From a virus, in IMG/VR virus record IMGVR_UViG_3300031718_000001, positions 62,001-126,000 of that record: a stretch of DNA of 64,000 nucleotides; one strand, written 5' to 3'. Positions 1 to 64,000 of the stretch are shown here, one piece after another. How positions within the stretch are numbered: position 1 is the first letter of the stretch; every line of letters begins with the position of its first letter. Position numbers and translations under genes: made by a program. The notes below the pieces were generated by a model. It searched no databases. It was not told the DNA's origin and saw only the letters and a program-made list of their open reading frames with translations.

Positions 1-1785
1 GAGGCGTGGCCTTTCGCGACGTTCAACGAGGACCTGGGGATCTGGGACGACGAGGAACTGCTGAACCCGGACGACATCAAGGTCGAGCGCTCCCCGTTCC
101 TCAAGGAGCCGCGCTACTTCATCCGGCTGCCCTGGACCATCCGGCAGATCCTGACCACCCGGCAGCCCGCCTGGGAGTACAACAAGCTGATCCAGGAATA
201 CCCGGAGCTGGCCGCCTACACGGCCGAGAACGCGTTCATGCCGGTCAGCAACATCCTCCTCAAGCAGCTCAGGTTCAAAGGTGACACATTCAACCTCCGT
301 GGCCTGCCCCTTCTCACACGTGCCATGCGGTCAATGCTCCAGCAGGAGATGCTCAACACCGCGCTCGACTCGATTGCAGACCGGCTCTACACCCCCCTCA
401 TCCTCTGCAAGCTCGGAGCCTCAGCCACAGACCTCGGCACTTCCGTACCCTGGATTCCCACCGACGATGACCTGGAGAACTTCGAGCTTGCCCTCGACGC
501 TGCTCTGGCAGGCGACTTCCGAGCCCTGATCCACAACTTCGCGGTCGATATCCAGCCGGTGTTCGGCCGCGAGAACATGCCCGACCTCACCCCCGACTTC
601 GAGCGGATCGAGGACCGGGTGCTCCAGGTGTTCGGGCTGAGCCGCACGTTCCTGATGGGCGCCCAGGAGGGCCAGACGTACGCGGCCGACGCGCTCAACA
701 AGCAGCTCGTCGAGCAGCTCATGACCCAGTACCAGAAGTACCTCAAGAAGCACTTCCGCCAGCGCGCCATGGTCGTCGCCGAGGCCCAGGAGCACTACGA
801 CTACGAGGAGCGCAACGGGCGCCGGTTCGTGGTCATGGAAGAAGTCCTGGAGGTAGACGAGGAAACCGGCGAACGGCGGATCACCGAGCAGCCCAAGCTG
901 CTGGTACCCGAGCTGGGCTTCGCGGTGCTCAACTTCCGGGACGAGGACACCACCAGGCAGTTCACCGAGGCGCTGCGCGCATCCGGCATTCCTATCTCGG
1001 CCCGCACCCGGACCCGCGGGCTCGGCATGGACCTGGACGAGGAGCGCGAGCGGTCCCAGGACGAGGCCATCGCCGACATCATCGCCCAGGCCCGGACCAG
1101 GCGCCAGGCGTTCATCGAGCTGCGCAACGAGGGCCTGCCGATCCCGGCCGACCTCATGGCCGACTTCGCGCCGTTCGCCCAGCAGGAAGGCGTGCCCCCC
1201 GCGCTCGCCGCCGAACAGGTCATGATCGACCGGATGGGCATCCAGCCCGAGTCGCTGCCCGACCTCGCCCCGACACCCGAGGACATGGCCCAGGGCGAGA
1301 TGGCAGACGAGGAGATGGGCAACGCCCCGCCCGAGGGCGAAGGACCAGAGCCCGGCGAAGGCGGGATCGAGGACGACCCGCAGCGCCCGCCCGAGTCCGA
1401 CCAGGAGCGTGATCAGATGCCCAAGGCTGCCCGCAAGCGCAGCATGCCCAGGCAGGGCGCGCTGTTCCGGCGCACCGGGCGGGTCCGCCAGATGGCCGCG
1501 CTCGCCCGTGCCGTGGACGAGTCGGGCGAGGATGCCGAGCGCGCCCGGCGGATCGCCGCCGCTGCCGGAGAGGGGCAGGACGAGCAGGACCTGGCCGGGT
1601 TCATCCTCGAAGCGCACCTGCCCGAGTCCGAGGACCAGGCCCGCCGCGGCGACGCCTGGTACTCCGGGCCGAGCCTGCGGGCTTACCAGGCTCCTGCTCA
1701 CGTCGGGATCCGGTCACGCCTGGGCGTCACCGAGGAAGACAGCGACCTGCTCGACTACGACAGGTACGTCCCCGCCGCGCGCTAG
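1..1785 (+). CDS. portal protein (5' truncated by window)
   Basis: The frame is open from base 1, so the start lies left of the window; at least 594 residues are visible. The protein forms the dodecameric ring at the capsid vertex through which DNA passes. A portal-like core is followed by a segment rich in Ala, Lys and Glu (RTFLMGAQEGQTY and the helix after it, about 620-800 nt), and by an acidic, Pro/Glu-rich C-terminal tail from about nt 1260. It precedes small virion genes and lies upstream of protease and capsid genes, as portals usually do. The assignment rests on overall character and order, with no unique catalytic motif; a fused head protein is possible. Confidence 0.7.
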   Translation, partial: EAWPFATFNEDLGIWDDEELLNPDDIKVERSPFLKEPRYFIRLPWTIRQILTTRQPAWEYNKLIQEYPELAAYTAENAFMPVSNILLKQLRFKGDTFNLRGLPLLTRAMRSMLQQEMLNTALDSIADRLYTPLILCKLGASATDLGTSVPWIPTDDDLENFELALDAALAGDFRALIHNFAVDIQPVFGRENMPDLTPDFERIEDRVLQVFGLSRTFLMGAQEGQTYAADALNKQLVEQLMTQYQKYLKKHFRQRAMVVAEAQEHYDYEERNGRRFVVMEEVLEVDEETGERRITEQPKLLVPELGFAVLNFRDEDTTRQFTEALRASGIPISARTRTRGLGMDLDEERERSQDEAIADIIAQARTRRQAFIELRNEGLPIPADLMADFAPFAQQEGVPPALAAEQVMIDRMGIQPESLPDLAPTPEDMAQGEMADEEMGNAPPEGEGPEPGEGGIEDDPQRPPESDQERDQMPKAARKRSMPRQGALFRRTGRVRQMAALARAVDESGEDAERARRIAAAAGEGQDEQDLAGFILEAHLPESEDQARRGDAWYSGPSLRAYQAPAHVGIRSRLGVTEEDSDLLDYDRYVPAAR

Positions 1786-1824
1786 CCCCAGAAGGTCTGA
1801 GGAACCGACCGGAGGGGAGCGCCC

Positions 1825-2016
1825 GTGATCCACGCGCAGTGCAAGAACTGCGGCACCTGGGCCATCATCACCGACGGCAGCGACGTGCACGCGGCCGTCG
1901 ATGCGAAGGGCTGCACCTGCTGCCCGATCGATCACGCCCACGGCCAGGCGGCCAACGAGACCGGCACCCCGTGCCGGCCGCTGCTGATCACCGCCATGGA
2001 GCCGGTGGAGGCCTGA
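1825..2016 (+). CDS. small Cys-rich protein, putative zinc binder
   Basis: 63 residues with a GTG start preceded by a strong ribosome site (ggagggg, 7 nt upstream). Cysteines occur as CKNC near the N-terminus and CTCC plus a later Cys around residues 31-50, with His nearby, which suggests one metal site. It lies between the portal and a fibre-like gene in the same direction. No family is recognised; a virion or assembly role is inferred only from position. Confidence 0.6.
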   Translation: MIHAQCKNCGTWAIITDGSDVHAAVDAKGCTCCPIDHAHGQAANETGTPCRPLLITAMEPVEA

Positions 2017-2019
2017 GTC

Positions 2020-2430
2020 ATGACGATGATGGACCAGAACCGGGTCGCCTCGGTAATGAACAACATCCTTGAGGGCGGGTCGTTTTCTGCTTGGCCGACC
2101 GCACTGCACCTGCGGCTGCTGACCGCGATCGGCAGCAACACCTCCAACGGCACCGAGGCCACCTCCGGCAACTGCCCCGGCTACGCCGCCGGCGGCAACG
2201 CCATCACCTTCGGCGCTAACTCCTCCGGAACCTCGGCCAGCTCCAGCGCGCCCTCCTGGACCGCCACCGGATCCTGGGCCACGATCACGGCGATCGAGAT
2301 CTGGGACACCGCGGGCACGCCGCTGCGCTGGTTCGAGGGGGCGCTGACCGCCTCGATCACCGGAGTGGCCAACGGCGACACCGTGCAGTTCGCCACCGGG
2401 GCGGTCACGCTCAACGCCTCTACCTGGTAA
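2020..2430 (+). CDS. phage virion protein of a short beta-rich family
   Basis: 136 residues. The order of blocks (N-terminal MNNILEGG-like helix, LHLRLLTA, a Ser/Thr-rich middle, then GSWATITAIEIWDTAG and a small C-terminal strand) matches a common phage protein family often annotated as tail fibre or minor structural protein. The start ATG lies 3 nt after the preceding stop, so the genes are probably co-translated. No catalytic residues are seen. Confidence 0.65.
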   Translation: MTMMDQNRVASVMNNILEGGSFSAWPTALHLRLLTAIGSNTSNGTEATSGNCPGYAAGGNAITFGANSSGTSASSSAPSWTATGSWATITAIEIWDTAGTPLRWFEGALTASITGVANGDTVQFATGAVTLNASTW

Positions 2431-2446
2431 CGAGAGGAGCGCTCCT

Positions 2447-2794
2447 ATGGCGACCACCCCGCCTGCCCAGGCAGATATCGATGCCTGGTTCCAGGCAGCC
2501 GTCATCAACGGTGCCGTGAATCAGGTCTCTGAGAGCGCCGGCAGCCTGGCGTCGTTCTGGGTGGCTGCCTATACCCAGGACAACGGAGACGCAGAGTACG
2601 TCACCATTAACGACCCGACGCAGGACCCGGATTCGGCCACGACGTGCATCGGATTGGTCCAGCAGTACGGTGCGATCACCGTCAAGGCGTATGCCTTCAC
2701 GGTCTCGGTCACCGCCCCGGCCGCGGCGGATGCGGCGCTGGCAGACGCAGTACAGGCAGCACTGAACGATTCTGCCAACTGGGTCACGGAGTAG
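2447..2794 (+). CDS. hypothetical virion-region protein
   Basis: 115 residues, ATG start behind a good ribosome site (gagaggagcg). The sequence is Ala-rich with alternating polar and hydrophobic stretches, no Cys pair and no membrane segment. It sits between two beta-rich virion genes and is probably a structural component. No family recognised. Confidence 0.6.
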   Translation: MATTPPAQADIDAWFQAAVINGAVNQVSESAGSLASFWVAAYTQDNGDAEYVTINDPTQDPDSATTCIGLVQQYGAITVKAYAFTVSVTAPAAADAALADAVQAALNDSANWVTE

Positions 2795-2829
2795 CCCCGG
2801 GCTGCACCAGCCTGCTGCGGAGGTGAGCG

Positions 2830-3672
2830 ATGTCCATCCTGACCGAGCTGTGGGCCAATCCCGAGTCGTCTACGACGGTAGCGGCGGCACAGACTGCCGT
2901 AGCCCAGGGCACCAGCCAGAACTGGACTATGGGCGGCGGGTACGCCGGCTTTCCTTCGGCCAGCTCCAGCGCTAACCCGCCTACCCAGTTCCACGTCATC
3001 GACCCCGCCGCACCGACCGAGATTATCGCGGTAACCAACGTGTCAGGCACCACCTGGACTGTCACCCGCGGAGCCGAATCCACCACCCCGGTCGCGCATG
3101 CGGCCGGGTTCTCCGTCCAGCAGGTAGTGACTGCCGGCGGCCTCAAGCAGCTTGTCCAGGGGCCGCCGTCCGGCGATGGGCTGGCACTCGGGACCGCTCA
3201 GGCGAACAGCTCGATCCTGTCCGTCGTCAACGCGACGACTACCCTGACGCTGGCGCAGATGACGGTTCCTGCTAACGAGGCCACCGTCAGCTCGATTTAC
3301 GAGATCGAGTGCTGGGGCCTGTTCACCACCGGGTCGAGCAACACCGTTCTCACCTGGACGCTGAGCTGGGGCGGCGTCACGCTGACGACCAATGCCTACA
3401 CGATGCCGGCCAGCGTGACCAACGGGCGGTGGCGGTTCAAGGGGTCCATCCAGGTATTCCCCGGCCCGCTGGCCGGAGTGAACGCGCGGCTGGAGATCGC
3501 GCCGTCCAGCTCGGTGGGCACTGCCGTCGCGGTCTACCTGCTCGGGAACAACTCGGATACCGGCCTTTCCATCACGACCAGCTCGTCGGAGGTATTCGAG
3601 CTGACGGCGGTCTGGACGACCGGGACGAACAGCCTCTACGTAACCGGCGGTAAGGCCTGGAAGGCGGCGTAG
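2830..3672 (+). CDS. putative fibre or decoration protein
   Basis: 280 residues with ATG behind a ggaggtgagcg ribosome site. The N-terminal third includes FHVIDPAAPTEIIAVTNVSGTTWTV, a short beta-repeat type common in phage fibre and baseplate adaptors; the remainder is Thr/Ser/Val-rich and looks like a jelly-roll domain. It precedes a repeat protein. A role in host contact or capsid decoration is inferred from composition and context. Confidence 0.6.
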   Translation: MSILTELWANPESSTTVAAAQTAVAQGTSQNWTMGGGYAGFPSASSSANPPTQFHVIDPAAPTEIIAVTNVSGTTWTVTRGAESTTPVAHAAGFSVQQVVTAGGLKQLVQGPPSGDGLALGTAQANSSILSVVNATTTLTLAQMTVPANEATVSSIYEIECWGLFTTGSSNTVLTWTLSWGGVTLTTNAYTMPASVTNGRWRFKGSIQVFPGPLAGVNARLEIAPSSSVGTAVAVYLLGNNSDTGLSITTSSSEVFELTAVWTTGTNSLYVTGGKAWKAA

Positions 3673-3673
3673 G

Positions 3674-5581
3674 TTGCTCACCTCCGCCATACCCGGCTAC
3701 GCCGAGCCGGGTGCGTTCGGCCCAGGACTGCTCGCCTTCGTCCCGGGCGCAGCCACCCTGTCGGGATCAGGGTCGCTCAGCGGTGCCTGGTACTTCGGCG
3801 GGGCAGCGTCGCTGTCCGGGTCGGGCACGCTCACCGCCCCGCCCAGGATCATCATCCCGGGCGTAGCAGTCCTGTCGGGGTCCGGAACGCTCACAGCCGC
3901 GGGCGACCTGGAGGGCGCAGCCAGCCTGTCCGGATCGGGTTTGATGTCCGGAACCGGCCAGAAGGAGGTGCCGGGGGGCGCCGCGCTGTCGGGCTCGGGC
4001 ACCCTCGGCGCGACCGGTGCCTTTGCCGGATCGGCGTTGCTGTCGGGCTCCGGCTCGATGACGGCGGCCGGCCAGAAGACGGTCCCGGGTGCTGCCGGGC
4101 TGAGCGGTGCCGGCTCGATGACGGCCGCAGGCTCCTTTGCCGGCGCAGCCAGCCTGTCCGGATCAGGGTCGCTCGCGGCCACCGGGCAGAAGAAGGTACC
4201 TGGCGCGGCTGCCCTGTCGGGGTCCGGCACGCTGGCGGGGAGTGCGGTCTTCACCGGGTCTGCTGCGCTTGATGGCACAGGCTCCCTGGGCGGCACTGGC
4301 ACGACCGGGATACCTGGCGCGGCAGCGCTGTCGGGCACTGGCACGCTCACCGGAGCGGGCCAGCTTGCCGGAGCGGCTGCGCTGAGCGGCACTGGCACGC
4401 TGAGCGCAGCCGGGCAGAAGGCCGTACCCGGAGCAGCCGGCCTCAGCGGTACTGGCACGCTCGGAGCTGCCGGCTCGTTCGCTGGCGCAGCCAGCCTGTC
4501 CGGTACTGGCACGCTGGCTGGCACGGGCCAGAAGTCCGTGCCAGGAGCTGGCGCGCTCAGTGGCACGGGCACGCTCGGGGCGGCCTGGGAGTTCGAGGGC
4601 GCGGCCTCGCTCAGCGGCTCCGGCTCGGTATCTGCGGCTGGGCAGAAGGCCGTGCCAGGCTCGGCCGGGCTGTCTGGCACGGGCACGCTGACGGCCGCGG
4701 GCCAGAAGCTGGTGCCGGGCGCGGCGGCACTGTCCGGGTCGGGCACCCTGACCGCTGGCGTGAACGCGGCCACCCCCGGCGCAGCCGCGCTGTCCGGGTC
4801 CGGGTCGATGCTGGCTGCCGGCGGCGTCATCATCCCCGCCAGCGCCGCCCTGGCGGGCTCTGGCAGCCTCAGCGCGGCCGGGTACCGGACTGTCCAGGGC
4901 ACGGCCGCCCTGGCTGCTGCGGCCGTGCTGACGGCCGCTGCGGCACGTACCGCGGAAGCCGCTGCCACCCTGGCGGGTAGCGGCTACCTCACCGGTTCGG
5001 GTACCGAGGACCTGCCGGGGGCCGCGAGCCTGGTGGGTAACGGCAGCCTGGGAGCTGCCGGCCAGAAGTCCGCGCCCGCTTCGGCTGCCCTGGCCGGCAC
5101 CGGGTCGATGGCGGCCGGAGGGCACCGGACAGTTCCCGCCCAGGCGGGATTCCAGGCCACTGCGACACTGACGGCCGCCGGAACACCAGTGCGCACGGCG
5201 TCGGCCGCGCTGTCCGCCATGCCCAGGATGACCGGGACGGGATCGATCGCCGCCCGGTCGGACATGGCCGCGAGCCCCCGGCTGACTGCCTCCGGGCAGG
5301 TCCTGAAGGTGGCCCAGGCCACCCTGGCGACGGTAGCCGGGCTGACGGCTACCGCATCAGGCGGCCCGGACGTGGCATCGCTGTGGGCCGTATATGCCCA
5401 GGCTGCGGCACGGGCCGCGAGTGCCTGGGAGGCCTGGAGCGAGATGAAGCTGGCAGGCGGCACAACCGGATCGGCGGGCCAGCTCTACGGGACCGCCTAC
5501 GAGGCGCAGATGGCAGCAGACCAGGCCTATGCTGCGTACGTGACTGCCCAGGGTCAGCAGACGGCGGGGGCCAGAGGCTGA
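3674..5581 (+). CDS. solenoid repeat protein (LSGSGTL repeats)
   Basis: 635 residues, TTG start one base after the previous stop. From about residue 25 to 460 it consists of tandem units alternating near 20 and 18 residues with core ALSGSGTLTAAG, many ending QKxVPG. The C-terminal 60 residues become Ala-rich and helical (LWAVYAQAAARAASAWEAW). Such Ala/Gly/Ser repeats would fold into a beta-solenoid or elongated fibre. A second protein at 41617-43638 carries related repeats, so the two may be paralogous parts of fibres. DNA in the repeats is itself repetitive and may recombine. Composition alone cannot say whether it is head or tail borne. Confidence 0.7.
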   Translation: MLTSAIPGYAEPGAFGPGLLAFVPGAATLSGSGSLSGAWYFGGAASLSGSGTLTAPPRIIIPGVAVLSGSGTLTAAGDLEGAASLSGSGLMSGTGQKEVPGGAALSGSGTLGATGAFAGSALLSGSGSMTAAGQKTVPGAAGLSGAGSMTAAGSFAGAASLSGSGSLAATGQKKVPGAAALSGSGTLAGSAVFTGSAALDGTGSLGGTGTTGIPGAAALSGTGTLTGAGQLAGAAALSGTGTLSAAGQKAVPGAAGLSGTGTLGAAGSFAGAASLSGTGTLAGTGQKSVPGAGALSGTGTLGAAWEFEGAASLSGSGSVSAAGQKAVPGSAGLSGTGTLTAAGQKLVPGAAALSGSGTLTAGVNAATPGAAALSGSGSMLAAGGVIIPASAALAGSGSLSAAGYRTVQGTAALAAAAVLTAAAARTAEAAATLAGSGYLTGSGTEDLPGAASLVGNGSLGAAGQKSAPASAALAGTGSMAAGGHRTVPAQAGFQATATLTAAGTPVRTASAALSAMPRMTGTGSIAARSDMAASPRLTASGQVLKVAQATLATVAGLTATASGGPDVASLWAVYAQAAARAASAWEAWSEMKLAGGTTGSAGQLYGTAYEAQMAADQAYAAYVTAQGQQTAGARG

Positions 5582-5587
5582 ACATGG

Positions 5588-5620
5588 AAGAACCCCGGTC
5601 CCCTCTAAACCGGGGTTCTT
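5588..5620. terminator. hairpin terminator between convergent genes
   Basis: A perfect 12-bp stem (5588-5599 with 5609-5620) with a 9-nt loop separates the + strand repeat-protein gene from minus-strand genes ending at 5637. The A-rich left and T-rich right flanks mean it could terminate both directions. Confidence 0.8.
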
Positions 5621-5636
5621 TGACTAGCTAACGGGC

Positions 5637-5843
5637 CTATTCAACCTCCAGGACTACGAGCCGGCCCCTGGGCATCATCTGCGCGAAATACTGGGGCCAC
5701 GTGCTCATCGTCGGGTCCTGCCAGACCACCTTCCCATCGTGCTTGACGGCGATGCCGCCCGAGTCGGGGTCGTGCAGGACAAAGGTGATGGTTACCGGCT
5801 GGCTGCCTTCTTCTGGCGGTCTCGTGCTCTGGCTGCCTGCCAT
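5637..5843 (-). CDS. hypothetical small protein
   Basis: 68 residues on the minus strand, ATG preceded by a strong gggaggga site. A possible short beta unit (VTITFVLHDPDSGGIAVKHDGKVVWQ) resembles in pattern the protein at 53345-53773, also minus-strand and in a similar island. It follows the membrane-protein gene 5856-6404 with a 12-nt gap, so they form a two-gene operon against the direction of the head genes. Confidence 0.65.
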   Translation of the reverse strand: MAGSQSTRPPEEGSQPVTITFVLHDPDSGGIAVKHDGKVVWQDPTMSTWPQYFAQMMPRGRLVVLEVE

Positions 5844-5855
5844 TTCCCTCCCTAG

Positions 5856-6404
5856 CTACCCTTCGGCGCCGGACCTCCCGGCGCGTTCCACATCGGCCCG
5901 GTGCCATTCCTCCAGGCACTGGCGCGAGCAGAACAGGTAGGTCTCTTCCTGGCCATCTTCTCTTTCGACATCAATCGCCCACGGATGGTCACCGAGAATC
6001 TCGTAGCAGGAGATGCCCTTGCAGATGTGCACGGGGCGGGCTTCGCGCGGTCCCCGGCGCAGCAGCTCGGCGCGCTCTTCCTCCTCGACAAGCTGCGCCC
6101 AGGTCTTGCCGTCGGCGGAGAACGGGTCCATCCGCTGGACTGGCGGGGCCTGGGTGACCCGCGGGGTTGCCGGGGCCGGCAGTTGCGGCCGAGCCCGTGG
6201 CGGCTCGATCTCGCGGATGACCATCCTGGTGTGGTGACCGAGCCCGCGGATGAACGCGAACAGGATGGCCGTCATGGCGATGATGGCGGCGAAGATTCCG
6301 ATCACCACGATCAGCACATGACCGTGGACCATGCGCAGAAGGCCCTCGGCCGCCATGTAGACGACGAGGGCCACGATTCCTGCGACGGTGAGCCAGAGCC
6401 TCAC
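5856..6404 (-). CDS. two-pass membrane protein with Cys-rich tail
   Basis: 182 residues, GTG start behind an aaggga site. Two hydrophobic segments (about residues 4-20 and 28-52) are followed by a Pro-rich linker and a C-terminal domain with CKGISCYE and CSRQCLEEW, a Cys4 arrangement likely to bind zinc (similar to small MYM/TRASH-like fingers). It would be anchored in the host membrane with the zinc domain in the cytoplasm. It is in a minus-strand island within late genes, typical of a moron-like insertion expressed independently. Confidence 0.65.
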   Translation of the reverse strand: MRLWLTVAGIVALVVYMAAEGLLRMVHGHVLIVVIGIFAAIIAMTAILFAFIRGLGHHTRMVIREIEPPRARPQLPAPATPRVTQAPPVQRMDPFSADGKTWAQLVEEEERAELLRRGPREARPVHICKGISCYEILGDHPWAIDVEREDGQEETYLFCSRQCLEEWHRADVERAGRSGAEG

Positions 6405-6460
6405 GATTTGTCCCTTAATGCCGGGTTTCCGGCTGTCCGTTCCTTGCTCCTCTCCTTAAG

Positions 6461-6482
6461 TTAGCAAGAAAGCCTGTAACGA
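6461..6482 (+). promoter_or_regulatory. copy 1 of conserved promoter-like element
   Basis: Begins TTAGCAAGAAAG and ends in TGTAACGA, 55 bp before the ATG of the large gene at 6537. It aligns with copies at 25044, 30636 and (minus) 54214. On the minus strand the same stretch also offers TTGCTC, 17-nt spacer, TAACTT ahead of the gene starting at 6404, so it may be divergent. Confidence 0.5.
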
Positions 6483-6536
6483 GCAAGTCTCCGCTGCCAT
6501 TCCGGCTGAGCCCCGGAAGGATGGAGGAGGCGGTCA

Positions 6537-11201
<4,665 letters not shown>

Positions 11202-11208
11202 GAGGCCC

Positions 11209-11457
11209 ATGTTCCCCTACCGCATCGACATGGCGACGCAGGAGGAGATCGACGGCGACCCGTTCGGCGGCGCCGGGGTGTTCCTCTCGCTGCCGGGCGC
11301 CAGCGGCGAGGACATCCTGGCGGCGCTGGAACGCGCGTTCGGCCGGGTAATCCCGGCCGTGGCCTGGGCTGAGCACGGCGCCTGGGCAGACTCGGGTACC
11401 GCCGGGCTGGGCAAGGACGAGCTGCTCGCCGCCTGGCACGCCCTGGTCGCCCCGTGA
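11209..11457 (+). CDS. hypothetical small protein
   Basis: 82 residues, ATG 7 nt after the previous stop, with gga-ggc upstream as ribosome site. Mixed alpha/beta composition, no Cys and no membrane segment. Its stop overlaps the GTG of the next gene by 4 nt, so translation of the two is coupled. Function unknown. Confidence 0.6.
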   Translation: MFPYRIDMATQEEIDGDPFGGAGVFLSLPGASGEDILAALERAFGRVIPAVAWAEHGAWADSGTAGLGKDELLAAWHALVAP

Positions 11458-12020
11458 GCAGCACCGATGTCTTCATCGCCGCAGTCGGCGCCGTAGGCGG
11501 CCTCGGCGGCTCCTACGCCGCGATCATGTCGTACCTGAGCACCCGCGGCGACCGCCGGACGATGATGCGCAAGGAGGCCGTCGATAACGCGATCTCTGTT
11601 CAGCTAAAGCCGGTTACGGACCTCACCACTAAGCTGAGCGGGGATATCGGCACGCTGTCCCTGGACAGCCGGCGCATCAGCAGCGTCGTGGACAGGAACT
11701 CTACGGCCGTCACCGGCCTGGGGGACAGGATCACCGTCCTCGAAACGAAAATGGATGTCTTCTGGCGCAATGTCGGAGTGGAGTTGGCTCGCGTGCTGCA
11801 CAGCCCGAACCCGGCCAGGGCGCACGTTGATGCCCTGCTGGAAGCCCTGACGGAGGGGCGCCTGACGCCCGTCGAGCGCGAGGAGCTGAAGGGGCTGCTT
11901 CAGTACATCCGGGACTACCACTCAGGCGACAAGAGCGATTTCCCGATCTACGCCGGGGATCAGGTAGCTGCCGCCATCCTGCTGCAAACGATGCTCTTCG
12001 TCGGAGCCGGGAAGACATAG
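11454..12020 (+). CDS. membrane-anchored coiled-coil protein
   Basis: 188 residues, GTG start overlapping the preceding TGA. One N-terminal hydrophobic segment (about residues 6-27), then basic residues, then a heptad-like region (KPVTDLTTKLSGDIGTLS to about 115) and a soluble C-terminal helix bundle. The topology resembles phage membrane adaptors or atypical holins, but no lysis gene is beside it. It forms a short set with the membrane gene at 12042. Confidence 0.6.
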   Translation: MSSTDVFIAAVGAVGGLGGSYAAIMSYLSTRGDRRTMMRKEAVDNAISVQLKPVTDLTTKLSGDIGTLSLDSRRISSVVDRNSTAVTGLGDRITVLETKMDVFWRNVGVELARVLHSPNPARAHVDALLEALTEGRLTPVEREELKGLLQYIRDYHSGDKSDFPIYAGDQVAAAILLQTMLFVGAGKT

Positions 12021-12041
12021 AAAGTCACTTAAGGGGGACTG

Positions 12042-12434
12042 ATGGATCACGGAACGGAGCAGGACGAGTCCGTCCTCGCCAGGACCGCCACTGCGCAGGT
12101 GGCCACGCTGAGGAAGGCGGTCAACCGCTACCGGATATTTGTCATCTTTCTCGGCGTGGTCTGTGCCGCCCTGCTCGCCGGCGGCCTCCTGCTCTGGAAG
12201 ACGTACGACAGTACCCAGTCCGTGGTGGAACGGCAGAGCCAGCAGGACTATGCCAGTTGCGTAGCCGGCAACACCTACCGCTCTGGTAGCGAGCAGATCT
12301 GGGATCATTTCTTCAGCCTGCTCGTGACGAAGAGCACCCCGAAGTCGGCTGTCGCAGAGGTGCACGGGTTCCTGTCCTACATCGCCAAGGTCGAGGCGCT
12401 GCGCGACTGCAAGCCGCTGCTCAACGGGAGCTGA
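12042..12434 (+). CDS. single-pass membrane protein
   Basis: 130 residues, ATG behind aaggggga. Residues about 30-52 (VIFLGVVCAALLAGGLLLW) form one membrane helix, flanked by basic residues on the N side. The C-terminal 75 residues carry two Cys (SCVAGN and RDCKP) and could form a disulfide if exported. It could be a spanin-like or superinfection protein; nothing in sequence decides. Confidence 0.6.
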   Translation: MDHGTEQDESVLARTATAQVATLRKAVNRYRIFVIFLGVVCAALLAGGLLLWKTYDSTQSVVERQSQQDYASCVAGNTYRSGSEQIWDHFFSLLVTKSTPKSAVAEVHGFLSYIAKVEALRDCKPLLNGS

Positions 12435-12456
12435 CTGGCCCTCTGGTCTGTATTGC

Positions 12457-12482
12457 TCAATACAGGGTTTCTTGCTATTGTT
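12457..12482. promoter_or_regulatory. promoter-like element related to the TTAGCAAGAAA motif
   Basis: On the minus strand the core TAGCAAGAAACCCTGTATTG resembles the conserved element. On the plus strand TTGCTC, 17-nt spacer, TATTGT lies 50 bp before the gene at 12532, a plausible sigma70-like promoter. Confidence 0.4.
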
Positions 12483-12531
12483 AGGCACGTAACCACGAGT
12501 AGCGAGCACAGCAGAGACGAGGAAGTTCCCG

Positions 12532-13170
12532 ATGATCAACGAGATCCAGGACCAGATGGCGGAAATCCGCCGGCTAGCCGGCATCAAGCGCCACAGCCTC
12601 CAGCGGGACATGGTAGACGGATCCCACACCCTGAGCAGCGCCCAGATGCGCATGGTGCTCGCTCACCTGAGCAAGTGCCCGGACCTCCCGATGGCCCCCA
12701 AGCCCGCAGTGCCGGCCGCCCAGCCCCCGGGTAGCGCCTACATCTCCGGCCCGGCCGGGTCCGGCGAGGCCCGTATCCGGCAGGGGCCGGCTGCCCGCAC
12801 CACCCTGCCGACCCTGGCCGACCTCAAGGACGTTCCGGCCGGCTACTTCGCCACCGACTCGCGTACCGGCAACAACGACCTCGACTTCTGGCGGGTGGAT
12901 AAGCCGGCGAAGGGCAAGTGGGCCGGCTACTCGTTCGCCGTCCGGATCCTCGGCGGCGGCGACGGCAGCTCGATGCGCACCATCAAGCTGGACAACATCC
13001 AGATGCGGCTCGCCCTGGTGGCCATCCGCGCGGCCGGGTTCGAGGAGGCAGGCGACGCGTTCGCCGACGCCATCCGCCGCTGCAAGAAGTGCGGCCTGGT
13101 CCTTACCGATGAGCTGTCGCGCGAGCGTCGCATGGGCATGAGCTGCTGGAAGAAGTACGGCCAGAACTGA
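12532..13170 (+). CDS. hypothetical protein with C-terminal DUF6011-like zinc motif
   Basis: 212 residues, ATG behind gaggaagttccc. The N-terminal helix, a Pro-rich linker (55-75), a central globular region and a C-terminal Cys motif (CKKCGLVLTDELSRERRMGMSC, residues about 183-204, named here by its pattern) resemble DUF6011-type fingers common in actinobacterial phages. It precedes the hairpin that masks the protease start. Confidence 0.6.
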   Translation: MINEIQDQMAEIRRLAGIKRHSLQRDMVDGSHTLSSAQMRMVLAHLSKCPDLPMAPKPAVPAAQPPGSAYISGPAGSGEARIRQGPAARTTLPTLADLKDVPAGYFATDSRTGNNDLDFWRVDKPAKGKWAGYSFAVRILGGGDGSSMRTIKLDNIQMRLALVAIRAAGFEEAGDAFADAIRRCKKCGLVLTDELSRERRMGMSCWKKYGQN

Positions 13171-13188
13171 GCAACTAACCCCGAGGTG

Positions 13189-13244
13189 ATGCCCACCTCC
13201 CGGTCGCCCCCAGAAGGAAAGAAGGGCGACCGGGAGGTGGGCAT
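13189..13244 (+). promoter_or_regulatory. perfect 21-bp hairpin sequestering a Shine-Dalgarno
   Basis: Arms 13189-13209 and 13224-13244 pair perfectly around a 14-nt loop. The right arm contains GGAGGTG at 13233-13239, the only good ribosome site for the TTG at 13245, paired with CACCTCC of the left arm. It may act as a translational gate, an attenuator or an intergenic terminator. Confidence 0.8.
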
Positions 13245-16200
13245 TTGCGTAAGTACGCAAGCCTGGAAGTGCTGGAGTCCTGGCGGGTTCCGCAGCAGGC
13301 AGGTCCCGCTGGCCTGCGGAAGGCGGCCCACCGGGTCGCGTTCGACTACACGCCGCGGGCCGGGTATCTCTACGTCCGGTCGAGGATGATCTCCTCCCGG
13401 ACCAACGACAACCATGACACCTTCCCCGCAGGCGAGATCGAAAAGGGATACCGGACGTTCCTGGGCAAGCCGGTATTCATCAACCACCACAACGCAAATC
13501 ACCGGCGCGCTCGCGGGGTGGTCGTCGCTGTCGCCCTGCACCGTGACCGCAACCCGGACAAGAGCCCCGACACCTGGGTCGAGGGGCTGATGGAGATCGA
13601 CGCCCAGCGCTTCCCGAAACTGGCCCAGGCAATCCTGGCGGGCAAGGTCAACCGCACCAGCATGGGCGTCGATGTCGAGTGGTCGCGCTGCTCAGCATGC
13701 GGGAACAAGGCCACCTCCCCGGCTGAGTACTGCCACCACCTGCCAGCACTCAAGGGCAAGAAGATCCGCAAGACCAACCCGGCTACCGGCAAGGTCGAGG
13801 AGCGGCTGATCCACGAGATCTGCGCCGGGTTGTCGTTCTTCGAGAACTCGCTGCTGGTCGAGGAGCCGGCTGACCCATCGGCTTATGTCCTTGATGCACC
13901 TGATGCACGTGGTCTACGAGGTATGTCAGGGTTCGACGTGACTCCACGTACGGCCAGCGCGGATCGAGGCGATGGCCTGGTCACTCACTCCGTACCGGCG
14001 GCCAATGTCCCCCAGGGTGAGCTGCCCTCTTCGTGTGCTTCCCTTCCCAACCGCCACCTGGGGAAGCAGTTCACGCTTGATAACCCGAACGTCTGCTTCG
14101 GTAAGCGTGGCGAACGGGTTCCTGGAGCCCGGCAGGCTGCGCCCCTTGGCCACCATGTCGGCGGAGTTGAAGGCGTTGGTGCCCAGGAGCCAGTGCAGGG
14201 GGTTCATGCACGGTTTCCAGTCGCAGGCGTGGCAGACCACCTGGCCCGGCGGAATGGGACCGCGCACCAGTCTCCATCCGTACCGGTGAGCACGGACACT
14301 CGACCGCTTCGAGTCCGACAGCGAGAAGCGCGGGTATCCGCTGTCAAAGAATCCTCCCGTCCACGGGTTGCAGAATCCCGGTCCAGCCGTGAAGTCGATC
14401 GAGGCGAAGTACCGCTCGATCTCCGGGGCCGTCCTTATGAAGCGTCCGTCCAGTTCGGACCTGCTGACCATGGTGTTAATACTACCGCCTACTTCCTGGG
14501 CCGGCCCGATGCCCGCGGCCTGGACAAGACGGCCGCGGCCAAGCGCGAAGGCGGCGACCACCCGTTCTTCAAGGAACACCCGGTAAGCGCTGCCAATATC
14601 GTTGCCGCTTACCACGACACCACCGACGACGAGAAGTCCCTCGGCGACCGGTGGTATGCCGATGCCCACCACGTCGCAAAGGGGATCGCCGGAGGAGATG
14701 CAGCCAAGGGAGCCGGGCTGCTGTCCGCCTACTCACCGCAGACGGCATGGCCGGTCAACATGTTCAACGCCAGCCGGGCGGCTCAGGGCGATCCGCCTGG
14801 ACCCGGCAGCGGCGCCATGGGCACGCAGCAGAAGTCGGCGATGCACATCCTCGGCGGCGAGCATCACTCGCAGGTGCTGAAGGCCCCGAAGACAGCCGCC
14901 TTCGCTCACCTGATCGAGCACGGCGGAGATACGGCGGCCGACGAGAAGAACGGCACGCACAAGGTCGTTGTTGACCGGCACGCGCTGTCGGTCGCCGTCG
15001 GCCGCCGCCTGGGCAAGGAGGAAGGCAGCAAGGCTCCGCTCGGCCAGACCCAGCACTACGAGCACGTCGCCCAGGCCTACCGCGATGCAGCAAGCCTCCT
15101 GTCCGATGCCACCGGGCGGAAGATCAGCCCGCACCAGGTTCAGGCCGCTACCTGGCTGCGCCAGATCCGCAAGAACCATGAAGAGGACAACTCCGGCAAG
15201 GGCGGCGGAGGCCTCGGAGCCGGCCGCGGCCGGGTGCAGATGCAGAACAACTCCAAGACCAGGTGGGAGCAGCATCACAAGCAGCACCATCCCGGCGGTA
15301 TCGCCGAGGAGAACATGCACTATCACGGCAGGCGGGTGCTGGCCTACGGCGAGACCCGGGTGCCGCCGCAGGTGGACACACTGCGAATGGAGGAGTGCCC
15401 GGTCTGCGGCGAGCACGACGTGTGGTCCGGCGAACGCTGCCCCGTGTGCGGATTCATCGTCCCGCCCAGCCTGTTCCGCGATCCCGACGTGACCAAGGCC
15501 CAGCAGGTCCGCCAGGAGCTGGACCAGGAGGGCGAGGTCGTCACCCAGCCGGGCGCTCCCGGTGACCCGGCCACGCAGCAGATCGGCTCCGGCGAGGATG
15601 CCGACAACCAGCTCATGAACCCGGACCAGGTAGCCCCCGACGGGACGCCAGGCGTCCAGGGCGAGGGCGGCCCGGTGCCCGCGGCTGACACAGACGGGCT
15701 GCCGCCGCTAGCCCAGCAGGGCGAGCCAGGTGACACGGGCGAAGAGGCTCAGGACGAGCAGGCCGAGGAGGACGAGGAGGCTGACGCCGAAGAGGAGGCC
15801 GAGGGCCAGGAGCTGGAAAACCAGGGCGAGGAAGCCCAGCCCGGCGTGCAGCCGGACCTCATGTGCTCCGCGTGCGGGGCCGCTTTCGCGACCGATATGG
15901 CCGCCCAGCCGGGTACGCCGTGCCCGGCCTGCCGCCAGGGGTCGCTGCAACCTGCGGGTGGACCCCCAGAAGGTACAGAAGACCCCGACGCCGAGGACGA
16001 AGAGGACGAGGACGAAGAGATGGCAGGAAGCAAGACGGGCGCCGCGCTCGCTCGCGCTCAGTCGCACCGTATCGCCGTCCTGACCGCCGAGAACGAGGTC
16101 CTGACGGAGCAGCTCCGCTTCCTCGCCTCGGCCGCGGGCGTAGACCGGCACCTGGACGCGATCCGCTCGCAGGTGCTCCGCAGGCACGCGGATGTGCTCA

Positions 16201-16985
16201 ACCCGGCCAGCCCCGTGCCGGACCCGCCCGAGGCCCCGGCAACCGAGAGCACCGAGCAGGCGCTCCAGCCGCTGGCCCAGGATGACCCGTCGCGGCCGGG
16301 TGCCACGCCGGGCGCCAACGCCGGGGTCGCAGCCGAGCAGATGACTACGGCGATCACGCCGGGAGTCGAGATGCAGACTCCGCCGGCCACCAACCTGATC
16401 GACGTGACGGCACCGGTCACCGGCACCAACCCGAGCCAGGACGGCGGCGTGCCGATCCAGCAGCGGCGGATCGAGACCGATGTGAGGGTCGATCCTGATC
16501 CGCTGAAGGCTCACGGGCCTGGCATCGGCGGCCTGGGCGACAACGGCGCCGCCTTCCCCTGGATGCTGGAGGCCCAGCAGCCGCAGGGCCAGCAGCGCCA
16601 GGGGGTTCAGACCGGCCAGGGGATGCGCGCTGCTGCGCTCAATGGCGGCAGTCACCTCGCTCCGCCGGATGAGGCAGCCACCGCCAACCGGACGTTCGCC
16701 TCGATCCGGCTGGCCAGGCTGCGGATCGCCACCGGCTCGGTGCAGGGCGATGAGCTGATGGTCGCCGAGCGGATCGAGAAGGACGCCTCGCTGCCGACGG
16801 CGCTGATCGAGCACGAGATCGCGGTGCTGTCCCGGATGCCGCAGCAGCCGGCCTACCCGCAGCAGCGGCAGATGCAGCGCGCCGGGGCTGCCAGGCAGGC
16901 ACCGTCGCTCGCCTCGGTCGGCGCCTCGATGGGATACGCGCCAGCGGCCATGGACGACATGGACGGCGCGGACCTCTTCCTCTGA
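13245..16985 (+). CDS. capsid maturation protease / scaffold polyprotein interrupted by antisense HNH gene
   Basis: 1246 residues, TTG start immediately after the hairpin. Residues 1-212 look like an actinophage prohead protease (FINHHNANH, NRTSMGVDVEW, a CSACG...CHH metal site). Residues 213-414 are encoded by the strand opposite an HNH gene and look like noise. Then follow a DUF7178-like domain (about 429-650; SAYSPQTAWPVN, VVVDRHALSVAVGRR), a zinc ribbon (717-740; CPVCGEHDVW, CPVCGF), acidic linkers, a second CxxC pair (872-900), a short coiled coil (944-964) and a scaffold-like tail. The protease would cleave scaffold during head maturation. It precedes the capsid genes. Alternatives are two separate products or removal of the insert. 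Confidence 0.65.
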   Translation: MRKYASLEVLESWRVPQQAGPAGLRKAAHRVAFDYTPRAGYLYVRSRMISSRTNDNHDTFPAGEIEKGYRTFLGKPVFINHHNANHRRARGVVVAVALHRDRNPDKSPDTWVEGLMEIDAQRFPKLAQAILAGKVNRTSMGVDVEWSRCSACGNKATSPAEYCHHLPALKGKKIRKTNPATGKVEERLIHEICAGLSFFENSLLVEEPADPSAYVLDAPDARGLRGMSGFDVTPRTASADRGDGLVTHSVPAANVPQGELPSSCASLPNRHLGKQFTLDNPNVCFGKRGERVPGARQAAPLGHHVGGVEGVGAQEPVQGVHARFPVAGVADHLARRNGTAHQSPSVPVSTDTRPLRVRQREARVSAVKESSRPRVAESRSSREVDRGEVPLDLRGRPYEASVQFGPADHGVNTTAYFLGRPDARGLDKTAAAKREGGDHPFFKEHPVSAANIVAAYHDTTDDEKSLGDRWYADAHHVAKGIAGGDAAKGAGLLSAYSPQTAWPVNMFNASRAAQGDPPGPGSGAMGTQQKSAMHILGGEHHSQVLKAPKTAAFAHLIEHGGDTAADEKNGTHKVVVDRHALSVAVGRRLGKEEGSKAPLGQTQHYEHVAQAYRDAASLLSDATGRKISPHQVQAATWLRQIRKNHEEDNSGKGGGGLGAGRGRVQMQNNSKTRWEQHHKQHHPGGIAEENMHYHGRRVLAYGETRVPPQVDTLRMEECPVCGEHDVWSGERCPVCGFIVPPSLFRDPDVTKAQQVRQELDQEGEVVTQPGAPGDPATQQIGSGEDADNQLMNPDQVAPDGTPGVQGEGGPVPAADTDGLPPLAQQGEPGDTGEEAQDEQAEEDEEADAEEEAEGQELENQGEEAQPGVQPDLMCSACGAAFATDMAAQPGTPCPACRQGSLQPAGGPPEGTEDPDAEDEEDEDEEMAGSKTGAALARAQSHRIAVLTAENEVLTEQLRFLASAAGVDRHLDAIRSQVLRRHADVLNPASPVPDPPEAPATESTEQALQPLAQDDPSRPGATPGANAGVAAEQMTTAITPGVEMQTPPATNLIDVTAPVTGTNPSQDGGVPIQQRRIETDVRVDPDPLKAHGPGIGGLGDNGAAFPWMLEAQQPQGQQRQGVQTGQGMRAAALNGGSHLAPPDEAATANRTFASIRLARLRIATGSVQGDELMVAERIEKDASLPTALIEHEIAVLSRMPQQPAYPQQRQMQRAGAARQAPSLASVGASMGYAPAAMDDMDGADLFL
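13881..13919 (+). repeat. recoded copy of HNH target (left)
   Basis: Encodes AYVLDAPDARGLR; the right copy at 14487-14525 encodes AYFLGRPDARGLD. Nine of 13 residues agree, and eight of the nine shared codons differ at the third base. The distance is 606 bp, a multiple of three. Confidence 0.75.
13926..14471 (-). CDS. HNH homing endonuclease inside protease gene
   Basis: 181 residues on the minus strand. The HNH core is VVCHACDWKPCMNPLHWLLGTN followed by NSADM (residues about 78-106), close to the HNH_3 pattern. The C-terminal part (LGDIGRRYGVSDQAIASIRAGRTW) is a helix-turn-helix that would bind DNA. The ATG at 14471 is preceded by TAGTAT with a 7-nt gap and no ribosome site, so it is probably expressed leaderless. 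It cuts DNA at a homing site, most likely the uninterrupted protease gene. Codon use is less GC-rich than its neighbours at the edges, which supports recent acquisition. Confidence 0.85.
   Translation of the reverse strand: MVSRSELDGRFIRTAPEIERYFASIDFTAGPGFCNPWTGGFFDSGYPRFSLSDSKRSSVRAHRYGWRLVRGPIPPGQVVCHACDWKPCMNPLHWLLGTNAFNSADMVAKGRSLPGSRNPFATLTEADVRVIKRELLPQVAVGKGSTRRGQLTLGDIGRRYGVSDQAIASIRAGRTWSHVEP
14487..14525 (+). repeat. target copy for HNH (right)
   Basis: Encodes AYFLGRPDARGLD with host-like codons; pairs with the recoded copy at 13881. Confidence 0.75.
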
Positions 16986-17082
16986 TGACCTACGCCGACG
17001 TGATGCCTTTCCCGCCTCCGGCCCCGGAAGGAATAGCAGGAGGCCGGCAGGCCCCGGTCCTTGAAGAGATGAGGAAGACGCC

Positions 17083-17685
17083 GTGATCCGCACGTACCTG
17101 TCGAACGACTACGTGAAGCGCACGATCCGGCCGCTGTTCGCGTGGACGCAGGCGACGCCAAAGCCATGCTTCCTGGACCCGGCCTGGACCCGTGCTATCC
17201 CGATCTGGCCCGGCTTCGGATTCGTCCGTACCGGAGGCGACCTGGTTGCGCCGGCTGGCGCTACCAGCTCCCAGATGGGCGGCAAGACGATGAACGCCGC
17301 CACGACCCAGACCCCGGTCTACGGGCTCGGGGCGCTGTACGTCGGCGGCGACGGGATCGACGAGCTGCTGTACGCCGGCATCAATGCCTTCGCAGTCTGG
17401 GTGCTAGGACCAGATGCGGAGTTCGAGATCCTGGCTCCCGCGTTCGACGCCACGCAGACCTGGACGGACCCCTCGGACGGCTCCGGCGCCGCCCTGGTGG
17501 GCATCTCCCTGGCCGGCAGCAACCAGGGCATGCTCATCCCCTGGGCCTCCACAGGCAACGTGAGCGCGCCGGTCGCCCGGCTGCTCAAGGTCAACTCCTC
17601 CACCAAGCTCACCATCGGGGGCCTGACTGCGTTCAGCGCTGCCGAACTCGCCCTGGCCACGTCGAGCGTCACCGGCCGGGACTAA
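17083..17685 (+). CDS. putative head decoration protein
   Basis: 200 residues, GTG behind gaggaagacgcc. A beta-rich sequence with many Gly, Thr and Ala, no Cys cluster and no membrane segment. It lies between scaffold and major capsid protein, the usual place of a decoration or stabilising protein. The call rests on position; no specific family is recognised. Confidence 0.6.
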   Translation: MIRTYLSNDYVKRTIRPLFAWTQATPKPCFLDPAWTRAIPIWPGFGFVRTGGDLVAPAGATSSQMGGKTMNAATTQTPVYGLGALYVGGDGIDELLYAGINAFAVWVLGPDAEFEILAPAFDATQTWTDPSDGSGAALVGISLAGSNQGMLIPWASTGNVSAPVARLLKVNSSTKLTIGGLTAFSAAELALATSSVTGRD

Positions 17686-17722
17686 GACCCCACCACGCGG
17701 GAACGCAGGAAAGGACCCCCAG

Positions 17723-18751
17723 ATGACAGAGCTGGCCACTGTTTCGGCTGGCGGGCAGCTAGCGCTGGCTCCGCAGGGCGGCGGCCTGCGACCGCGTGTT
17801 GCCTCCCGGAAGAGCGACGACTACGTAGCCCAGATCGAGGCACGCCGCGCCCGAACCGGCGGCCAGAGCCTGACTCGCGAGGCCAAGGTCCGCAAGATGG
17901 CCTTGATCTTGTCGGACGAGATGCACGGCTTCCGCAGGCTGGGAGTCGGCATGGTCGGCCCCATCCAGCTCAAGCTGCGCTACCAGGGCATCGTGCGCAA
18001 TGTCCTGGTCGAGGACCCGGTGACCCCGGGTACCCCGGTCGAGTACGACGTGTGGGATGACCTCGGCCAGGCCTACATCCTGTCCGGAACCGAGGGCGAA
18101 GTCCGGGTCACCCCGTTCGAGGGTAAGCGAATCCCTGTCCGGTTCTTCCGCATCGCCTCGCGCCCGGCCCTCCGCAAGGAGGACCTGTTCTACCTGCGGA
18201 TCAACGCGGTCGAGCAGGCTCAGGACGAGACCAAGCAGGCGATCCTCAAGCAGGAGGACGCCCGGCTGCTCGTCCTGCTCCAAGCCGCGATCACGGACTA
18301 CGCCACCCGGCCCGACCATGTGGTCACCCCGAACCACAACATCACCGAGGCCAGCGGCTACCTGACCCCGGGCTCGATGTACTCGGCCGTGGCCATGACC
18401 GACCTGCACGAGCTGCCCAGCGCGCGGATCCTGATCAACCCGTTTGACTACCGGGACATGTTCCGCTGGGATATCAACCAGACCGGCTGGGCTTTCAAGG
18501 ACAGGGTGGTCGCCGGCGAGACGATCACCAGCTTCGGCGAGTTCCAGATTCAGCGTTCGATCATCGTGCCCCAGGCCAAGATCTTCCTGGCCCCAGAGCC
18601 GAATTTCCTCGGTGTCTTCCCGATTCTTTACTCGCTCGATGTCGAGGAGAATCACAACGTCGAGGCATTCTGGAAGGGATGGGTGTTTGATGAGATGGTT
18701 GCCATGAGCATCCTGAACCCCCGCGGGCTCGCCAGCATCACCAAGTCGTAA
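17723..18751 (+). CDS. major capsid protein
   Basis: 342 residues, ATG behind aggaaaggaccccc. The N-arm (about 1-60) is basic, followed by alpha/beta composition typical of an HK97-like subunit, with ILINPFDYRDMFRWDINQTGWAFKDRVVAGE and VPQAKIFLAPEPNFLGVFPI in the C-terminal half. Length is near the usual 300-400 residues. Placement after protease-scaffold and decoration genes supports the call. It would assemble into the icosahedral shell after cleavage by the upstream protease. Confidence 0.8.
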   Translation: MTELATVSAGGQLALAPQGGGLRPRVASRKSDDYVAQIEARRARTGGQSLTREAKVRKMALILSDEMHGFRRLGVGMVGPIQLKLRYQGIVRNVLVEDPVTPGTPVEYDVWDDLGQAYILSGTEGEVRVTPFEGKRIPVRFFRIASRPALRKEDLFYLRINAVEQAQDETKQAILKQEDARLLVLLQAAITDYATRPDHVVTPNHNITEASGYLTPGSMYSAVAMTDLHELPSARILINPFDYRDMFRWDINQTGWAFKDRVVAGETITSFGEFQIQRSIIVPQAKIFLAPEPNFLGVFPILYSLDVEENHNVEAFWKGWVFDEMVAMSILNPRGLASITKS

Positions 18752-18762
18752 CAGGAGCAGTC

Positions 18763-19140
18763 ATGAACGACAAGCACAGCGGGCACCGTCACGGGGAGGG
18801 CGGGGACCTGAGCGGGCTGCGCCAGGAGGCCGCCAAGGAGCTGGGGCAGGAAGAGGCCGAGCGCCGCGCCGATGAGTCGGCGCAGCGGGCCAAGGACGCT
18901 ACTGCCGCCCGCACGGCGTTCGAGGTCCAGCAGAAGGACCGGGCCAGGACCGAGGCCCAGCAGGACCTGGAGCGGCAGACTACCGACGAGAACGACCGGG
19001 AGCGCTACGCCGAACTCCAGCGGATCGAGGCCGAGGCCATCGAGCAGGCTGACGAGGACGCTCGGGCGGCCGGGCGCAAGACATCGACCGAGGCCGAGGC
19101 CGAGGCCGAAGAGCCTGACCAGGAGACGCCCGAGGACTAG
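18763..19140 (+). CDS. highly charged helical protein
   Basis: 125 residues, ATG behind aggagcagtc. More than half the residues are Glu, Asp, Lys, Arg or Gln, with Ala spacing, predicted to be one long helix or coiled coil and a Glu-rich tail. It follows the capsid gene and may be an internal head or scaffold-like protein. No family recognised. Confidence 0.6.
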   Translation: MNDKHSGHRHGEGGDLSGLRQEAAKELGQEEAERRADESAQRAKDATAARTAFEVQQKDRARTEAQQDLERQTTDENDRERYAELQRIEAEAIEQADEDARAAGRKTSTEAEAEAEEPDQETPED

Positions 19141-19238
19141 GCTCGCCTGGGACATCAACCACACCTGAATTCCCTTCCCGCAAGGGAGTGCCGCATAGCG
19201 GCCGCATCTCCTCGGTTCCTTAGCCGGTCCCGGGAGAA

Positions 19239-19264
19239 CCAGGAGCCCCGTGCGGGGCTCCTGG
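19239..19264 (+). terminator. terminator after head module
   Basis: Perfect dyad 19239-19250 with 19253-19264, GC-rich. It separates the capsid genes from the small-gene region. A following T run is weak. Confidence 0.7.
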
Positions 19265-19299
19265 CCATTTCCGGCTTGCTCCTGTTACCGTCCCTGGTC

Positions 19300-19764
19300 A
19301 TGGCAGAGAGAGAAGACCGGGCCAGCCGGACCATCCAGGCGGTAGCCGACAGCCAGCAGTCCGGGCGCCGGGGTGCCCTGGCCCGGCTCCAGGCCCTGGA
19401 GGCGGTGCTCAACGAGGAGTTCACCGGCCAGGCACTGAACGAGGTCCTGCGGGTAAACGTCCTCGCCGTCTGCGGGACCATGATCCAGCCGCCCGCCGGG
19501 TACCGGTGGCAGGTCGAGCAGTACGACAGCCGCCTCTACCCGTACCTGGAACGCCTCACCGGCCTGCCGGAGGGATACCGTTTCGCGGCCCGGGTCACGA
19601 TCGGCTTCGACGGGGGCAATCACCCGCTGCGCGCCGACCTGTGGGGGTGCACCAGGTGCTCGTCCATCATCTTCCCTGACGGCCGCGAGGGCCATGACCG
19701 GTTTCATGCCGGGATCGACGGCCTGCTCGACGGAGCCAACCAGGTAGCCGTTACCGGCTCATAA
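19300..19764 (+). CDS. hypothetical protein, probably leaderless
   Basis: 154 residues from ATG 19300. TACCGT at 19286-19291 lies 8 nt before the ATG and no ribosome site is seen, so transcription probably begins at or next to the ATG. A CTRC pair (about residue 127) near the C-terminus may bind metal with a nearby His. Function unknown. Confidence 0.6.
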   Translation: MAEREDRASRTIQAVADSQQSGRRGALARLQALEAVLNEEFTGQALNEVLRVNVLAVCGTMIQPPAGYRWQVEQYDSRLYPYLERLTGLPEGYRFAARVTIGFDGGNHPLRADLWGCTRCSSIIFPDGREGHDRFHAGIDGLLDGANQVAVTGS

Positions 19765-19798
19765 CGGGCCATTCGGGCCTTCTGATACTTTTCTTGCT

Positions 19799-20218
19799 AT
19801 GCCGAACAACGGGATCCTCGACCTGCTCGACCATAAGGCGCTGGAGTACCTGTACGGGCTCGACGATGACGTGGTGTCCTGCCTGGGCGATCACCACGAC
19901 TGGGAGAAGCTCAACCCGCGGAAGGGCATACCCGCCGTCGCCAACCACGACGGCAGCTACCAGCTCATCTCCACCTGCGGTGACTGCGGCCGGATCCGGT
20001 TCAAGACCACCCTGGTCGGCGGGGCATGGGATATGACCGCGAAGTGGGAGTACCGCGACGGCCCGAGGCCGCCAAAGGGCCTGGGCCTGACCAGGACCGC
20101 CTACGCCGCCGAGAACGGGCGGCGGATCAGCGAGGCACTCCGGGCTCAGGCGAGGGCGAAGAAGGCCGCCAGGCGTCGTCCCCCGAAAGGAAAAGCCCTG
20201 GCTGATAGCCAGAGCTAG
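19799..20218 (+). CDS. hypothetical protein with CxxC and basic tail
   Basis: 139 residues, ATG without ribosome site; TACTTT lies 9 nt upstream, so probably leaderless. It has HHDWEK, CGDCGRIRF (about residues 61-69) and a Lys/Arg-rich C-terminus (RAQARAKKAARRRPPKGK), a pattern that suggests a nucleic-acid binding zinc protein. Unknown family. Confidence 0.6.
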   Translation: MPNNGILDLLDHKALEYLYGLDDDVVSCLGDHHDWEKLNPRKGIPAVANHDGSYQLISTCGDCGRIRFKTTLVGGAWDMTAKWEYRDGPRPPKGLGLTRTAYAAENGRRISEALRAQARAKKAARRRPPKGKALADSQS

Positions 20219-20236
20219 TTCCTGTCTCCGGGAGAC

Positions 20237-20273
20237 GTGCCCGGCCGGAGGGCTGTCTCGGTAGACCGGGCAC
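20237..20273 (+). terminator. hairpin, possible terminator
   Basis: GTGCCCGG (20237-20244) pairs with CCGGGCAC (20266-20273) just after the stop at 20218. No T run. Confidence 0.45.
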
Positions 20274-20292
20274 CCTCATAATGACAGACTGT

Positions 20293-20313
20293 CGATCAGA
20301 TGTGAACTGATCG
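20293..20313. promoter_or_regulatory. operator-like inverted repeat
   Basis: CGATCAG, 7-nt spacer, CTGATCG, a perfect dyad 31 bp before a small HTH-like gene at 20345, which could be its ligand. Confidence 0.45.
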
Positions 20314-20344
20314 TAGGCGATTACCCGATGGTAAGTTTATTGCT

Positions 20345-20518
20345 ATGCCACTATCGCCGCAGCAGGCAGCGGACCTCTACCGCTCCGGGCGCTCAGCCTG
20401 CGTCATCGCCGCCGAGCACAAGCTCACCCGCTCAGGCACCGAGGACAAGATCCGCCGCGGGGGCCTGCGCGGGCTTGTCTGGTGCGCTCTTCACCGCACA
20501 TACGAAGAGCTGCATTGA
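20345..20518 (+). CDS. small HTH-like protein
   Basis: 57 residues, ATG without ribosome site and with TAAGTT 7 nt upstream, so probably leaderless. AADLYRSGRSACVIAAEHKLTRSGTEDKIRRGG, described here by its start and end residues, has the spacing of a helix-turn-helix with a basic recognition helix. A dyad at 20293 may be its operator. The stop overlaps the TTG of the next gene. Confidence 0.5.
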   Translation: MPLSPQQAADLYRSGRSACVIAAEHKLTRSGTEDKIRRGGLRGLVWCALHRTYEELH

Positions 20519-20679
20519 GCGAGATCGACTGGCAGTCGATGTTCGCCAAGTACGCCGATATCGTCGAGGACGCCGAGGGCGTCACCTTCCTCCAGCAGGA
20601 CCCCATCCGGCCGGACTCGCCAGGTTGGTCGCCCGGAGAGTGGGCGGCAATCAGCGCGCTGTACCCGCCTAGTGAATAG
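20515..20679 (+). CDS. small acidic hypothetical protein
   Basis: 54 residues. TTG start overlaps the previous TGA (TTGA), and its stop overlaps the next GTG, so three genes are coupled. Acidic, with DWQSMF near the N-terminus and GWSPGEWAAISALYP at the C-terminus. Function unknown. Confidence 0.5.
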   Translation: MSEIDWQSMFAKYADIVEDAEGVTFLQQDPIRPDSPGWSPGEWAAISALYPPSE

Positions 20680-20914
20680 CCCGCAGCGCTGGGAATACAA
20701 GATCGAGCCGATCTTCAACCCGATCCGGGCCGAAGCCGTGCTGAACAGCTTCGCTGATCAGGGCTGGCGCCTGGCGGCCGTCTTGTGGCCCGGCCAGGAG
20801 CACCAGTTCGTTGACCCGGCGAACCACAGGTCCGTGGCAAAGGGGCCGTGGTTCATACTGGAGCGGGAATACAACGCAGAGGAGGAGGTGAGCCATGGAG
20901 ATCCTGGCGACTAA
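20672..20914 (+). CDS. DUF4177-like small protein
   Basis: 80 residues, GTG start overlapping the previous stop. WEYKIEPIFNPIRAEAVLNSFADQGWRLAAVL, given in two parts here as WEYKIEP and NSFADQGWRLA, follows the DUF4177 pattern of a WEYK strand and an LN-x-GW helix. These small proteins are common in phages and plasmids; role unknown. Confidence 0.6.
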   Translation: MNSPQRWEYKIEPIFNPIRAEAVLNSFADQGWRLAAVLWPGQEHQFVDPANHRSVAKGPWFILEREYNAEEEVSHGDPGD

Positions 20915-21128
20915 GGACCTGGAGCGGCGGCTGAACCGGCTGTCTATTTCTGACCGGTTCCGGCTGCTGAACTGGCTTGCCCGCCGGCATCCGGAGATCG
21001 TGAAGACCGGCCTGGCCAGCCTCGGGACCAGGGAGGACGTGCACATCCTCGCCTGGCACATCAACGACCCGGCCGAGACCACGGAAGGTTCAGCAGGAGA
21101 ACCTGATCCTCCTGCTGCCATGGGATAG
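20895..21128 (+). CDS. hypothetical helical protein
   Basis: 77 residues, ATG behind gaggaggtgagcc, overlapping the previous gene by 20 nt. Amphipathic helices (DLERRLNRLSISDRFRLLNWLARR) then an acidic tail. It ends an operon closed by a terminator at 21127. Confidence 0.55.
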   Translation: MEILATKDLERRLNRLSISDRFRLLNWLARRHPEIVKTGLASLGTREDVHILAWHINDPAETTEGSAGEPDPPAAMG

Positions 21129-21157
21129 AGAGCCCGTCCGGAATGGACGGGCTCTCT
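21127..21157 (+). terminator. strong hairpin terminator
   Basis: 13-bp perfect stem (21127-21139 with 21145-21157), 5-nt loop, followed by tcg. Ends the 19.3-21.1 kb small-gene run. Confidence 0.75.
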
Positions 21158-21244
21158 TCGTATACCGACATTACTGTCTGGTAGCCGGACAAAAGTGACA
21201 AGCGAGTCAGGCGGAAACCAACCCGGCACAGTAAGGTTGCCCGG

Positions 21245-21472
21245 GTGGATCAGGCAATGGAGATCATCCAGGATGAGCCGCTGATGGCGAAGCTTGCCGC
21301 GGTGCTCAGGGAAGTGTCCGATCAGGTCCGCACCGAGACCGGGTACGTCCCGGCCTTCATCAAGGTGGGGGTCCAGATGCCGGATGACAGCGTATTCGAG
21401 GCTAGGGTCGAGATCTGTCCCGACGGCTGCGGCCAGGTAATGGTGACGCCAGCAGTCCTCGGACGATTATGA
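21245..21472 (+). CDS. hypothetical protein, probably leaderless
   Basis: 75 residues, GTG start with TAAGGT 7 nt upstream and no ribosome site. Mixed helix then strands (FIKVGVQMPDDSVFEARVEICPDGCGQV). One CPDGC pair. Unknown family. Confidence 0.5.
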   Translation: MDQAMEIIQDEPLMAKLAAVLREVSDQVRTETGYVPAFIKVGVQMPDDSVFEARVEICPDGCGQVMVTPAVLGRL

Positions 21473-21479
21473 TCTCTGC

Positions 21480-21746
21480 GTGACTCAGGAAACAGCAGAG
21501 AAAAGCCCAGCCGACATAATAATCGACGCGCTCCGTCTCACCCGGGAGCGCGTGGTAGCCGATACGCTCACGGCCAAGCAGCAGAGCCGCGGCGCCCTCG
21601 ACGATGCCATCCGGCACATGCTCGTCTACAAGGACACCGGACGGGCCGGTCCTGATCCGTCGGTGCTGGCCGAGCTGCTCGGCGATCCCGATGACAGCGA
21701 GATCCGCCACGCCCTGGGAGAGTACGCCGCCGCAGTCGAGAGTTAA
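21480..21746 (+). CDS. hypothetical helical protein, probably leaderless
   Basis: 88 residues, GTG start 7 nt after the preceding stop, with TATGAT 6 nt upstream, so it may have its own transcript. Helical, slightly acidic; the middle (SRGALDDAIRHMLVYKDT) resembles small DNA-associated or toxin-neutralising helices but no family is assigned. Confidence 0.5.
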   Translation: MTQETAEKSPADIIIDALRLTRERVVADTLTAKQQSRGALDDAIRHMLVYKDTGRAGPDPSVLAELLGDPDDSEIRHALGEYAAAVES

Positions 21747-22264
21747 ACCCGCAGGAGTACCTTCCTCCCGGCCGCAAGCGCGGGGGCTGACTCCGGCGCT
21801 GGCGCGGGGTGCCACCGGCACTGCCGACTGGCCGGCCGCTAGATCGGGTGCTACTGCCCGGGGCACCCCGCTGCAAGCGTGCTACCCGCCTGGCCGCAGA
21901 ATGCAACCGCCCCGGCCCGTGAGCCGAGGCGGTTGGGATGGTGGACGGGGTTCGGGGATACCCGCACGCTCCGGCCCAAGTTCCCGTATCAGAGGTTGCG
22001 GAGCGACCGTGCGATGGCGCTACCCGTGGCCAGCCCCAGGGCGGCCCCTGGTTGTTGCCTGTGCTTGGCCCTCCTGCGGTGGGCCACAGTTAGCCGCCCG
22101 ACCGGTCGAGAATCCTGCACAGCCGCTGATCTCGCACGTGCCTTAGAGTCCCCGAGGGCGAGGTCTCTTCAGCCACCACCACAGCAGGTGCCCCTGCTGC
22201 TTGCTCAGAAACGTAGCGTGCGCTCCCGGGCTGGCGCAACTTCATTCCCGGTAGGCTGCCCGTC
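21747..22264. other. 518-bp stretch without convincing gene; structured
   Basis: No frame has phage-like composition. It holds a perfect 10-bp long-range stem (21804-21813 with 21862-21871) and an 8-bp hairpin (21904-21911 with 21928-21935) that may terminate transcription. Could be a noncoding RNA, a decayed gene or spacer. Confidence 0.4.
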
Positions 22265-22873
22265 ATGACCACAGACCAGGCGGCCAGCCCGGCCCCCACC
22301 GCATACCCCCAGGCTCACTGGAAGATCGAGCGCGGCGATGGCGACCAGCTCTACCTGAGTATCTCGGTCAGCCCGGTCTACGCAGGCATCACTGATGAGC
22401 CGGCCAGCCCGTCCGTCGGCGAGATCTGGATCAGCTCGCGCGGCCGGATGGTCTGGAACGGCGAGGCGTGGTTCCTGGCCGAGGCTCCTCCGCTGCGCCT
22501 GCCGATGCAGGAAGAGGAGCTGTACGCCCTGGTGCACGGTGCCGACCGGGTGCAGGCCTGGGCGGCGGCAACGGCCGAGGGCACGTTCACCCAGACGCTG
22601 GCCACGGCCGAGCAGGTGCGCACCCACCTCGAAGTCCGCGGCTATGTCGTTATCTCGCGTGACCTGGAGACGCACACCAAGATGGTCAGGGACACGCCCT
22701 GGGCCAACTGGGTCGAGGAAGTCCCCGCCCCGCCCGGCAACAGCGGCATCGCCTGGTTCGTGGACGTGTTCGCGGCCGACGATCCGCAGTTCGGCCAGCT
22801 CTGCCTGGTTCACGGCGTGCAGCGCGTGCCCAGCTCCTACGCCGGCCCGGAGGACCCCGGTGGCGGAGCCTGA
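22265..22873 (+). CDS. hypothetical protein
   Basis: 202 residues, ATG with TAGGCT 7 nt upstream and no ribosome site, probably leaderless. N-terminal beta region includes GEIWISSRGRMVWNGEAWFL, the same short pattern that recurs in the fibre gene at 58372, followed by a helical region. Overlaps the next gene by 14 nt. Function unknown. Confidence 0.6.
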   Translation: MTTDQAASPAPTAYPQAHWKIERGDGDQLYLSISVSPVYAGITDEPASPSVGEIWISSRGRMVWNGEAWFLAEAPPLRLPMQEEELYALVHGADRVQAWAAATAEGTFTQTLATAEQVRTHLEVRGYVVISRDLETHTKMVRDTPWANWVEEVPAPPGNSGIAWFVDVFAADDPQFGQLCLVHGVQRVPSSYAGPEDPGGGA

Positions 22874-23105
22874 GACCACCCGGTTCGCGTTCCGGCTGGA
22901 GAGCGCCGACTTCAGCGAGGTGCTCCGGATCGAGAACCCGCACCACATGGTCGGCCTGGAGATCCCGGTCAACTGGGGCAGCAGGACCGCCACCGGCCGG
23001 ATCGTCCAGGTGGACGGAGACGAGGACGGGATCACGGTCACGATGGAGATCGACCAGCCGCTCGACGTTCCCGGGCCGTGGCCGTACGGTTGCGGGATAG
23101 CGTAG
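22860..23105 (+). CDS. hypothetical beta-rich protein
   Basis: 81 residues, GTG behind ggaggacccc, overlapping the previous gene. Alternating strands and acidic loops (GRIVQVDGDEDGITVTMEID) suggest an SH3-like barrel. No family assigned. Confidence 0.55.
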   Translation: MAEPETTRFAFRLESADFSEVLRIENPHHMVGLEIPVNWGSRTATGRIVQVDGDEDGITVTMEIDQPLDVPGPWPYGCGIA

Positions 23106-23111
23106 CTGCCC

Positions 23112-23558
23112 ATGGTGCCGCGTCCACCTGGCTCCCGGCCTGGCTGGCCCCAGGCGAGCCCGCTTCAGCGCCGGGGGATCAGCCGCACCTGGTACGCCCC
23201 CACTGTCCAGGACCTCATCCGGCTCCTGCGGTATCGAGCCCAGGCCGGGGAGATCTACGCGATCATCGGGGACAACGACCGGGCCGACATCATGGTGCGC
23301 TCCATGGACGCCAGGCCCGACCGGTGGCTCCGGGCCTATACCTACCCGAAGGTCGGGCTGCACGCCGTGGCCGAGTCCGGGCTTATCGCCATGGAGGAGG
23401 TGATGTCCGTTCCCGGCTTCGACCCGGACACCCTCCAGCAGACGGCGGCCGACCGCAACCGGTTCGGGCCGTCACCTGAGTTCTGGCGGATCACGGTGCC
23501 CGACGATGGCTTGCCGGTTGGCTATCCACGTAAGCGCCCGTACCGCGGCCAGCGTTAA
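23112..23558 (+). CDS. hypothetical protein
   Basis: 148 residues, ATG 6 nt after the previous stop; no clear ribosome site, so reinitiation is likely. Basic N-terminus, a central domain with IRLLRYRAQAGEIYAIIGDNDRADIM, and a basic C-terminus. Unknown family. It is the last gene before the repeat-rich noncoding region. Confidence 0.55.
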   Translation: MVPRPPGSRPGWPQASPLQRRGISRTWYAPTVQDLIRLLRYRAQAGEIYAIIGDNDRADIMVRSMDARPDRWLRAYTYPKVGLHAVAESGLIAMEEVMSVPGFDPDTLQQTAADRNRFGPSPEFWRITVPDDGLPVGYPRKRPYRGQR

Positions 23559-24230
23559 GTTACTGGCCGGTAACAAGGCAGCCACAACAACAAGTGCACA
23601 ATAGAAGGTCAAAAACAATAATAGAAAAAGATTTTTTGGACTTTATGTATTTATGAGTTGTTGTAGTTGTGCTCTGGCGGGCCTATACGCGGCTGACCTG
23701 GGACAGTGCACTTGCACTCCGGCCCAGTGCACATGGAGTGCACATGGAGTGCAGAACTGAGGTGCCTAAAATCCTTTCTTACCAGCCAGCAGTGCAATAG
23801 TGCACATCCGGAGGCCGTTTTACGCGCACGCGATCAGTTGGCCCAAAGCTGTAATCAGATGAGCACGCTCTGTTCCTCCCTACGCGGGCGGTCCACAGCC
23901 GTGGATAACCAGTGGACAGCCGACGGCCCGCCCGGCCAGAATTTTTCTCGCGGATAACCCGGGTTTTATGTGCACTTGTGCACTATCGGCTGGTCAGATG
24001 CTATTATTCGAGCGACAGTTCTGCACTTGGATCTGCACTGTGCGCACTGGCGGGTCCAACATGTGCACTGGGCTCGGTGCCGGTATCCTTGGGCGGTCCC
24101 CGCCAATCCTTCCGTTCAGGTTGGTGCGCCTGCATGTTCGTTTGCAAGTTCGTTGGGGTTGCGGTTATTGCTACCGTTTGGTACGAATTGCCATCTATAG
24201 GGGGGCCGGCTCGGCTTGGAGGGTTCTTCG
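23559..24230. other. candidate replication origin / control region with GTGCAC repeats
   Basis: 672 bp without a gene. An AT-rich tract (about 23580-23675) is unusual in this genome. Eight exact GTGCAC palindromes lie at 23594, 23706, 23727, 23738, 23800, 23980, 23988 and 24063, with several TGCACT half-sites. Three DnaA-box-like words (GTCCACA 23891, GTGGATAA 23901, GTGGACA 23912) cluster within 28 bp; GTGGATAA is the complement of TTATCCAC. This looks like an iteron-type origin or a multi-operator control region. Confidence 0.55.
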
Positions 24231-24617
24231 ATGCTGTATGACCCCGCTCGCGCTGCCCGCGTCTGCTACGCGGCGATCAGGCAGCTCCGGGAGGAGCAGG
24301 GGTTCGACAAGGGGCCGGTCTGGCGCCTGCTGGTCGTGGCCGAGCAGGACTGGCTGTGCGAGGCCTGCAACCTCGCCGCCAACGGCTGGATGTCGTACGA
24401 GATCTTCGCCGAGTGGCGCCGCGTCCGCGAGCTGGATGGCTGGCGCCTCGGGCAGGAGATCGACCACGCCAAGAAGACGCATCCTGAGCTGGTGGACTGG
24501 AAGACGCTGCCGGAGGACGTGCAGCAGCGGTACTTCCTGCTCCAGATGATGACCTCTGCGCTGCACCTGGTCGTTCCGCCCGCATTGACCGGTTCGTCAC
24601 CTGTCGCCGCAGTGTGA
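24231..24617 (+). CDS. RyR-domain protein
   Basis: 128 residues, ATG behind ggagggttcttcg. The middle (WRRVRELDGWRLGQEIDHAKKTHPELVDW, given as start and end residues) followed by TLPEDVQQR matches the ryanodine-receptor (RyR) domain pattern of W-x-GW-x-G-x-DxxxKTHPxLVPW. A CEAC pair lies near residue 40. RyR domains occur in phage and defence-linked proteins and may bind nucleotide-derived ligands. It stands alone downstream of the GTGCAC region, which may control it. Confidence 0.65.
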   Translation: MLYDPARAARVCYAAIRQLREEQGFDKGPVWRLLVVAEQDWLCEACNLAANGWMSYEIFAEWRRVRELDGWRLGQEIDHAKKTHPELVDWKTLPEDVQQRYFLLQMMTSALHLVVPPALTGSSPVAAV

Positions 24618-24657
24618 CGTTTTGGCCTACCTGGGCGCTGTGACGTTCTGGTAGGCC
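24613..24657. promoter_or_regulatory. direct and inverted repeats upstream of bldC-like gene
   Basis: TGTGACGTTTTGG (24613) and TGTGACGTTCTGG (24639) are direct repeats 26 bp apart; GGCCTACC (24624) and GGTAGGCC (24650) form a perfect dyad. Confidence 0.5.
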
Positions 24658-24704
24658 CGTATCCGGTACTAGCTGCTGTATCTTTTCTGGGCATACCGTT
24701 GCCC

Positions 24705-24725
24705 ATTGGTGACAATTGTCCCAAT
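24705..24725. promoter_or_regulatory. operator-like dyad before bldC-like gene
   Basis: ATTGG, then GACAATTGTC (itself palindromic), then CCAAT: an imperfect 21-bp palindrome 24 bp before the ATG. Confidence 0.5.
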
Positions 24726-24748
24726 GTCCCCAGGAAAGGTGCAGTTTA

Positions 24749-24970
24749 ATGCAAGTACCTCTTCCGACACTGCCCGCCGAGACTGAGCCGCTGCTCACTC
24801 CGGCGGAGGTGGCGGCGCTCTTCCGGGTTGACCCCAAGACCGTGACAAGGTGGGCGCGATCAGGGAAGGTCCCCTCGATCCGCACGGCTGGCGGCCACCG
24901 GAGATACCGGGAGAGCACGATCAGGGCGATGCTCAACGCGCCCGAGCCAGAGTCCGGCCAGGAAAGCTGA
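24749..24970 (+). CDS. bldC-like: BldC-like small MerR/excisionase-type regulator
   Basis: 73 residues, ATG behind aggaaaggtgcagttta. PLLTPAEVAALFRVDP, KTVTRWARSGKVPSIRT and GGHRRYRESTIRAML follow Streptomyces BldC almost word for word: a winged helix-turn-helix of the MerR/Xis type that binds DNA as a head-to-tail oligomer. In the host BldC delays development by controlling many promoters. A phage copy may reprogramme host genes or serve as a phage repressor or excisionase. An operator-like dyad lies upstream, suggesting autoregulation. Confidence in the fold is high; in role, low. Confidence 0.85.
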   Translation: MQVPLPTLPAETEPLLTPAEVAALFRVDPKTVTRWARSGKVPSIRTAGGHRRYRESTIRAMLNAPEPESGQES

Positions 24971-24993
24971 ATCTCCTGGCCAGAGGGGGGTGA

Positions 24994-25025
24994 CGGCGGC
25001 CAGCTTTCCCGCTTGCGGGCCGCCG
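24994..25025 (+). terminator. hairpin after bldC-like gene
   Basis: CGGCGGCC (24994-25001) pairs with GGCCGCCG (25018-25025). Confidence 0.55.
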
Positions 25026-25043
25026 TACCCGTTCGGGGAGAAG

Positions 25044-25065
25044 TTAGCAAGAAAAGTTGTAATAA
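25044..25065 (+). promoter_or_regulatory. copy 2 of conserved promoter-like element
   Basis: Starts TTAGCAAGAAAAGTTG then TAATAA. It stands just before the tRNA array and is its likeliest promoter. Confidence 0.55.
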
Positions 25066-25106
25066 AACCATTGCCGGCCCGCCAGGGGACTGCTACCTTG
25101 GAAGAC

Positions 25107-25223
25107 ATGACGACCCGATTCAGCGCATCAGCGGACTACCAGCCGAGGAGCTGGCAGCCGATGGTGCATGCGACCACCTGCTCGCTGCCCGAGGCCGGGA
25201 AGCGCCGGAGGCTGCCTGGGTAA
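25107..25223 (+). CDS. possible 38-residue peptide ahead of tRNA array
   Basis: ATG behind cttggaagac, 42 bp after the promoter-like element. Short, basic (GKRRRLPG end). Could be a leader peptide or chance. Confidence 0.35.
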   Translation: MTTRFSASADYQPRSWQPMVHATTCSLPEAGKRRRLPG

Positions 25224-25246
25224 GGACCCCACAGGACCTGATCCAG

Positions 25247-25280
25247 GAGCCGCCAGCGGAGACCCGCAGGCGGCTCTTTC
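25247..25280 (+). terminator. hairpin with T run before tRNA-Trp
   Basis: GAGCCGCC (25247-25254) pairs with GGCGGCTC (25269-25276), followed by tttc. May attenuate entry into the tRNA array. Confidence 0.6.
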
Positions 25281-25300
25281 GTTTCCCACAACTGCACATA

Positions 25301-25375
25301 GGGGCGTAGCTCAGTTTGGTAGAGCCCCGGTCTCCAAAACCGGGTGTCCGCGCGGGTTCGAGCCCTGCCGCCCCT
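25301..25375 (+). tRNA. tRNA-Trp(CCA)
   Basis: Cloverleaf with anticodon loop CTCCAAA and T loop TTCGAGC; acceptor GGGGCGT has one mismatch at its base. First gene of the array. Confidence 0.9.
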
Positions 25376-25717
25376 GCGACCGCCGGCCGAGCGAGAGCGA
25401 CGCGGGCGCATGTCAACTGGATCTTGTCAACTCAACAGCGGAACACAGCGGCGGGCGCCATCCCGCCGCGCGACGTGGCGGAAGATACCCGAGCTACACC
25501 GGGGGTTAAGGGAGTACCCGGCGCCACGTCTGTTTGACTCGGGGCGGCCTGGACGGAAGCTGATAAGGCATGCCGGGCAACCGGACGCCAGGCCGCCCTG
25601 TCAAGACTTTTTGCGCAGGATGCAAGAGGTTTGCATCCTGCGCAAAATGACCGGGGCCGTCGATTATGTCCCGGGTATGCAGGCAGTAAAAGAAGCGGAT
25701 ACAACAACTGCCTGCTC
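25376..25717. other. 342-bp spacer with three strong dyads, no gene
   Basis: Holds GACGTGGCG/CGCCACGTC (25472-25530), GGGCGGCCTGG/CCAGGCCGCCC (25542-25598), a perfect 17-bp hairpin (25609-25625 with 25631-25647) and CAGGCAGT/ACTGCCTG (25680-25714). No coding frame is convincing. The first dyad encloses a TTAA-containing loop reminiscent of a degenerate tRNA-Leu. Confidence 0.6.
25609..25647. terminator. perfect 17-bp hairpin, possibly bidirectional terminator
   Basis: Arms 25609-25625 and 25631-25647, 5-nt loop, T run on one side and A run on the other. Confidence 0.7.
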
Positions 25718-25791
25718 GGGGCCTTAGCTCAGTCGGTACGAGCGCTTGCGTGGCACGCAAGAGGTCACGGGTTCGAGGCCCGTAGGCTCCA
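25718..25791 (+). tRNA. tRNA-Ala(GGC)
   Basis: Anticodon loop GTGGCAC; acceptor carries the G3-T70 pair diagnostic for alanine. Confidence 0.9.
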
Positions 25792-25931
25792 CAGGGCATC
25801 CGTCCGGCCGGGCGGTGCCTGAATATGGGCAGGATGGGCCGCGTTCAGGCGGCCTGGCGGAAACGGCAGCAGGGCGTGCTGGACAACGCACTGCTCCGGA
25901 CATCCTGGGGCCGGAGGGTACCTGGCACAGC

Positions 25932-26004
25932 GGGGCTATGGCGCAGTTGGTAGCGCGCTTCCTTCGCAACGAAGAGGCCGCCGGTTCGATCCCGGCTAGC
26001 TCCA
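25932..26004 (+). tRNA. tRNA-Ala(CGC)
   Basis: Anticodon loop TTCGCAA; G3-T70 pair present; one mismatch at the foot of the anticodon stem. Confidence 0.88.
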
Positions 26005-26134
26005 CGTGGTGAGCCGTGGCACGGCATCCGACGGGGTTGATCGCCCCGCGCAGGCTGATCACCTGCGTCAGCAAGGTAACCGGCATATCCGGGCGCGAAT
26101 CCCAGCGCCCCGGCCGGAGCAACTCACCACTCCA

Positions 26135-26208
26135 CGGGACGTAGCGCAGTCTGGCAGCGCGCCTGCCTTGGGCGCAGGAGGTCGCCGGTTCGGATCCGGC
26201 CGTCCCGA
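26135..26208 (+). tRNA. tRNA-Pro(TGG)
   Basis: Anticodon loop CTTGGGC; T loop TTCGGAT has G at position 58. Confidence 0.9.
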
Positions 26209-26268
26209 CAGCGCCCCGGGGTACGGTGATTACTTGTGCGTCCGCCAGGCGATCACGGAGTGTTCGGG

Positions 26269-27564
26269 ATGTCATCAGTTCTCAGGTCAGTCACGGGCTG
26301 GAAGGATCTCTGCCACCCGGGTAAGCGCCGTCTACAGCCCCAGGACCGGTCAATGGCCGGGCCGCTGGTGGCCGCGCCCTTCGAGCTTTCGGAGTTCCCT
26401 CCGGTCCCTGAATCGAGCCAGCTTCCCCCGCTCAACCCGGACCTGATCACCGGCTCCCTGGGCAGCATGACTGCCGGCCCTCAGACGTGCGCCGGAGACT
26501 TCTACGGCTACCTGTTCGCCGCCCAGCCGGGCCTGCGGGGGATGTTCCCGCCGCAGATGTCCGTGCAGAACGAGCGGCTGTTCGGCGCGCTCGTACGGAT
26601 TGTGAGCCTGCTAGATAAGCCGTACCTGCTGGCGGGCTACCTCGCCCAGCTCGGCGCCGACCACCGGAAATACGGCGTCTCCCCCGAGCACTACATGCCG
26701 GTGGGCGACGCGCTCATCCGGGCGCTGCGCCGCCACTGCAAGACATGGGACGAGTCCACCGAGCGCGCCTGGATGACGGCCTACTCCATGGCCGCGGACA
26801 TGATGATCACCGGGGCCGAGGCCCAGACCGGGCCGGCCGCCTGGCGCTGCCAGGTCGTCAAGCACGAGCGCCGCACCCACGACCTGGCCGTCGTCACGGT
26901 ACGGCCTGATCAGCCGCTGCCCTACGAGGCCGGCCAGTACGTGACGGTGCAGACCCCGCGCTGGCCCCAGGTCTGGCGGCACTTCTCGGTCGCCAACGCC
27001 CCGGCCGCTGACGGGCTGATCGACCTGCACATCCGGGCCGTGCCGGCCGGGTGGGTGAGCAATACCCTGGTCTCGCTGACCTCGCCGGGCGACGAGATCC
27101 TGCTCGGCCCGGCTGCCGGGGAGATGACGGCAGGCCACGCGAACGGCAGCGACCTGGTGTGCGTCGCGGGCGGCACGGGCCTGGCCCCGCTCCGGGCGAT
27201 TGTCGAAGATGTGCTGCGCAGCGATGAGGAGAACGTCGCGGCGGGCACGGGCGTGCGGCGCAACATCAGCCTGTTCCACGGCGCTCGCGATCCCCTCGGC
27301 TTCTACGACATGCCTCACCTTCGCGAGCTGTCCTCGTTCTACCCGTGGTTCCAGGTGGTGCCGGTTATCTCCGGCGATCACGATTTCGGCGGTCTCCGGG
27401 GCAATGTGGCTGAAATAGCCGTAAAGCATGGCGATTGGAGCGAACGGCATGCATTCATCTCGGGGCCGGAGGGAATGGTCCGGGATGCCGTTCTCGGCTT
27501 CCAGGCGGCTGAGGTGCCTGATGCACAGGTGCATTACGACGGCATCGAGGTGGGAGATGCATGA
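26269..27564 (+). CDS. globin-coupled FAD/NAD(P)H reductase (flavohaemoglobin type)
   Basis: 431 residues from ATG 26269 (cggag 8 nt upstream); GTG 26236 and ATG 26353 are alternatives. A globin domain (about 55-185) has a DFYGYLF motif with the distal B10 Tyr (Y79) and DHRKYGV with the proximal haem His (H132). An FAD-binding reductase domain follows, with RHFS (237-240), then an NAD(P)H domain with GGTGLAP (301-307). This is the architecture of flavohaemoglobins, which use NAD(P)H to turn NO and O2 into nitrate. The ATGA overlap with the NOS gene means both are made together: it may feed electrons to NOS, detoxify surplus NO, or both. It begins 61 bp after a tRNA-Pro, without a visible terminator. 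Confidence 0.88.
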   Translation: MSSVLRSVTGWKDLCHPGKRRLQPQDRSMAGPLVAAPFELSEFPPVPESSQLPPLNPDLITGSLGSMTAGPQTCAGDFYGYLFAAQPGLRGMFPPQMSVQNERLFGALVRIVSLLDKPYLLAGYLAQLGADHRKYGVSPEHYMPVGDALIRALRRHCKTWDESTERAWMTAYSMAADMMITGAEAQTGPAAWRCQVVKHERRTHDLAVVTVRPDQPLPYEAGQYVTVQTPRWPQVWRHFSVANAPAADGLIDLHIRAVPAGWVSNTLVSLTSPGDEILLGPAAGEMTAGHANGSDLVCVAGGTGLAPLRAIVEDVLRSDEENVAAGTGVRRNISLFHGARDPLGFYDMPHLRELSSFYPWFQVVPVISGDHDFGGLRGNVAEIAVKHGDWSERHAFISGPEGMVRDAVLGFQAAEVPDAQVHYDGIEVGDA

Positions 27565-28691
27565 CTCTGCGCGTGTTTCCCAGGCGCGTCCCGCAGGCTG
27601 GCGCGGCCGTGCTGGCCGAGGCCGAGATGTTCCTGGCTGAGTTCTACGCCGCCTGTCCTGCACCCGGTGAGGCATCCGCGCGGATGGCCCAGGTCCGCGA
27701 GTCCGTGCTCGCCACCGGCACCTACGAGCACACGCCGGAGGAGCTGGAGTACGCCGCCAGGATCGCCTGGCGGAACGCGGCCAGGTGCTCGGGGCGGGAC
27801 AAGTGGCGGACCCTGCGAGTGCGCGACTGCCGGACGGTATCGGACCCCAAGCAGGTCGCCGACGAGACCGTCGCCCACCTGCGCACTGCCACCAGCCACG
27901 GCCGGGTGCGATCCTGGATCACGGTGTTCGCCCCGGACAGGCCCGGTAATCCCGGCCCGCGGATCATCAACGGGCAGGCCGTCCGGTACGCCGGCTACCG
28001 CCAGCCGGACGGCGTGACCGGGGATCCGGTCAACGTGGCCCTGACCGACCTGGCGGTCAGTCTCGGCTGGCGGGGCCGCGGCGGGCGGTTCGACGTGCTG
28101 CCCCTCATAACTATGGACGGCAGCGGGGAGCTGTGCTGGTCGGACGTGCCGCCCGATGCGGTGCTGGAGGTCCCGATCAGCCACCCGGACTTCCGGTGGT
28201 TCAGCAAGCTCGGGCTGCGCTGGTACGCCATTCCGGTGATCACCGACATGTACCTGGAAGCCGGCGGCATACGCTATCCGTGCGCGCCGTTCAACGGCTG
28301 GTACCAGGCGAGCACAGAGGTCGGAGTCCGGAACCTCGGCGACGAGACCCGCTACAACGTCCTCCCCGATGTGGCCAGGGGCATGAAGCTGGACATGTCA
28401 TCGCCGAGCACGTTCTGGATGGACCGGGCCGCGGTCGAGCTGGCCGTGGCCGTCCATCACAGCTACCGCCGGGCCGGCGTAGTGGTCACCGACCACCAGG
28501 CCGAGACACGCAGGTTCGCCCACTGGGCTGCCCGGGAGGGCGAGGCCGGGCGCGAGGTGCCGGCGGACTGGGCGTGGATCGTCCCGCCAGTCAGCGGCAG
28601 CACGACCCCCGTGTTCCACCAGGAGTATCAGGCCGCGGTGCTGAAGCCCGGCTACTTCAGGCACGAGGATGGCCCGCTGATCAGCGGGTGA
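27561..28691 (+). CDS. nos: nitric oxide synthase oxygenase
   Basis: 376 residues, the usual size of bacterial NOS. ATG overlaps the upstream TGA (ATGA). IAWRNAARCSGR (residues 68-79) holds the haem-ligand Cys76 and the stacking Trp70; PFNGWYQASTEVGVRN (243-258) holds the substrate-binding Glu253; DWAWIVPP (336-343) gives the pterin-stacking tryptophans; HQEY and KPGYF lie near the C-terminus. It would oxidise L-arginine to citrulline and NO using O2 and electrons from a reductase, here perhaps the adjacent gene. Compared with the remembered GWYMGTE pattern, one extra residue lies between GWY and TE. The stop codon is directly followed by tRNA-Pro. Confidence 0.93.
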   Translation: MTLRVFPRRVPQAGAAVLAEAEMFLAEFYAACPAPGEASARMAQVRESVLATGTYEHTPEELEYAARIAWRNAARCSGRDKWRTLRVRDCRTVSDPKQVADETVAHLRTATSHGRVRSWITVFAPDRPGNPGPRIINGQAVRYAGYRQPDGVTGDPVNVALTDLAVSLGWRGRGGRFDVLPLITMDGSGELCWSDVPPDAVLEVPISHPDFRWFSKLGLRWYAIPVITDMYLEAGGIRYPCAPFNGWYQASTEVGVRNLGDETRYNVLPDVARGMKLDMSSPSTFWMDRAAVELAVAVHHSYRRAGVVVTDHQAETRRFAHWAAREGEAGREVPADWAWIVPPVSGSTTPVFHQEYQAAVLKPGYFRHEDGPLISG

Positions 28692-28765
28692 CGGGACATG
28701 GCGCAGTCCGGCAGCGCGCGTGCTCGGGGAGCACGAGGTCGTCAGTTCAAATCTGGCTGTCCCGA
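28692..28765 (+). tRNA. tRNA-Pro(GGG), C33
   Basis: Anticodon loop TCGGGGA: position 33 is C. Begins on the base after the NOS stop codon. Confidence 0.82.
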
Positions 28766-29110
28766 CGGAGCCGGATGTACACCGGCTTGCTGGAGCCCGG
28801 CCTTGCTAACCGGGTGCGGTGCTGAGTGTTAGCAGCACGGTGATCCGGCTGGGCGGCAGCGCCGTCCGATGGTGATCCAGGGACGATGCGAGGTCGTCGG
28901 CACCACTGACTGAGGTTCGGTACACGGCTGCGGGTAGAGGGCAGAAGGCGCTGCCACCCCTCGCAAGGGGGAGACTCCCGTTCGATTCGAGGATCGCCGC
29001 AGACGCAGTGGCCGCGTTTCCCTAGCAAGCGGAGGCGAAAACCGCAGGACGGCAGAAGCTTGCAGGTGGCCAGGGTGGTATAGCCGCGCGGCACTACCCT
29101 GGCGCCGATT
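28766..29110. other. 345-bp spacer, tRNA-like element and hairpins
   Basis: AGCCGGAT (28769-28776) pairs with ATCCGGCT (28843-28850) enclosing 82 nt with TTGCTAA in a loop, like a degenerate tRNA-Ser(GCT) lacking a T loop. A second segment (about 28930-29003) holds short hairpins; GCCAGGGT/ACCCTGGC lies at 29069-29103. No protein gene is convincing. Confidence 0.45.
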
Positions 29111-29184
29111 CGGGCTGTAGCGCAGCTTGGCAGCGCGCCGCGTTCGGGACGCGGAGGCCGCCGGTTCAACTCCGGCCAGCCCGA
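29111..29184 (+). tRNA. tRNA-Pro(CGG)
   Basis: Anticodon loop TTCGGGA; perfect CGGGCTG/CAGCCCG acceptor. Confidence 0.92.
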
Positions 29185-29223
29185 CCTAAGATCTGAGACA
29201 GACTGCTGGCGGAGGGAAGCGCG

Positions 29224-29430
29224 ATGTGGCTGTTCGAGGCCCTGACGGTCCTGGTGGCGGGCGGGGCAGTGAGCCTGTACCTGCTCCTGCTGTTCTGGGG
29301 CGTTGTCATTTTCGGCATGCGGGCGCGCGAGATTCCTGCCCTGGCCTGGAGCATGGTCGCCGGCTGGGAGCAGCAGAACCGGCTCAAGGCCATCCTGGCA
29401 GCCAGGAAAGGTACGAACGCGGTCAGGTAG
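29224..29430 (+). CDS. small single-pass membrane protein
   Basis: 68 residues, ATG behind ggagggaagcgcg. Residues 8-32 are a hydrophobic helix, then a basic amphipathic tail. Its last 10 nt run into tRNA-Phe, so the stop codon lies in the tRNA acceptor arm. Embedded in the tRNA array; role unknown. Confidence 0.6.
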   Translation: MWLFEALTVLVAGGAVSLYLLLLFWGVVIFGMRAREIPALAWSMVAGWEQQNRLKAILAARKGTNAVR

Positions 29431-29494
29431 CTCAGTCGGTACGAGCGCCTGCCTGAAAAGCAGGAGGTCGCCGGTTCGATGCCGGCCCTGACCA
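29421..29494 (+). tRNA. tRNA-Phe(GAA)
   Basis: Anticodon loop CTGAAAA; acceptor GGTCAGG/CCTGACC. Overlaps the end of the preceding gene. Confidence 0.93.
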
Positions 29495-29829
29495 CGAGAT
29501 CGGCGATCGACGGTCTTTGGCCCCCGCGGTAAGCGCATCGGGGGGTAGAGCGGCGGCAGGTTTGCGGCCGGGTGATGAGCCTGGCCTGACCCTTCGATGG
29601 GAGCGCTGCGCGATGGGGCTTCATGAGGCCCCGTAAGTCAGGTAGCGAAGCGGTGTGACTCCGTACTGGGCGCGGCCGAGGCGTGCACGCTGAATCCGTG
29701 AGGGTCCGACTCCCGGCGAATGGCCAGCTACCTGGCGTAGGTCCCTGGGGAAGGTAACGACGCCCCTGTGAGCCGGGCCGCAAGCCCGGCAACAGCAGGC
29801 TCCGGCTCGACCAAGCCAGGGACCGCCCT
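29495..29829. other. 335-bp spacer without gene; dyads
   Basis: CAGGTAGC (29639-29646) pairs with GCTACCTG (29727-29734). GCCGGGC/GCCCGGC (29772-29790) is a compact hairpin. A T-arm-like GGGTCCGACTCCC near 29702 is not part of a foldable cloverleaf. Confidence 0.45.
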
Positions 29830-29900
29830 GCGGGCGTGGCTCAATGGCAGAGCACCAGCCTTCCAAGCTGGCCACGCGGGTCCGATTCCCGTCGCCCGCT
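29830..29900 (+). tRNA. tRNA-Gly(TCC)
   Basis: Anticodon loop CTTCCAA; T loop TCCGATT has C at position 55. Confidence 0.9.
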
Positions 29901-29914
29901 CGTATAGTCGGAGC

Positions 29915-30109
29915 ATGATGCTCCGCCAGGTAAGGCTCCGGTCAGGCAGCACCGAGCTGACCTGCTGGATGGAATCCCGGGTCAGGATGGGAGATGTCAT
30001 CACGCTGAAGAACAGCGATTCCCCGGGGGTTCTCTGGTCCGTCGAATGGGCCGGCAGCCAGCTTCGCGAGCCCCTGTCGATCAACAGGGGCTGGAGCAAT
30101 AACATCTAG
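29915..30109 (+). CDS. small beta-rich protein, leaderless
   Basis: 64 residues from ATG 29915 (a second ATG follows). TATAGT ends 6 nt upstream; no ribosome site. GDVITLKNSDSPGVLWSVEWAG suggests a small barrel. Function unknown. Confidence 0.55.
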   Translation: MMLRQVRLRSGSTELTCWMESRVRMGDVITLKNSDSPGVLWSVEWAGSQLREPLSINRGWSNNI

Positions 30110-30114
30110 CACGC

Positions 30115-30141
30115 GCGCCGCTAGCTCAGAGCAGTGGTATC
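30115..30141 (+). repeat. 5'-half remnant of tRNA-Lys
   Basis: GCGCCGCTAGCTCAGAGCAG resembles the 5' half of the intact tRNA-Lys at 30548 (GCGCCGCTAACTCAACTGGT). It precedes the HNH gene and marks the left side of its insertion. Confidence 0.6.
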
Positions 30142-30150
30142 CTTAAACAC

Positions 30151-30585
30151 GTGCCAAGAGACCGTGAGCTGTACAACGCTTACATGGCGTCGTACATGAA
30201 GAGCTGGTACGACCGCAGGCATGCCGAGGCTGTGGCGGCTCTGGGCGGGCACTGTGCACATCCTGGTTGTTATGAGGTCGATGACCTTCAGTTTGACCAC
30301 ATCGACCCGCAAACAAAGACCATGACGATCGCTAGGATGTGGACTGCCTCAGAGGAGCGGTTCCAGACAGAACTGAAGAAGTGCCAACTCCTTTGCTGGC
30401 CGCATCACCTGGAGAAGACGCTCGCAGAGAAGAACCAGCGCTCTGCGCGCGGAACGCACGGTACGGTGACCGCTTACCGCTACTGCGGACCTCCAAAGTG
30501 TGAGGCGTGCAGGGCCGCCAAGCGTTCCGCGCCCAGCTACAAGGCACGCGCCGCTAACTCAACTGGTAGAGAGCCGCACTCTTAA
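30151..30585 (+). CDS. HNH endonuclease at tRNA-Lys
   Basis: 144 residues, GTG with TATCCT ending 7 nt upstream and no ribosome site. HCAHPGC (34-40), LQFDHIDPQTK (46-56) and CQLLCWPHHLEKT (78-90) make a complete HNH/zinc core. C-terminal CGPPKCEACRAAK adds a second zinc knuckle. It probably homes to a tRNA gene: a tRNA-Lys half lies upstream, and the 3' end of the ORF overlaps the intact tRNA-Lys by 38 nt. Confidence 0.85.
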   Translation: MPRDRELYNAYMASYMKSWYDRRHAEAVAALGGHCAHPGCYEVDDLQFDHIDPQTKTMTIARMWTASEERFQTELKKCQLLCWPHHLEKTLAEKNQRSARGTHGTVTAYRYCGPPKCEACRAAKRSAPSYKARAANSTGREPHS

Positions 30586-30620
30586 TGCGGAAGTTCGGGG
30601 TTCAAGTCCCTGGCGGCGCA
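30548..30620 (+). tRNA. tRNA-Lys(CTT)
   Basis: Anticodon loop CTCTTAA; perfect GCGCCGC/GCGGCGC acceptor. Overlaps the HNH ORF end. Confidence 0.92.
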
Positions 30621-30635
30621 CGCAAGTCGTTGTCA

Positions 30636-30657
30636 TTAGCAGGAAAAGCTGTATTAT
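30636..30657 (+). promoter_or_regulatory. copy 3 of conserved promoter-like element
   Basis: TTAGCAGGAAAAGCTG then TATTAT, inside the tRNA array; probably restarts transcription of the second half. Confidence 0.5.
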
Positions 30658-30775
30658 GGAGTCATCCCGGTTCCGCAGGGACAGAACGAAAGCTAGCGCC
30701 TCGCTCCCGGCAAGAGCGTTATAGGGCCTCCGCTTGCGGAGGTGGCGTTTCCCCTGCGGTGCCAGGATCTCCGGC

Positions 30776-30857
30776 GGGCGAGTGGCGGAATGCAGACGCG
30801 CCGGCCTCAAAAGCCGGTGTCCGCGAGGACGTGAGGGCGCGAATCCCTCCTTGCCCA
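30776..30857 (+). tRNA. tRNA-Leu(CAA)
   Basis: Long variable arm; anticodon loop CTCAAAA; odd T loop CGCGAAT. Confidence 0.88.
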
Positions 30858-31022
30858 CAAGCGCCGACGGCGAGCGCCGAGCAGACCAGGACGGGCAGCC
30901 CCCGTCCCAGGTGCCGGCGCGGGGCGCGGTATCAAGTACCGGATCGTCCGTCCGGGTGGCGCCCGGAGGAGGAGGGGACTACGCAGACCCGACCTGTCCT
31001 GAGTGGATCGGGCCGCGTGCCA

Positions 31023-31094
31023 TGGGGTATTGGGTAATTGGCAGCCCGCAAGGTTCTGGACCTTGTCGTCCTGGTCCGAGTCCAGGTACCCCAG
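31023..31094 (+). tRNA. tRNA-Gln(CTG)
   Basis: Anticodon loop TTCTGGA; T loop TCCGAGT with C55. Confidence 0.9.
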
Positions 31095-31168
31095 CATGGC
31101 CGCGCTCTGCTTGCGGCCGAGGTCCCAGCCTCGGTTCTGGGCACAGGCGGAGACGGCCGCAGTACCAG

Positions 31169-31242
31169 GCCCCGATAGCTCAGTCGGCCAGAGCGTCCCA
31201 CTCGTAATGGGAAGGTCGCCGGTTCGATGCCGGCCCGGGGCT
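31169..31242 (+). tRNA. tRNA-Thr(CGT)
   Basis: Anticodon loop CTCGTAA; T loop TTCGATG. Confidence 0.9.
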
Positions 31243-31375
31243 CGTGTGGACAGCTCGTATCGAGGAGTGCCCGGTCTGCCATAAGGGCGTGGCCGTACGG
31301 CCGCTGACCGGCCGGCTCTGGCGGCACGGCCAGGAGACATGCTGCCCTGGCAGCGATAAGACAGCAGGAGAACTG

Positions 31376-31460
31376 GTCCGAATGGCGGAAATGGCAGACG
31401 CGCCAGCTTGAGGTGCTGGTGCCCGCGCAGGGCGTCCGGGTCCGAATCCCGGTTCGGACA
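31376..31460 (+). tRNA. tRNA-Leu(GAG)
   Basis: Long variable arm; anticodon loop TTGAGGT; T loop TCCGAAT with C55. Confidence 0.9.
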
Positions 31461-31557
31461 CGGTGAGGAGATCCAGGACTGGCGCTCCTGGCCGGTCCCC
31501 GGGGCCGGTAGCTCAAGATGCCGGCCGCCCGGGTGGCCAGAGCGCCTCACATGACTT

Positions 31558-31630
31558 GCCGGTCTAGCTCAGTTGGCAGAGCGCCCGTCTTGTAAACGGG
31601 AGGTGATCGGTTCGAGGCCGTTGACCGGCT
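31558..31630 (+). tRNA. tRNA-Thr(TGT)
   Basis: Anticodon loop CTTGTAA; acceptor GCCGGTC/GACCGGC. Confidence 0.92.
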
Positions 31631-31635
31631 CTCGT

Positions 31636-31708
31636 TCCGGGGTGGGTTGACGGTATCCCGGCCGGGTTTTGGCCCCGGCGCACGCTGGTCCGACTCCAGC
31701 TCCCGGAG
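31636..31708 (+). tRNA. tRNA-Gln(TTG)
   Basis: Anticodon loop TTTTGGC; T loop TCCGACT with C55. Confidence 0.88.
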
Positions 31709-31719
31709 CACAGTGACTT

Positions 31720-31793
31720 GCCTCCATAGCTCAGTTGGAACGAGCGCGCCCCCGGTACGGGCGAGGTCACCGGTTCGGCTCCGGTTGGAGGCT
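31720..31793 (+). tRNA. tRNA-Thr(GGT), C33
   Basis: Five perfect anticodon-stem pairs frame loop CCGGTAC, so position 33 is C; T loop TTCGGCT has G58. Confidence 0.85.
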
Positions 31794-31806
31794 CGCAGTA
31801 AAGCAC

Positions 31807-31879
31807 GCGGACGTAGCTCAGTTGGTAGAGCGCTACCTTGCCAAGGTAGGGGTCGCGGGTCCGAAGCCCGTCGTCCGCT
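31807..31879 (+). tRNA. tRNA-Gly(GCC)
   Basis: Anticodon loop TTGCCAA; T loop TCCGAAG with C55. Confidence 0.9.
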
Positions 31880-31881
31880 CT

Positions 31882-31957
31882 GAGATCACGACCCGAGATA
31901 ACTGGTGCCGGGACGGAACTCCATGCCAATACCTAATCCGTTTAGCGGCGTGATCTC
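31882..31957 (+). other. 76-nt tRNA-like element
   Basis: GAGATCACG (31882-31890) pairs perfectly with CGTGATCTC (31949-31957), the exact span of a tRNA. A D-arm-like CCCG/CGGG and an arm ACGGA/TCCGT lie inside but no normal anticodon loop or T loop. Confidence 0.35.
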
Positions 31958-31961
31958 TTGA

Positions 31962-32047
31962 GTCCGGGTGGTGGAATAGGCAGACACGCACGGTTCAGGC
32001 CCGTGTGTCCCTCGCGGGACATGAGAGTTCAACTCTCTCCTCGGACA
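31962..32047 (+). tRNA. tRNA-Leu(CAG)
   Basis: Long variable arm; anticodon loop TTCAGGC. Confidence 0.9.
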
Positions 32048-32051
32048 CGTT

Positions 32052-32138
32052 GGAGCGGTCGCCTAGTCAGGCCTAGGGCGCGTAACTGCTAATTACGTAG
32101 GGGTAACACCCTCGCGGGTCCGAATCCCGCCCGCTCCG
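32052..32138 (+). tRNA. tRNA-Ser(GCT)
   Basis: Long variable arm; anticodon loop CTGCTAA; T loop with C55. Confidence 0.92.
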
Positions 32139-32142
32139 CTCT

Positions 32143-32229
32143 GGGAGGTTCGCCTAGTGGCCTATGGCGCCCGGCCGGAAACCGGGTTGGGAGTAACGCC
32201 CCTCGCGGGTCCGAATCCCGCACCTTCCG
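32143..32229 (+). tRNA. tRNA-Ser(GGA), C33
   Basis: Anticodon arm CCCGG, loop CCGGAAA, CCGGG: C33. T loop with C55. Confidence 0.87.
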
Positions 32230-32230
32230 C

Positions 32231-32425
32231 TCAGATCTCGATCCGGATCATCTGCTCCGGCAGCGGCCGGTGCACCACGGCGTCGATCTCGGCCGCGAAC
32301 TCATCCGGCAGTCCATCCACCCGGTACAGCGAGCGTTTCATGAACATGGCCACGTAGTTGGCTGCTTCCTCGGGCCGGGCCAGGCCGCGCATCCTGACCG
32401 TCACCGTCACCTCGGGATCGTCCAT
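32231..32425 (-). CDS. small hypothetical protein between tRNAs
   Basis: 64 residues on the minus strand. ATG at 32425 has TACGTT ending 6 nt upstream and no ribosome site, so it is probably leaderless. Strand-helix pattern (EVTVTVRMRG, then helices), acidic C-terminus. Unknown family; opposite to the tRNAs on both sides. Confidence 0.6.
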   Translation of the reverse strand: MDDPEVTVTVRMRGLARPEEAANYVAMFMKRSLYRVDGLPDEFAAEIDAVVHRPLPEQMIRIEI

Positions 32426-32453
32426 GCGGCCAACGTACCGAGAGTCTCCGCCT

Positions 32454-32540
32454 GGTGAGGTCGCCTAGTGGCCTAGGGCAGCCGCCCCGAAAGCGGCCAG
32501 GGTGAAATACCCCTCGTGGGTCCGAATCCCACCCTCACCG
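32454..32540 (+). tRNA. tRNA-Ser(CGA), C33
   Basis: Anticodon arm GCCGC, loop CCCGAAA, GCGGC: C33. C55 as well. Confidence 0.87.
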
Positions 32541-32549
32541 CTCTGGCAA

Positions 32550-32632
32550 GGCAGGATCGCCTAGCGGCCTAGGGCGCTCGTCCTGAAAACGAGTAGGGGC
32601 AACCCTCGTGGGTCCGAATCCCACTCCTGCCG
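32550..32632 (+). tRNA. tRNA-Ser(TGA), C33
   Basis: Anticodon arm CTCGT, loop CCTGAAA, ACGAG: C33. C55 as well. Confidence 0.87.
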
Positions 32633-32634
32633 CC

Positions 32635-32829
32635 TTAACGGCGCAGCGTGATCGGGTTCCACCCGCCGGTTGCCAGGTGCAGCGCCAGGAAGAACAGGCC
32701 GACGGCGACGACGCCGAGGGCGGAAATGCCCGATACGCCAGCAAAAGCAATGAACGCGGCTATTGCGAACGCGATGGCAGCAAAGATAGCAAGCATGCCA
32801 GGGAGACTGCCCTGGCGATAGTGGTTCAA
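32635..32829 (-). CDS. small two-pass membrane protein
   Basis: 64 residues on the minus strand, TTG start (an internal ATG at residue 12 is an alternative). Two hydrophobic segments (about 12-30 and 35-54), ending LALHLATGGWNPITLRR, a pattern seen in tiny actinobacterial and phage membrane proteins. It lies between tRNA-Ser and tRNA-Ile on the opposite strand. Confidence 0.55.
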   Translation of the reverse strand: MNHYRQGSLPGMLAIFAAIAFAIAAFIAFAGVSGISALGVVAVGLFFLALHLATGGWNPITLRR

Positions 32830-32833
32830 ACGG

Positions 32834-32908
32834 GGGCCTGTAGCTCAGCTCGGTCAGAGCGCTTGCCTGATAAGCAAGAGGTCGCTGGTTCAATTCCAAC
32901 CAGGCCCA
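32834..32908 (+). tRNA. tRNA-Ile(GAT)
   Basis: Anticodon loop CTGATAA; normal T33 and T loop TTCAATT. Confidence 0.93.
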
Positions 32909-32909
32909 C

Positions 32910-32983
32910 GGCGGTGTAGCTCAGTTTGGTAGAGCGCCGGACTCATAATCCGATGGTCGCCGGTCCAATTCCGGCCACCGCTA
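32910..32983 (+). tRNA. tRNA-Met(CAT), elongator (or Ile2)
   Basis: Anticodon loop CTCATAA; paired acceptor foot, so not initiator. T loop TCCAATT with C55. A CAT anticodon could also be lysidine-modified for Ile. Confidence 0.85.
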
Positions 32984-33047
32984 CTCAGTTGCCGCTCAGT
33001 GAGGAGTTAACCGATGGTCAACCTGAAACAGGCCCCGCTTAATGCGC

Positions 33048-33119
33048 GGGCCGCTAGCTCAATGGCAGAGCAGCCGACTTTTAATCGGCAGCGTCGGAGT
33101 TCGACCCTCCGGCGGCCCA
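33048..33119 (+). tRNA. tRNA-Lys(TTT)
   Basis: Anticodon loop CTTTTAA; acceptor GGGCCGC/GCGGCCC. Confidence 0.93.
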
Positions 33120-33124
33120 CCCCC

Positions 33125-33197
33125 GCTCCGTTAGCTCAGTGGACAGAGCGACTGCCTTCTAAGCAGCAGGTCACGGGTCCGAATCCCCTACGGAGCA
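33125..33197 (+). tRNA. tRNA-Arg(TCT)
   Basis: Anticodon loop CTTCTAA; T loop with C55. Confidence 0.92.
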
Positions 33198-33288
33198 CAT
33201 GAACGGCCGCGCTTAAAGACGGCCCCGGGCATCTCGCGGCGCGCAGCGAGATCTCTCTCCGGCGGTCGGTCAAGCCGCGCGGATCAGC

Positions 33289-33363
33289 GGTCCTGTCGTC
33301 TAGTCAGGCTCAGGACGCCTGCCTCTCAAGCAGGTAACACCGGTTCAAAGCCGGTCAGGACCA
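33289..33363 (+). tRNA. tRNA-Glu(CTC)
   Basis: Anticodon loop CTCTCAA, normal T33. Confidence 0.92.
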
Positions 33364-33506
33364 CTAACCGGCCGGGCACTACGGGCACGGCCGCCTAGAA
33401 CCCCTGGACGCTGGCGGACCAGCATGGGGCGCTCAGGCCGTGGTGAACAAAGTCCGTGGCAAACCCAGCCAGCGAGTCCTCTGCCCGCCTGGCCGGTTCT
33501 TTTCAG

Positions 33507-33579
33507 GCCCCCATCGACCAGTGGCCAAGGTCACCGGCCCTTCAAGCCGAGGACGCGGGTCCGAATCCCGCTGGGGGAG
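33507..33579 (+). tRNA. tRNA-Glu(TTC), C33
   Basis: Anticodon loop CCTTCAA: C33. T loop with C55; first acceptor pair unpaired (G1, A72). Confidence 0.82.
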
Positions 33580-33607
33580 CGAGGCCAGGTAGCTTATCCT
33601 GGCAGGA

Positions 33608-33683
33608 CGCGGGGTGGAGCAGCTCGGTTGTGCTCGCTGGACTCATAATCCAGAGGTCGCCAGTTCAAATCTGGCCCCCGCTA
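33608..33683 (+). tRNA. tRNA-fMet(CAT), initiator-like
   Basis: C1 does not pair with position 72 and the D arm (GGAGCAGCTCGG) is initiator-like. The anticodon stem lacks the three consecutive G-C pairs typical of initiators (CTGGA/TCCAG). Confidence 0.8.
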
Positions 33684-33687
33684 CCGA

Positions 33688-33760
33688 TCCGGCGTAGCTC
33701 AGTTGGCAGAGCGCCTCTCTGTTAAAGAGGATGCCACTGGTTCGAGACCAGTCGCCGGAG
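33688..33760 (+). tRNA. tRNA-Asn(GTT)
   Basis: Anticodon loop CTGTTAA, normal. Confidence 0.93.
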
Positions 33761-33770
33761 CGTTTCCCGA

Positions 33771-33845
33771 GGTGGCGTAACTCAGCCAGGCCAGAGTGCC
33801 AGCCCGTCAAGCTGGAAGCCGCGGGTCCGAATCCCGTCGTCACCG
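33771..33845 (+). tRNA. tRNA-Asp(GTC), C33
   Basis: Anticodon arm CCAGC, loop CCGTCAA, GCTGG: C33. C55 as well. Confidence 0.85.
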
Positions 33846-33850
33846 CGATC

Positions 33851-33911
33851 AGCGAGAGTCACCGGCAGAAAGACAAGCTGCGCTGCTGTCCGGCAGCGCA
33901 CTGCTCTCGCT
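33851..33911 (+). other. nested hairpin in tRNA spacer
   Basis: Outer AGCGAGAG/CTCTCGCT (33851-33858 with 33904-33911) encloses inner TGCGCTGC/GCAGCGCA (33879-33886 with 33893-33900), both perfect. Confidence 0.65.
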
Positions 33912-33993
33912 GGCATACGTGCGGGCCTGCCCGCGCCGACACCGCCTGGGGCAGGCCAGGATGGGAAGCGCCCGCCGGGGTGCAGCAGGCAGA

Positions 33994-34065
33994 GGCTGTT
34001 TAGCTCAGCGGGAGAGCGCTGCCCCGACAAGGCAGAGGTCCTGGGTTCAGCTCCCAGAGCAGCCA
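33994..34065 (+). tRNA. tRNA-Val(GAC), C33
   Basis: Anticodon arm CTGCC, loop CCGACAA, GGCAG: C33. T loop TTCAGCT has G58. Confidence 0.85.
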
Positions 34066-34066
34066 C

Positions 34067-34201
34067 TTACTTGTCGAGGCCGGCGCCCTGCCGCATCTTC
34101 CGGTGCTCGCTGTCCGCGAGATGACGGATCGCCCGGCCGCCTCCCAGGCGGTACCCGACAGCGAGGCCGATGACGATTCCGACAATCAACATAGCAATCA
34201 T
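34067..34201 (-). CDS. 44-residue membrane peptide
   Basis: ATG at 34201 with GACAAT ending 6 nt upstream on the minus strand. MIAMLIVGIVIGLAVGYRLGG starts with one membrane helix (given as its first and last residues: residues 1-21) followed by a basic tail. Small but well-formed; plausibly real. Confidence 0.5.
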   Translation of the reverse strand: MIAMLIVGIVIGLAVGYRLGGGRAIRHLADSEHRKMRQGAGLDK

Positions 34202-34241
34202 GCTTGTATTGTCTCAGAACGGACAGACAGGCAGCAATCAT

Positions 34242-34314
<73 letters not shown>

Positions 34315-34341
34315 CGAGCCCTGGCGAAAGGCCGGGGACAT

Positions 34342-34417
34342 GGTGGCTGTAGCTCAGTCAGGTTAGAGCGCTAGGTTGTGGTCCTAGATGTCGCGAGTTC
34401 AAATCTCGTCAGCCACC
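34342..34417 (+). tRNA. tRNA-His(GTG)
   Basis: Anticodon loop TTGTGGT; extra G at position -1 encoded at 34342, as histidine tRNAs require. Confidence 0.93.
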
Positions 34418-34421
34418 CCCA

Positions 34422-34495
34422 GGGCGATTAGCTCAGCATGGGAGAGCGCTCCGTTCACACCGGAGAGGTCACCGGTTCAAACCCGTTATCGCCCA
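34422..34495 (+). tRNA. tRNA-Val(CAC)
   Basis: Anticodon loop TTCACAC; acceptor GGGCGAT/ATCGCCC. Confidence 0.9.
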
Positions 34496-34498
34496 CCC

Positions 34499-34582
34499 TG
34501 GCGGAAGTGAGCGGCAGCACGCTCAGCGGTCTGTAAAACCGTGGCCTCCGGGCAGATCTGGGCCGGCACCAGATTCCGCCAC
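34499..34582 (+). tRNA. tRNA-Tyr(GTA), unusual T loop
   Basis: Long variable arm; anticodon loop CTGTAAA. The T arm TCTGG/CCAGA encloses GCCGGCA, which lacks all invariant T-loop bases except C56. Confidence 0.8.
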
Positions 34583-34585
34583 CAT

Positions 34586-34658
34586 GCGCTCGTAGCTCAG
34601 TGGACAGAGCGGCGGCCTCCGGAGCCGCAGGTCGGGGGTCCGATTCCCTTCGAGCGCG
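34586..34658 (+). tRNA. tRNA-Arg(CCG)
   Basis: Anticodon loop CTCCGGA; T loop TCCGATT with C55. Confidence 0.92.
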
Positions 34659-34660
34659 CT

Positions 34661-34713
34661 GGCCGGCAGGTGAGCAGGCTGACACCGCCTTCGGGCTCAG
34701 CCCCCTGCCGGCC
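34661..34713 (+). other. perfect 10-bp hairpin spacer
   Basis: GGCCGGCAGG (34661-34670) pairs with CCTGCCGGCC (34704-34713), between tRNA-Arg and tRNA-Cys. Confidence 0.65.
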
Positions 34714-34722
34714 TCCAGTCCT

Positions 34723-34797
34723 GGCGGGTTGGCCGAGTGGATCAGGCATGCGCCTGCAAAGCGCAGTACACGGGTCCGATTCCCGTACCCGCCTCCA
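34723..34797 (+). tRNA. tRNA-Cys(GCA)
   Basis: Anticodon loop CTGCAAA; T loop with C55. The 3' CCA appears to be encoded (34795-34797). Confidence 0.92.
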
Positions 34798-34798
34798 G

Positions 34799-34872
34799 GA
34801 CCCTGTAGCTCAGCCGGATAGAGCACCTGCCCCCTAAGCAGGGCGTCGCGCGTTCGAGTCGCGCCAGGGCCG
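34799..34872 (+). tRNA. tRNA-Arg(CCT), C33
   Basis: Anticodon arm CCTGC, loop CCCCTAA, GCAGG: C33. One acceptor mismatch (A2-C71). Last tRNA of the array. Confidence 0.85.
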
Positions 34873-34926
34873 CTATGTGTTCCCGCTGTTGAGACGCTCC
34901 TCGCCCCGGAAGGTATAGGAGGAGAC

Positions 34927-35262
34927 GTGACCACACCCCAGATCCCGCCGGACACCGCCGCCGCCGGCCAGACCGGCCATATCGAGGCGCATAACCAGAT
35001 CTCCGAAGTGCTCACAGCCATGGCCGCCCAGCTCGGCGCAATCCCGCCGATATCCTGGGGGAGGGTCACACTGGTCAGCGGATCCGTTAGCGTCACGCTG
35101 CCCGCGGTGGATGCCGAGTCGGTAGTCCTGGTCAGCCGGATGACGCCATCGGGCACCATCGGGCACCTGTCGGTTCCGTCGGTCACGCCAGGCACGGGCT
35201 TCACGATCACGTCCTCCTCGGCGAGCGATAACTCGCTCGTCGGCTACGCGGTGCTCGGCTAG
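34927..35262 (+). CDS. small beta-sandwich virion protein
   Basis: 111 residues, GTG behind taggaggagac within the recurrent CCCCGGAAGG motif. The helical HIEAHNQISEVL start is followed by strands ending in GTGFTITSSSASDNSLVGYAVLG (described by its end residues), a pattern frequent in phage head-fibre and adaptor domains. It opens the second structural block. Confidence 0.6.
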   Translation: MTTPQIPPDTAAAGQTGHIEAHNQISEVLTAMAAQLGAIPPISWGRVTLVSGSVSVTLPAVDAESVVLVSRMTPSGTIGHLSVPSVTPGTGFTITSSSASDNSLVGYAVLG

Positions 35263-35304
35263 CAAGACCGCCCAGGCAAGCCCAGAAGGATCAGGAGGAC
35301 CCAA

Positions 35305-35847
35305 GTGACCATGACGGATGTGGGCTCGCTGCCCAGCATGCTCGACACGTCCACGGTGATGTGCCAGAACCAGATGACCGGCCCGACGGTGATCGCGGCT
35401 GACGCCAAGCGCAACTACGAGATCATCTTCCAGGGCAAGGGCCATCCGGACGGCGAGGACGTGCAGGCAATCCCGGAGTACCTGCTGCGGACCCCGCAGT
35501 TCCAGAAGGCGCTGCGCCAGGGCATCTTCAAGGTGATCGAAGGCGATGACCACCCGATCGTCGTCGCGGCCATGCGGCGCCAGACCGACGCCTTCCAGAA
35601 GCGCATGGCGGCCGACAACCTGGCTGCCCGCGAGGTGCTCGACGAGGCGGCCGACAACGACATCGTGATCGTTACCTGCATCGGCCCCGGGTCGCGCGAG
35701 GGCGCTGTCTGCGGCGAGCAGGTTCCCGTCAAGGACAAGGACCAGGCCGGCCGGCCGCCGCTGTGCGACCGGCACCAGCACCTGTCCGACTTCTGCTTCA
35801 AGCGCGGCAGCAACCCCTGGGTGCTGGATGCGGAGGGCCTGCTCTGA
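35305..35847 (+). CDS. hypothetical virion-region protein with Cys/His tail
   Basis: 180 residues, GTG behind aggaggaccca (ATG 35311 is an alternative). Helical middle (FQKALRQGIFKVIEGDD...); the C-terminal part has TCIGPGSREGAVCGEQ and CDRHQHLSDFC, likely one zinc site. Lies in the connector gene cluster; function unknown. Confidence 0.6.
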   Translation: MTMTDVGSLPSMLDTSTVMCQNQMTGPTVIAADAKRNYEIIFQGKGHPDGEDVQAIPEYLLRTPQFQKALRQGIFKVIEGDDHPIVVAAMRRQTDAFQKRMAADNLAAREVLDEAADNDIVIVTCIGPGSREGAVCGEQVPVKDKDQAGRPPLCDRHQHLSDFCFKRGSNPWVLDAEGLL

Positions 35848-35848
35848 C

Positions 35849-36271
35849 ATGACCCGCAACGCCCCCGACCCGGCCGCGATGACGGGCACCTACGACACGA
35901 CGGAGACCGCCGGCCCCGACGCCCCGCACACGGAGCTGCGCGGCGTTACGGCGGCCTTCGACCGTGCCCGTGCGACCGACCTGGCGTGGGCGCTGCGCGC
36001 CATGGACCCCGAGGACGAGCAGGTCAGCCCGAACGTGGTGCAGACCTCGCCCGGCCTCACCGTCAACCGCGGGGATCCGGACGAGGACAAGCGCCGCGTA
36101 TCGGCCGCCGCCCAGCGCGCCAGGGAGCACCTGGAGCAGGCCGGGCTGGAGGTCGATCCGGTGAGCGGCGCCGTCCGGACCCGCGACCACAGCGCTCCCT
36201 GGATGAACCAGGCGAGCAGCCTCGGGCCGATGGTGACCGTGGACGATACGAGCGACCGGAGCGCAGGATGA
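35849..36271 (+). CDS. hypothetical protein
   Basis: 140 residues, ATG 2 nt after the previous stop, gagggcctg as ribosome site. Charged, helical centre (DKRRVSAAAQRAREHLEQAGLEVDP). Its stop overlaps the ATG of the next gene (ATGA). May be a small adaptor or chaperone of the following large virion protein. Confidence 0.55.
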   Translation: MTRNAPDPAAMTGTYDTTETAGPDAPHTELRGVTAAFDRARATDLAWALRAMDPEDEQVSPNVVQTSPGLTVNRGDPDEDKRRVSAAAQRAREHLEQAGLEVDPVSGAVRTRDHSAPWMNQASSLGPMVTVDDTSDRSAG

Positions 36272-38622
36272 CCACCCCCAATTTCCTCGGCGTTGCCGAC
36301 CCGTACGGCGTCCCGGTCGAGCCGGTCACCGAGCAGGCAGACACGATCACGCTGAACCACGCGACGCCCGCAGCGCTCAGCAGGGCGGGCATCGTCTCCT
36401 ACCCCAGCCTGGAGACAGCCCAGGCCTCGCCGACCGCCGACGTGATCACCGTCTACGACGTGACCACATCGAAGGCGCTGATCCTGAACACCGACTACAC
36501 GCTGACCGCTTCGGGCACCAGGCCGGAGACGATCACCTACTCGGTCACCAGGATCAGCGCCTCGGCGAACTCGGCCGACGGCGACACCGCGCGGGTCACT
36601 TACCGCTACGGCACCCAGCAGGACGAGAACTACCTGCTCGGCGAGTTCCAGGGCGAGCCCGGTGCCGCGCCCGCCGGGACAGCGTTCGAGGCATCCAGCG
36701 ACCCGACCACCGGCTCGACCGTGGCCGGCATCGGCGAGCAGGGAGCAGGCGGGTCGCTGACTGACCCGGCAATGGGCAGCCAGTCCAGCTCCGAGACCGG
36801 CGCCCCCGGGTCGGAGTACGCGGTCAACGAGGTCGAGCCCGGCGCGCTCGGCTACCCGCTGGGGTCGCCCGACACGAACCCCGTCTACGGCGGCGACACA
36901 CCGGAGAGCTACTCGCCGGTCAGCACCGCATACTCGGCGACCCTGGACACCACTGCGGCCGGAGGCTCCGACCTGGTGCCCTCGATGTACTCCAGCCCGC
37001 CCGGGTACCGGGCGCCGTCCTCCGGCGTGGCCGCTTCCACGAAAGACACCACGCTCACGGACATCCTGGGGAACGCGATTAACGCGAACCCGGTGCTGAC
37101 GGACTCGTCCTACGCCGCGATGAACGTGGACACCAGCTACGTCGGCGCCCCGGCCGAGCCCACCTCGCTGGACACCCAGGCCGATGCGTTCCTGGCGGAC
37201 CAGCCGGGCCAGCCCGACTACCTCAGCCAGCAGGGCATCGTGCCGTCCTCGGTCGTGGTCACGGACACCACGACCAGCACCGTCCTGGTGCTGGGCACGG
37301 ACTACACGCTCACCGTCGCCGGCAATGGCCCGAGCACCGTCGCCTACATAACTCCCGAGACCGGATCCGGCTTCACGGCGGGGAACAACATCTCGGTCGC
37401 CTACTCCTACGGTGACCAGACCTACTGGGACTCCAACCCGCCCGTATCGGTGCCAGGTGCGCCGACGATCACCGGGGTGGAAGCGGTCAACCGCGGTGCC
37501 CAGATCACCTGGGAGGCCCCTGCCGGAACGGTGCCCATCGACTACTACCTGGTCAAGGCCAGCGACCTGGGCACGATGTACGTGCCCGTCACCGGCCAGC
37601 CGGTGGATTACGGCCAGCCGGCTCCGTCCGGCGGCGCGCAGACCGGACAGCCGACCTACCAGGCCGACACGCTCACCCTGGAGGCCGCGGCAATCGCGGC
37701 CCCGGCCGCGCCGGCTCCCACGCAGACGACTACCGGGGGCACCGTCGCAGCGGGAACGTACAAGGCGGCCGTGACCTACGTCAACGCCGACGGCGAGACC
37801 GTGGCGTCGGCCCAGGGCACCGTAGTCACCACCACGGGTGCCTCGACGATCACCGTCCCGTCCCCGGCTGCCTCTGCCGGGGCAACCGGGTGGTACGCGT
37901 ACGTCTCCCAGGCGGGAGGCTCGGTGCTGACCCGCCAGCAGGCCGCGGGCTCGCCGTCGATCATCGGCACCCCCCTGGTGCTGACCGCCCCGCCTACCTC
38001 CTCGGGCGTCACTGCGCCGGCCCTGAACACCACGCTGCCGACGCTCTCGAAGTCCGGCATCCTGACCCCGCCGAACGCGCTGATCGTGCGCGACATCACC
38101 TCCGCCCAGCAGAGCATCCTCACCAGCGGCGAGATCGCCGGAGGCGAGGGCGACCCGCTCCAGGCCGACGGCCAGGTCCTGGAGTACGGCTACGACTACA
38201 CGGTGACCGAGATCGGCACCGGCCCCTGGGTCCAGTACCAGATTGCCCTGGCCGAGGGATCGGTCAACGCCTCCGCCGGGGACCAGATCATCGTCGAGTA
38301 CTGGTGGGGCGCCGACCCATCCTCGGTCAGCGCGGTGTTCACCCAGGGCCTGGTCGAGAACACGCCGGTCATCTACCGGCCGGACGGCACGACCCCGTAC
38401 AGCCAGGGCTACCGGTTCGCCGTGGCCGCAGCTAACCGGATCGGCGTCGGACCCTATTCCGCCTGGTCCGCCTACGTGGTGCCGCTCAACTACAACGAGC
38501 CGCAGCCCGGCAGCGAGGGCTCGATCAACGTCGGCACCGGCTCGCTTGACCCGGCAAACGCGATCAACCCGATCTACCGTCCGGACGGCACGGTAAAGAG
38601 CGGTACCGGCCTGGGAGGCTAA
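36268..38622 (+). CDS. large beta-domain virion protein with fibronectin-like module
   Basis: 784 residues from ATG 36268, overlapping the preceding stop. Three diverged copies of a beta unit (VxVxDxTTxxxL...DYTLT...VxYxYG) occur near residues 45-115, 325-390 and 605-690, and a fibronectin-III-like module (PGAPTITGVEAVNRGAQITW) near 393. Typical of neck whiskers, collar or baseplate fibres. It is among connector genes, so a neck appendage is plausible. Confidence 0.65.
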   Translation: MTTPNFLGVADPYGVPVEPVTEQADTITLNHATPAALSRAGIVSYPSLETAQASPTADVITVYDVTTSKALILNTDYTLTASGTRPETITYSVTRISASANSADGDTARVTYRYGTQQDENYLLGEFQGEPGAAPAGTAFEASSDPTTGSTVAGIGEQGAGGSLTDPAMGSQSSSETGAPGSEYAVNEVEPGALGYPLGSPDTNPVYGGDTPESYSPVSTAYSATLDTTAAGGSDLVPSMYSSPPGYRAPSSGVAASTKDTTLTDILGNAINANPVLTDSSYAAMNVDTSYVGAPAEPTSLDTQADAFLADQPGQPDYLSQQGIVPSSVVVTDTTTSTVLVLGTDYTLTVAGNGPSTVAYITPETGSGFTAGNNISVAYSYGDQTYWDSNPPVSVPGAPTITGVEAVNRGAQITWEAPAGTVPIDYYLVKASDLGTMYVPVTGQPVDYGQPAPSGGAQTGQPTYQADTLTLEAAAIAAPAAPAPTQTTTGGTVAAGTYKAAVTYVNADGETVASAQGTVVTTTGASTITVPSPAASAGATGWYAYVSQAGGSVLTRQQAAGSPSIIGTPLVLTAPPTSSGVTAPALNTTLPTLSKSGILTPPNALIVRDITSAQQSILTSGEIAGGEGDPLQADGQVLEYGYDYTVTEIGTGPWVQYQIALAEGSVNASAGDQIIVEYWWGADPSSVSAVFTQGLVENTPVIYRPDGTTPYSQGYRFAVAAANRIGVGPYSAWSAYVVPLNYNEPQPGSEGSINVGTGSLDPANAINPIYRPDGTVKSGTGLGG

Positions 38623-38626
38623 GCCT

Positions 38627-39286
38627 GTGGCGACCTACTCGACGATGCTCGGTCTCAAGCTCAACGGCGAGGCCGACCCGTTCCAGCTCTCGGATTTCGT
38701 CGCGAACTGGGGCGTGCTCGACGCATCGCCGGGCATCTTCGTCTGCACGTCCACCTCCCAGCCGAACTGGGACACCAGCCAGGCCGGCCGCATGATCTTC
38801 ATGACCGACCTCAAGCAGATCGCCTACTGGACCGGTACCGCCTGGGCCGAGCTGCGGGACGCCTCCCCCGTGTTCGCCGGCGGTACCTACATCAACAAGC
38901 TGGTCAACCCGGGTACCTCGCCGACGTTCAGCGTGCTGACCCTGACCACGCCGCGGCCGTGTGCCCTGGCCATCTGGCTGTCCGCCACCTACAACTGGCC
39001 GAACAACCAGACCCAGGACGGCTACCAGGTCATCACGTTCGACGGAGTGGCCGGGTTCATGGGCGGCTTCCGCGAGCAGGTGCGGTTCGCGGGGAACAGC
39101 GGCGATTCCAGCGCCAACACCGGCAACAACATGGTCTCGATGCAGATCATCCCGTCGGTCTCTGCCGGCCAGCACGTAATCGGCGTGCAGCCGCAGATCT
39201 CCAGCTCCTACAAGGTCGCCGTCAACCTGGTGGGCGTGAAGATCCTGGCGATGATGGCCGTCTACGCCTCGGGGAATGCCCTGTGA
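38627..39286 (+). CDS. virion protein of YSTMLGLKL family
   Basis: 219 residues, GTG behind gggaggctaagcct. The start (YSTMLGLKLNGEADPFQLSDFVANW) with later PGIFVCTSTSQPNW is a signature seen in actinophage fibre or appendage proteins. The C-terminal half is a beta-sandwich. Follows the fibronectin-like protein and may bind it. Confidence 0.6.
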   Translation: MATYSTMLGLKLNGEADPFQLSDFVANWGVLDASPGIFVCTSTSQPNWDTSQAGRMIFMTDLKQIAYWTGTAWAELRDASPVFAGGTYINKLVNPGTSPTFSVLTLTTPRPCALAIWLSATYNWPNNQTQDGYQVITFDGVAGFMGGFREQVRFAGNSGDSSANTGNNMVSMQIIPSVSAGQHVIGVQPQISSSYKVAVNLVGVKILAMMAVYASGNAL

Positions 39287-39287
39287 C

Positions 39288-40187
39288 ATGACCATCACCG
39301 ATCCCGGGCTGATCGACTGGCGCGAGCGCCAGTACCTGTCCCAGTTCTCCCGGCCGCCGCTCGGGTTCACGGTGTACATCGGCGGCCAGCCGGCTGACCC
39401 GGACGGGGCGGCGATGACGGCCCGCCTGCTGCGCCAGAATCCAGACGGCACCTCAACCCTGATCAACACCTACTCTGCTGCCCGCGAGCAGCCGGGGGTC
39501 TACGAGGTAACCCCATCCTCGGCCGACACCCAGAACCCTGGCTACGCCGACCTGATCTGGATGTACACCGTCAGCGGCCAGCCGCAGCAGTACGCCTCCT
39601 ACCTGGAGATCGGACCCGCGAACCCGTCCTACGACATGCTGCCGCTGCTGATGCAGGACTTCCTGAATGACCAGGTGTGGGTGCGGTTCGCCGACCTCTT
39701 CGACTCGGCCGGGGGCGGCCCCAATCTCCAGAGCTACTTCCAGGCGCACTGGAGCCGCGGGCGCGTCGCCCAGCTCATGGGCATCGCCCTGAGCAAGATC
39801 AACGCCGCCGCCCAGCCGTGGTCGAACTACACCCTCGACGGCAACGGCGGTCCCCTGTACCAGATCCAGTTCTGGGGCGGCCTGCTGGCCAGCTACACCT
39901 ACATCGAGTGCGTCAAGCAGCTCATCCGCGCCTACACCGAGCAGGCCGCCTTCCAGGGACCGCCGATCGCCCGGCAGGACCGGCGCGACTACACCGACCG
40001 GTGGCGGGCAGCGCTCCAGGACGAGATGGCCGAGCTGAAGTCCATGCTCGACGTGTTCAAGATCCGGCACATCCTGAACGGCTCGCCCCGGGTCCTGGTC
40101 TCCGGAGGCACTTACGGACGTTATGCGCCGACGCGCATCGCTGGCTCGGTCGCAGCGCGCCCCCGGATGTGGGCTCGTTGGTATTAG
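39288..40187 (+). CDS. putative neck / connector protein
   Basis: 299 residues from ATG 39288, directly after the previous stop (TGACATG). N-terminal beta-sandwich domain, then a helical domain (residues 130-260) with many Trp/Tyr and FKIRHILNGS near the end. Size and place among connector genes suggest a head-tail joining protein; no specific family is claimed. Confidence 0.55.
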   Translation: MTITDPGLIDWRERQYLSQFSRPPLGFTVYIGGQPADPDGAAMTARLLRQNPDGTSTLINTYSAAREQPGVYEVTPSSADTQNPGYADLIWMYTVSGQPQQYASYLEIGPANPSYDMLPLLMQDFLNDQVWVRFADLFDSAGGGPNLQSYFQAHWSRGRVAQLMGIALSKINAAAQPWSNYTLDGNGGPLYQIQFWGGLLASYTYIECVKQLIRAYTEQAAFQGPPIARQDRRDYTDRWRAALQDEMAELKSMLDVFKIRHILNGSPRVLVSGGTYGRYAPTRIAGSVAARPRMWARWY

Positions 40188-40200
40188 GGTACGTAGCGGC

Positions 40201-40401
40201 ATGGACGATCCGCAGGAGAGGCTTACCGGGCTGACCCCCGAGGAGGCCGAGGGACTGCGCGCACTCAGCTCGTTCGTCCGGGCGGTGACGCCGGAGGAAG
40301 CCGAGCGCCGGGCCAGGCCGTACACGATGAGTGAGGGCGGGCACCTCACGCGGGACCAGATAATCCTGACGCTGCTGGAGATCGACGCAGGCTGGGCATA
40401 G
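40201..40401 (+). CDS. small acidic protein
   Basis: 66 residues, ATG 13 nt after the previous stop, no clear ribosome site. Two LTPEEAE-type helices. Function unknown. Confidence 0.5.
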   Translation: MDDPQERLTGLTPEEAEGLRALSSFVRAVTPEEAERRARPYTMSEGGHLTRDQIILTLLEIDAGWA

Positions 40402-40424
40402 CTGCTGATGTAGCCTTCCTTGCC

Positions 40425-41063
40425 ATGACCGGAATCACCGACATTGCCGGCGTCTACTGCCCGATGGGCTGCGGCCGGACGCTTCACCTGATGCCCAGCG
40501 GAATGATCCAGTGCCTGGAGAAGGACTGCCCGAATCCGGGGGCAGCGCAGACGATCCTGTCCAATCCTGAGACCACCGACATCGTGGTGTTCGGAACGGA
40601 CAGCTACACCGTGCTGCACCCGCTCAAGGAAAGGCTCGGCGACCTTTTCTCGTGCGAGGTTCACGCGGCATGCGGCCGGCTCCCGGGGCCGCCAGGCGGA
40701 GAGCCCGGCCGGTACCGCGCCACCTATACGGGCGATGAGCTGTCCCTGGCGCCGATCGACGAGGACCCGCTGGCACTCACGCTCAACCCGGCCCGGCTGA
40801 GTGCCGTCCTGACCCTGATCGACGGCACGGCCGTGGAGATCCCCGAGATCCCGCCTGCCCGGCCGGTGCCCGGCGGCCCGGTCAAGGTGGACATCCCGTA
40901 CCCCGCCAGTGCCAGGATCGCCACGGTGACCAGGGCCGTCATCATCAACAGGGACCTGGGCATCAGTTTCCCGCAGGATGTCTGGCCGCAGATGACCCTC
41001 CGGCCCGGCGACATGCTGACCCTGACCTTCGCGCTGGGCATGGACGCGGCCTCGGCCACGTAA
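40425..41063 (+). CDS. DUF6085-like zinc protein
   Basis: 212 residues; ATG with TAGCCT ending 7 nt upstream and no ribosome site, probably leaderless. The N-terminal half (VYCPMGCGRTLHL, CLEKDCPNPGAA, TVLHPLKERL, C-x-H around 90) matches the DUF6085 pattern of actinobacterial phages, with two Cys pairs for zinc. The C-terminal half (about 115-212) is a separate beta domain. Role unknown. Confidence 0.65.
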   Translation: MTGITDIAGVYCPMGCGRTLHLMPSGMIQCLEKDCPNPGAAQTILSNPETTDIVVFGTDSYTVLHPLKERLGDLFSCEVHAACGRLPGPPGGEPGRYRATYTGDELSLAPIDEDPLALTLNPARLSAVLTLIDGTAVEIPEIPPARPVPGGPVKVDIPYPASARIATVTRAVIINRDLGISFPQDVWPQMTLRPGDMLTLTFALGMDAASAT

Positions 41064-41162
41064 AGCCCGCGCTCTCCGCGCCCAGGTGCGCTACAGTGGC
41101 CACACAACGTCATAGCCTAGCTTCGCGGCCCCCCCCAGGGCCGCGGCGCTGAAGCCCCACAG

Positions 41163-41200
41163 GACCCCGCCTCTCCCCCCGATGGCGGGGTCTTTCTTTT
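41163..41200 (+). terminator. hairpin terminator with T-rich tail
   Basis: GACCCCGCC (41163-41171) pairs with GGCGGGGTC (41184-41192), followed by tttctttt. Confidence 0.85.
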
Positions 41201-41232
41201 CCCCCGGAAGGTGCGAGACCGGAAGGGGAACC

Positions 41233-41613
41233 ATGGCGGAGATCACGATGCCGGGGGCGACAGAGGCCCCGACCTCGAAGCTCGACCGCTCGCTGGGCTA
41301 CATCCCGCGGGCGCTGGCCAGTCACTCGCACGTCATCCTGCTGCTGCTGCTGGGCCTTTACCTGATCGTGCTGCCGCTGTTCAGCGTCCACGTCTCCGCT
41401 GGCGCCGAGCTGATCGGCGGCAACTACTGCAACGTCACATCAGACATCGGCGCGTGCATCGCCGCCGGCGGGACGCTCACCATCCTGCACCGCACCCGCA
41501 GGCAGCACCGGGTCCAGGAGGCAACCCACCGGATCATCGCCGACCTGTACTTCCATCACGTCGGCGAGCGCCACGAGGCGGCCATCCCGGAGATCGTCAC
41601 CCCGCAGGAGTAG
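41233..41613 (+). CDS. membrane protein, holin-like topology
   Basis: 126 residues from ATG 41233 behind gaaggggaacc. A strong hydrophobic segment (about 34-54, VILLLLLGLYLIVLPLFSV) and a weaker one (about 68-86) suggest two crossings, with a charged C-terminal cytoplasmic tail. Size and topology fit a holin or a small envelope protein; no endolysin gene is adjacent. Confidence 0.55.
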   Translation: MAEITMPGATEAPTSKLDRSLGYIPRALASHSHVILLLLLGLYLIVLPLFSVHVSAGAELIGGNYCNVTSDIGACIAAGGTLTILHRTRRQHRVQEATHRIIADLYFHHVGERHEAAIPEIVTPQE

Positions 41614-41616
41614 CCC

Positions 41617-43638
41617 GTGGCCACCCAGAACGCCGCGGCTGCCTTCAGCGCGAACGCCAGGCTCACCGCGTCGGGCGGCTTCATCCAGAAGGGTGCAGCC
41701 GTCCTGTCCGCCGCGGCCGTGCTCGGCGTGTCCGGAACCGGCACCGCGCTGGCAGCAGCTCCCCGGCTGACCGTCTCCGGCCGGGTCATCAAGAACGCAC
41801 AGGCCACGTTCTCGGCTGCGGCCGTGCTCGGGGCCAGGGCCTACGTGCCGACGCTCTCCGCGAGGGCCGTGCTGACGGCCGCCCCGCTGGTCACCCACCT
41901 GGCGGCAGCTCACCTGGCAGCGGCGTCCGCCCTGACGGCCGCCTGGTCGTCGTCGTCGGCCCACCTGCATGCCGCGCCTGTGCTGCTCGTCCCCGGCCGC
42001 GCCGGCGCCGTCGTCATGACGGCAGGCACCCAGCTCACCGCGACGGCCCAGCGGTTCATGCCGGGGGCCGCCAGCCTGTCCGCGAACGCCGTGCTGGGGG
42101 CCTCGGGCAGGGTCACCGAGCAGGCCAGGGCCGCGCTGTCGGCCGCCACGGCCCTGGCCGCACAGCCGCTGGTCACTCAGCACCCGGCTGCCCGCCTGTC
42201 CGCTTCCGCGTCGCTGACGGCGTACTTCTCGTCCGCTTCCGCGGCGCTGCACGCGGTCCCGGTACTCAGTGCCCCCGCGTCGGCCATCAGGGCCGCCCAG
42301 GCGCACTTCTCCGCCTCGGCCCACCTCTCTGCCCCCGCCGTGGTCACCGAGCGCGCTACGGCCGTCCTGGGCGCGCACAGCACCCTCTCGGCGTCAGCCC
42401 GCCTGACCCAGCACGCCCAGGCCGCCCTGCACGCCCAGCCAGCCCTCACTGCCAACGCGCACCATACCGTCGCAGCCGCTGCTGCACTCAGCGCCGCTGC
42501 TGTGCTGCGCGGTACTGCCACGCGCTCCGCAGCAGCTCATGCCGCCCTGTCCGCCTCCGCTGCCTGCGTTGCAGCGGCTGCAACACTGCCCGGGGTCCAC
42601 CTGCACGCGGCCCCTGTCCTGCTGGCAGCGGGAAAGATCAGCCGGGCCGGCCATGCCGCGCTGGCCGCCCAGCCCGCCCTGACGGCGACCGCCCACGGCA
42701 CCACGCACCCGCACGCCACCCTGGCCGCCGGCCCGGTGCTCTCGGCCGTCCCGCTGGACATCATCGTCAGCCAGGCCTCGATGTCAGCCGCAGCCAGCCT
42801 CGCCGCGGTTGCGGAGACCAGGTTCAGACCTCCGGTCCCGCAACTGCCGGACGGCCCCCAGCCCACCTGGCAGCGCGATGTCCAGCATTACGCGGTCGTC
42901 CAGGAACGCCAGCGCCACGCCCAGGCGCTGTGGCAGTACGGTGAGCTGGTCATCTTCGCCCTGCTGTGGCGGCCGGAGGACATCGGCGCCGGGTTCGCGC
43001 AGCGCTGCACCCGCTGCTACACCCCGTCGGCGGTGATCCCGCAGAACCCGCCGCTGCGGGACTCCAGCCCGGCCGCCGAAGCCCAGATCAGCGCCGCCTA
43101 CGGCCAGGGCAACCAGTACAGGTGCACCCTGTGCTACGGCACCCAGATCATCTGCGCACGCCCGGCAGCGGTGCCCGGTGTCCGCGCCCTGCTGGTCCGC
43201 CCGGCGATCCTCACCGACACCGACCAGAACCAGCAGCGCAGCGCCAAGGGCGTGGTCAACCCCGGCTCGGTCGGCATCCAGGCCACGCCGGACTTCCGGG
43301 CGCACACCATGGATTACATGTTCCGCGGCGACGGCCGCCGGTATCAGCTCGCCGTACCCGGCCGCGTGACCCTGCGCACCGGCTTCGCCAGCCCGTGGCA
43401 GCAGGCCGAAGGTGTCGCCTACAACCTGCTGAACGCCAGCCTGGAAGATCCCCGGGCATCGGTGGCCTACGTCATCCCGCCCGCGCGCCAGGAGCTGGAG
43501 CAGGCACTCGGAACCTACACCAGGATCCCTGCTGACTACGCCTGGATCGAGCAGGTCAACGGGCCGCTGATCCCCGAGGAGGCGCCGCCTCCGGCCGCCT
43601 CGGGCAGCTACCAGGCCCCGGTCACCCTGGGCTCGTAG
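41617..43638 (+). CDS. repeat-domain virion protein with C-terminal Cys4 connector domain
   Basis: 673 residues, GTG 3 nt after the previous stop. Residues 1-400 are Ala-rich tandem units of about 18-20 residues (AALSAxAxLTA), related in pattern to the LSGSGTL repeats at 3674-5581. Residues 410-673 form a distinct globular domain with CTRCYTP and CTLCYGT (a Cys4 site), then FRAHTMDYMFRGDGRRYQLAVPGR. The second part resembles a tailed-phage neck or tail-completion protein. The fusion suggests a fibre attached to the neck. Confidence 0.65.
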   Translation: MATQNAAAAFSANARLTASGGFIQKGAAVLSAAAVLGVSGTGTALAAAPRLTVSGRVIKNAQATFSAAAVLGARAYVPTLSARAVLTAAPLVTHLAAAHLAAASALTAAWSSSSAHLHAAPVLLVPGRAGAVVMTAGTQLTATAQRFMPGAASLSANAVLGASGRVTEQARAALSAATALAAQPLVTQHPAARLSASASLTAYFSSASAALHAVPVLSAPASAIRAAQAHFSASAHLSAPAVVTERATAVLGAHSTLSASARLTQHAQAALHAQPALTANAHHTVAAAAALSAAAVLRGTATRSAAAHAALSASAACVAAAATLPGVHLHAAPVLLAAGKISRAGHAALAAQPALTATAHGTTHPHATLAAGPVLSAVPLDIIVSQASMSAAASLAAVAETRFRPPVPQLPDGPQPTWQRDVQHYAVVQERQRHAQALWQYGELVIFALLWRPEDIGAGFAQRCTRCYTPSAVIPQNPPLRDSSPAAEAQISAAYGQGNQYRCTLCYGTQIICARPAAVPGVRALLVRPAILTDTDQNQQRSAKGVVNPGSVGIQATPDFRAHTMDYMFRGDGRRYQLAVPGRVTLRTGFASPWQQAEGVAYNLLNASLEDPRASVAYVIPPARQELEQALGTYTRIPADYAWIEQVNGPLIPEEAPPPAASGSYQAPVTLGS

Positions 43639-44339
43639 TGCCTGGCCTGCTCCAGACCCAGGAGATGGTGATCGCCGCCCATCCCGACCGGCTGATCATG
43701 ATGGTCGGCGGCCTGCGCGGCCCGCGCGCCCGCAACATGGCCAACACCGCGCTGCGGGAGGCCCGCCGGGTCATGCCCAGCCTCACCGGCCGGTCGGCGT
43801 CCCGCCTGTTCCCGATATACGGCTCGGGCTACTTCGGCATCGGCTGGCTCGACAACTACGTGTGGTTCCAGGAGCAGGGAATCCGCCCGTTCACCATGTT
43901 CAGCCTGGCCGGCAAGACCATCCCGATGTGGGTGGACGACCCGACCGGAACCGAGCGGCAGAAGAACCCCAAGGCCCAGGTGCGCACCACCATGTCGGGC
44001 AAGACCCAGGTGCTCATCTTCCGCCGTGCGGCCATGCCCGGTGAGCGCCGGAGCCGGCGCCGCAAGATCGCCGACGGAACCTGGCAGGAGTACTCGGTAC
44101 CCGCCAGCTACCCGGGTGCCCCCGGCCGGATCAGCAAGCGCGAGGCCGCCCAGCCGTACACCACTCCCGGCCGGACCCCGGGTGCCATCGCCCGCGGCAA
44201 CATCGGCGTCCGCTGGCGCCACCCTGGCCTTGCCCCCCGGCTGTTCCTGAACCATGCGATGACCCTGGCGGCCGAGCAGGGAGGTGTCATCCCGACCAGG
44301 ATCTACGCGGCTGACCGCGGCTGGCGGGCCAGGTTCTGA
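43638..44339 (+). CDS. putative tail completion / neck protein (HK97 gp10-like)
   Basis: 233 residues, GTG overlapping the previous TAG by one base. Basic, with RARNMANTALREARRVMPSLTG at the N-terminus and IGVRWRHPGLAPRLFLNHAMTLAAEQG (end residues) near the C-terminus, similar in arrangement to HK97 gp10-like minor proteins. It ends at a terminator and precedes the tail-terminator-like gene interrupted by an HNH insertion. Confidence 0.55.
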   Translation: MPGLLQTQEMVIAAHPDRLIMMVGGLRGPRARNMANTALREARRVMPSLTGRSASRLFPIYGSGYFGIGWLDNYVWFQEQGIRPFTMFSLAGKTIPMWVDDPTGTERQKNPKAQVRTTMSGKTQVLIFRRAAMPGERRSRRRKIADGTWQEYSVPASYPGAPGRISKREAAQPYTTPGRTPGAIARGNIGVRWRHPGLAPRLFLNHAMTLAAEQGGVIPTRIYAADRGWRARF

Positions 44340-44347
44340 AGACAGAA

Positions 44348-44378
44348 ATGCCCTCCCCCTGCTCGGAGGGGAGGGCAT
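44348..44378 (+). terminator. hairpin terminator
   Basis: ATGCCCTCCCC (44348-44358) pairs with GGGGAGGGCAT (44368-44378). Confidence 0.75.
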
Positions 44379-44495
44379 CGGGCCGAGGGGCTTAACCCCC
44401 GGCGGGGTACCCCAGAGAATAGCCGTGCCCCGGGCGGCTTTGCAGTGCAGAGGCGGACCCGGGGCGTACATCGGCAGTGTACGCCCGGAAGGTAT

Positions 44496-44516
44496 GTGAG
44501 CGGCTACCTCCGGACA
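44496..44516 (+). pseudogene. displaced original start of tail gene (VSGYLRT)
   Basis: A CCCGGAAGG motif and GTG are followed by codons for SGYLRT, after which the AP2-HNH gene (minus strand) begins. The same residues, recoded, start the intact gene at 45052. Confidence 0.65.
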
Positions 44517-44995
44517 AAGTTGAGCTTGGCTGCGCTTCCTCGTGCCTCTACAGCCGCATCATCACGCGCTCGCGCAGCAGCTTCTTCGGTGTCAAAGCTG
44601 CCGAGGTACTTGGTCTTCGGGCCAACGTGTATCGAGGCGCACCAGCTACTTGATCGAGCATGCCAGTATACGCCGATGTACTTGGAAGTAGATTTCGACT
44701 GTTTTCGACGATTGAAGTCGTTCCTTGGTCCAGACCCATCGCGCAGATTGAAACGTTGGTTGTCGAGGCCGTCGTGATTTTGATGATCAACCCTGGCAAG
44801 GTCAGGCCGGATGACCCGATGCATCAGGACAGTCGTCTTCTTTCCGTCCAGCCTGACGGTGGCGATTGCGTAGGGACCGTTGGTACGCAGTCCCGGCCGG
44901 GGGTTCTCCCAGATGTACCAGCGGTACTGCATGACCAGTTGGTAGTCCTCGTCGCTGATAAGCGCTACGCGCCCGGCTGCCTTCTTTCCATGCAA
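44504..44995 (-). CDS. AP2-HNH homing endonuclease
   Basis: 163 residues on the minus strand with a TTG start. HNH core: VLMHRVIRPDL (56-66), VDHQNHDGLDNQRFNLR (69-85). AP2 DNA-binding domain: SKYIGVYWHARSSSWCASI (104-122) then YLGSFDTEEAAARARDDAA. This order (HNH then AP2) is typical of mobile phage endonucleases. Lower GC and different codon use mark it as an insertion. It lies between duplicated SGYLR codons of the gene it interrupts. Confidence 0.9.
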   Translation of the reverse strand: MHGKKAAGRVALISDEDYQLVMQYRWYIWENPRPGLRTNGPYAIATVRLDGKKTTVLMHRVIRPDLARVDHQNHDGLDNQRFNLRDGSGPRNDFNRRKQSKSTSKYIGVYWHARSSSWCASIHVGPKTKYLGSFDTEEAAARARDDAAVEARGSAAKLNFVRR

Positions 44996-45051
44996 GGCGA
45001 TCGTCTTAATGATGGCTCCTCGACTGTCTTTAAAACCATTAACCGAAGGAT

Positions 45052-45684
45052 ATGCTGTTGAGCGGGTACTTGAGGACGATCAAGACGACTGCGGTGCAGG
45101 CCATCCAGCAGTCCTTCCAGGTCAAGTACCCGGAGCCGGACGCGGAGGGGGGCACCAGGAACCCCTTCGTCTCGATCGAGTACCCGGTCGAGGAGGCCCA
45201 GTACCCGGCCATCTGGGTGGACTACGAGGGCGCTGAGCTGCGCACTGTCGGCATCGCCTACACCGAGATGGACGCCCAGGGCAACGTCTACGCCCGCTGG
45301 CGGTTCGCCGGCCACATCGTGTTCACCGTGGTGGCGCTGTCCAGCAACGAGCGCGACATGATCTATGACCAGATGGTCGCGCTGACCGCATTCGCTGCCC
45401 AGTCCGACTTCCCCAGCACGTTCCGCCAGGTGGTCGAGGAGGCGCCGCTGGTCGCCGCGGTATGGTCCTTCGACACGGTGGAGGACCGCCAGCCCGCCGC
45501 CGCCCCGGGCACGCCGTGGGGCACCATGGACCTGATCTACGAGCGGGGGTTCGCGCTCCAGGTGATCGGCGAGTTCGTGTCCGACCCGAACTCCTACGAC
45601 CTGGTGAACCTGGCCGAGATCCAGGTGGTCGCGACTGAGCAGGGCTACCCCGACAACCAGTCCGTCATCAACATCACCTCCTAG
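45052..45684 (+). CDS. putative tail terminator / completion protein with recoded start
   Basis: 210 residues. ATG behind cgaagga. The first codons (MLLSGYLRTIK) duplicate, with synonymous changes, the displaced start at 44496. The rest is beta/alpha with YPAIWVDYEGAELRTVGI and a conserved region to INITS. It precedes the sheath gene directly, the position of tail terminators in contractile phages. Confidence 0.6.
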   Translation: MLLSGYLRTIKTTAVQAIQQSFQVKYPEPDAEGGTRNPFVSIEYPVEEAQYPAIWVDYEGAELRTVGIAYTEMDAQGNVYARWRFAGHIVFTVVALSSNERDMIYDQMVALTAFAAQSDFPSTFRQVVEEAPLVAAVWSFDTVEDRQPAAAPGTPWGTMDLIYERGFALQVIGEFVSDPNSYDLVNLAEIQVVATEQGYPDNQSVINITS

Positions 45685-45724
45685 CCGTCCCGGCCCCGGA
45701 AGGGACGAGCATGAGGAGGGCTGC

Positions 45725-47698
45725 GTGACCATTCCGAGCTTCACGACCTACCAGCCGCCTGGCACATACGTGCAGGATGTCAGCACGGCGATCGTGGTGC
45801 CGACGCTTGTCCCGTCGCAGGTGCTGACCCTGGTAGGCCCGGCGCTGGGCTACCGCACCGCCGTCCAGTCGCTGCTGATCTCCGCCGGCACCCCGGTCGT
45901 GCTGACCTACATGGGCGTGTACACCACGGCCCAGCCGGGGCCGCCGCCGGTCTCGGCGCCGGTCGTGACGACGCTCACCGGCACCGTGCTGACCCCGGGT
46001 GTCGATTATGACCTGAGCACCGTGGCCGATCCGTCCGGCAACCCGGGGCTCGCCGTGACCTCGATCACCCGGGTGAACACGAGCACGAACGTGTCCGACG
46101 GCCAGCAGGTCTCGGTCACCTACAACTACGCGGACGCCACGTACTTCCAGCCGCAGGTGTTCACCGATCCGCAGAGCGTTATCAACGCCTACGGCCAGCC
46201 GTTCCTGACCACCGTCCCGCCGGGCGCGAACGCCTCGCAGGTCGCCAACCCGCTGTCGGCGGCGGCTCAGGTGGCTTTCGCCAACGGGGCCACCACGCTG
46301 CTGTGCGTCGCGCTCAACCCGGCCAGCGGCAACCTGGAGGAGCAGTTCGAGGCCGCCTATTCCGCGGTCGCTACCCAGTCGGCGGCCACCATCGTCGTGC
46401 CGGTGTTCACCGATGACCTCAGCGTCAACTCGGGCACGGTCTCCGAGCTGTGCCAGACCCTGGCCCAGACTATGGACTCGGCGATGTGGAGCGCCTACAA
46501 CGACGGCTTCCCGCGCCAGGGGTTCTTCGGCTTCCCGCGGAACTACAGCGAGGCCGACGAGCCCATCCCGACCTTCGCCGGGAACCTGGCCAGCCGCCGG
46601 ACCATCCTGGCCTACCCCGAGATCGTCATGCTGTACAACAACTCGACGGGCCAGGCCTTCCAGGCGTCGGGCTGCTATCTCGCGGTCGCGCTCGGGGCGA
46701 TCCTGTCCAGCCTGCCGATCGACACCGGCCTGACCAACCAGACGATCAAGGGATTCTCGGGCCTGACCCAGACCGAGCGCGCCAGCATGACCAACGCGTT
46801 CATGAACACGCTGGCCGCCTCGGGCGTGTCGGTGTGCTTCATCAATTACGCGGGCGCGCTCGTCTGCCGCCAGGGACTGACCACCGACATGTCGGCCCTG
46901 AACTACCAGGAGATCTCGATGGTCCGCCAGTCGGACTCGCTCCTGGTGGCGGTCCAGCAGGGCCTCCAGGGCAGCGGCCTGATCGGGCAGCCGATCACGA
47001 ACAACACGATCACGGCCGTCCAGGAGGCGCTGCTCGGGGTGCTGGAGGCCGCAGTCACCAACAGCGTGATCCAGTCCTACACCAACGTGTCGGTCACCCA
47101 GCAGACGTACCCCGGCGGCAGCCCGACAGTGATCACGGTCACCTTCAACTACCTGCCGGCCCTGCCGCTCAACTACATCACCGTCCAGATGTCGATTGAC
47201 CTCTCGACCGGCCTGGTTGCCACCCAGAGCAACCAGAACGCCTCATCGACCGGCTCCAGCTCGTTAACCCAGGAGGTGAGGAGTAGTGGCGACCACCCAG
47301 GCACGGGTCGTAGGTTCCGGCTACACCGTCCTGTCCTACAATTCCCAGCCCATCGCGTACTGCGAGGGCTGGGAAGACTCAGGGCAGAGGGCTTTCTCGG
47401 ACGTAGGCCAGCCCTATCAGTTCATTCAGCCCATCGGGGCCGAGCACCCGGTCGAGATCGCCACCTCACGCGTGATCTCCGGCGGCACGATCATGATCAC
47501 GATCCGCGAGCTGTGGTCCCAGCCGGTCTGGTGGCAGCTCGCGGGCCTGGCCGGCACGTGGAACATGGTCGATATCTTCAACGCCCTGGCCGCCAACCCG
47601 AATTACGTCACTGCCAGCATGGTGATCAAGCCGCCGGGCACCGAGAACTCGCCCGGGAGCTGGCGCGGCAAGGTCTACCAGAACGTCACGGTAGTTGA
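45725..47698 (+). CDS. tail sheath protein (C-terminal overlap into tube gene)
   Basis: 657 residues as read, GTG behind gaggagggctgc. YQPPGTYVQDVSTAIVV at the N-terminus, a variable inserted domain (60-140), and the conserved sheath core (EQFEAAYSAV, FPRNYSEADEPIPTFAGNLASRR, GVSVCFINYAGALVCRQGLTTD, PLNYITVQMSIDL) identify a contractile sheath. Residues from about 522 onward are Arg/His/Pro-rich shadow-like sequence overlapping the tube gene by 413 nt; a stop exists in the +1 frame just before 47286. The biological C-terminus may be near 47285, with a lost stop, a frameshift or a sequencing error. Confidence 0.85.
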   Translation: MTIPSFTTYQPPGTYVQDVSTAIVVPTLVPSQVLTLVGPALGYRTAVQSLLISAGTPVVLTYMGVYTTAQPGPPPVSAPVVTTLTGTVLTPGVDYDLSTVADPSGNPGLAVTSITRVNTSTNVSDGQQVSVTYNYADATYFQPQVFTDPQSVINAYGQPFLTTVPPGANASQVANPLSAAAQVAFANGATTLLCVALNPASGNLEEQFEAAYSAVATQSAATIVVPVFTDDLSVNSGTVSELCQTLAQTMDSAMWSAYNDGFPRQGFFGFPRNYSEADEPIPTFAGNLASRRTILAYPEIVMLYNNSTGQAFQASGCYLAVALGAILSSLPIDTGLTNQTIKGFSGLTQTERASMTNAFMNTLAASGVSVCFINYAGALVCRQGLTTDMSALNYQEISMVRQSDSLLVAVQQGLQGSGLIGQPITNNTITAVQEALLGVLEAAVTNSVIQSYTNVSVTQQTYPGGSPTVITVTFNYLPALPLNYITVQMSIDLSTGLVATQSNQNASSTGSSSLTQEVRSSGDHPGTGRRFRLHRPVLQFPAHRVLRGLGRLRAEGFLGRRPALSVHSAHRGRAPGRDRHLTRDLRRHDHDHDPRAVVPAGLVAARGPGRHVEHGRYLQRPGRQPELRHCQHGDQAAGHRELARELARQGLPERHGS

Positions 47699-47816
47699 CA
47701 TCAACGACGGGGAAACCGTGACTGTCGGGGCGCTCGCAGTCACCAAGGGCATCACTGTCGCCTACACGCACTACCTGCCCCTCAACTCCAACCAGTACGC
47801 CAACGCGAGCGGCTGA
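47286..47816 (+). CDS. tail tube protein
   Basis: 176 residues, GTG behind aggaggtgaggagta. Gene order (directly after the sheath), size and the strand-rich pattern with PVEIATSRVISGGTIMITIREL and GETVTVGALAVTKGITVAY fit the gp19-like tube of contractile tails. It polymerises into the inner tube. Its first 413 nt are also read by the sheath frame. Confidence 0.8.
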   Translation: MATTQARVVGSGYTVLSYNSQPIAYCEGWEDSGQRAFSDVGQPYQFIQPIGAEHPVEIATSRVISGGTIMITIRELWSQPVWWQLAGLAGTWNMVDIFNALAANPNYVTASMVIKPPGTENSPGSWRGKVYQNVTVVDINDGETVTVGALAVTKGITVAYTHYLPLNSNQYANASG

Positions 47817-47917
47817 CCCGGATCGGCGCCCTTTACCGCAAGCGCCAGGAAAAGTAAGTTCCGTCACCTTGCGTGTTATTGTTCCTTTTGGTCCGGCTAA
47901 GGGGCGTGAGGTGAGCG

Positions 47918-48265
47918 ATGGCAGTAGTGACGAGGCCGTACAAGGTAGATGACCTGGAAGTGCAGTCGGATCCGGCTGGTGAGGTCATCGCAGAGGCGAC
48001 CATCCGGTTCGCCGTGAATGGCGCGGAATACGAGATCGACCTGAGCGACCAGAATGCCCGGACGTTCCTGGGGATTCTCAGGCCATATCAGGAGGCGGGG
48101 CGGCGCATTAAAGGCGCTGGCAAGGCACGGCCGGCGGCAGACAGGGAACAGACCGCCCGCATCCGCGAGTGGGCGAAGAGCCAGCCGGATATCACGCTGA
48201 GTGACTTCGGCCGGCTGCCCGGCTGGGTCATCGTCAGGTACAACGAGGCCAATCCCGCAGCGTGA
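47918..48265 (+). CDS. lsr2-like: Lsr2-like nucleoid protein
   Basis: 115 residues, ATG behind gtgaggtgagcg. YKVDDLEV, VNGAEYEIDLSDQNARTF, ILRPYQEAGRRIKG and IREWAKSQPD follow Lsr2: an N-terminal dimerisation sheet (about 8-60) and a C-terminal DNA-binding domain (about 78-115). The usual RGR AT-hook-like motif reads FGR here (SDFGRLPGW). Host Lsr2 silences AT-rich foreign DNA; a phage copy may interfere with silencing or bind phage DNA. It sits between tube and chaperone genes with its own 100-bp upstream gap, so probably a separately regulated insertion. Confidence 0.8.
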   Translation: MAVVTRPYKVDDLEVQSDPAGEVIAEATIRFAVNGAEYEIDLSDQNARTFLGILRPYQEAGRRIKGAGKARPAADREQTARIREWAKSQPDITLSDFGRLPGWVIVRYNEANPAA

Positions 48266-48298
48266 CCCGCGGGCTCCGCCCGGAAGATATGGAACCCC

Positions 48299-48634
48299 AT
48301 GTCGATCCGGGAGGAGCCCGTCTTGACCACCCCAGTGCCCGCAGCGGTCACCGTCACTACCGATAAGGCCAACTACAACCCTGGTGACCCGATCCAGGTC
48401 ACCGTCGAGTACACAGACCCGGCCAACCCCGGCACCGTGCTGACCGTCACTGCGTCGGTTACCACGCCCAGCGGCGCGGTCACCGGCACTACCCAGGTCA
48501 CGGTCGGCGCCACCCCGGCGACGCCGTTCCCGGTGACCGTGACCGACTCGCTCGGCGACACCTTCACCCAGCAGTCCAACGACCCGGGCACCGCTGTGTT
48601 CAGCGGAACGGTCGGCACGCCGCCCGCCTCGTGA
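48299..48634 (+). CDS. Ig-like beta-sandwich virion protein
   Basis: 111 residues, ATG behind cggaagatatggaacccc. VTVTTDKANYNPGDPIQVTVEYTDP and the pattern of alternating strands suggest a bacterial Ig-like fold, common as phage surface decoration. Overlaps the next gene by 4 nt. Confidence 0.65.
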   Translation: MSIREEPVLTTPVPAAVTVTTDKANYNPGDPIQVTVEYTDPANPGTVLTVTASVTTPSGAVTGTTQVTVGATPATPFPVTVTDSLGDTFTQQSNDPGTAVFSGTVGTPPAS

Positions 48635-48825
48635 TCCTTCAGATCGACGTGACTGTTACCGGGCCGGACGGGGTGATGACCGGCTCTACGGCGGTAACAG
48701 TCAATGATCCGCCGGCGGCCGTCATCCCGGCCGCCCAGGCCCAGGCCGCTTCCCCGGGCGACCTGGCCACCATGCGCATGCGCCAGCGCGCTCAGGCGCT
48801 GCGAGGGGGGAGGGACAGGGCATGA
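48631..48825 (+). CDS. small Ig-like remnant / hypothetical
   Basis: 64 residues, GTG overlapping the previous TGA. Two to three strands (LQIDVTVTGPDGVMTGSTAVTV) then an Ala-rich helix with a basic end. Coupled to genes on both sides. Confidence 0.55.
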   Translation: MILQIDVTVTGPDGVMTGSTAVTVNDPPAAVIPAAQAQAASPGDLATMRMRQRAQALRGGRDRA

Positions 48826-48965
48826 ACATCAACGTCAAGGCCGAGCAGCGGCCCGACGGTCATGTCCGGTGCAAGGTCGAGTGCGACGGCCAGGTGGCCA
48901 CGCTCATCTTCACCGGATCCGAGGTCATGGTCGAGGTGCCCGAGCCTGCCCAGGCGAGCACGTGA
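48822..48965 (+). CDS. small protein, 47 residues
   Basis: ATG overlaps the previous stop (ATGA) and its stop overlaps the next GTG (GTGA). Strand-rich with two Cys (RCKVECDG). Function unknown. Confidence 0.55.
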   Translation: MNINVKAEQRPDGHVRCKVECDGQVATLIFTGSEVMVEVPEPAQAST

Positions 48966-49522
48966 CCGCTCCTGCTGATGTAGCCGTAGCCGGCGAGTTC
49001 CCTGACGAGGCCTCGCCGGCCGGCGGAAGCACCGCCGGGCCGCAGGGCGAGCACGTCACCGAGATCCATGTCGATAAGCCCGAGACCGGCCGGTGGCAGG
49101 AGGACTTCTCCGGCCTGCTGACTCTAGGCTCGCTGCACGCCTGGTTCGAGTGGTGCGGCCACCGGATATCGATCAAGACCCTGACCACCGACGAGGAGCT
49201 GCTCGTCGGCCAGCTCATCCGCGAATTCGAGGGCGGCATGGCCGGAGCCAAGGCCTACGCCACCGCCACCGCGGGCCTGGCCGTCGAGTCGGTCGATCAC
49301 CAGCCGATGCCGGCCCCGCTCGGGGAACATCCAAACCAGACCTACAAGTGGGCGCTGGAGCGCTTCAACTATGCGCGCAGGTGGTTCCCTCCGACCATCG
49401 ACGCGATCCTGGACGCCTACTTCCAGCTTGAGATCCGCCAGCGCGAGGTGATGGCGGAACTGGGAAAAGCATCGGGCCTGGGGGAAGATGCGACCCCTGG
49501 GTTGAGCGCCAGCTCCGCCTAG
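48962..49522 (+). CDS. tail assembly chaperone, short form
   Basis: 186 residues, GTG overlapping the upstream stop. LTLGSLHAWFEWCGHRISIKTLTTDEELLVGQLIREFEGG and the helical C-terminal half match the gpG-like chaperone that coats the tape measure. It is the usual first product of a frameshift pair; the slippery site GGGAAAA is at 49462-49468 and the tape measure follows. Confidence 0.8.
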   Translation: MTAPADVAVAGEFPDEASPAGGSTAGPQGEHVTEIHVDKPETGRWQEDFSGLLTLGSLHAWFEWCGHRISIKTLTTDEELLVGQLIREFEGGMAGAKAYATATAGLAVESVDHQPMPAPLGEHPNQTYKWALERFNYARRWFPPTIDAILDAYFQLEIRQREVMAELGKASGLGEDATPGLSASSA

Positions 49523-49899
49523 CGGAGCGCCGCGGGCTGCTGTCCGGCCGCAGCCTCAGCCGGGTCCAGGAAGCGGCCCTGGACATCCTGTACTTCCTCG
49601 ACGGCCTGGCCGTGAGCCGGGACCGGCGCGACATGGTGCTGGCCTCCGCAGTCGCCTCGGGCGTGATCACTGCGGTTCAGGCGTGGCCGGAGTACTTCGA
49701 TCTGCCCGAGGGAGATACAGGAGCCTTCCCGTCGAAGGACGCCGACATGTCCGGCTTCGAGCTGGAGCGGGCCACGCCGGAGTCCGTCCTGGCCGACATG
49801 GCTGCCCTGGTGCAGGCCAGCCAGCAGATCACCATCCGCGAGGAGGATCCGCCGCCCTTCCCGGTGTTCCCGGCCGAGCCCGACCCGGAGTGGCCGTAA
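48962..49899 (+). CDS. tail assembly chaperone, -1 frameshift fusion
   Basis: Slipping back one base at GGGAAAA (49462-49468; G GGA AAA in frame) moves ribosomes into a frame that continues as DPWVERQLRLAERRGLL and LDILYFLDGLAVSRDRRD and ends at 49899. The downstream frame has no good start of its own and overlaps the short form, the classical G/GT arrangement. The fusion would be about 311 residues. Confidence 0.75.
49462..49468 (+). promoter_or_regulatory. -1 ribosomal slippery heptamer GGGAAAA
   Basis: Fits X XXY YYZ in the chaperone frame; close to the GGGAAAG of phage lambda G-T. Confidence 0.8.
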
Positions 49900-49962
49900 A
49901 AATTCCGTAAAGACGTGCTCACGTCCGTGGGGTAAACGGGACTTACTCACATAGGAGGAGAT

Positions 49963-50133
49963 GTGAGCACGAACTGCACGCACGATAAGTGCGAACCCTA
50001 TAACTCCTGCCAGGCCGCCACCGACTACGAGCGCCGCGGTGAGTTCTGGTGGCGCCGGGCACGGAACCGGCCGACGGATGACATGGGCACCGACCCGGTG
50101 GCCTGGCTGAACGGAGACACGCCCGGCAAGTAG
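49963..50133 (+). CDS. small Cys-rich protein, 56 residues
   Basis: GTG behind ataggaggagat. CTHDKCEPYNSC gives three Cys and a His, probably a metal site, then Trp/Arg-rich middle (FWWRRARNR). Between chaperone and tape measure. Function unknown. Confidence 0.6.
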   Translation: MSTNCTHDKCEPYNSCQAATDYERRGEFWWRRARNRPTDDMGTDPVAWLNGDTPGK

Positions 50134-50159
50134 CCCCGGAAGGTCTGGGAGGAAATCTC

Positions 50160-52562
50160 ATGACCATTCCGTTCCCGGAGGGGCGTCCGGACACCTCCGT
50201 CGGCAGCGATTCGGGTGCCCAGCTCACCCAGGGCTTCCAGGTCCTCAGCCGCCAGATGCAGACACTGGAGCGCGTCATCTCGACGCAGACGGCGATGATG
50301 GAGCGCACCCTCAACGCCAACCAGCGCTTCCAGATGGCGGGCAACCCGCAGCTCCGCCAGGACGTGATGGCGTCGGTCGCGGCCACGGGCGGCTCGCTGC
50401 ACGGCGCCAGGCTCACCCAGGTGTCGCCGATGGGCGCCATGTCCAGCATGGAGAACCTCCAGGCCTACGGTGCCCAGAAGCTCGGCCAGTGGATCGCCGG
50501 CACGCCGCTGTACGAGATGCCCACCGGTTCCCAGCAGGCAGGCGGTACGGGCGGTACCCCAGCAGGCACGCCGACCTCGACCGGCACCGGCTGGCCAGGC
50601 GGAGGAGCCGGCGGCGGCACTCCCGTCGGCACGCCTACTTCGGCCGGGCGCGCACCCGGGGCGGGGGCGGGCGGGTCGGGCGGCGCAGGAGGAGGCCCGG
50701 TAAGCCCGACGGCACCGATGGGCCAGGGCGGGGGACCGCCAGGCGGGGGCGGCCGTTCCGGCCTGCCCGGGATGATCTGGGGCTCGGGCTCGCGCGGCGG
50801 GTCCTCGACCGGGATGGCGGCGCTCCAGCAGGTCGGCGCCCGGGTGGCCATGTCCGGCGGCACCCTCAGCGGCCTCACCAGCGCGCTGCACTCGATCCCC
50901 GGCGTCGGCCTGATCATGGATGCGGTCAGCGGCGGAGCCAACGCCTACCTCAACCAGCGCGAGGCGGGCCGGGTCTACCAGGAGGTCGAGGGCGGCTCGA
51001 ACCTCTCGGCCCAGACCGAGCGGCTGCACGCCGCCGCCTACCAGGCGAGCATGTACGGCCTGATGCCGTCGGGGGCCGCGGCCCAGTCCTTCGGCGCGGT
51101 CACGGCCATGGGCTACAACCAGGCCGCCGCCAACGAGGGCGGCCAGATGCAGAACCGGCAGTCAGCCCTCAACTTCGTCTACCACAACTACACCGGTACC
51201 GGGATGGACGTGAACCAGTCCCTCCAGGTCCTCCAGTCGGCCAGCTCGGATGCCAACGTCAACCTGAGCCAGCTCAGCTCCACCCTCAACTCGCTGTCGG
51301 CCGCCGCAGGCCAGGCCGGGACCAACGCCGAGACGGCCCGGAACCAGTTCAACAGCTACTTCCAGGCCGCGCTCGGCCAGGGCATGAGCAACGGCGCCAC
51401 CACGGTGGCCGGCGGGATCAGCTCGATGCAGGCGTCGATGGGCAAGGAGTTCTCCGGCGTCAACTTCTCCGGCGAGCTGTCCCAGTCCCGCCAGTACCTG
51501 CTGTCCGGGATGAGCGGCATGAGCCCTGCTCAGCTCCAGTACACCGCGCGCACTAACCCGGGCGCCTACAACCAGCTCCTGGCCGGCCAGAATATGCAGT
51601 TCCTGACCCAGGGCGGCCTGATGACGCCGCAGCTCACGTCCTCGCTCAACAAGGACATCGCTGCCGCCGGAGGCGGCACTGCTCTCATGTCCAACCCGAC
51701 GCTGCGCGACCAGGTTGCCACCCAGTTCCTCAACCAGAACCAGGTCAGCGGCAACATCAACGAGAACCTGTGGGCGCAGGAGATCTCGGCCCTGACCGGC
51801 GTCAACATGAACGCCACCCAGGCATTCCAGTGGATCGTCAGCCAGTCGTCCGGCAACAACGAGGCCTCGCACAATGCCGGGCTGGGTGTCGGGTCCACCC
51901 CCGGCGCGAGCGTCTCCGCCAGCAAGAAGACGCCCAGCGGCACCCCGGTCGGCCAGTACGGCCTGGCCCAGCCCAAGACCAGTGTCGTCAGCCGGATCTC
52001 CTCGCTGTTCGAGCACGGCAATCTCTCCGGCGAGTCGTGGCAGAACGTGCTGAAGGGCGCCAATGCACCGTCCGCGAACGCCTACCTGTCCCAGGAGTCC
52101 AAGAGCGGCCAGCGCAGCCCGGTCCTGGAAGGCCTGATCCAGAACACCTCCAGCAGCGACCAGGTGATGGTCAACACCTCCAGCGGCCAGCGGGTGATGT
52201 CCATGGCCGACGCGATGAAGTACTACCCGAACGAGCTGGCGGGCGGGAACGTCGAGTTCTACGGGTCCAAGGGCCAAGCGCTCGGCAGCACGAGTTCCCT
52301 CACCCACGGCTTGGTCAATGCTGCGGCGAACGTCACGTCCGAGGAGAAGCAGAAGGCAGGAGCCAACCTCGGCGTCACCGCGTCAGCCTGGGAGAAGTCC
52401 CACCCGAACACGACGGCCGCGGCCGGAGGAGGCCAGGCGGTCACGATCAACCTGTCGAGCGAGGCCGCCCAGCTCCTCAAGCTGCTGCCGTCCAACAACG
52501 ACGTGGCCGCGGCCACCTCGACCGTCCCCGCGAACCCGGTGGTGTCTCAGGCGAGCCGCTGA
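50160..52562 (+). CDS. tape measure protein
   Basis: 800 residues, ATG behind gggaggaaatct. N-terminal coiled-coil-like start (LSRQMQTLERVISTQTAMMERTL), a long Gly/Pro/Thr low-complexity region (120-210), then Ala/Gln/Ser-rich helices. Position right after the frameshifting chaperone defines it. It sets tail length and is extruded on infection. Short for a tape measure. Its 3' end overlaps a convergent minus-strand gene by 16 nt. Confidence 0.8.
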   Translation: MTIPFPEGRPDTSVGSDSGAQLTQGFQVLSRQMQTLERVISTQTAMMERTLNANQRFQMAGNPQLRQDVMASVAATGGSLHGARLTQVSPMGAMSSMENLQAYGAQKLGQWIAGTPLYEMPTGSQQAGGTGGTPAGTPTSTGTGWPGGGAGGGTPVGTPTSAGRAPGAGAGGSGGAGGGPVSPTAPMGQGGGPPGGGGRSGLPGMIWGSGSRGGSSTGMAALQQVGARVAMSGGTLSGLTSALHSIPGVGLIMDAVSGGANAYLNQREAGRVYQEVEGGSNLSAQTERLHAAAYQASMYGLMPSGAAAQSFGAVTAMGYNQAAANEGGQMQNRQSALNFVYHNYTGTGMDVNQSLQVLQSASSDANVNLSQLSSTLNSLSAAAGQAGTNAETARNQFNSYFQAALGQGMSNGATTVAGGISSMQASMGKEFSGVNFSGELSQSRQYLLSGMSGMSPAQLQYTARTNPGAYNQLLAGQNMQFLTQGGLMTPQLTSSLNKDIAAAGGGTALMSNPTLRDQVATQFLNQNQVSGNINENLWAQEISALTGVNMNATQAFQWIVSQSSGNNEASHNAGLGVGSTPGASVSASKKTPSGTPVGQYGLAQPKTSVVSRISSLFEHGNLSGESWQNVLKGANAPSANAYLSQESKSGQRSPVLEGLIQNTSSSDQVMVNTSSGQRVMSMADAMKYYPNELAGGNVEFYGSKGQALGSTSSLTHGLVNAAANVTSEEKQKAGANLGVTASAWEKSHPNTTAAAGGGQAVTINLSSEAAQLLKLLPSNNDVAAATSTVPANPVVSQASR

Positions 52563-53059
52563 CCTGAGATCAGGTCCTCGGGCAGGCCGCTGGCCCGGCC
52601 CTCGACCACGATCTGGAACCGGATGCCGTGCGCGAGCATGCGCTTCATGCAGTCCTTCGTGCCGGTGCTCCTGGTGCCGACCTTCAGCGCGGCCAGGCCC
52701 CAGTCGGCCCCCTCCGCGCACATCTCCTCGTTGCGGTACGGCCCGGCCGCAGGGCAGACCGGTATGCCGCGGACCATCTTCCGGTGGCCGGGCTCGCACC
52801 CTGGCCGGCACGGGCCTTCCCAGTCTGCCGGGTGCGGGTCCTGCCGTACCGGCAGGCCGTCGCCTTCCATCTCCAGCGCCCACTCCTGGGCCATCCGGTC
52901 GGCGTTCGTGGACCAGTCGGGGTTCTCGTGCCCGCCGTGCACCACGATCAGCACCACGTCAGCCGGCAGCGAGTCGAAGATGGTGTTCAGCGCGGTGCGC
53001 AGCGACAGCGGATCGCCCCACTCGCGGCTGCCGGTGACGATCAGCCTGAATTCACGCAT
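52547..53059 (-). CDS. SLOG-family (DUF2493-like) protein
   Basis: 170 residues, ATG at 53059. RLIVTGSREWGDPLSLRTAL (4-23), VLIVVHGGHENPDWSTNADRMAQEWA (36-61 by end residues) are the nucleotide-pocket motifs of the YspA/SLOG Rossmann group, here with an inserted Cys/His-containing loop (CRPGCEPGHRK). SLOG proteins bind nucleotide ligands and occur in phage and defence systems. First (most downstream) of a four-gene minus-strand operon. Confidence 0.75.
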   Translation of the reverse strand: MREFRLIVTGSREWGDPLSLRTALNTIFDSLPADVVLIVVHGGHENPDWSTNADRMAQEWALEMEGDGLPVRQDPHPADWEGPCRPGCEPGHRKMVRGIPVCPAAGPYRNEEMCAEGADWGLAALKVGTRSTGTKDCMKRMLAHGIRFQIVVEGRASGLPEDLISGQRLA

Positions 53060-53348
53060 AAGGCGGCAGCCCGAGCAGCTCCATGATCATCCGGTAGCCG
53101 TATGCCGTGACGGTGTAGCAGCGGCGGCCGTCCTCGGCGCGGCTGGGCTTGACCCACGCCTGGGATTCCATCTTCCACAAGGCCCGCTGTACGCCCGCGT
53201 AGCCCTGCGTGTGTCCTGCCCTGGCGAGCTGGCTGGATGACATCGGCGCTGGCCTGGTCGCGAGCACGAGCATGGCCTTGCGGTGACTGGACGGCAGGAA
53301 CCGGCGGCCGTACAGCCGCCGGACCCGCGCCGAGCGCTTTTCCTTCAC
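53052..53348 (-). CDS. winged-HTH-like regulator
   Basis: 98 residues from GTG 53348, overlapping the upstream stop (GTGA) and the downstream start by 8 nt. Basic N-terminus, then AMLVLATRPAPMSSSQLARAGHTQGYAGVQRALWKMESQAWV with wing and YTVTAYGYRMIMELLG, the layout of a PadR/MarR-like winged helix. May control the island it belongs to. Confidence 0.65.
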   Translation of the reverse strand: MKEKRSARVRRLYGRRFLPSSHRKAMLVLATRPAPMSSSQLARAGHTQGYAGVQRALWKMESQAWVKPSRAEDGRRCYTVTAYGYRMIMELLGLPPYA

Positions 53349-53773
53349 TCCACTCCGTCCTCGGTGCGGGTGCGCAGGATCACTGGCCGTCCCAGGAACT
53401 CGGGGCTGTGCAGGAAGAACTGGTCGATGCTGTCGAACGAGTTCTCCCACCAGGCCTGCTTGCCGTTCACCTCGATGGCCACGCCGTCGTTCACATTGTC
53501 GTGCACGAGCGTCAGGACCGGCAGCCGGCGCTCAGGAGGCATCAGCCGGGGAACCCGGTGGCCAAGCTCCATCGGCGGGGATGACTCGCTGCCACTCTCG
53601 TCGCGGTGCGGGAACCGCATCAGGCCCGGGTTCAGATCGCGGTCGTACTCGTCCGTGTTGCGGAACGCCGGCCCGGTGATGACGCAGACGCCGCCCATAG
53701 ACCACACGTGGTCGCCCTCGGCGATATCTGACCACTTGACCAGCTCGAACTGCTCAGGAAGGTGTTCGCTCAT
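53345..53773 (-). CDS. hypothetical protein
   Basis: 142 residues, ATG overlapping the upstream stop by 4 nt. SDIAEGDHVWSMGGVCVITGP near the N-terminus is barrel-like. The C-terminal half (LTLVHDNVNDGVAIEVNGKQAWWENSFDSIDQFF, by end residues) is similar in pattern to the small protein at 5637-5843. Function unknown. Confidence 0.6.
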   Translation of the reverse strand: MSEHLPEQFELVKWSDIAEGDHVWSMGGVCVITGPAFRNTDEYDRDLNPGLMRFPHRDESGSESSPPMELGHRVPRLMPPERRLPVLTLVHDNVNDGVAIEVNGKQAWWENSFDSIDQFFLHSPEFLGRPVILRTRTEDGVE

Positions 53774-54186
53774 GGCTCTCTTTTCTCGCCCATCACGCTC
53801 TCGGTGAGGCGGGCGCTTTCCTTGCGGTTGTGGTCACGCCAGGCGATGTGCGCGGCTTCGAGGCCCAGGACCTCGGCGATCCCGACGGCGAGACGCTGCC
53901 GCGGGGTCAGCGTGCGCTTCCACGCCCGGTAGCTCCGGCTCAGTACCCGGATGGCGATGAGCGCGAGCACGATCAGCGGAGCCCCGATCAGCACGGCCGA
54001 GGCCAGGCCCAGCCATAGGCCGGTACCCAGGTCGGCAGCATCGCCGTATGGCGAGTACTGGAACAGGTCGTACAGCGCGAACGGGGCTATGGCCCCGCCT
54101 GCGATCAGCGAGATGCTCCCGGCGAGCAGGCCGGCGCCAAGGCGCGAGGTCTTTACTTCACCGCTGCTGTGTCTTCCGCTCATCAT
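53770..54186 (-). CDS. two-pass membrane protein
   Basis: 138 residues, ATG at 54186 (or 54183) behind ggaggc. Hydrophobic segments near 17-37 and 56-81, a basic loop, and a soluble C-terminus with DHNRKESARLTES. First gene of the minus-strand operon, transcribed from the TATACT-containing element at 54193-54214. Confidence 0.65.
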   Translation of the reverse strand: MMSGRHSSGEVKTSRLGAGLLAGSISLIAGGAIAPFALYDLFQYSPYGDAADLGTGLWLGLASAVLIGAPLIVLALIAIRVLSRSYRAWKRTLTPRQRLAVGIAEVLGLEAAHIAWRDHNRKESARLTESVMGEKREP

Positions 54187-54192
54187 GCCTCC

Positions 54193-54214
54193 AGTATACA
54201 GCTTTTCTTGCTAA
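54193..54214 (-). promoter_or_regulatory. copy 4 of conserved promoter-like element
   Basis: On the minus strand: TTAGCAAGAAAAGCTG then TATACT, ending 7 nt before the ATG region. Best -10 match of all copies. Confidence 0.65.
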
Positions 54215-54279
54215 TAGCGACCGCACCGCCAGGCAGGCCGCGCCCCAGAAGGATAGAGACGGGCTGCGAGGAGGTGCTG

Positions 54280-54894
54280 GTGGGAACGGCGACGCTGGGC
54301 TACCCGGGCGGCCCGAACATCGCCTTCAGGATCGACCCCGAGATGATCACCTGGAACTGGCAGGTGCTGACCAATGTCACCGAGACGATCGGCGGCCGGG
54401 TCATCCAGGTACTGGGGGCACGCCTGGAGGACCTCACTGTCCAGGGCTCGATGGGCCAGAACCACGCCGATCCGGCCAGCGGGGAGAGCTGGCAGATGGT
54501 CGAGGCCTTCGTCGCCACGATTACCCAGATCATGGAGGCTCAGTCGGCTGATAGCAACCAGCAGGCCCAGATGCACCCTCCGGCGGTCTTCAACTACCCG
54601 CCCAAAGGCTGGCGGTTCAATGTCTACGTCAAGTCGCTCACCGACCCCGACGGCCAGAACTCGGCGATCCTGCGGACGGGCAAGATCAACCAGCGCTACT
54701 CCCTCTCCCTGTTCATCGTCCAGGACGGATCCTCGGCCCTGGTCAAGGCCGGCACCACCAACGGGGTGTTCAGCCAGAAGGCCTACGACGCCGTGTCCGC
54801 GTTCATGGCCCGTATCTCCGACGGCGTGGGCTGGCACTTTACCCAGTACAACGGCCAGGTCACAGGCGTGATCGGCAATCCGGGAGGAAGCTGA
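54280..54894 (+). CDS. tail/baseplate protein
   Basis: 204 residues from GTG 54280 behind gaggaggtgctg. PNIAFRIDPEMITWNWQVLTNVTETIGG and TVQGSMGQNHA are strand-rich; the middle is helical. Similar proteins follow the tape measure in actinophages with contractile tails and join tube to baseplate. Overlaps the next start (TGATGG). Confidence 0.6.
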   Translation: MGTATLGYPGGPNIAFRIDPEMITWNWQVLTNVTETIGGRVIQVLGARLEDLTVQGSMGQNHADPASGESWQMVEAFVATITQIMEAQSADSNQQAQMHPPAVFNYPPKGWRFNVYVKSLTDPDGQNSAILRTGKINQRYSLSLFIVQDGSSALVKAGTTNGVFSQKAYDAVSAFMARISDGVGWHFTQYNGQVTGVIGNPGGS

Positions 54895-55136
54895 TGGCCG
54901 TTACCGACCGCCCCGCATGGGGAGCTGACGTGCCGATCTCGATGCCGGTGCCGGCCAGCGAGGCGCCCATGGTGGAGATGCACGGCTTCGCCATGACCCA
55001 GTTCCGCCTGGTGCACGACCTGACCTCGGCCGAGTACGAGGCCCTGTCCGTGCCGGTCTACGCCCCGGCGCAGCCCAACGGCAACGTGGTGGCAGGCGAC
55101 GCTGCGATCGATTCCAGGTCAGCGGCCAGTGGCTAG
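54894..55136 (+). CDS. small baseplate-region protein
   Basis: 80 residues, ATG overlapping the previous TGA. VPISMPVPASEAPMVEMHGFAMTQFRLVHDLTSAEYEAL suggests a short peptide linking baseplate parts; overlaps the next GTG by 8 nt. Confidence 0.55.
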   Translation: MAVTDRPAWGADVPISMPVPASEAPMVEMHGFAMTQFRLVHDLTSAEYEALSVPVYAPAQPNGNVVAGDAAIDSRSAASG

Positions 55137-55779
55137 GCAGGGACTGAACTGCACGCTGTCCTACGTCAACGGCGGCACGACCTACACCTACCGGGTGCGC
55201 GCGGGGGACCTGTCCTACGGCGTGCAGATGGTCTCGGCCGAGGACGAGGGCCGGGTCACGCGCGCCTATTACCCGCACAAGAGCGCCAATCAGCAGTTCA
55301 GCGTCCAGGTCCTGCTCAAGGACTGGGACGAGCGCTCCGACTTCATGAACTGGCTGACCAGCTACGCCCAGTGGGCGCTCGACCCGAATGCCGCGCGCAC
55401 CGTGTTCCCGTTCATGACCGTCTCGGTGCCTGTCCGGAACTACCAGCAGACCGGTCTCCCCCTGACCGGGTACGAGTGGGGCGCGCACACCGCGATGATG
55501 TCGTTCTCTCCCACCATCGTGTTCGAGACCGGACTGTCGCCGGGCCAGAACGGGACCGGGATAACGGTCAGCTCGGTGATCAACCAGTGGAGCGCGTTCT
55601 CCGCGGACCCGGCCATCCAGTACTTCTACCCGTTCGGCACCCAGCTCTCGGCCAGCCAGGTACCGGAGGACTACAGCCAGGTCATCCCGGCCGCCTCGAC
55701 GCCGCCTGCCGCTACGAGCACCCCGCCCTACGCCCCGGGCTACAAGCCGCCGCCCAACTACTTCGACGTGACGGGGTGA
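55129..55779 (+). CDS. baseplate/tail protein
   Basis: 216 residues, GTG start overlapping the previous gene. Strand-rich start (GLNCTLSYVNGGTTYTYRVRAGD), central FMNWLTSYAQWALDP, Pro-rich C-terminus (PPYAPGYKPPP). In the tail gene series before the hub; likely a tube-baseplate adaptor. Confidence 0.6.
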   Translation: MARQGLNCTLSYVNGGTTYTYRVRAGDLSYGVQMVSAEDEGRVTRAYYPHKSANQQFSVQVLLKDWDERSDFMNWLTSYAQWALDPNAARTVFPFMTVSVPVRNYQQTGLPLTGYEWGAHTAMMSFSPTIVFETGLSPGQNGTGITVSSVINQWSAFSADPAIQYFYPFGTQLSASQVPEDYSQVIPAASTPPAATSTPPYAPGYKPPPNYFDVTG

Positions 55780-55783
55780 GCTG

Positions 55784-58372
55784 ATGGCCGTCTTTATGTA
55801 TTCGCCAGGGATAAAGGTCTACATCTCAACCCAGAGCAACGGCATCGTGGACGTGTCCGACGACGTGACCCAGGGCAACATGGTGCGCCGGTCGGATGGG
55901 GTATCGAGCTTCAGCTTCCAGCTCCAGAACCCGTTCCGGAAGTACTCGGGCATCTTCACGCCGAACGACCGGATCATCGTGATGATGAAGCGCATTAGCT
56001 GGCTGCGCGTCTTCACCGGCTACCTGAACGCTGTCCCGCTCGTCACGGCCTGGCCGTCGAGCGTGCAGATCACCGCGAGCTGCTCGCTCAAGCGGCTCCA
56101 GTACTGGTTCTGGGATCCGGGGCTGCCCGCCAGCCAGAACATGGTCGCCCAGGCGATGGCCACGGCCACCACCAACCCCGACGACGGGGGCGTGACCAAC
56201 GCGGTGATGGCGATCCTCCAGAACGTCGTCGGCTGGCCGGCCGCTAACGTGCACATCGCAGGCATCCCGCAGGCCTGGTCCACCTGGGCCTACAAGATCG
56301 CCCAGGCTGTCCAGGCGGAGACGGCCGAGGCCGACGCGCTCGCCCAGCAGTTCTACGCCACCCTCGGTGCCGGGGGAACCGTCGGCGGCACGACCGGCGG
56401 GGGCGTCACCGTGACCAGCGGGGCGCTGAAGGCCGGCACCTACGGCGGCGTCCAGCTCACTTCCAGCCAGTGCAGCTACGCGATCCTCATCTACAACGTC
56501 TGCATGCAAATGGGCGGCACTACCCGGGATGCTGCCGTCGGCATCATGACCGCCTACCAGGAGTCGCGCCTCCAGAACCTCAACTATGGCACCGGCAGCT
56601 CGCTCGGGCTCTTCCAGCAGGAGAACAACGGGGCATGGGGGACCACGGCGCAGCGGCTCAACCCGACGCACGCGGCCCAGGCGTTCTTCCAGGTGCTGCT
56701 GGCAATCAGCAACCGCGACAGCATGACCATGGACCAGGAGGCCCAGGCCGTCCAGCGCAGCGGCTACCCCACTGCCTACGCCCAGTGGCAGACGATGGCC
56801 ACCCAGGTGGTCAACATCATGGCCAACGGCCAGGGCGCCAGCTCGCTGGGCAACGCCGCAGCGTTCAGCGCGCTGATGGCCAACGGCAAGGCCGGCAAGA
56901 CCGACTGCACCCAGCTCCTGGGCACCGCGCTCGGCCTGGTGGAGAGCAACACGAGCATCACCTACCAGGAAGGCGGCGACTCTGCCCCGAACGTCGCCGA
57001 TCCGACGCTGCTCGACTGCTCGTCCTTCGTGCAGTGGTGCATCTACCACACCCTCGGCTCGCTCAACAACTGCCCGCGGACCTCCCAGGACCAGAGCGCC
57101 TGGTGCCAGGCCTCGGGGAAGATCGTCACCGTCGAGGAAGGCCTCAACATCCCGGGCGCCCTGATGTTCATCGGCAGTCCGGGCAGCGCGACCCACGTCG
57201 AGATCTCCTGCGGCACCGGCCAGAACACGGTCGGAGCCCACCACAGTGGCACCTACGCGGGCGTCGTGACGGCCGGCAGTGCTGTCTGGGGCTGCGCGGG
57301 CCTGGTTCCCGGCTTCGACTACTCGGCGTTCAGCGGCAAGGCCCCCGCCTACAAGGCCGTGCCCACCGGCAGCTCGCTGGCTTCGGGCAGCTTCACTGCG
57401 GTGAGCGCCCAGGGACTTCAGACCAGCCCGGCCAGCACTGAGCCCTGGTACAACCCGAACGACCAGTTCGACACGCTCTTCGGGTCCAATCCGTGGTTTC
57501 CGGTCTTCGATACCGAGGCTGCCACTGAGTCCTCGGTGTTCACCGGCCCGCGCGCCCTGCTGAACGACCAGCCGCTGCTGCCGTACCTGAAGAACCTGTT
57601 CGGGTCGGTCATGCGGTCCTACTGCTCAGGCCCCAATGGCGACCTGATCGCCTGGTTCCCCGACTACTACGGGATCTGGGGCACGGCTGCGATCATGCGA
57701 GTCGAGCCGATCGAGTTGCAGGACTTCACCGTCTACTGGGACGACACCAACCTGGTCACCCACCAGTACACCGTGGCCCCGCCCGCCCAGCAGATGGACC
57801 TGGGCAGCGGCCAGAGCCTCGGCATCACCCTCCCGGCCACTGGCCAGACCATCCCGCTCGACGTGATCTACGCGATGACCACCACCGGCATAGCCACCAT
57901 CGACATCCCGGCGATCATGTACGCCCTGTTCGGCCTGGAGCCGACCAAGGCAGCGGCCCAGGCCTTCATCGACTACATCTACAACCGGTTCGGCGCGCGG
58001 CCCGACCTGGAGCAACTCCCGGGCGTGATCGGCCCGCAAGGCGAGTTCTTCTCCGCGCTGTTCCTGTTCATGAGGTCCTGGGCCTACCAGTACAACGCGG
58101 ATATCCCGCTGACCTTCATGCCCGAGCTGTGGCCGGGCATGCTGATCCAGATCCCGGCCTTCAGCTTCCAGGCCTACGTGACCACGGTGACCCACAGCTT
58201 CCAGATGGGGCCGGGCGGGTTCTTCAACACCACCGTGAACATCGCGGCGCCCGCGCGCCTGCCAGGCAGCGGCAACGACTCAGGCGGCCAGCTCATCGGC
58301 CTGCCGGTAGCCGGCGGCCTTACCGCGGGCACCAACCTGCCGATCCCCGGCGCCGGTACCGGGAGCACCTGA
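55784..58372 (+). CDS. tail hub with lysozyme-like and NlpC/P60 domains
   Basis: 862 residues, ATG behind ggtgagctg. N-terminal beta domain (1-110) as in gp27-like hubs. Residues about 225-345 contain IMTAYQESRLQNLNYGTGSSLGLFQQ, a goose-type/transglycosylase core with the catalytic Glu in QESR. Residues about 365-500 contain LLDCSSFVQWC (catalytic Cys) and HVEISCGTGQNTVGAHH (catalytic His), an NlpC/P60 peptidase. The C-terminal third is a second hub domain (QAYVTTVTHSFQMGPGGF). It would perforate the cell wall as the tail contracts, cutting glycan and peptide. Confidence 0.85.
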   Translation: MAVFMYSPGIKVYISTQSNGIVDVSDDVTQGNMVRRSDGVSSFSFQLQNPFRKYSGIFTPNDRIIVMMKRISWLRVFTGYLNAVPLVTAWPSSVQITASCSLKRLQYWFWDPGLPASQNMVAQAMATATTNPDDGGVTNAVMAILQNVVGWPAANVHIAGIPQAWSTWAYKIAQAVQAETAEADALAQQFYATLGAGGTVGGTTGGGVTVTSGALKAGTYGGVQLTSSQCSYAILIYNVCMQMGGTTRDAAVGIMTAYQESRLQNLNYGTGSSLGLFQQENNGAWGTTAQRLNPTHAAQAFFQVLLAISNRDSMTMDQEAQAVQRSGYPTAYAQWQTMATQVVNIMANGQGASSLGNAAAFSALMANGKAGKTDCTQLLGTALGLVESNTSITYQEGGDSAPNVADPTLLDCSSFVQWCIYHTLGSLNNCPRTSQDQSAWCQASGKIVTVEEGLNIPGALMFIGSPGSATHVEISCGTGQNTVGAHHSGTYAGVVTAGSAVWGCAGLVPGFDYSAFSGKAPAYKAVPTGSSLASGSFTAVSAQGLQTSPASTEPWYNPNDQFDTLFGSNPWFPVFDTEAATESSVFTGPRALLNDQPLLPYLKNLFGSVMRSYCSGPNGDLIAWFPDYYGIWGTAAIMRVEPIELQDFTVYWDDTNLVTHQYTVAPPAQQMDLGSGQSLGITLPATGQTIPLDVIYAMTTTGIATIDIPAIMYALFGLEPTKAAAQAFIDYIYNRFGARPDLEQLPGVIGPQGEFFSALFLFMRSWAYQYNADIPLTFMPELWPGMLIQIPAFSFQAYVTTVTHSFQMGPGGFFNTTVNIAAPARLPGSGNDSGGQLIGLPVAGGLTAGTNLPIPGAGTGST

Positions 58373-61300
58373 TGGCGCCGCCCCGGGCAACCGTCAACGC
58401 GGCCACCCAGTCCGTCGGCTTCACCGCGAAGCTGGTCACGGTCCAGTCCGTCAGCGCCGACGGCACCCAGGCCGTGTGCGTGGACCGGCAGAACACCCAG
58501 ACCACCGTCAGCATGCTGGTGGAGCGCAGCAAGGGGCCGCTCCCGGCCGCGGGCGAGACCTGGCTCCTCGACCAGGCCCTGGGCATGTGGACCTTTGCTG
58601 CCTTCGTGGCGACCTCCTCCGGCCAGTTCGCCGGGGGATCTAGCGGCTCGACGGCCGGGGGGTCGAAGATCACCGTGTCGTCCGAGTCCCCGGTCAACCC
58701 GCAGACGGATGACATCTGGGTCAACGGGTCCTCGGGCAACGCGATCTTCTGGTGGTCCGGCAACGCCTGGGTGGCTACCCAGTTCGGCACCGCGGCGCTC
58801 GCCAACGGCGCGGTCACCGCGGCGAAGATCGCCAGCAGCACCATCACCTCCGCGCAGATCTCTCCCGACGCCGGGATCACGGCCGGGCAGGTCGCCTTCA
58901 CGGTTGGCGAGATCGGCGGCTCGCGGGTATGGACCGAGACATCCCAGCCGCAGGATCCGGGCATCGGCGACCTGTGGATTAACCCGGCCAACGGCAACAT
59001 GGTCTCGACATGGAACGGCCAGCAGTGGACGGCCATCCAGTTCGGTGCGTCAGCGATCCAGCCGGAGAGCCTGACCGCCGCGCAGATCTCGGCAGAGGCA
59101 GGTATCGGACCAGGGCAGGTCAGCTTCACGGCCAGCGACATCGGCGGAGTCACCACGTCGGTTTCGTCAGCCCAGCCGGCCAACCCGAATCTGGGCGACC
59201 TGTGGTTCAACGGCGCGGCCTCCTACGCCCTCTACGAGTGGAACGGCGCGGCCTGGGTGCCCTACCAGTTCGGCACTCAGGCGATTGCGGCCGGGAGCGT
59301 CACGGCTGCGCTCATCGCGGCTAACACGATTACCGCCACCCAGATCGCCTCGGGAACGATCACCTCGGCCCAGATCGCCGCCGGGACGATCACCGCGCAG
59401 AGCCTGGCCGTCGGCGGTGCAGTCAACTTCAACCCGTACTTCGCCGGCGGCTCGGTCACCGGCTGGGCCGGGTACCAGGGCGCGATCACCGCGATACAGC
59501 CCAGCGGCTCGCCGTACCCCTGGGCCGCTCAGCTTGTCCCCAACGGCACCGGGTCGCTGCCTGCGATCCAGGGGTCGCCAGCACCGTTCCCGGTCATCCC
59601 CGGCCAGTACTACCTGGTGTCGGCTGTCGTCAATACCCCCGCGACGGGCGTGCAGCTCGGGTTCACCTGGGAGAACTCATCCCAGGGATTCCTGTCCACC
59701 TCGGCCGCCTCGATCGCCGTGCCGTCCAGCACGTGGGAGGTCATCTCCGCCATCCAGCAGGCACCGGCCGGGGCTGCCTTCGCCTACCCCCTCGTCGCCC
59801 TGCCCGGCACGCCGCCGCCGAGCACCACGCTCGCCGTCGAGGCCTTCCTCGTGCTCACCCCGCTGAACGGCGGGATCATCGAGGCCGGCACGATCACGGC
59901 CGCGCAGATCGCCGCTGGCACCATCATTGCCGGGATCATCAACGGAACCACAGTGACCGGCGCGACCCTCCAGAACAGCGCGACGTTCCCGCGTACCTCG
60001 ATCAATCCGGACGGATCGCTCACCATCACCAACAGCTCTGGCTCTGTCATCTTCAAAATCGGCCCGGACGGCACCATGTACTGGTACAACCCGTCAGGGA
60101 CCGAGTTGCAGATGGAACTCCAGCCCGGCGGTACCACGCTGATCTACCAGTCAGCTACCGGCCCGGTCGAGTTCGACTTCGAGGGCACCGGCACAGGCTC
60201 AACCGACAGCTTCACCCCGCAGAACGCCACCCTGGCCGCATCGAGCGCCTGGAGCTACACCGGCCAGTGGTCCCTGCTGATCACCTCGACGGGCGCCAGC
60301 ACGTACGGAGCGACCTCGCCCGCCTTCGCGGTAGTCGCCGGAACCACCGTAACGGGCAGGCTCACGGTCTACGCCAGCATCCTGCTGAACGCCGTCTCGA
60401 TCGGCGTCACCTTCTGGTCCGGCACCAACGGCACCGGCACCAACCTCGGCACGGTGAACGGAGACCTGGGCACCACGTCGATCGCCGCGACGGCCAACCA
60501 GGTGCTGACGATCACCGGGGCGGCCGTGCCGGCAGGCGCGCAGAGTGCCACGTTCTTTATCGAGGAGTCGTACGCCGACCCGTCCGGTACCCAGATCTGG
60601 ATCGATACCGTGCTCTTCGCCGGCGGCCTGATCTACTCCAGCTCCCCGACAGCAGGAACTGACAGCTTCGGGAACACCGTCGAGCAGGGCACCAACTTCC
60701 GCGGCCTGCCGGGCCTGACCAATGTCTTTGGCGTCGAGGACCCCTATGGCCGCCAGCTCATGAAGGTGGACGCCTCGGGGAACATCTCCGGCCAGCTCGT
60801 CAGCGCGGCTACCGATGTACAGATCGCCGGCAACTCGGTGTCTGCCCTGCTGGCCGACGCCCCCCAGGGCATCATCAACGCCGGGTGGACGCCAGTCGGC
60901 CCGTGGCCTTCTGCCGCGATCGGCTCGACTGAGACGGCGATCCTCGAACTCGACCAGTACCTCCAGGCCGGACGCTCGTACACGCTTCAGGTGCAGCCCT
61001 TCGACATCCAGGGCTCGAACGGCGGCAATTACCGGACCTACATCACCGTGCGCGCGACCTCGAACGGGACTACCCCGACCACCTCATCGCCGGCGCTCGT
61101 CAGCAACACGCCGCTCAACTTCTCCGGCACCACCCAGGGCTCCTGCTGGATGCTGCACCCCGGCTACACCATCGTCATCAACCCGACGGCTACCGGCCTC
61201 TACCGGTTCCTGGTCACCGGGAACACGAGCGGAGGCGGAGGCACGTTCCAGCTTGCCAGCTCGATGGTCGTGACGATCGAGGACAACGGCATCCAGACCA

Positions 61301-61872
61301 ACAACAACACGGCCAACAACGGGATCGCGCTGGGCACTGGCACCAGCGGGGCTGCGGGGGGCGCCCAGAACTGGACCGAGACTTTCACTCCTGCCGCCAC
61401 CTGGTCTTACGGCCCGGGTGGCTCCCTGGTCTCCAGCGATGATGTCCTGTACCAGGGCGACTACGGGGGGAACAGCGGCTACGCCTATCACTCGTGGATC
61501 GAGTGGGGAGTCGGGTCGCTCGGCGACAATCTCAACACCGTCCTCAACTACTCGGTCCAGTCGGTGACCCTCACCCTGACCAACATGTACAGCTACTACG
61601 CCGACGGTACGACCGTCTCGTTCCACAGTGGCACCACCCTGGGCAACCTGACGACCGTCTCGAACGAGTTGCAGAACTGGGCGATGGGCGAGGGGCAGAC
61701 CCTGGCGACCGAACTCATCGGGACGGCGTGGGCTCCCTTCAAGGCAGGCGGCCTGACGTATACCGTCCTGCACCCGCCCAGCAGCAGCCTCGCCCTCAAC
61801 TACGCGGGATACTGGGCCGGCCCCGACATACCCGCTCAGCAGCCCCTCCTCACGGTCAAGTACAACCACTGA
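58372..61872 (+). CDS. large tail fibre / baseplate spike protein
   Basis: 1166 residues from ATG 58372, overlapping the hub stop. An N-terminal OB-like piece (1-75) is followed by three repeats of NPQxDDIWVNxxxGNxxxxWxGxAWVxxQFGxxA (about 105-330) with AKIASSTITSAQI linkers, several carbohydrate-binding-like beta-sandwich modules (350-700), a shaft and a C-terminal jelly-roll (950-1166; YHSWIEWGVGS, LTLTNMYSYYADG). Likely host receptor binding protein. Confidence 0.75.
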   Translation: MAPPRATVNAATQSVGFTAKLVTVQSVSADGTQAVCVDRQNTQTTVSMLVERSKGPLPAAGETWLLDQALGMWTFAAFVATSSGQFAGGSSGSTAGGSKITVSSESPVNPQTDDIWVNGSSGNAIFWWSGNAWVATQFGTAALANGAVTAAKIASSTITSAQISPDAGITAGQVAFTVGEIGGSRVWTETSQPQDPGIGDLWINPANGNMVSTWNGQQWTAIQFGASAIQPESLTAAQISAEAGIGPGQVSFTASDIGGVTTSVSSAQPANPNLGDLWFNGAASYALYEWNGAAWVPYQFGTQAIAAGSVTAALIAANTITATQIASGTITSAQIAAGTITAQSLAVGGAVNFNPYFAGGSVTGWAGYQGAITAIQPSGSPYPWAAQLVPNGTGSLPAIQGSPAPFPVIPGQYYLVSAVVNTPATGVQLGFTWENSSQGFLSTSAASIAVPSSTWEVISAIQQAPAGAAFAYPLVALPGTPPPSTTLAVEAFLVLTPLNGGIIEAGTITAAQIAAGTIIAGIINGTTVTGATLQNSATFPRTSINPDGSLTITNSSGSVIFKIGPDGTMYWYNPSGTELQMELQPGGTTLIYQSATGPVEFDFEGTGTGSTDSFTPQNATLAASSAWSYTGQWSLLITSTGASTYGATSPAFAVVAGTTVTGRLTVYASILLNAVSIGVTFWSGTNGTGTNLGTVNGDLGTTSIAATANQVLTITGAAVPAGAQSATFFIEESYADPSGTQIWIDTVLFAGGLIYSSSPTAGTDSFGNTVEQGTNFRGLPGLTNVFGVEDPYGRQLMKVDASGNISGQLVSAATDVQIAGNSVSALLADAPQGIINAGWTPVGPWPSAAIGSTETAILELDQYLQAGRSYTLQVQPFDIQGSNGGNYRTYITVRATSNGTTPTTSSPALVSNTPLNFSGTTQGSCWMLHPGYTIVINPTATGLYRFLVTGNTSGGGGTFQLASSMVVTIEDNGIQTNNNTANNGIALGTGTSGAAGGAQNWTETFTPAATWSYGPGGSLVSSDDVLYQGDYGGNSGYAYHSWIEWGVGSLGDNLNTVLNYSVQSVTLTLTNMYSYYADGTTVSFHSGTTLGNLTTVSNELQNWAMGEGQTLATELIGTAWAPFKAGGLTYTVLHPPSSSLALNYAGYWAGPDIPAQQPLLTVKYNH

Positions 61873-61897
61873 CCGCCGGCCCGGAAGAAATGAGGAG

Positions 61898-62344
61898 GTG
61901 GGCGCCATCAGGGACCTACAGCTCGTCGGCGGCGACCTGTTCGCATCCGGCCGCGGATTCGCCACCGTCACCGGGGTGAACTACGTGCGCCAGCGCGTGG
62001 CCACGGCCCTGTCCGAGCCGTACGGCTCCGACCCGTACAACCCCGCCTGGGGCTCGGCCCTGTCCGGGTACCTGGGCGGCCCGCAGGTCGCCGGGACCTC
62101 CGCGCTGATCACCTCCGAGGTGTCCCGCGTGCTGGCCGGCCTGATCGCCGCGCAGCAGCTCATGATCACCTCCAGCGCCATGCAGGGTACCCGGAGCCAG
62201 CTCGCCGCGGCCGACACGATCGCCTCGGTGGACAGCGTGAATGCCTCGGCCGGGATCAGGCCCGACGCCATCGCCGTGGCGGTCTCCCTCACGACCCAGG
62301 GCGGCCAGCAGTTCCAGGTCGCGCGGATGGTGACCGGCTCATGA
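61898..62344 (+). CDS. baseplate wedge protein (gp25/GPW-like)
   Basis: 148 residues. The GTG at 61898 directly abuts gaggag, so the start is not certain. DLQLVGGDLFASGRGFATVTGVNYVRQRVATALSEPYGS, then NPAWGSALSGYLGG matches the GPW/gp25 family. Its stop overlaps the next ATG (ATGA). Next to baseplate J, as in P2 and T4-like phages. Confidence 0.8.
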   Translation: MGAIRDLQLVGGDLFASGRGFATVTGVNYVRQRVATALSEPYGSDPYNPAWGSALSGYLGGPQVAGTSALITSEVSRVLAGLIAAQQLMITSSAMQGTRSQLAAADTIASVDSVNASAGIRPDAIAVAVSLTTQGGQQFQVARMVTGS

Positions 62345-64000
62345 CCACGCCCGCCGTCGCGACCATGCAGAGTACCCAGGCCGGCTGGTCCTCCCAGATC
62401 TGCGCCGCGCTGGCCGTCAGCGACCCGGACCTCGACACCTCGGTCGGCTCGGTTACCCGGAAGATCGTCGATGCGGCGGCGGCCTCGCTCGCCGCGGCCA
62501 CGCTCGATACCCAGATGCTGAGCTACCAGTACGACATCAACTCGATGACGGGGGCCGCGCTCGACGCCTTTGTCCAGCAGTTCGGCATGACCCGCTATCC
62601 GGCGCTGCGGGCTACCGGCACGGTGACGTTCACCCGCGGCACGGCTACTGACGTAGTGACGGTACCGGTTGCCGCGCAGGTCGGGTCATCTGACGGCACC
62701 GTGGTGGTGCAGACGCTCACGGCAGGCATCCTGGAGCCCGCCGCGCTCTCGGTCACGGTGCCCGTCCAGGCGGTCGTATCCGGCCCGCAGGGAAACGTCG
62801 CGGCCGGGGCGCTCACCCAGATCATGACCGCGGTCAGCGAGGTCACCTCGTGCACCAACGTGAACGCCCTGACCGGCGGGGCCAACCAGGAGACCGATAC
62901 CCAGCTCATCGCCCGGTGGAAGGCGACCGTCTTCAAGAACATGGCCGGGACCAGCCAGATGTTCCTGGGCATCGCGCTGAACGACCAGGACTGCACCGCG
63001 GCCAACGTGATCGACGGCCAGACCAGGTTCCGCGAGCAGCTCCAGATCAGCAGCAACCAGGCCGTTTCCACCGTCTCTGACGCCCAGTACGTGTACCCGG
63101 CTGGCCAGGTGGTCGGCCAGGACATCGACAACGGCAACATCGCGGCGCCGGGCATCCAGTACACCTGGGACTACTCGGCTATCCCGCCGGTCGTGCAGGT
63201 CATCGACCAGTCCTACTTCCCTCCGGGGCAGCTCATCGACGTGAGCTTCCTGTACATCGACGAGTTCAGCCGCAACTCCCCGGCCGCGGGCATCTACAGC
63301 CGGGTGGACGTGTGGTGCGCCGGCCAGCGGCCGGAGAACGCGGCGGCCACGGTCAAGTACACCAACGCGACCACGTTCCAGGCCTCGTCCTCGTCGAGCT
63401 GGTACACCGGCAACTTCATCCGCCCCGACGGCACCCAGCCGGCCGCGGGCAACATCTTCGTGCCGCTGCCCTTCGGGCCGATCCTCACCGTCGATAGCGT
63501 CGTGGTGCTCAACGGCACCACGTACGGCCTGGCCAGCGAGGCCAACCCGCTGGGGACCTCCGCGAGCGGCGTCGATTACGCCTACCAGATCGTGCACCGT
63601 ACCGGGGCCTACGGATTCAGCCCCTACTCGGACTTCGGTCTGGAGTGGGCCGCCTCGATGCAGCCGGCCACCGGCACCCCGATCACGATCAGCGAGGACT
63701 ACACCTACAACGACGTGCCGAACGCCATCCAGTCCAACCTGGAGAACTGGCGGATGGCCGGCTTCGACGCGCAGGCCCACCAGGGCATCCAGGTGCAGCT
63801 CCAGTTCAGTCTGGCCGTCATCTACGACCCGTCGGTTACCCAGTCGGTCACGCAGGCGGCGATCAGCACCGCGATCCAGTCCTACCTCTCCCAGCTCGGC
63901 TTCAACAGCCGGATCTACCCGTCCAGCGTGCTCCAGGCGGTCGAGAACACTCCAGGTGTCACGGCCTGCCGGTTCCTCACCGCCCTGGACTACCCGGGCT
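62341..64000 (+). CDS. baseplate J-like protein (3' truncated by window)
   Basis: At least 553 residues, open to the window end. Start MTTPAVATMQ; LDAFVQQFGMTRYPALRATGTVTFTRG, VPVQAVVSGPQGNVAAGALTQI and GGANQETDTQLIARWKA are signatures of the baseplate_J family (gp6/gpJ). A beta-sandwich insertion lies at about 240-400. Together with gp25 it forms the baseplate ring. Confidence 0.85.
   Translation, partial: MTTPAVATMQSTQAGWSSQICAALAVSDPDLDTSVGSVTRKIVDAAAASLAAATLDTQMLSYQYDINSMTGAALDAFVQQFGMTRYPALRATGTVTFTRGTATDVVTVPVAAQVGSSDGTVVVQTLTAGILEPAALSVTVPVQAVVSGPQGNVAAGALTQIMTAVSEVTSCTNVNALTGGANQETDTQLIARWKATVFKNMAGTSQMFLGIALNDQDCTAANVIDGQTRFREQLQISSNQAVSTVSDAQYVYPAGQVVGQDIDNGNIAAPGIQYTWDYSAIPPVVQVIDQSYFPPGQLIDVSFLYIDEFSRNSPAAGIYSRVDVWCAGQRPENAAATVKYTNATTFQASSSSSWYTGNFIRPDGTQPAAGNIFVPLPFGPILTVDSVVVLNGTTYGLASEANPLGTSASGVDYAYQIVHRTGAYGFSPYSDFGLEWAASMQPATGTPITISEDYTYNDVPNAIQSNLENWRMAGFDAQAHQGIQVQLQFSLAVIYDPSVTQSVTQAAISTAIQSYLSQLGFNSRIYPSSVLQAVENTPGVTACRFLTALDYPG

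Follow-up and report, generated by a model that had tools for sequence, protein, structure and literature searches.

An HNH endonuclease gene lies antisense within the putative head maturation protease gene of this phage, and an antisense HNH gene is found at the same codon and in the same phase in 7 of 83 distinct protease genes, the window included. By the window we mean the whole stretch of 64,000 nucleotides analyzed here, part of a 165,085-base virus record. An earlier note on this DNA had described the opposite-strand HNH gene and a protease frame that stays open through it, and both descriptions hold: 181 HNH codons sit inside an open frame of 1246 codons. To judge by sequence comparison, this is probably an intron-less HNH homing endonuclease gene, tolerated inside the protease gene as an unspliced, disordered linker.

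The host open reading frame (13245..16985, plus strand, 1246 aa) is stop-free over its full length and comprises a head-maturation-protease-like N-terminal part, a variable linker holding the insert, a DUF7178 domain and a C-terminal part. Residues 68-211 match the head maturation protease PHROG 18299 (E = 1.8e-21), the ORF also matches phrog_2774 (E = 1.8e-61), and the major head protein (phrog_2522) is encoded downstream at 17723-18751. A protease-family profile in the gene, and its place ahead of the major head protein, argue for a head maturation protease. Gene order from protease to head gene is identical in Mycobacterium phage LinStu, and among named phages the protease part is closest to that of Bxz1-type mycobacteriophages (45% identity), which share the arrangement of genes around protease and head. 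Related contigs are present in two Streptomyces assemblies. The DUF7178 domain (PF23802, residues 449-639, 14589..15161, plus strand, E = 6e-36) shares its frame with the protease domain, and the frame is thus kept across the insert; no sequence match to DUF7178 was found among solved structures at E up to 1. Across the 83 homologues, the linker after the protease domain is hypervariable. DUF7178 starts at very different distances, homologue ORFs with a stop found range from 465 to 1826 residues counted from the start of the protease match, and some homologues carry Cys-rich stretches in the linker, which looks like a cargo region.

The HNH gene (13926..14471, minus strand) encodes 181 aa with an intact HNH motif and a helix-turn-helix-like C-terminal part. 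The mechanical ORF begins at 14672; the start was set at the ATG at 14471 and the stop at the TGA at 13928-13926, on the basis of homologues and a promoter motif. HNH codons are exactly opposed to protease codons, third base against first base. The protein matches phrog_1872 (E = 9e-20), PHROG 826 and PHROG 59, and its score of 22.8 against Pfam PF13392 (HNH_3, E = 7e-5) is just below the curated cut-off of 24.8. Residues H81, C83, C88, N90, H93 and N102 are invariant across nine HNH sequences, and this motif of conserved His/Asn plus Cys points to an HNH endonuclease. The best structural match of a weak predicted model was I-HmuI (1u3e; Foldseek probability 0.97, E = 0.012), and the sequence itself had one weak match among solved structures (E = 0.057).

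The HNH ATG is directly adjoined by a TAGTAT-N7 promoter of the leaderless type (14472..14484, minus strand). The pattern TANNNT-N7-(A/G)TG stands before the HNH start in all seven inserts and in 1 of 15 free-standing HNH controls; on the HNH strand of the seven loci it accompanies 12 of 2161 RTGs, presumably including the seven. A Shine-Dalgarno match was absent upstream of the HNH start in six of the seven inserts. In the available text of PMC3898074, leaderless actinobacterial genes have this arrangement, with a TANNNT -10 box lying a short distance ahead of the start codon. The insert HNH genes appear to be such leaderless genes, with a promoter of actinobacterial type.

The seven carriers, all from metagenomic contigs, are the window, L009/L038/L111, L016/L045/L112, L017/L047/L113, L048, L067 and L053/L132. 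A first comparison kept 80 of 114 matches, and loci L261-L263, added later, contain no HNH gene. The earlier note had called for a comparison with uninterrupted homologues, in which conserved protein sequence at the insert would speak against its reading; no such conservation was found, and 76 of the 83 homologues lack this insert. In all seven carriers no stop interrupts the protease frame along the HNH gene, and the frame runs on into the conserved C-terminal part, which is homologous to uninterrupted genes in each (for L053, 1 of the 76 matched, with E = 1e-226). The left junction falls at one common place: in L111, L112, L067 and L132 the HNH stop is the complement of the Leu codon closing an RGL/PGL motif, and in the remaining three it lies within a few codons of that Leu codon. 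The right-hand junctions differ in all seven.

As the earlier note had reported, two target copies, AYVLDAPDARGL at 13881 and AYFLGRPDARGLD at 14487, lie in the same frame 606 bp apart, a multiple of three, and their shared residues mostly use different third bases (eight of the nine common residues; D is GAT in both). The left remnant, PSAYVLDAPDARGL (13875..13916, plus strand), is synonymously recoded, with G/C-ending codons in 2 of 14 cases versus a fraction of 0.87 for the gene upstream. The right copy (14487..14525, plus strand) shows no recoding and resembles the uninterrupted sister L031 (AYFLGKPDARGL). A second copy of the motif is recognizable in three of the seven carriers, the window, L009 and L016. 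Left of the insertion, recoding covers about 14 codons, in which amino acids are mostly kept and third bases are unusual, and it ends 15-20 codons out. Relative to its own gene, the left flank has a mean GC3 shift of -0.37 in the 7 interrupted genes versus -0.06 in 32 uninterrupted ones (Mann-Whitney P = 0.0014), a comparison covering the 39 of 83 genes with the required motif. One target copy has thus been recoded, as proposed. The accompanying suggestion of import from a relative is possible in that the HNH clade has moved between phages, yet the recoded tracts vary from phage to phage, and repeated recoding fits better than one import.

Two other sources of the recoded flank were tried and rejected. 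For co-conversion from one donor, identity to L031 along the window protease shows no clear tract, and recoded tracts differ between phages. A transcription terminator fares no better: the 60 nt after the HNH stop gave no stronger folding than shuffled sequences in six of the seven (z between -0.4 and 0.9; L047, z = -2.2). Left-flank recoding may instead protect the carrier from self-cutting, with a nuclease recognizing the left side. The unrecoded right copy in the window would agree with such immunity only for a nuclease that requires sequence to the left of that copy. In L113 there is almost no left-flank recoding (-0.01). The target segment after the protease domain is recoded in the uninterrupted genes L042, L064 and L055 (GC3 shift, -0.25 to -0.46), and empty genes of this recoded kind, L042 among them, may represent resistant alleles or former HNH carriers. 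L113 and these empty genes do not simply fit the immunity reading.

Phylogenies suggest that the element moves. Six of the seven insert HNHs form one clade (support 1.0), whereas the L053 HNH groups with a free-standing HNH from L134 (support 0.89), suggesting that an HNH gene entered this codon and phase separately. The protease tree disperses the inserts: uninterrupted genes are the neighbors of the window, L111, L113 and L132 and, less closely, of L112. The window and L067 are 66% identical in HNH and 62% in protease, whereas the values are 63% and 77% for L047 and 63% and 78% for L048. The L067 HNH is thus closer to that of the window despite a more distant protease, which argues for transfer by homing. 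A site empty in close relatives, together with apparent transfer between lineages, is what a homing gene would leave, and the patchy distribution of one HNH clade over scattered proteases is, on the evidence of the trees, a homing pattern.

In the sense frame, the insert (13917..14486, plus strand) reads as 190 codons without a stop and is predicted, by a weak model, to be unstructured; structure prediction for residues 1-639 was poor throughout (mean pLDDT, 40) and, at mostly 23-36 within the insert, uninformative there. The protein would carry about 200 extra residues, in keeping with the in-frame, antisense-coded insert first proposed. A conserved function of this segment was rejected because the first bases of the sense codons, opposite the third bases of the HNH codons, show free variation. 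Third bases differ at 36-66% between inserts, and among the seven carriers the sense residues are not conserved beyond the HNH coding constraint. Such free drift fits a spacer, not a domain.

Openness of the second strand is by itself weak evidence, whereas its recurrence in seven of seven inserts is unexpected by chance. The in-register antisense frame is open in 184 of 453 sampled 181-codon host-gene stretches of the window (41%), and in 12 of 34 GC3-matched free-standing HNH genes versus all seven inserts (P = 0.002). In L016, an antisense frame is open for 4 kb through a host gene (4658-8656, minus strand), a caution that such phages commonly have long antisense ORFs. The rival that survives best, although we consider it unlikely, is that GC-rich coding produced a coincidence: a single HNH insertion whose antisense frame was open by luck and was then inherited, under no selection. 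The two open fractions just given favor it, as does the single clade of six HNHs. Codon usage does not. Fourfold codons differ at 40-77% between inserts, yet the stop-complement codons TTA, CTA and TCA number 0 of 155 in the seven inserts versus 47 of 512 in the 34 controls (P = 3e-6), and the second entry suggested by L053, again at the same codon and phase, also tells against a single lucky event. When codons were recoded synonymously in simulation, with either control-HNH or host usage, all seven frames were open in 0 of 1000 runs under either table.

The NCA codons (Ala, Pro and Thr in HNH, Cys or Trp in the protease frame) are likewise scarce, at 4 of 233 in inserts versus 125 of 1228 in controls (P = 3e-6; gene-level P = 6e-4), whereas GGA and CGA, sense Ser, are not reduced (57 of 233 versus 185 of 1128). 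The controls were 34 free-standing HNH genes of matching GC3 range; wider ranges, with 60 and 74 controls, gave the same picture. On the plus strand, the window has a dense array of 38 predicted tRNA genes (25300-34873). The window tRNAs carry anticodons matching CCA, ACA and TCA, and missing tRNAs thus do not explain the avoidance. NCA avoidance could reflect the codon preferences of this HNH clade, which departs from the controls elsewhere too in favoring GAA. The seven inserts are not fully independent, six being one clade, and with the five most divergent inserts the open-gene test weakens to P = 0.011.

Somewhat less credible is proteolytic excision, in which the PDARGL-like motif would be the protease's own cut site and its duplication would let the insert be trimmed at both ends. 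The motif is kept despite the recoding, is located after the protease domain and is duplicated in the three carriers named above; the remaining four show no recognizable second copy, and we know of no cut site for a PDARGL-like motif. We doubt still more that the gene has been split, with the protease separated from a C-terminal protein that has its own start in or after the insert. Proheads often need protease and other parts apart. Precedents exist in mobE within nrdA and mobA within gene 60, where, in the available text of PMC2988022, the host gene becomes two coding regions. A split gene has no need to preserve frame and openness, yet the frame is continuous and open in seven of seven; the C-terminal part may nonetheless have its own start.

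Removal by splicing, the other option that the earlier note had left standing, is very improbable. Homing endonucleases commonly travel in introns or inteins. Endonuclease genes in antisense orientation have been described from group I introns of rDNA (PMC9548176, available text). Yet a scan of 13200-15200 against Rfam at E up to 5 gave two chance hits only and no intron family, hence no group I or II ribozyme core around the HNH gene. Between residues 225 and 448, Pfam revealed neither an intein nor any other domain at E up to 1, and the HNH gene and promoter together take up most of the 606 bp.

Under the preferred reading of an unspliced linker, a mobile HNH gene with its own leaderless promoter would have settled antisense in the linker just after the protease domain and stayed in. 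The complementary strand is stop-free in register, so ribosomes on the late structural mRNA could pass through, adding about 190-200 unstructured linker residues. Selection on the host phage would keep the frame open by excluding TTA, CTA and TCA from the HNH gene, and it appears to act against Cys and Trp in the linker. The HNH protein, probably made early, with the protease late, would cut the uninterrupted gene of co-infecting relatives, and repair would copy the element into the cut gene. The left target half, recoded with its amino acids largely kept, would probably let the element spare its own genome. Only tentatively, and with less confidence than in the tolerated insert itself, do we propose the full combination: dual-strand coding with neither RNA nor protein splicing, a stop-free, Cys- and Trp-poor, unstructured complement, a recoded remnant that makes the carrier immune, and at least two entries at the same codon, gene and phase. 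If true, a homing endonuclease gene would have one more means of living harmlessly inside an essential gene. Antisense insertion that recurs without closing the frame of a structural protein would add a niche to those known for homing genes, and one DNA would be under constraint on both strands. The insert would also offer a natural gauge of the tolerance of a phage assembly protein, and the nuclease recognition sequence could be read from the recoded flank without biochemistry.

Homing endonuclease genes are known in introns, inteins and intergenic gaps, or splitting a host gene. I-HmuI sits in a group I intron in sense orientation; the present gene shares with endonucleases of this kind the HNH motif and patchy presence at one site among relatives, but is antisense and has no intron. 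Free-standing phage homing endonucleases (T4 seg and mob genes, T7 gp7.7-like) belong to the same HNH family but sit between genes, whereas here the HNH gene lies within a single open frame and is flanked there by conserved parts. T4 segD is antisense but intergenic (PMC2988022, available text). Like mobE and mobA, the insert is an endonuclease gene within coding sequence; unlike theirs, its host gene remains one open frame. I-DirII and I-DsqI, from nuclear rDNA group I introns, are likewise expressed from the strand opposite their host gene; according to the available parts of PMC9548176 and PMC3073962, that host is an RNA gene and the insert is cut out by a ribozyme. GC-rich genomes also contain antisense overlapping genes, with which the present pair shares the tendency of in-register antisense frames to be open, but here one partner is mobile and the overlap is seen repeatedly at a single site. 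Within the openly licensed literature, as far as its available text extends, we found no earlier report of a homing gene lying antisense within an open protein frame, a weak negative.

Antisense nesting does not appear to be a general habit of this HNH family. Among 142 HNH matches from 260 loci plus the window, copies of the same contig included, the opposite frame was open at least 200 bp past both ends in 25, of which 20 were copies of the seven; the other five (L123, L172, L195, L201 and L210) had short overhangs. The family matches 974 INPHARED records, and in none of the phage records with an annotated HNH match whose surrounding annotation was examined was the gene nested inside another. 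Two further phage records contain an HNH match without an annotated gene of its own. One such match, at 2501-2929 of Klebsiella phage K5-2 (L126), directly precedes a DNA ligase gene and looks like an unannotated free-standing HNH.

Follow-up and report, generated by a model that had tools for sequence, protein, structure and literature searches.

Synthesis of nitric oxide (NO) is known from animals, algae, bacteria and archaea. In the known structures of NO synthase (NOS), the substrate loop touches the guanidinium group of arginine, and the side of the haem cysteine faces the reductase, which docks there. Bacterial NOS requires an outside reductase (PMC12922734). A single chain of 1468 residues from the cyanobacterium Synechococcus PCC 7335, syNOS, unites a globin, an FAD/NAD(P) reductase and a NOS oxygenase and carries FMN/flavodoxin and C2 domains, too; its globin oxidises NO to nitrate, and globin and FNR resemble the flavohaemoglobin Hmp (PMC6104048, PMC12922734). 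For viruses, "components of nitric oxide synthase" were mentioned for oxycline viromes, after Cassman 2012 (PMC4164917). This is a virome annotation and not a phage genome.

The window analysed here comprises 64,000 nucleotides, i.e. bases 62001-126000 of the 165,085-base virus record IMGVR_UViG_3300031718_000001. In this window a gene for a flavohaemoglobin-like protein (FHb) is directly coupled to a gene for a NOS oxygenase (Table 1). The ATGA overlap of the two genes, as well as the tRNA-Pro genes on both flanks with the NOS stop codon touching one of them, had been pointed out in a first-pass annotation and were recovered in the sequence. The pair brings together the same three kinds of domain as syNOS, but in two separate overlapping genes instead of one chain and with neither the FMN/flavodoxin nor the C2 domain; Pfam gave no match for a flavodoxin-like FMN domain in FHb or NOS.

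Table 1. Features of the FHb-NOS cassette and its surroundings, in window positions
Feature	Position	Strand	Basis
Flavohaemoglobin-like protein (FHb), 431 aa from ATG	26269..27564	+	Pfam, structure model, tree
Nitric oxide synthase oxygenase (NOS), 376 aa	27561..28691	+	PF02898, PDB match, fold, tree
ATGA start/stop overlap coupling FHb and NOS	27561..27564	+	sequence
NOS codons 249-253 (Q-A-S-T-E): M-to-Q change and one-residue insertion before catalytic Glu253	28305..28319	+	alignment
38-tRNA array holding the cassette	25300..34873	+	ARAGORN
tRNA-Pro(TGG), upstream flank of the cassette	26135..26209	+	ARAGORN
tRNA-Pro(GGG), downstream flank, abuts the NOS stop codon	28692..28766	+	ARAGORN; sequence

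Profile searches, as proposed with the annotation, bore out both families. The NOS protein matches PF02898 in full length (profile positions 4-359 of 362, E 1.2e-135, 452.6 bits at a cut-off of 22.7). Searched against the PDB, it matched 81 distinct sequences (E 1e-103), and among the matches listed 60 of 60 are named NOS. The haem-Cys motif, the substrate Glu and the pterin Trp positions noticed before are present (C76, E253, W337 and W339), together with Q139, R142 and the Trp/Tyr of the substrate loop (W247, Y248). The predicted fold matches those of eNOS and bsNOS (TM ~0.8), with a pLDDT of 72 and blocks of 59-67 around an insertion discussed below. Like the NOS oxygenases of B. subtilis, S. 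aureus and actinobacteria (PF02898), the window copy is oxygenase-only and has the catalytic residues and the Ile gate. It differs from them in being encoded by a phage, in its coupling to an own globin-reductase and in one additional residue before the catalytic Glu.

FHb consists of a disordered N-terminus (~50 aa) followed by a globin, an FAD and an NAD(P) domain (Pfam Globin 3e-14, FAD_binding_6 2e-9, NAD_binding_1 1e-10). The ATG at 26269, preceded by GGAG, is the likelier start, with GTG 26260 and GTG 26236 as alternatives. The distal Tyr and proximal His described in the annotation are found as Tyr B10 (Y90, numbering of the 442-aa open reading frame) and His F8 (H143), next to Gln E7 (Q111); the flavin motif R-x-F-S and the sequence GGTGLAP are kept, too. 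The top structural match of the model (pLDDT 81.8) is E. coli flavohaemoglobin 1gvh (E 2.6e-22). Of the two models, that of NOS is weak at the insertion. FHb shares the domain order and the three globin residues with the NO dioxygenase Hmp (1gvh, 1cqx), but identity in the structure match is only ~18-22%, and in the NCBIfam model for NO-inducible flavohaemoprotein (Hmp equivalog, NF009805) it reaches 93.1 bits, far under the cut-off of 432. Furthermore, it has the additional disordered N-terminus and is a member of a separate actinobacterial subfamily, which is found together with NOS.

The cassette is carried by a phage of ~165 kb, whose putative hosts are soil-type actinobacteria. Besides the cassette, the window holds genes for a portal, a major head, a tail sheath and a tail-chaperone protein. 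Its major capsid protein is homologous to that of Ceeclamvirinae-type phages (58-59% identity to Myrna, Phabba and HyRo) and equally close to that of Gordonia phage Stormageddon; the comparison with isolates on which this likeness rests covered the capsid. Genome size is similar for the mycobacteriophages, too. However, none of these four isolates has NOS or this FHb.

At 28689-28692 the NOS stop codon is followed by the 5' end of the tRNA without a gap, so a cut by RNase P would leave an mRNA terminating exactly at the stop codon. Neither a sigma-70-like promoter nor an intrinsic terminator was found around the cassette (25900-29200), which makes co-transcription with the tRNA array conceivable. 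The order of the tRNAs (Trp-Ala-Ala-Pro...Phe-Gly-Lys-Leu-Gln-Thr...) is near-identical in the window phage and in the otherwise unrelated phage G001 (loci L102 and L103), as if the array itself had been exchanged between phages. Directly upstream of the array, 24216-24614 encodes an RyR-domain-like protein, which scores slightly below the cut-off of Pfam, and 24716-24967 a helix-turn-helix protein resembling MerR/excisionase.

The annotation suggested looking for the pair in other large actinophages. Scans of viral contigs for short conserved peptides, by which divergent copies will be missed, revealed the same coupled order, FHb then NOS, in three actinophage contigs that stem from other metagenomes: L002 (124.8-kb record), L087 (35.8 kb) and L161 (103.6 kb). 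A search of the viral contigs with the single FHb protein gave no match, but copies were found with an alignment. The junction is an ATGA overlap in the window and in L087; in L002 the NOS start abuts the FHb stop, and in L161 NOS starts within the end of FHb. The four contigs fall into three types of phage that have almost nothing else in common. The phages of L002 and L087 are related (portal 77%, major head protein 68%), and L161 belongs to the third type, which encodes a portal, a tape measure, an endolysin and an integrase. Beyond the cassette, the window phage (G000), G001/G002 and G562 have little more than a few weak or short matches in common; viral genes are present in G000, G001 and G562. 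The position of the cassette varies as well: it lies within the tRNA array in the window, just past the array in L087, far from it in L002 and next to the endolysin gene in L161, the record of which has no tRNAs. A fifth, unrelated phage (L086, 10001-11727 of IMGVR_UViG_3300027857_000012) belongs to another lineage with 43% GC and carries portal, head protease, tape measure and DNA polymerase. Here NOS precedes a globin gene; its product has an N-terminal part before the globin domain, and Pfam detects no reductase domain in it. The occurrence of the pair in several otherwise unrelated viruses suggests that phages keep and trade this NO module.

When placed in trees together with relatives from bacteria, the actinophage NOS group into a single clade of four (100/100); the FHb tree likewise unites the four phage copies (100/100). 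The closest non-phage NOS are from two uncultivated actinobacteria, also with a neighbouring FHb gene (grouping 94/91).

The annotation had stated that no characterised phage is known with the pair, and this holds: none of 50,697 isolate-phage records contains it. NOS matches in these records were confined to OR845001.1 and OR850403.1, both labelled Staphylococcus phage. We read them as host sequence, since one is a 1.5-kb fragment and a plasmid record of S. aureus yields the 40.2% match as well. No FHb homologue in this collection covers 80% of the query, the matches being unrelated reductases. Neither a published phage genome with NOS nor a published FHb-NOS pair in actinobacteria was found in the literature searched, outside of which most subscription papers lie.

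Among 396 sampled Actinomycetota, NOS is present in 8. Both families stand side by side in Embleya, Yinghuangia, Streptomyces SID3343, uncultivated actinobacteria and G225, as they do in the phages. In contrast to the phage pairs, order and strand vary in bacteria, with at least three arrangements of linked pairs: FHb then NOS (L004, L076, L082), NOS then FHb (L154) and convergent (L055/L146, L056/L143, G522). None of these neighbouring pairs has the phage insertion. In Streptosporangiales (151 genomes), a close FHb (E <= 1e-80) accompanies NOS in 58 of 62 genomes and occurs in 26 of the 89 genomes lacking NOS (Fisher p=2e-16, uncorrected for shared ancestry). The varied gene arrangements are more independent evidence of the association than this count. 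Most Streptosporangiaceae have FHb and NOS at non-adjacent positions. In one uncultivated actinobacterium (G004) the convergent pair (L143, 3913-10266) lies between ftsY-like and ffh-like genes, an odd place in the core chromosome. Its neighbours, which from their protein starts we take to be smc, ftsY, ffh, rimM and trmD, indicate a chromosomal location. Another actinobacterium (G300) encodes a shorter, very divergent NOS-like protein (L155, 7532-8494) with 37% identity, a long branch and several conserved residues missing.

The four actinophage NOS deviate from the other NOS in the substrate loop and elsewhere. Between Trp-Tyr and Thr-Glu of the substrate loop they all have one inserted residue, a Ser, which is absent from the 23 other NOS compared; the loop reads QASTE or MASTE in place of the usual M-x-TE, and the Trp-Tyr-x-x-Thr-Glu spacing usual for PF02898, an informal yardstick, is not kept. 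N295A and H313Q are found in all four as well, at positions constant in the other 23, and M249Q in three. Directly after the haem Cys, residues 77, 80 and 81 are S/T/V, D/Y and K/N instead of I, L and Y, again in four of four. Given the contacts of the loop with the guanidinium group and of the Cys side with the reductase, the handling of the substrate as well as the docking of the donor may have changed. A loss of the haem or arginine pocket, raised in the annotation as an objection, is not seen in the haem Cys and the substrate residues, which are kept; the spacing of the substrate loop has changed, however, and the arginine pocket is therefore not to be assumed unchanged.

What the two enzymes do, in which direction electrons flow and what the phage gains are inferences. 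The syNOS precedent and the presence of the same kinds of domain make NO synthesis plus NO dioxygenation the likely joint function. Functionally, the phage pair is probably a split, two-gene version of syNOS in which NO is made and then oxidised, and which, of actinobacterial origin, has long resided in actinophages and moved as a unit between unrelated phage types; we consider this explanation, taken as a whole, the probable one. The NOS oxygenase would convert host arginine to NO and citrulline using host pterin, and FHb would bind O2 and turn surplus NO into nitrate. In addition, NOS may receive electrons from the flavin reductase of FHb. The likely benefit would be that NO is released in a controlled and self-limiting manner during infection and hits haem or Fe-S proteins of the host. 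The annotation had gone further and proposed a self-sufficient NO module. A phage-borne module is well supported by intact enzymes, coupling in four records and the association in bacteria; self-sufficiency is not, as there is no FMN domain and no gene for GTP cyclohydrolase I was found in four phage records. A pterin supply encoded by the phages was rejected on the absence of this one gene. Against the syNOS-like reading speak the unique insertion, the fixed changes, the distance of FHb from Hmp (93 vs 432 bits) and the non-adjacent genes of most Streptosporangiaceae.

It is very improbable that the cassette is host DNA, picked up accidentally or joined to a phage contig by misassembly, and without function for the phage, although the record is metagenomic, both families are bacterial and isolate phages lack the pair. 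This reading is already largely refuted: the coupled pair recurs in four records differing in dataset, phage type and position, being placed inside the tRNA array in the window and directly after the array in L087, and both genes stay open at 55-67% protein identity. Pairwise dN/dS (NG86) is ~0.41 for NOS and 0.47-0.57 for FHb, rough values as synonymous sites are far diverged; being below 1, they indicate selection to keep both proteins. GC3 of the cassette (0.85-0.91) is like that of the phage structural genes (0.85-0.88). A contaminant or chimera, as considered in the annotation, was rejected on the basis of the independent contigs, the phage neighbours and the matching GC3.

Less easily dismissed, yet still unlikely, is that FHb chiefly acts as dedicated redox partner of NOS, relaying electrons from NAD(P)H to the haem of NOS by way of FAD, and perhaps of the globin haem as well, and making host flavodoxin or ferredoxin dispensable. 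The need of bacterial NOS for an outside reductase would be met in this way, the pair is coupled and co-inherited, and the changes at residues 77, 80 and 81 may have altered the docking surface, since the haem-Cys side is where the reductase binds. Sorangium NOS, with an FNR-type reductase within the same chain, fits as well. However, neither protein has an FMN or Fe-S carrier, the intact Tyr B10/Gln E7/His F8 site would be superfluous in a plain reductase, and the fifth phage couples NOS with a globin gene in which no Pfam reductase domain is detected. Electron supply as a second or even main role of FHb is given low odds. The chemistry of the phage NOS may be altered: with the unique insertion next to Glu253, N295A and H313Q, the enzyme may fail to turn over arginine normally. 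A strong form, in which it no longer frees NO from arginine and has another substrate or product (e.g. nitrating or hydroxylating) while FHb donates electrons or removes NO, would fit these changes, M249Q and the long stem branch of the phage NOS clade (0.44 changes per column), but is quite improbable with the haem Cys, the catalytic Glu, Trp247/Tyr248, Gln139/Arg142 and the pterin Trp all retained.

For the split, two-gene version of syNOS, NO or nitrate could inhibit haem/Fe-S proteins, trigger actinobacterial NO-sensing regulators or limit oxidative damage; roles in signalling, poisoning or competition are speculation. More tentatively, actinophages might have evolved an own two-component NO enzyme, i.e. 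a NOS whose loop and donor face are remodelled and for which the coupled FHb provides both power and buffering, used to reprogram NO-sensing hosts during infection. If true, this NOS system would be the first one known from a virus. As far as searched, an NO module has not previously been described in any phage. For bacteria, the actinobacterial FHb type emerges as a NOS partner with some probability, a point relevant to the still open question which reductase bacterial NOS uses. For the phages, a pair held together across unrelated types suggests that NO is a lever in the conflict between phage and host.
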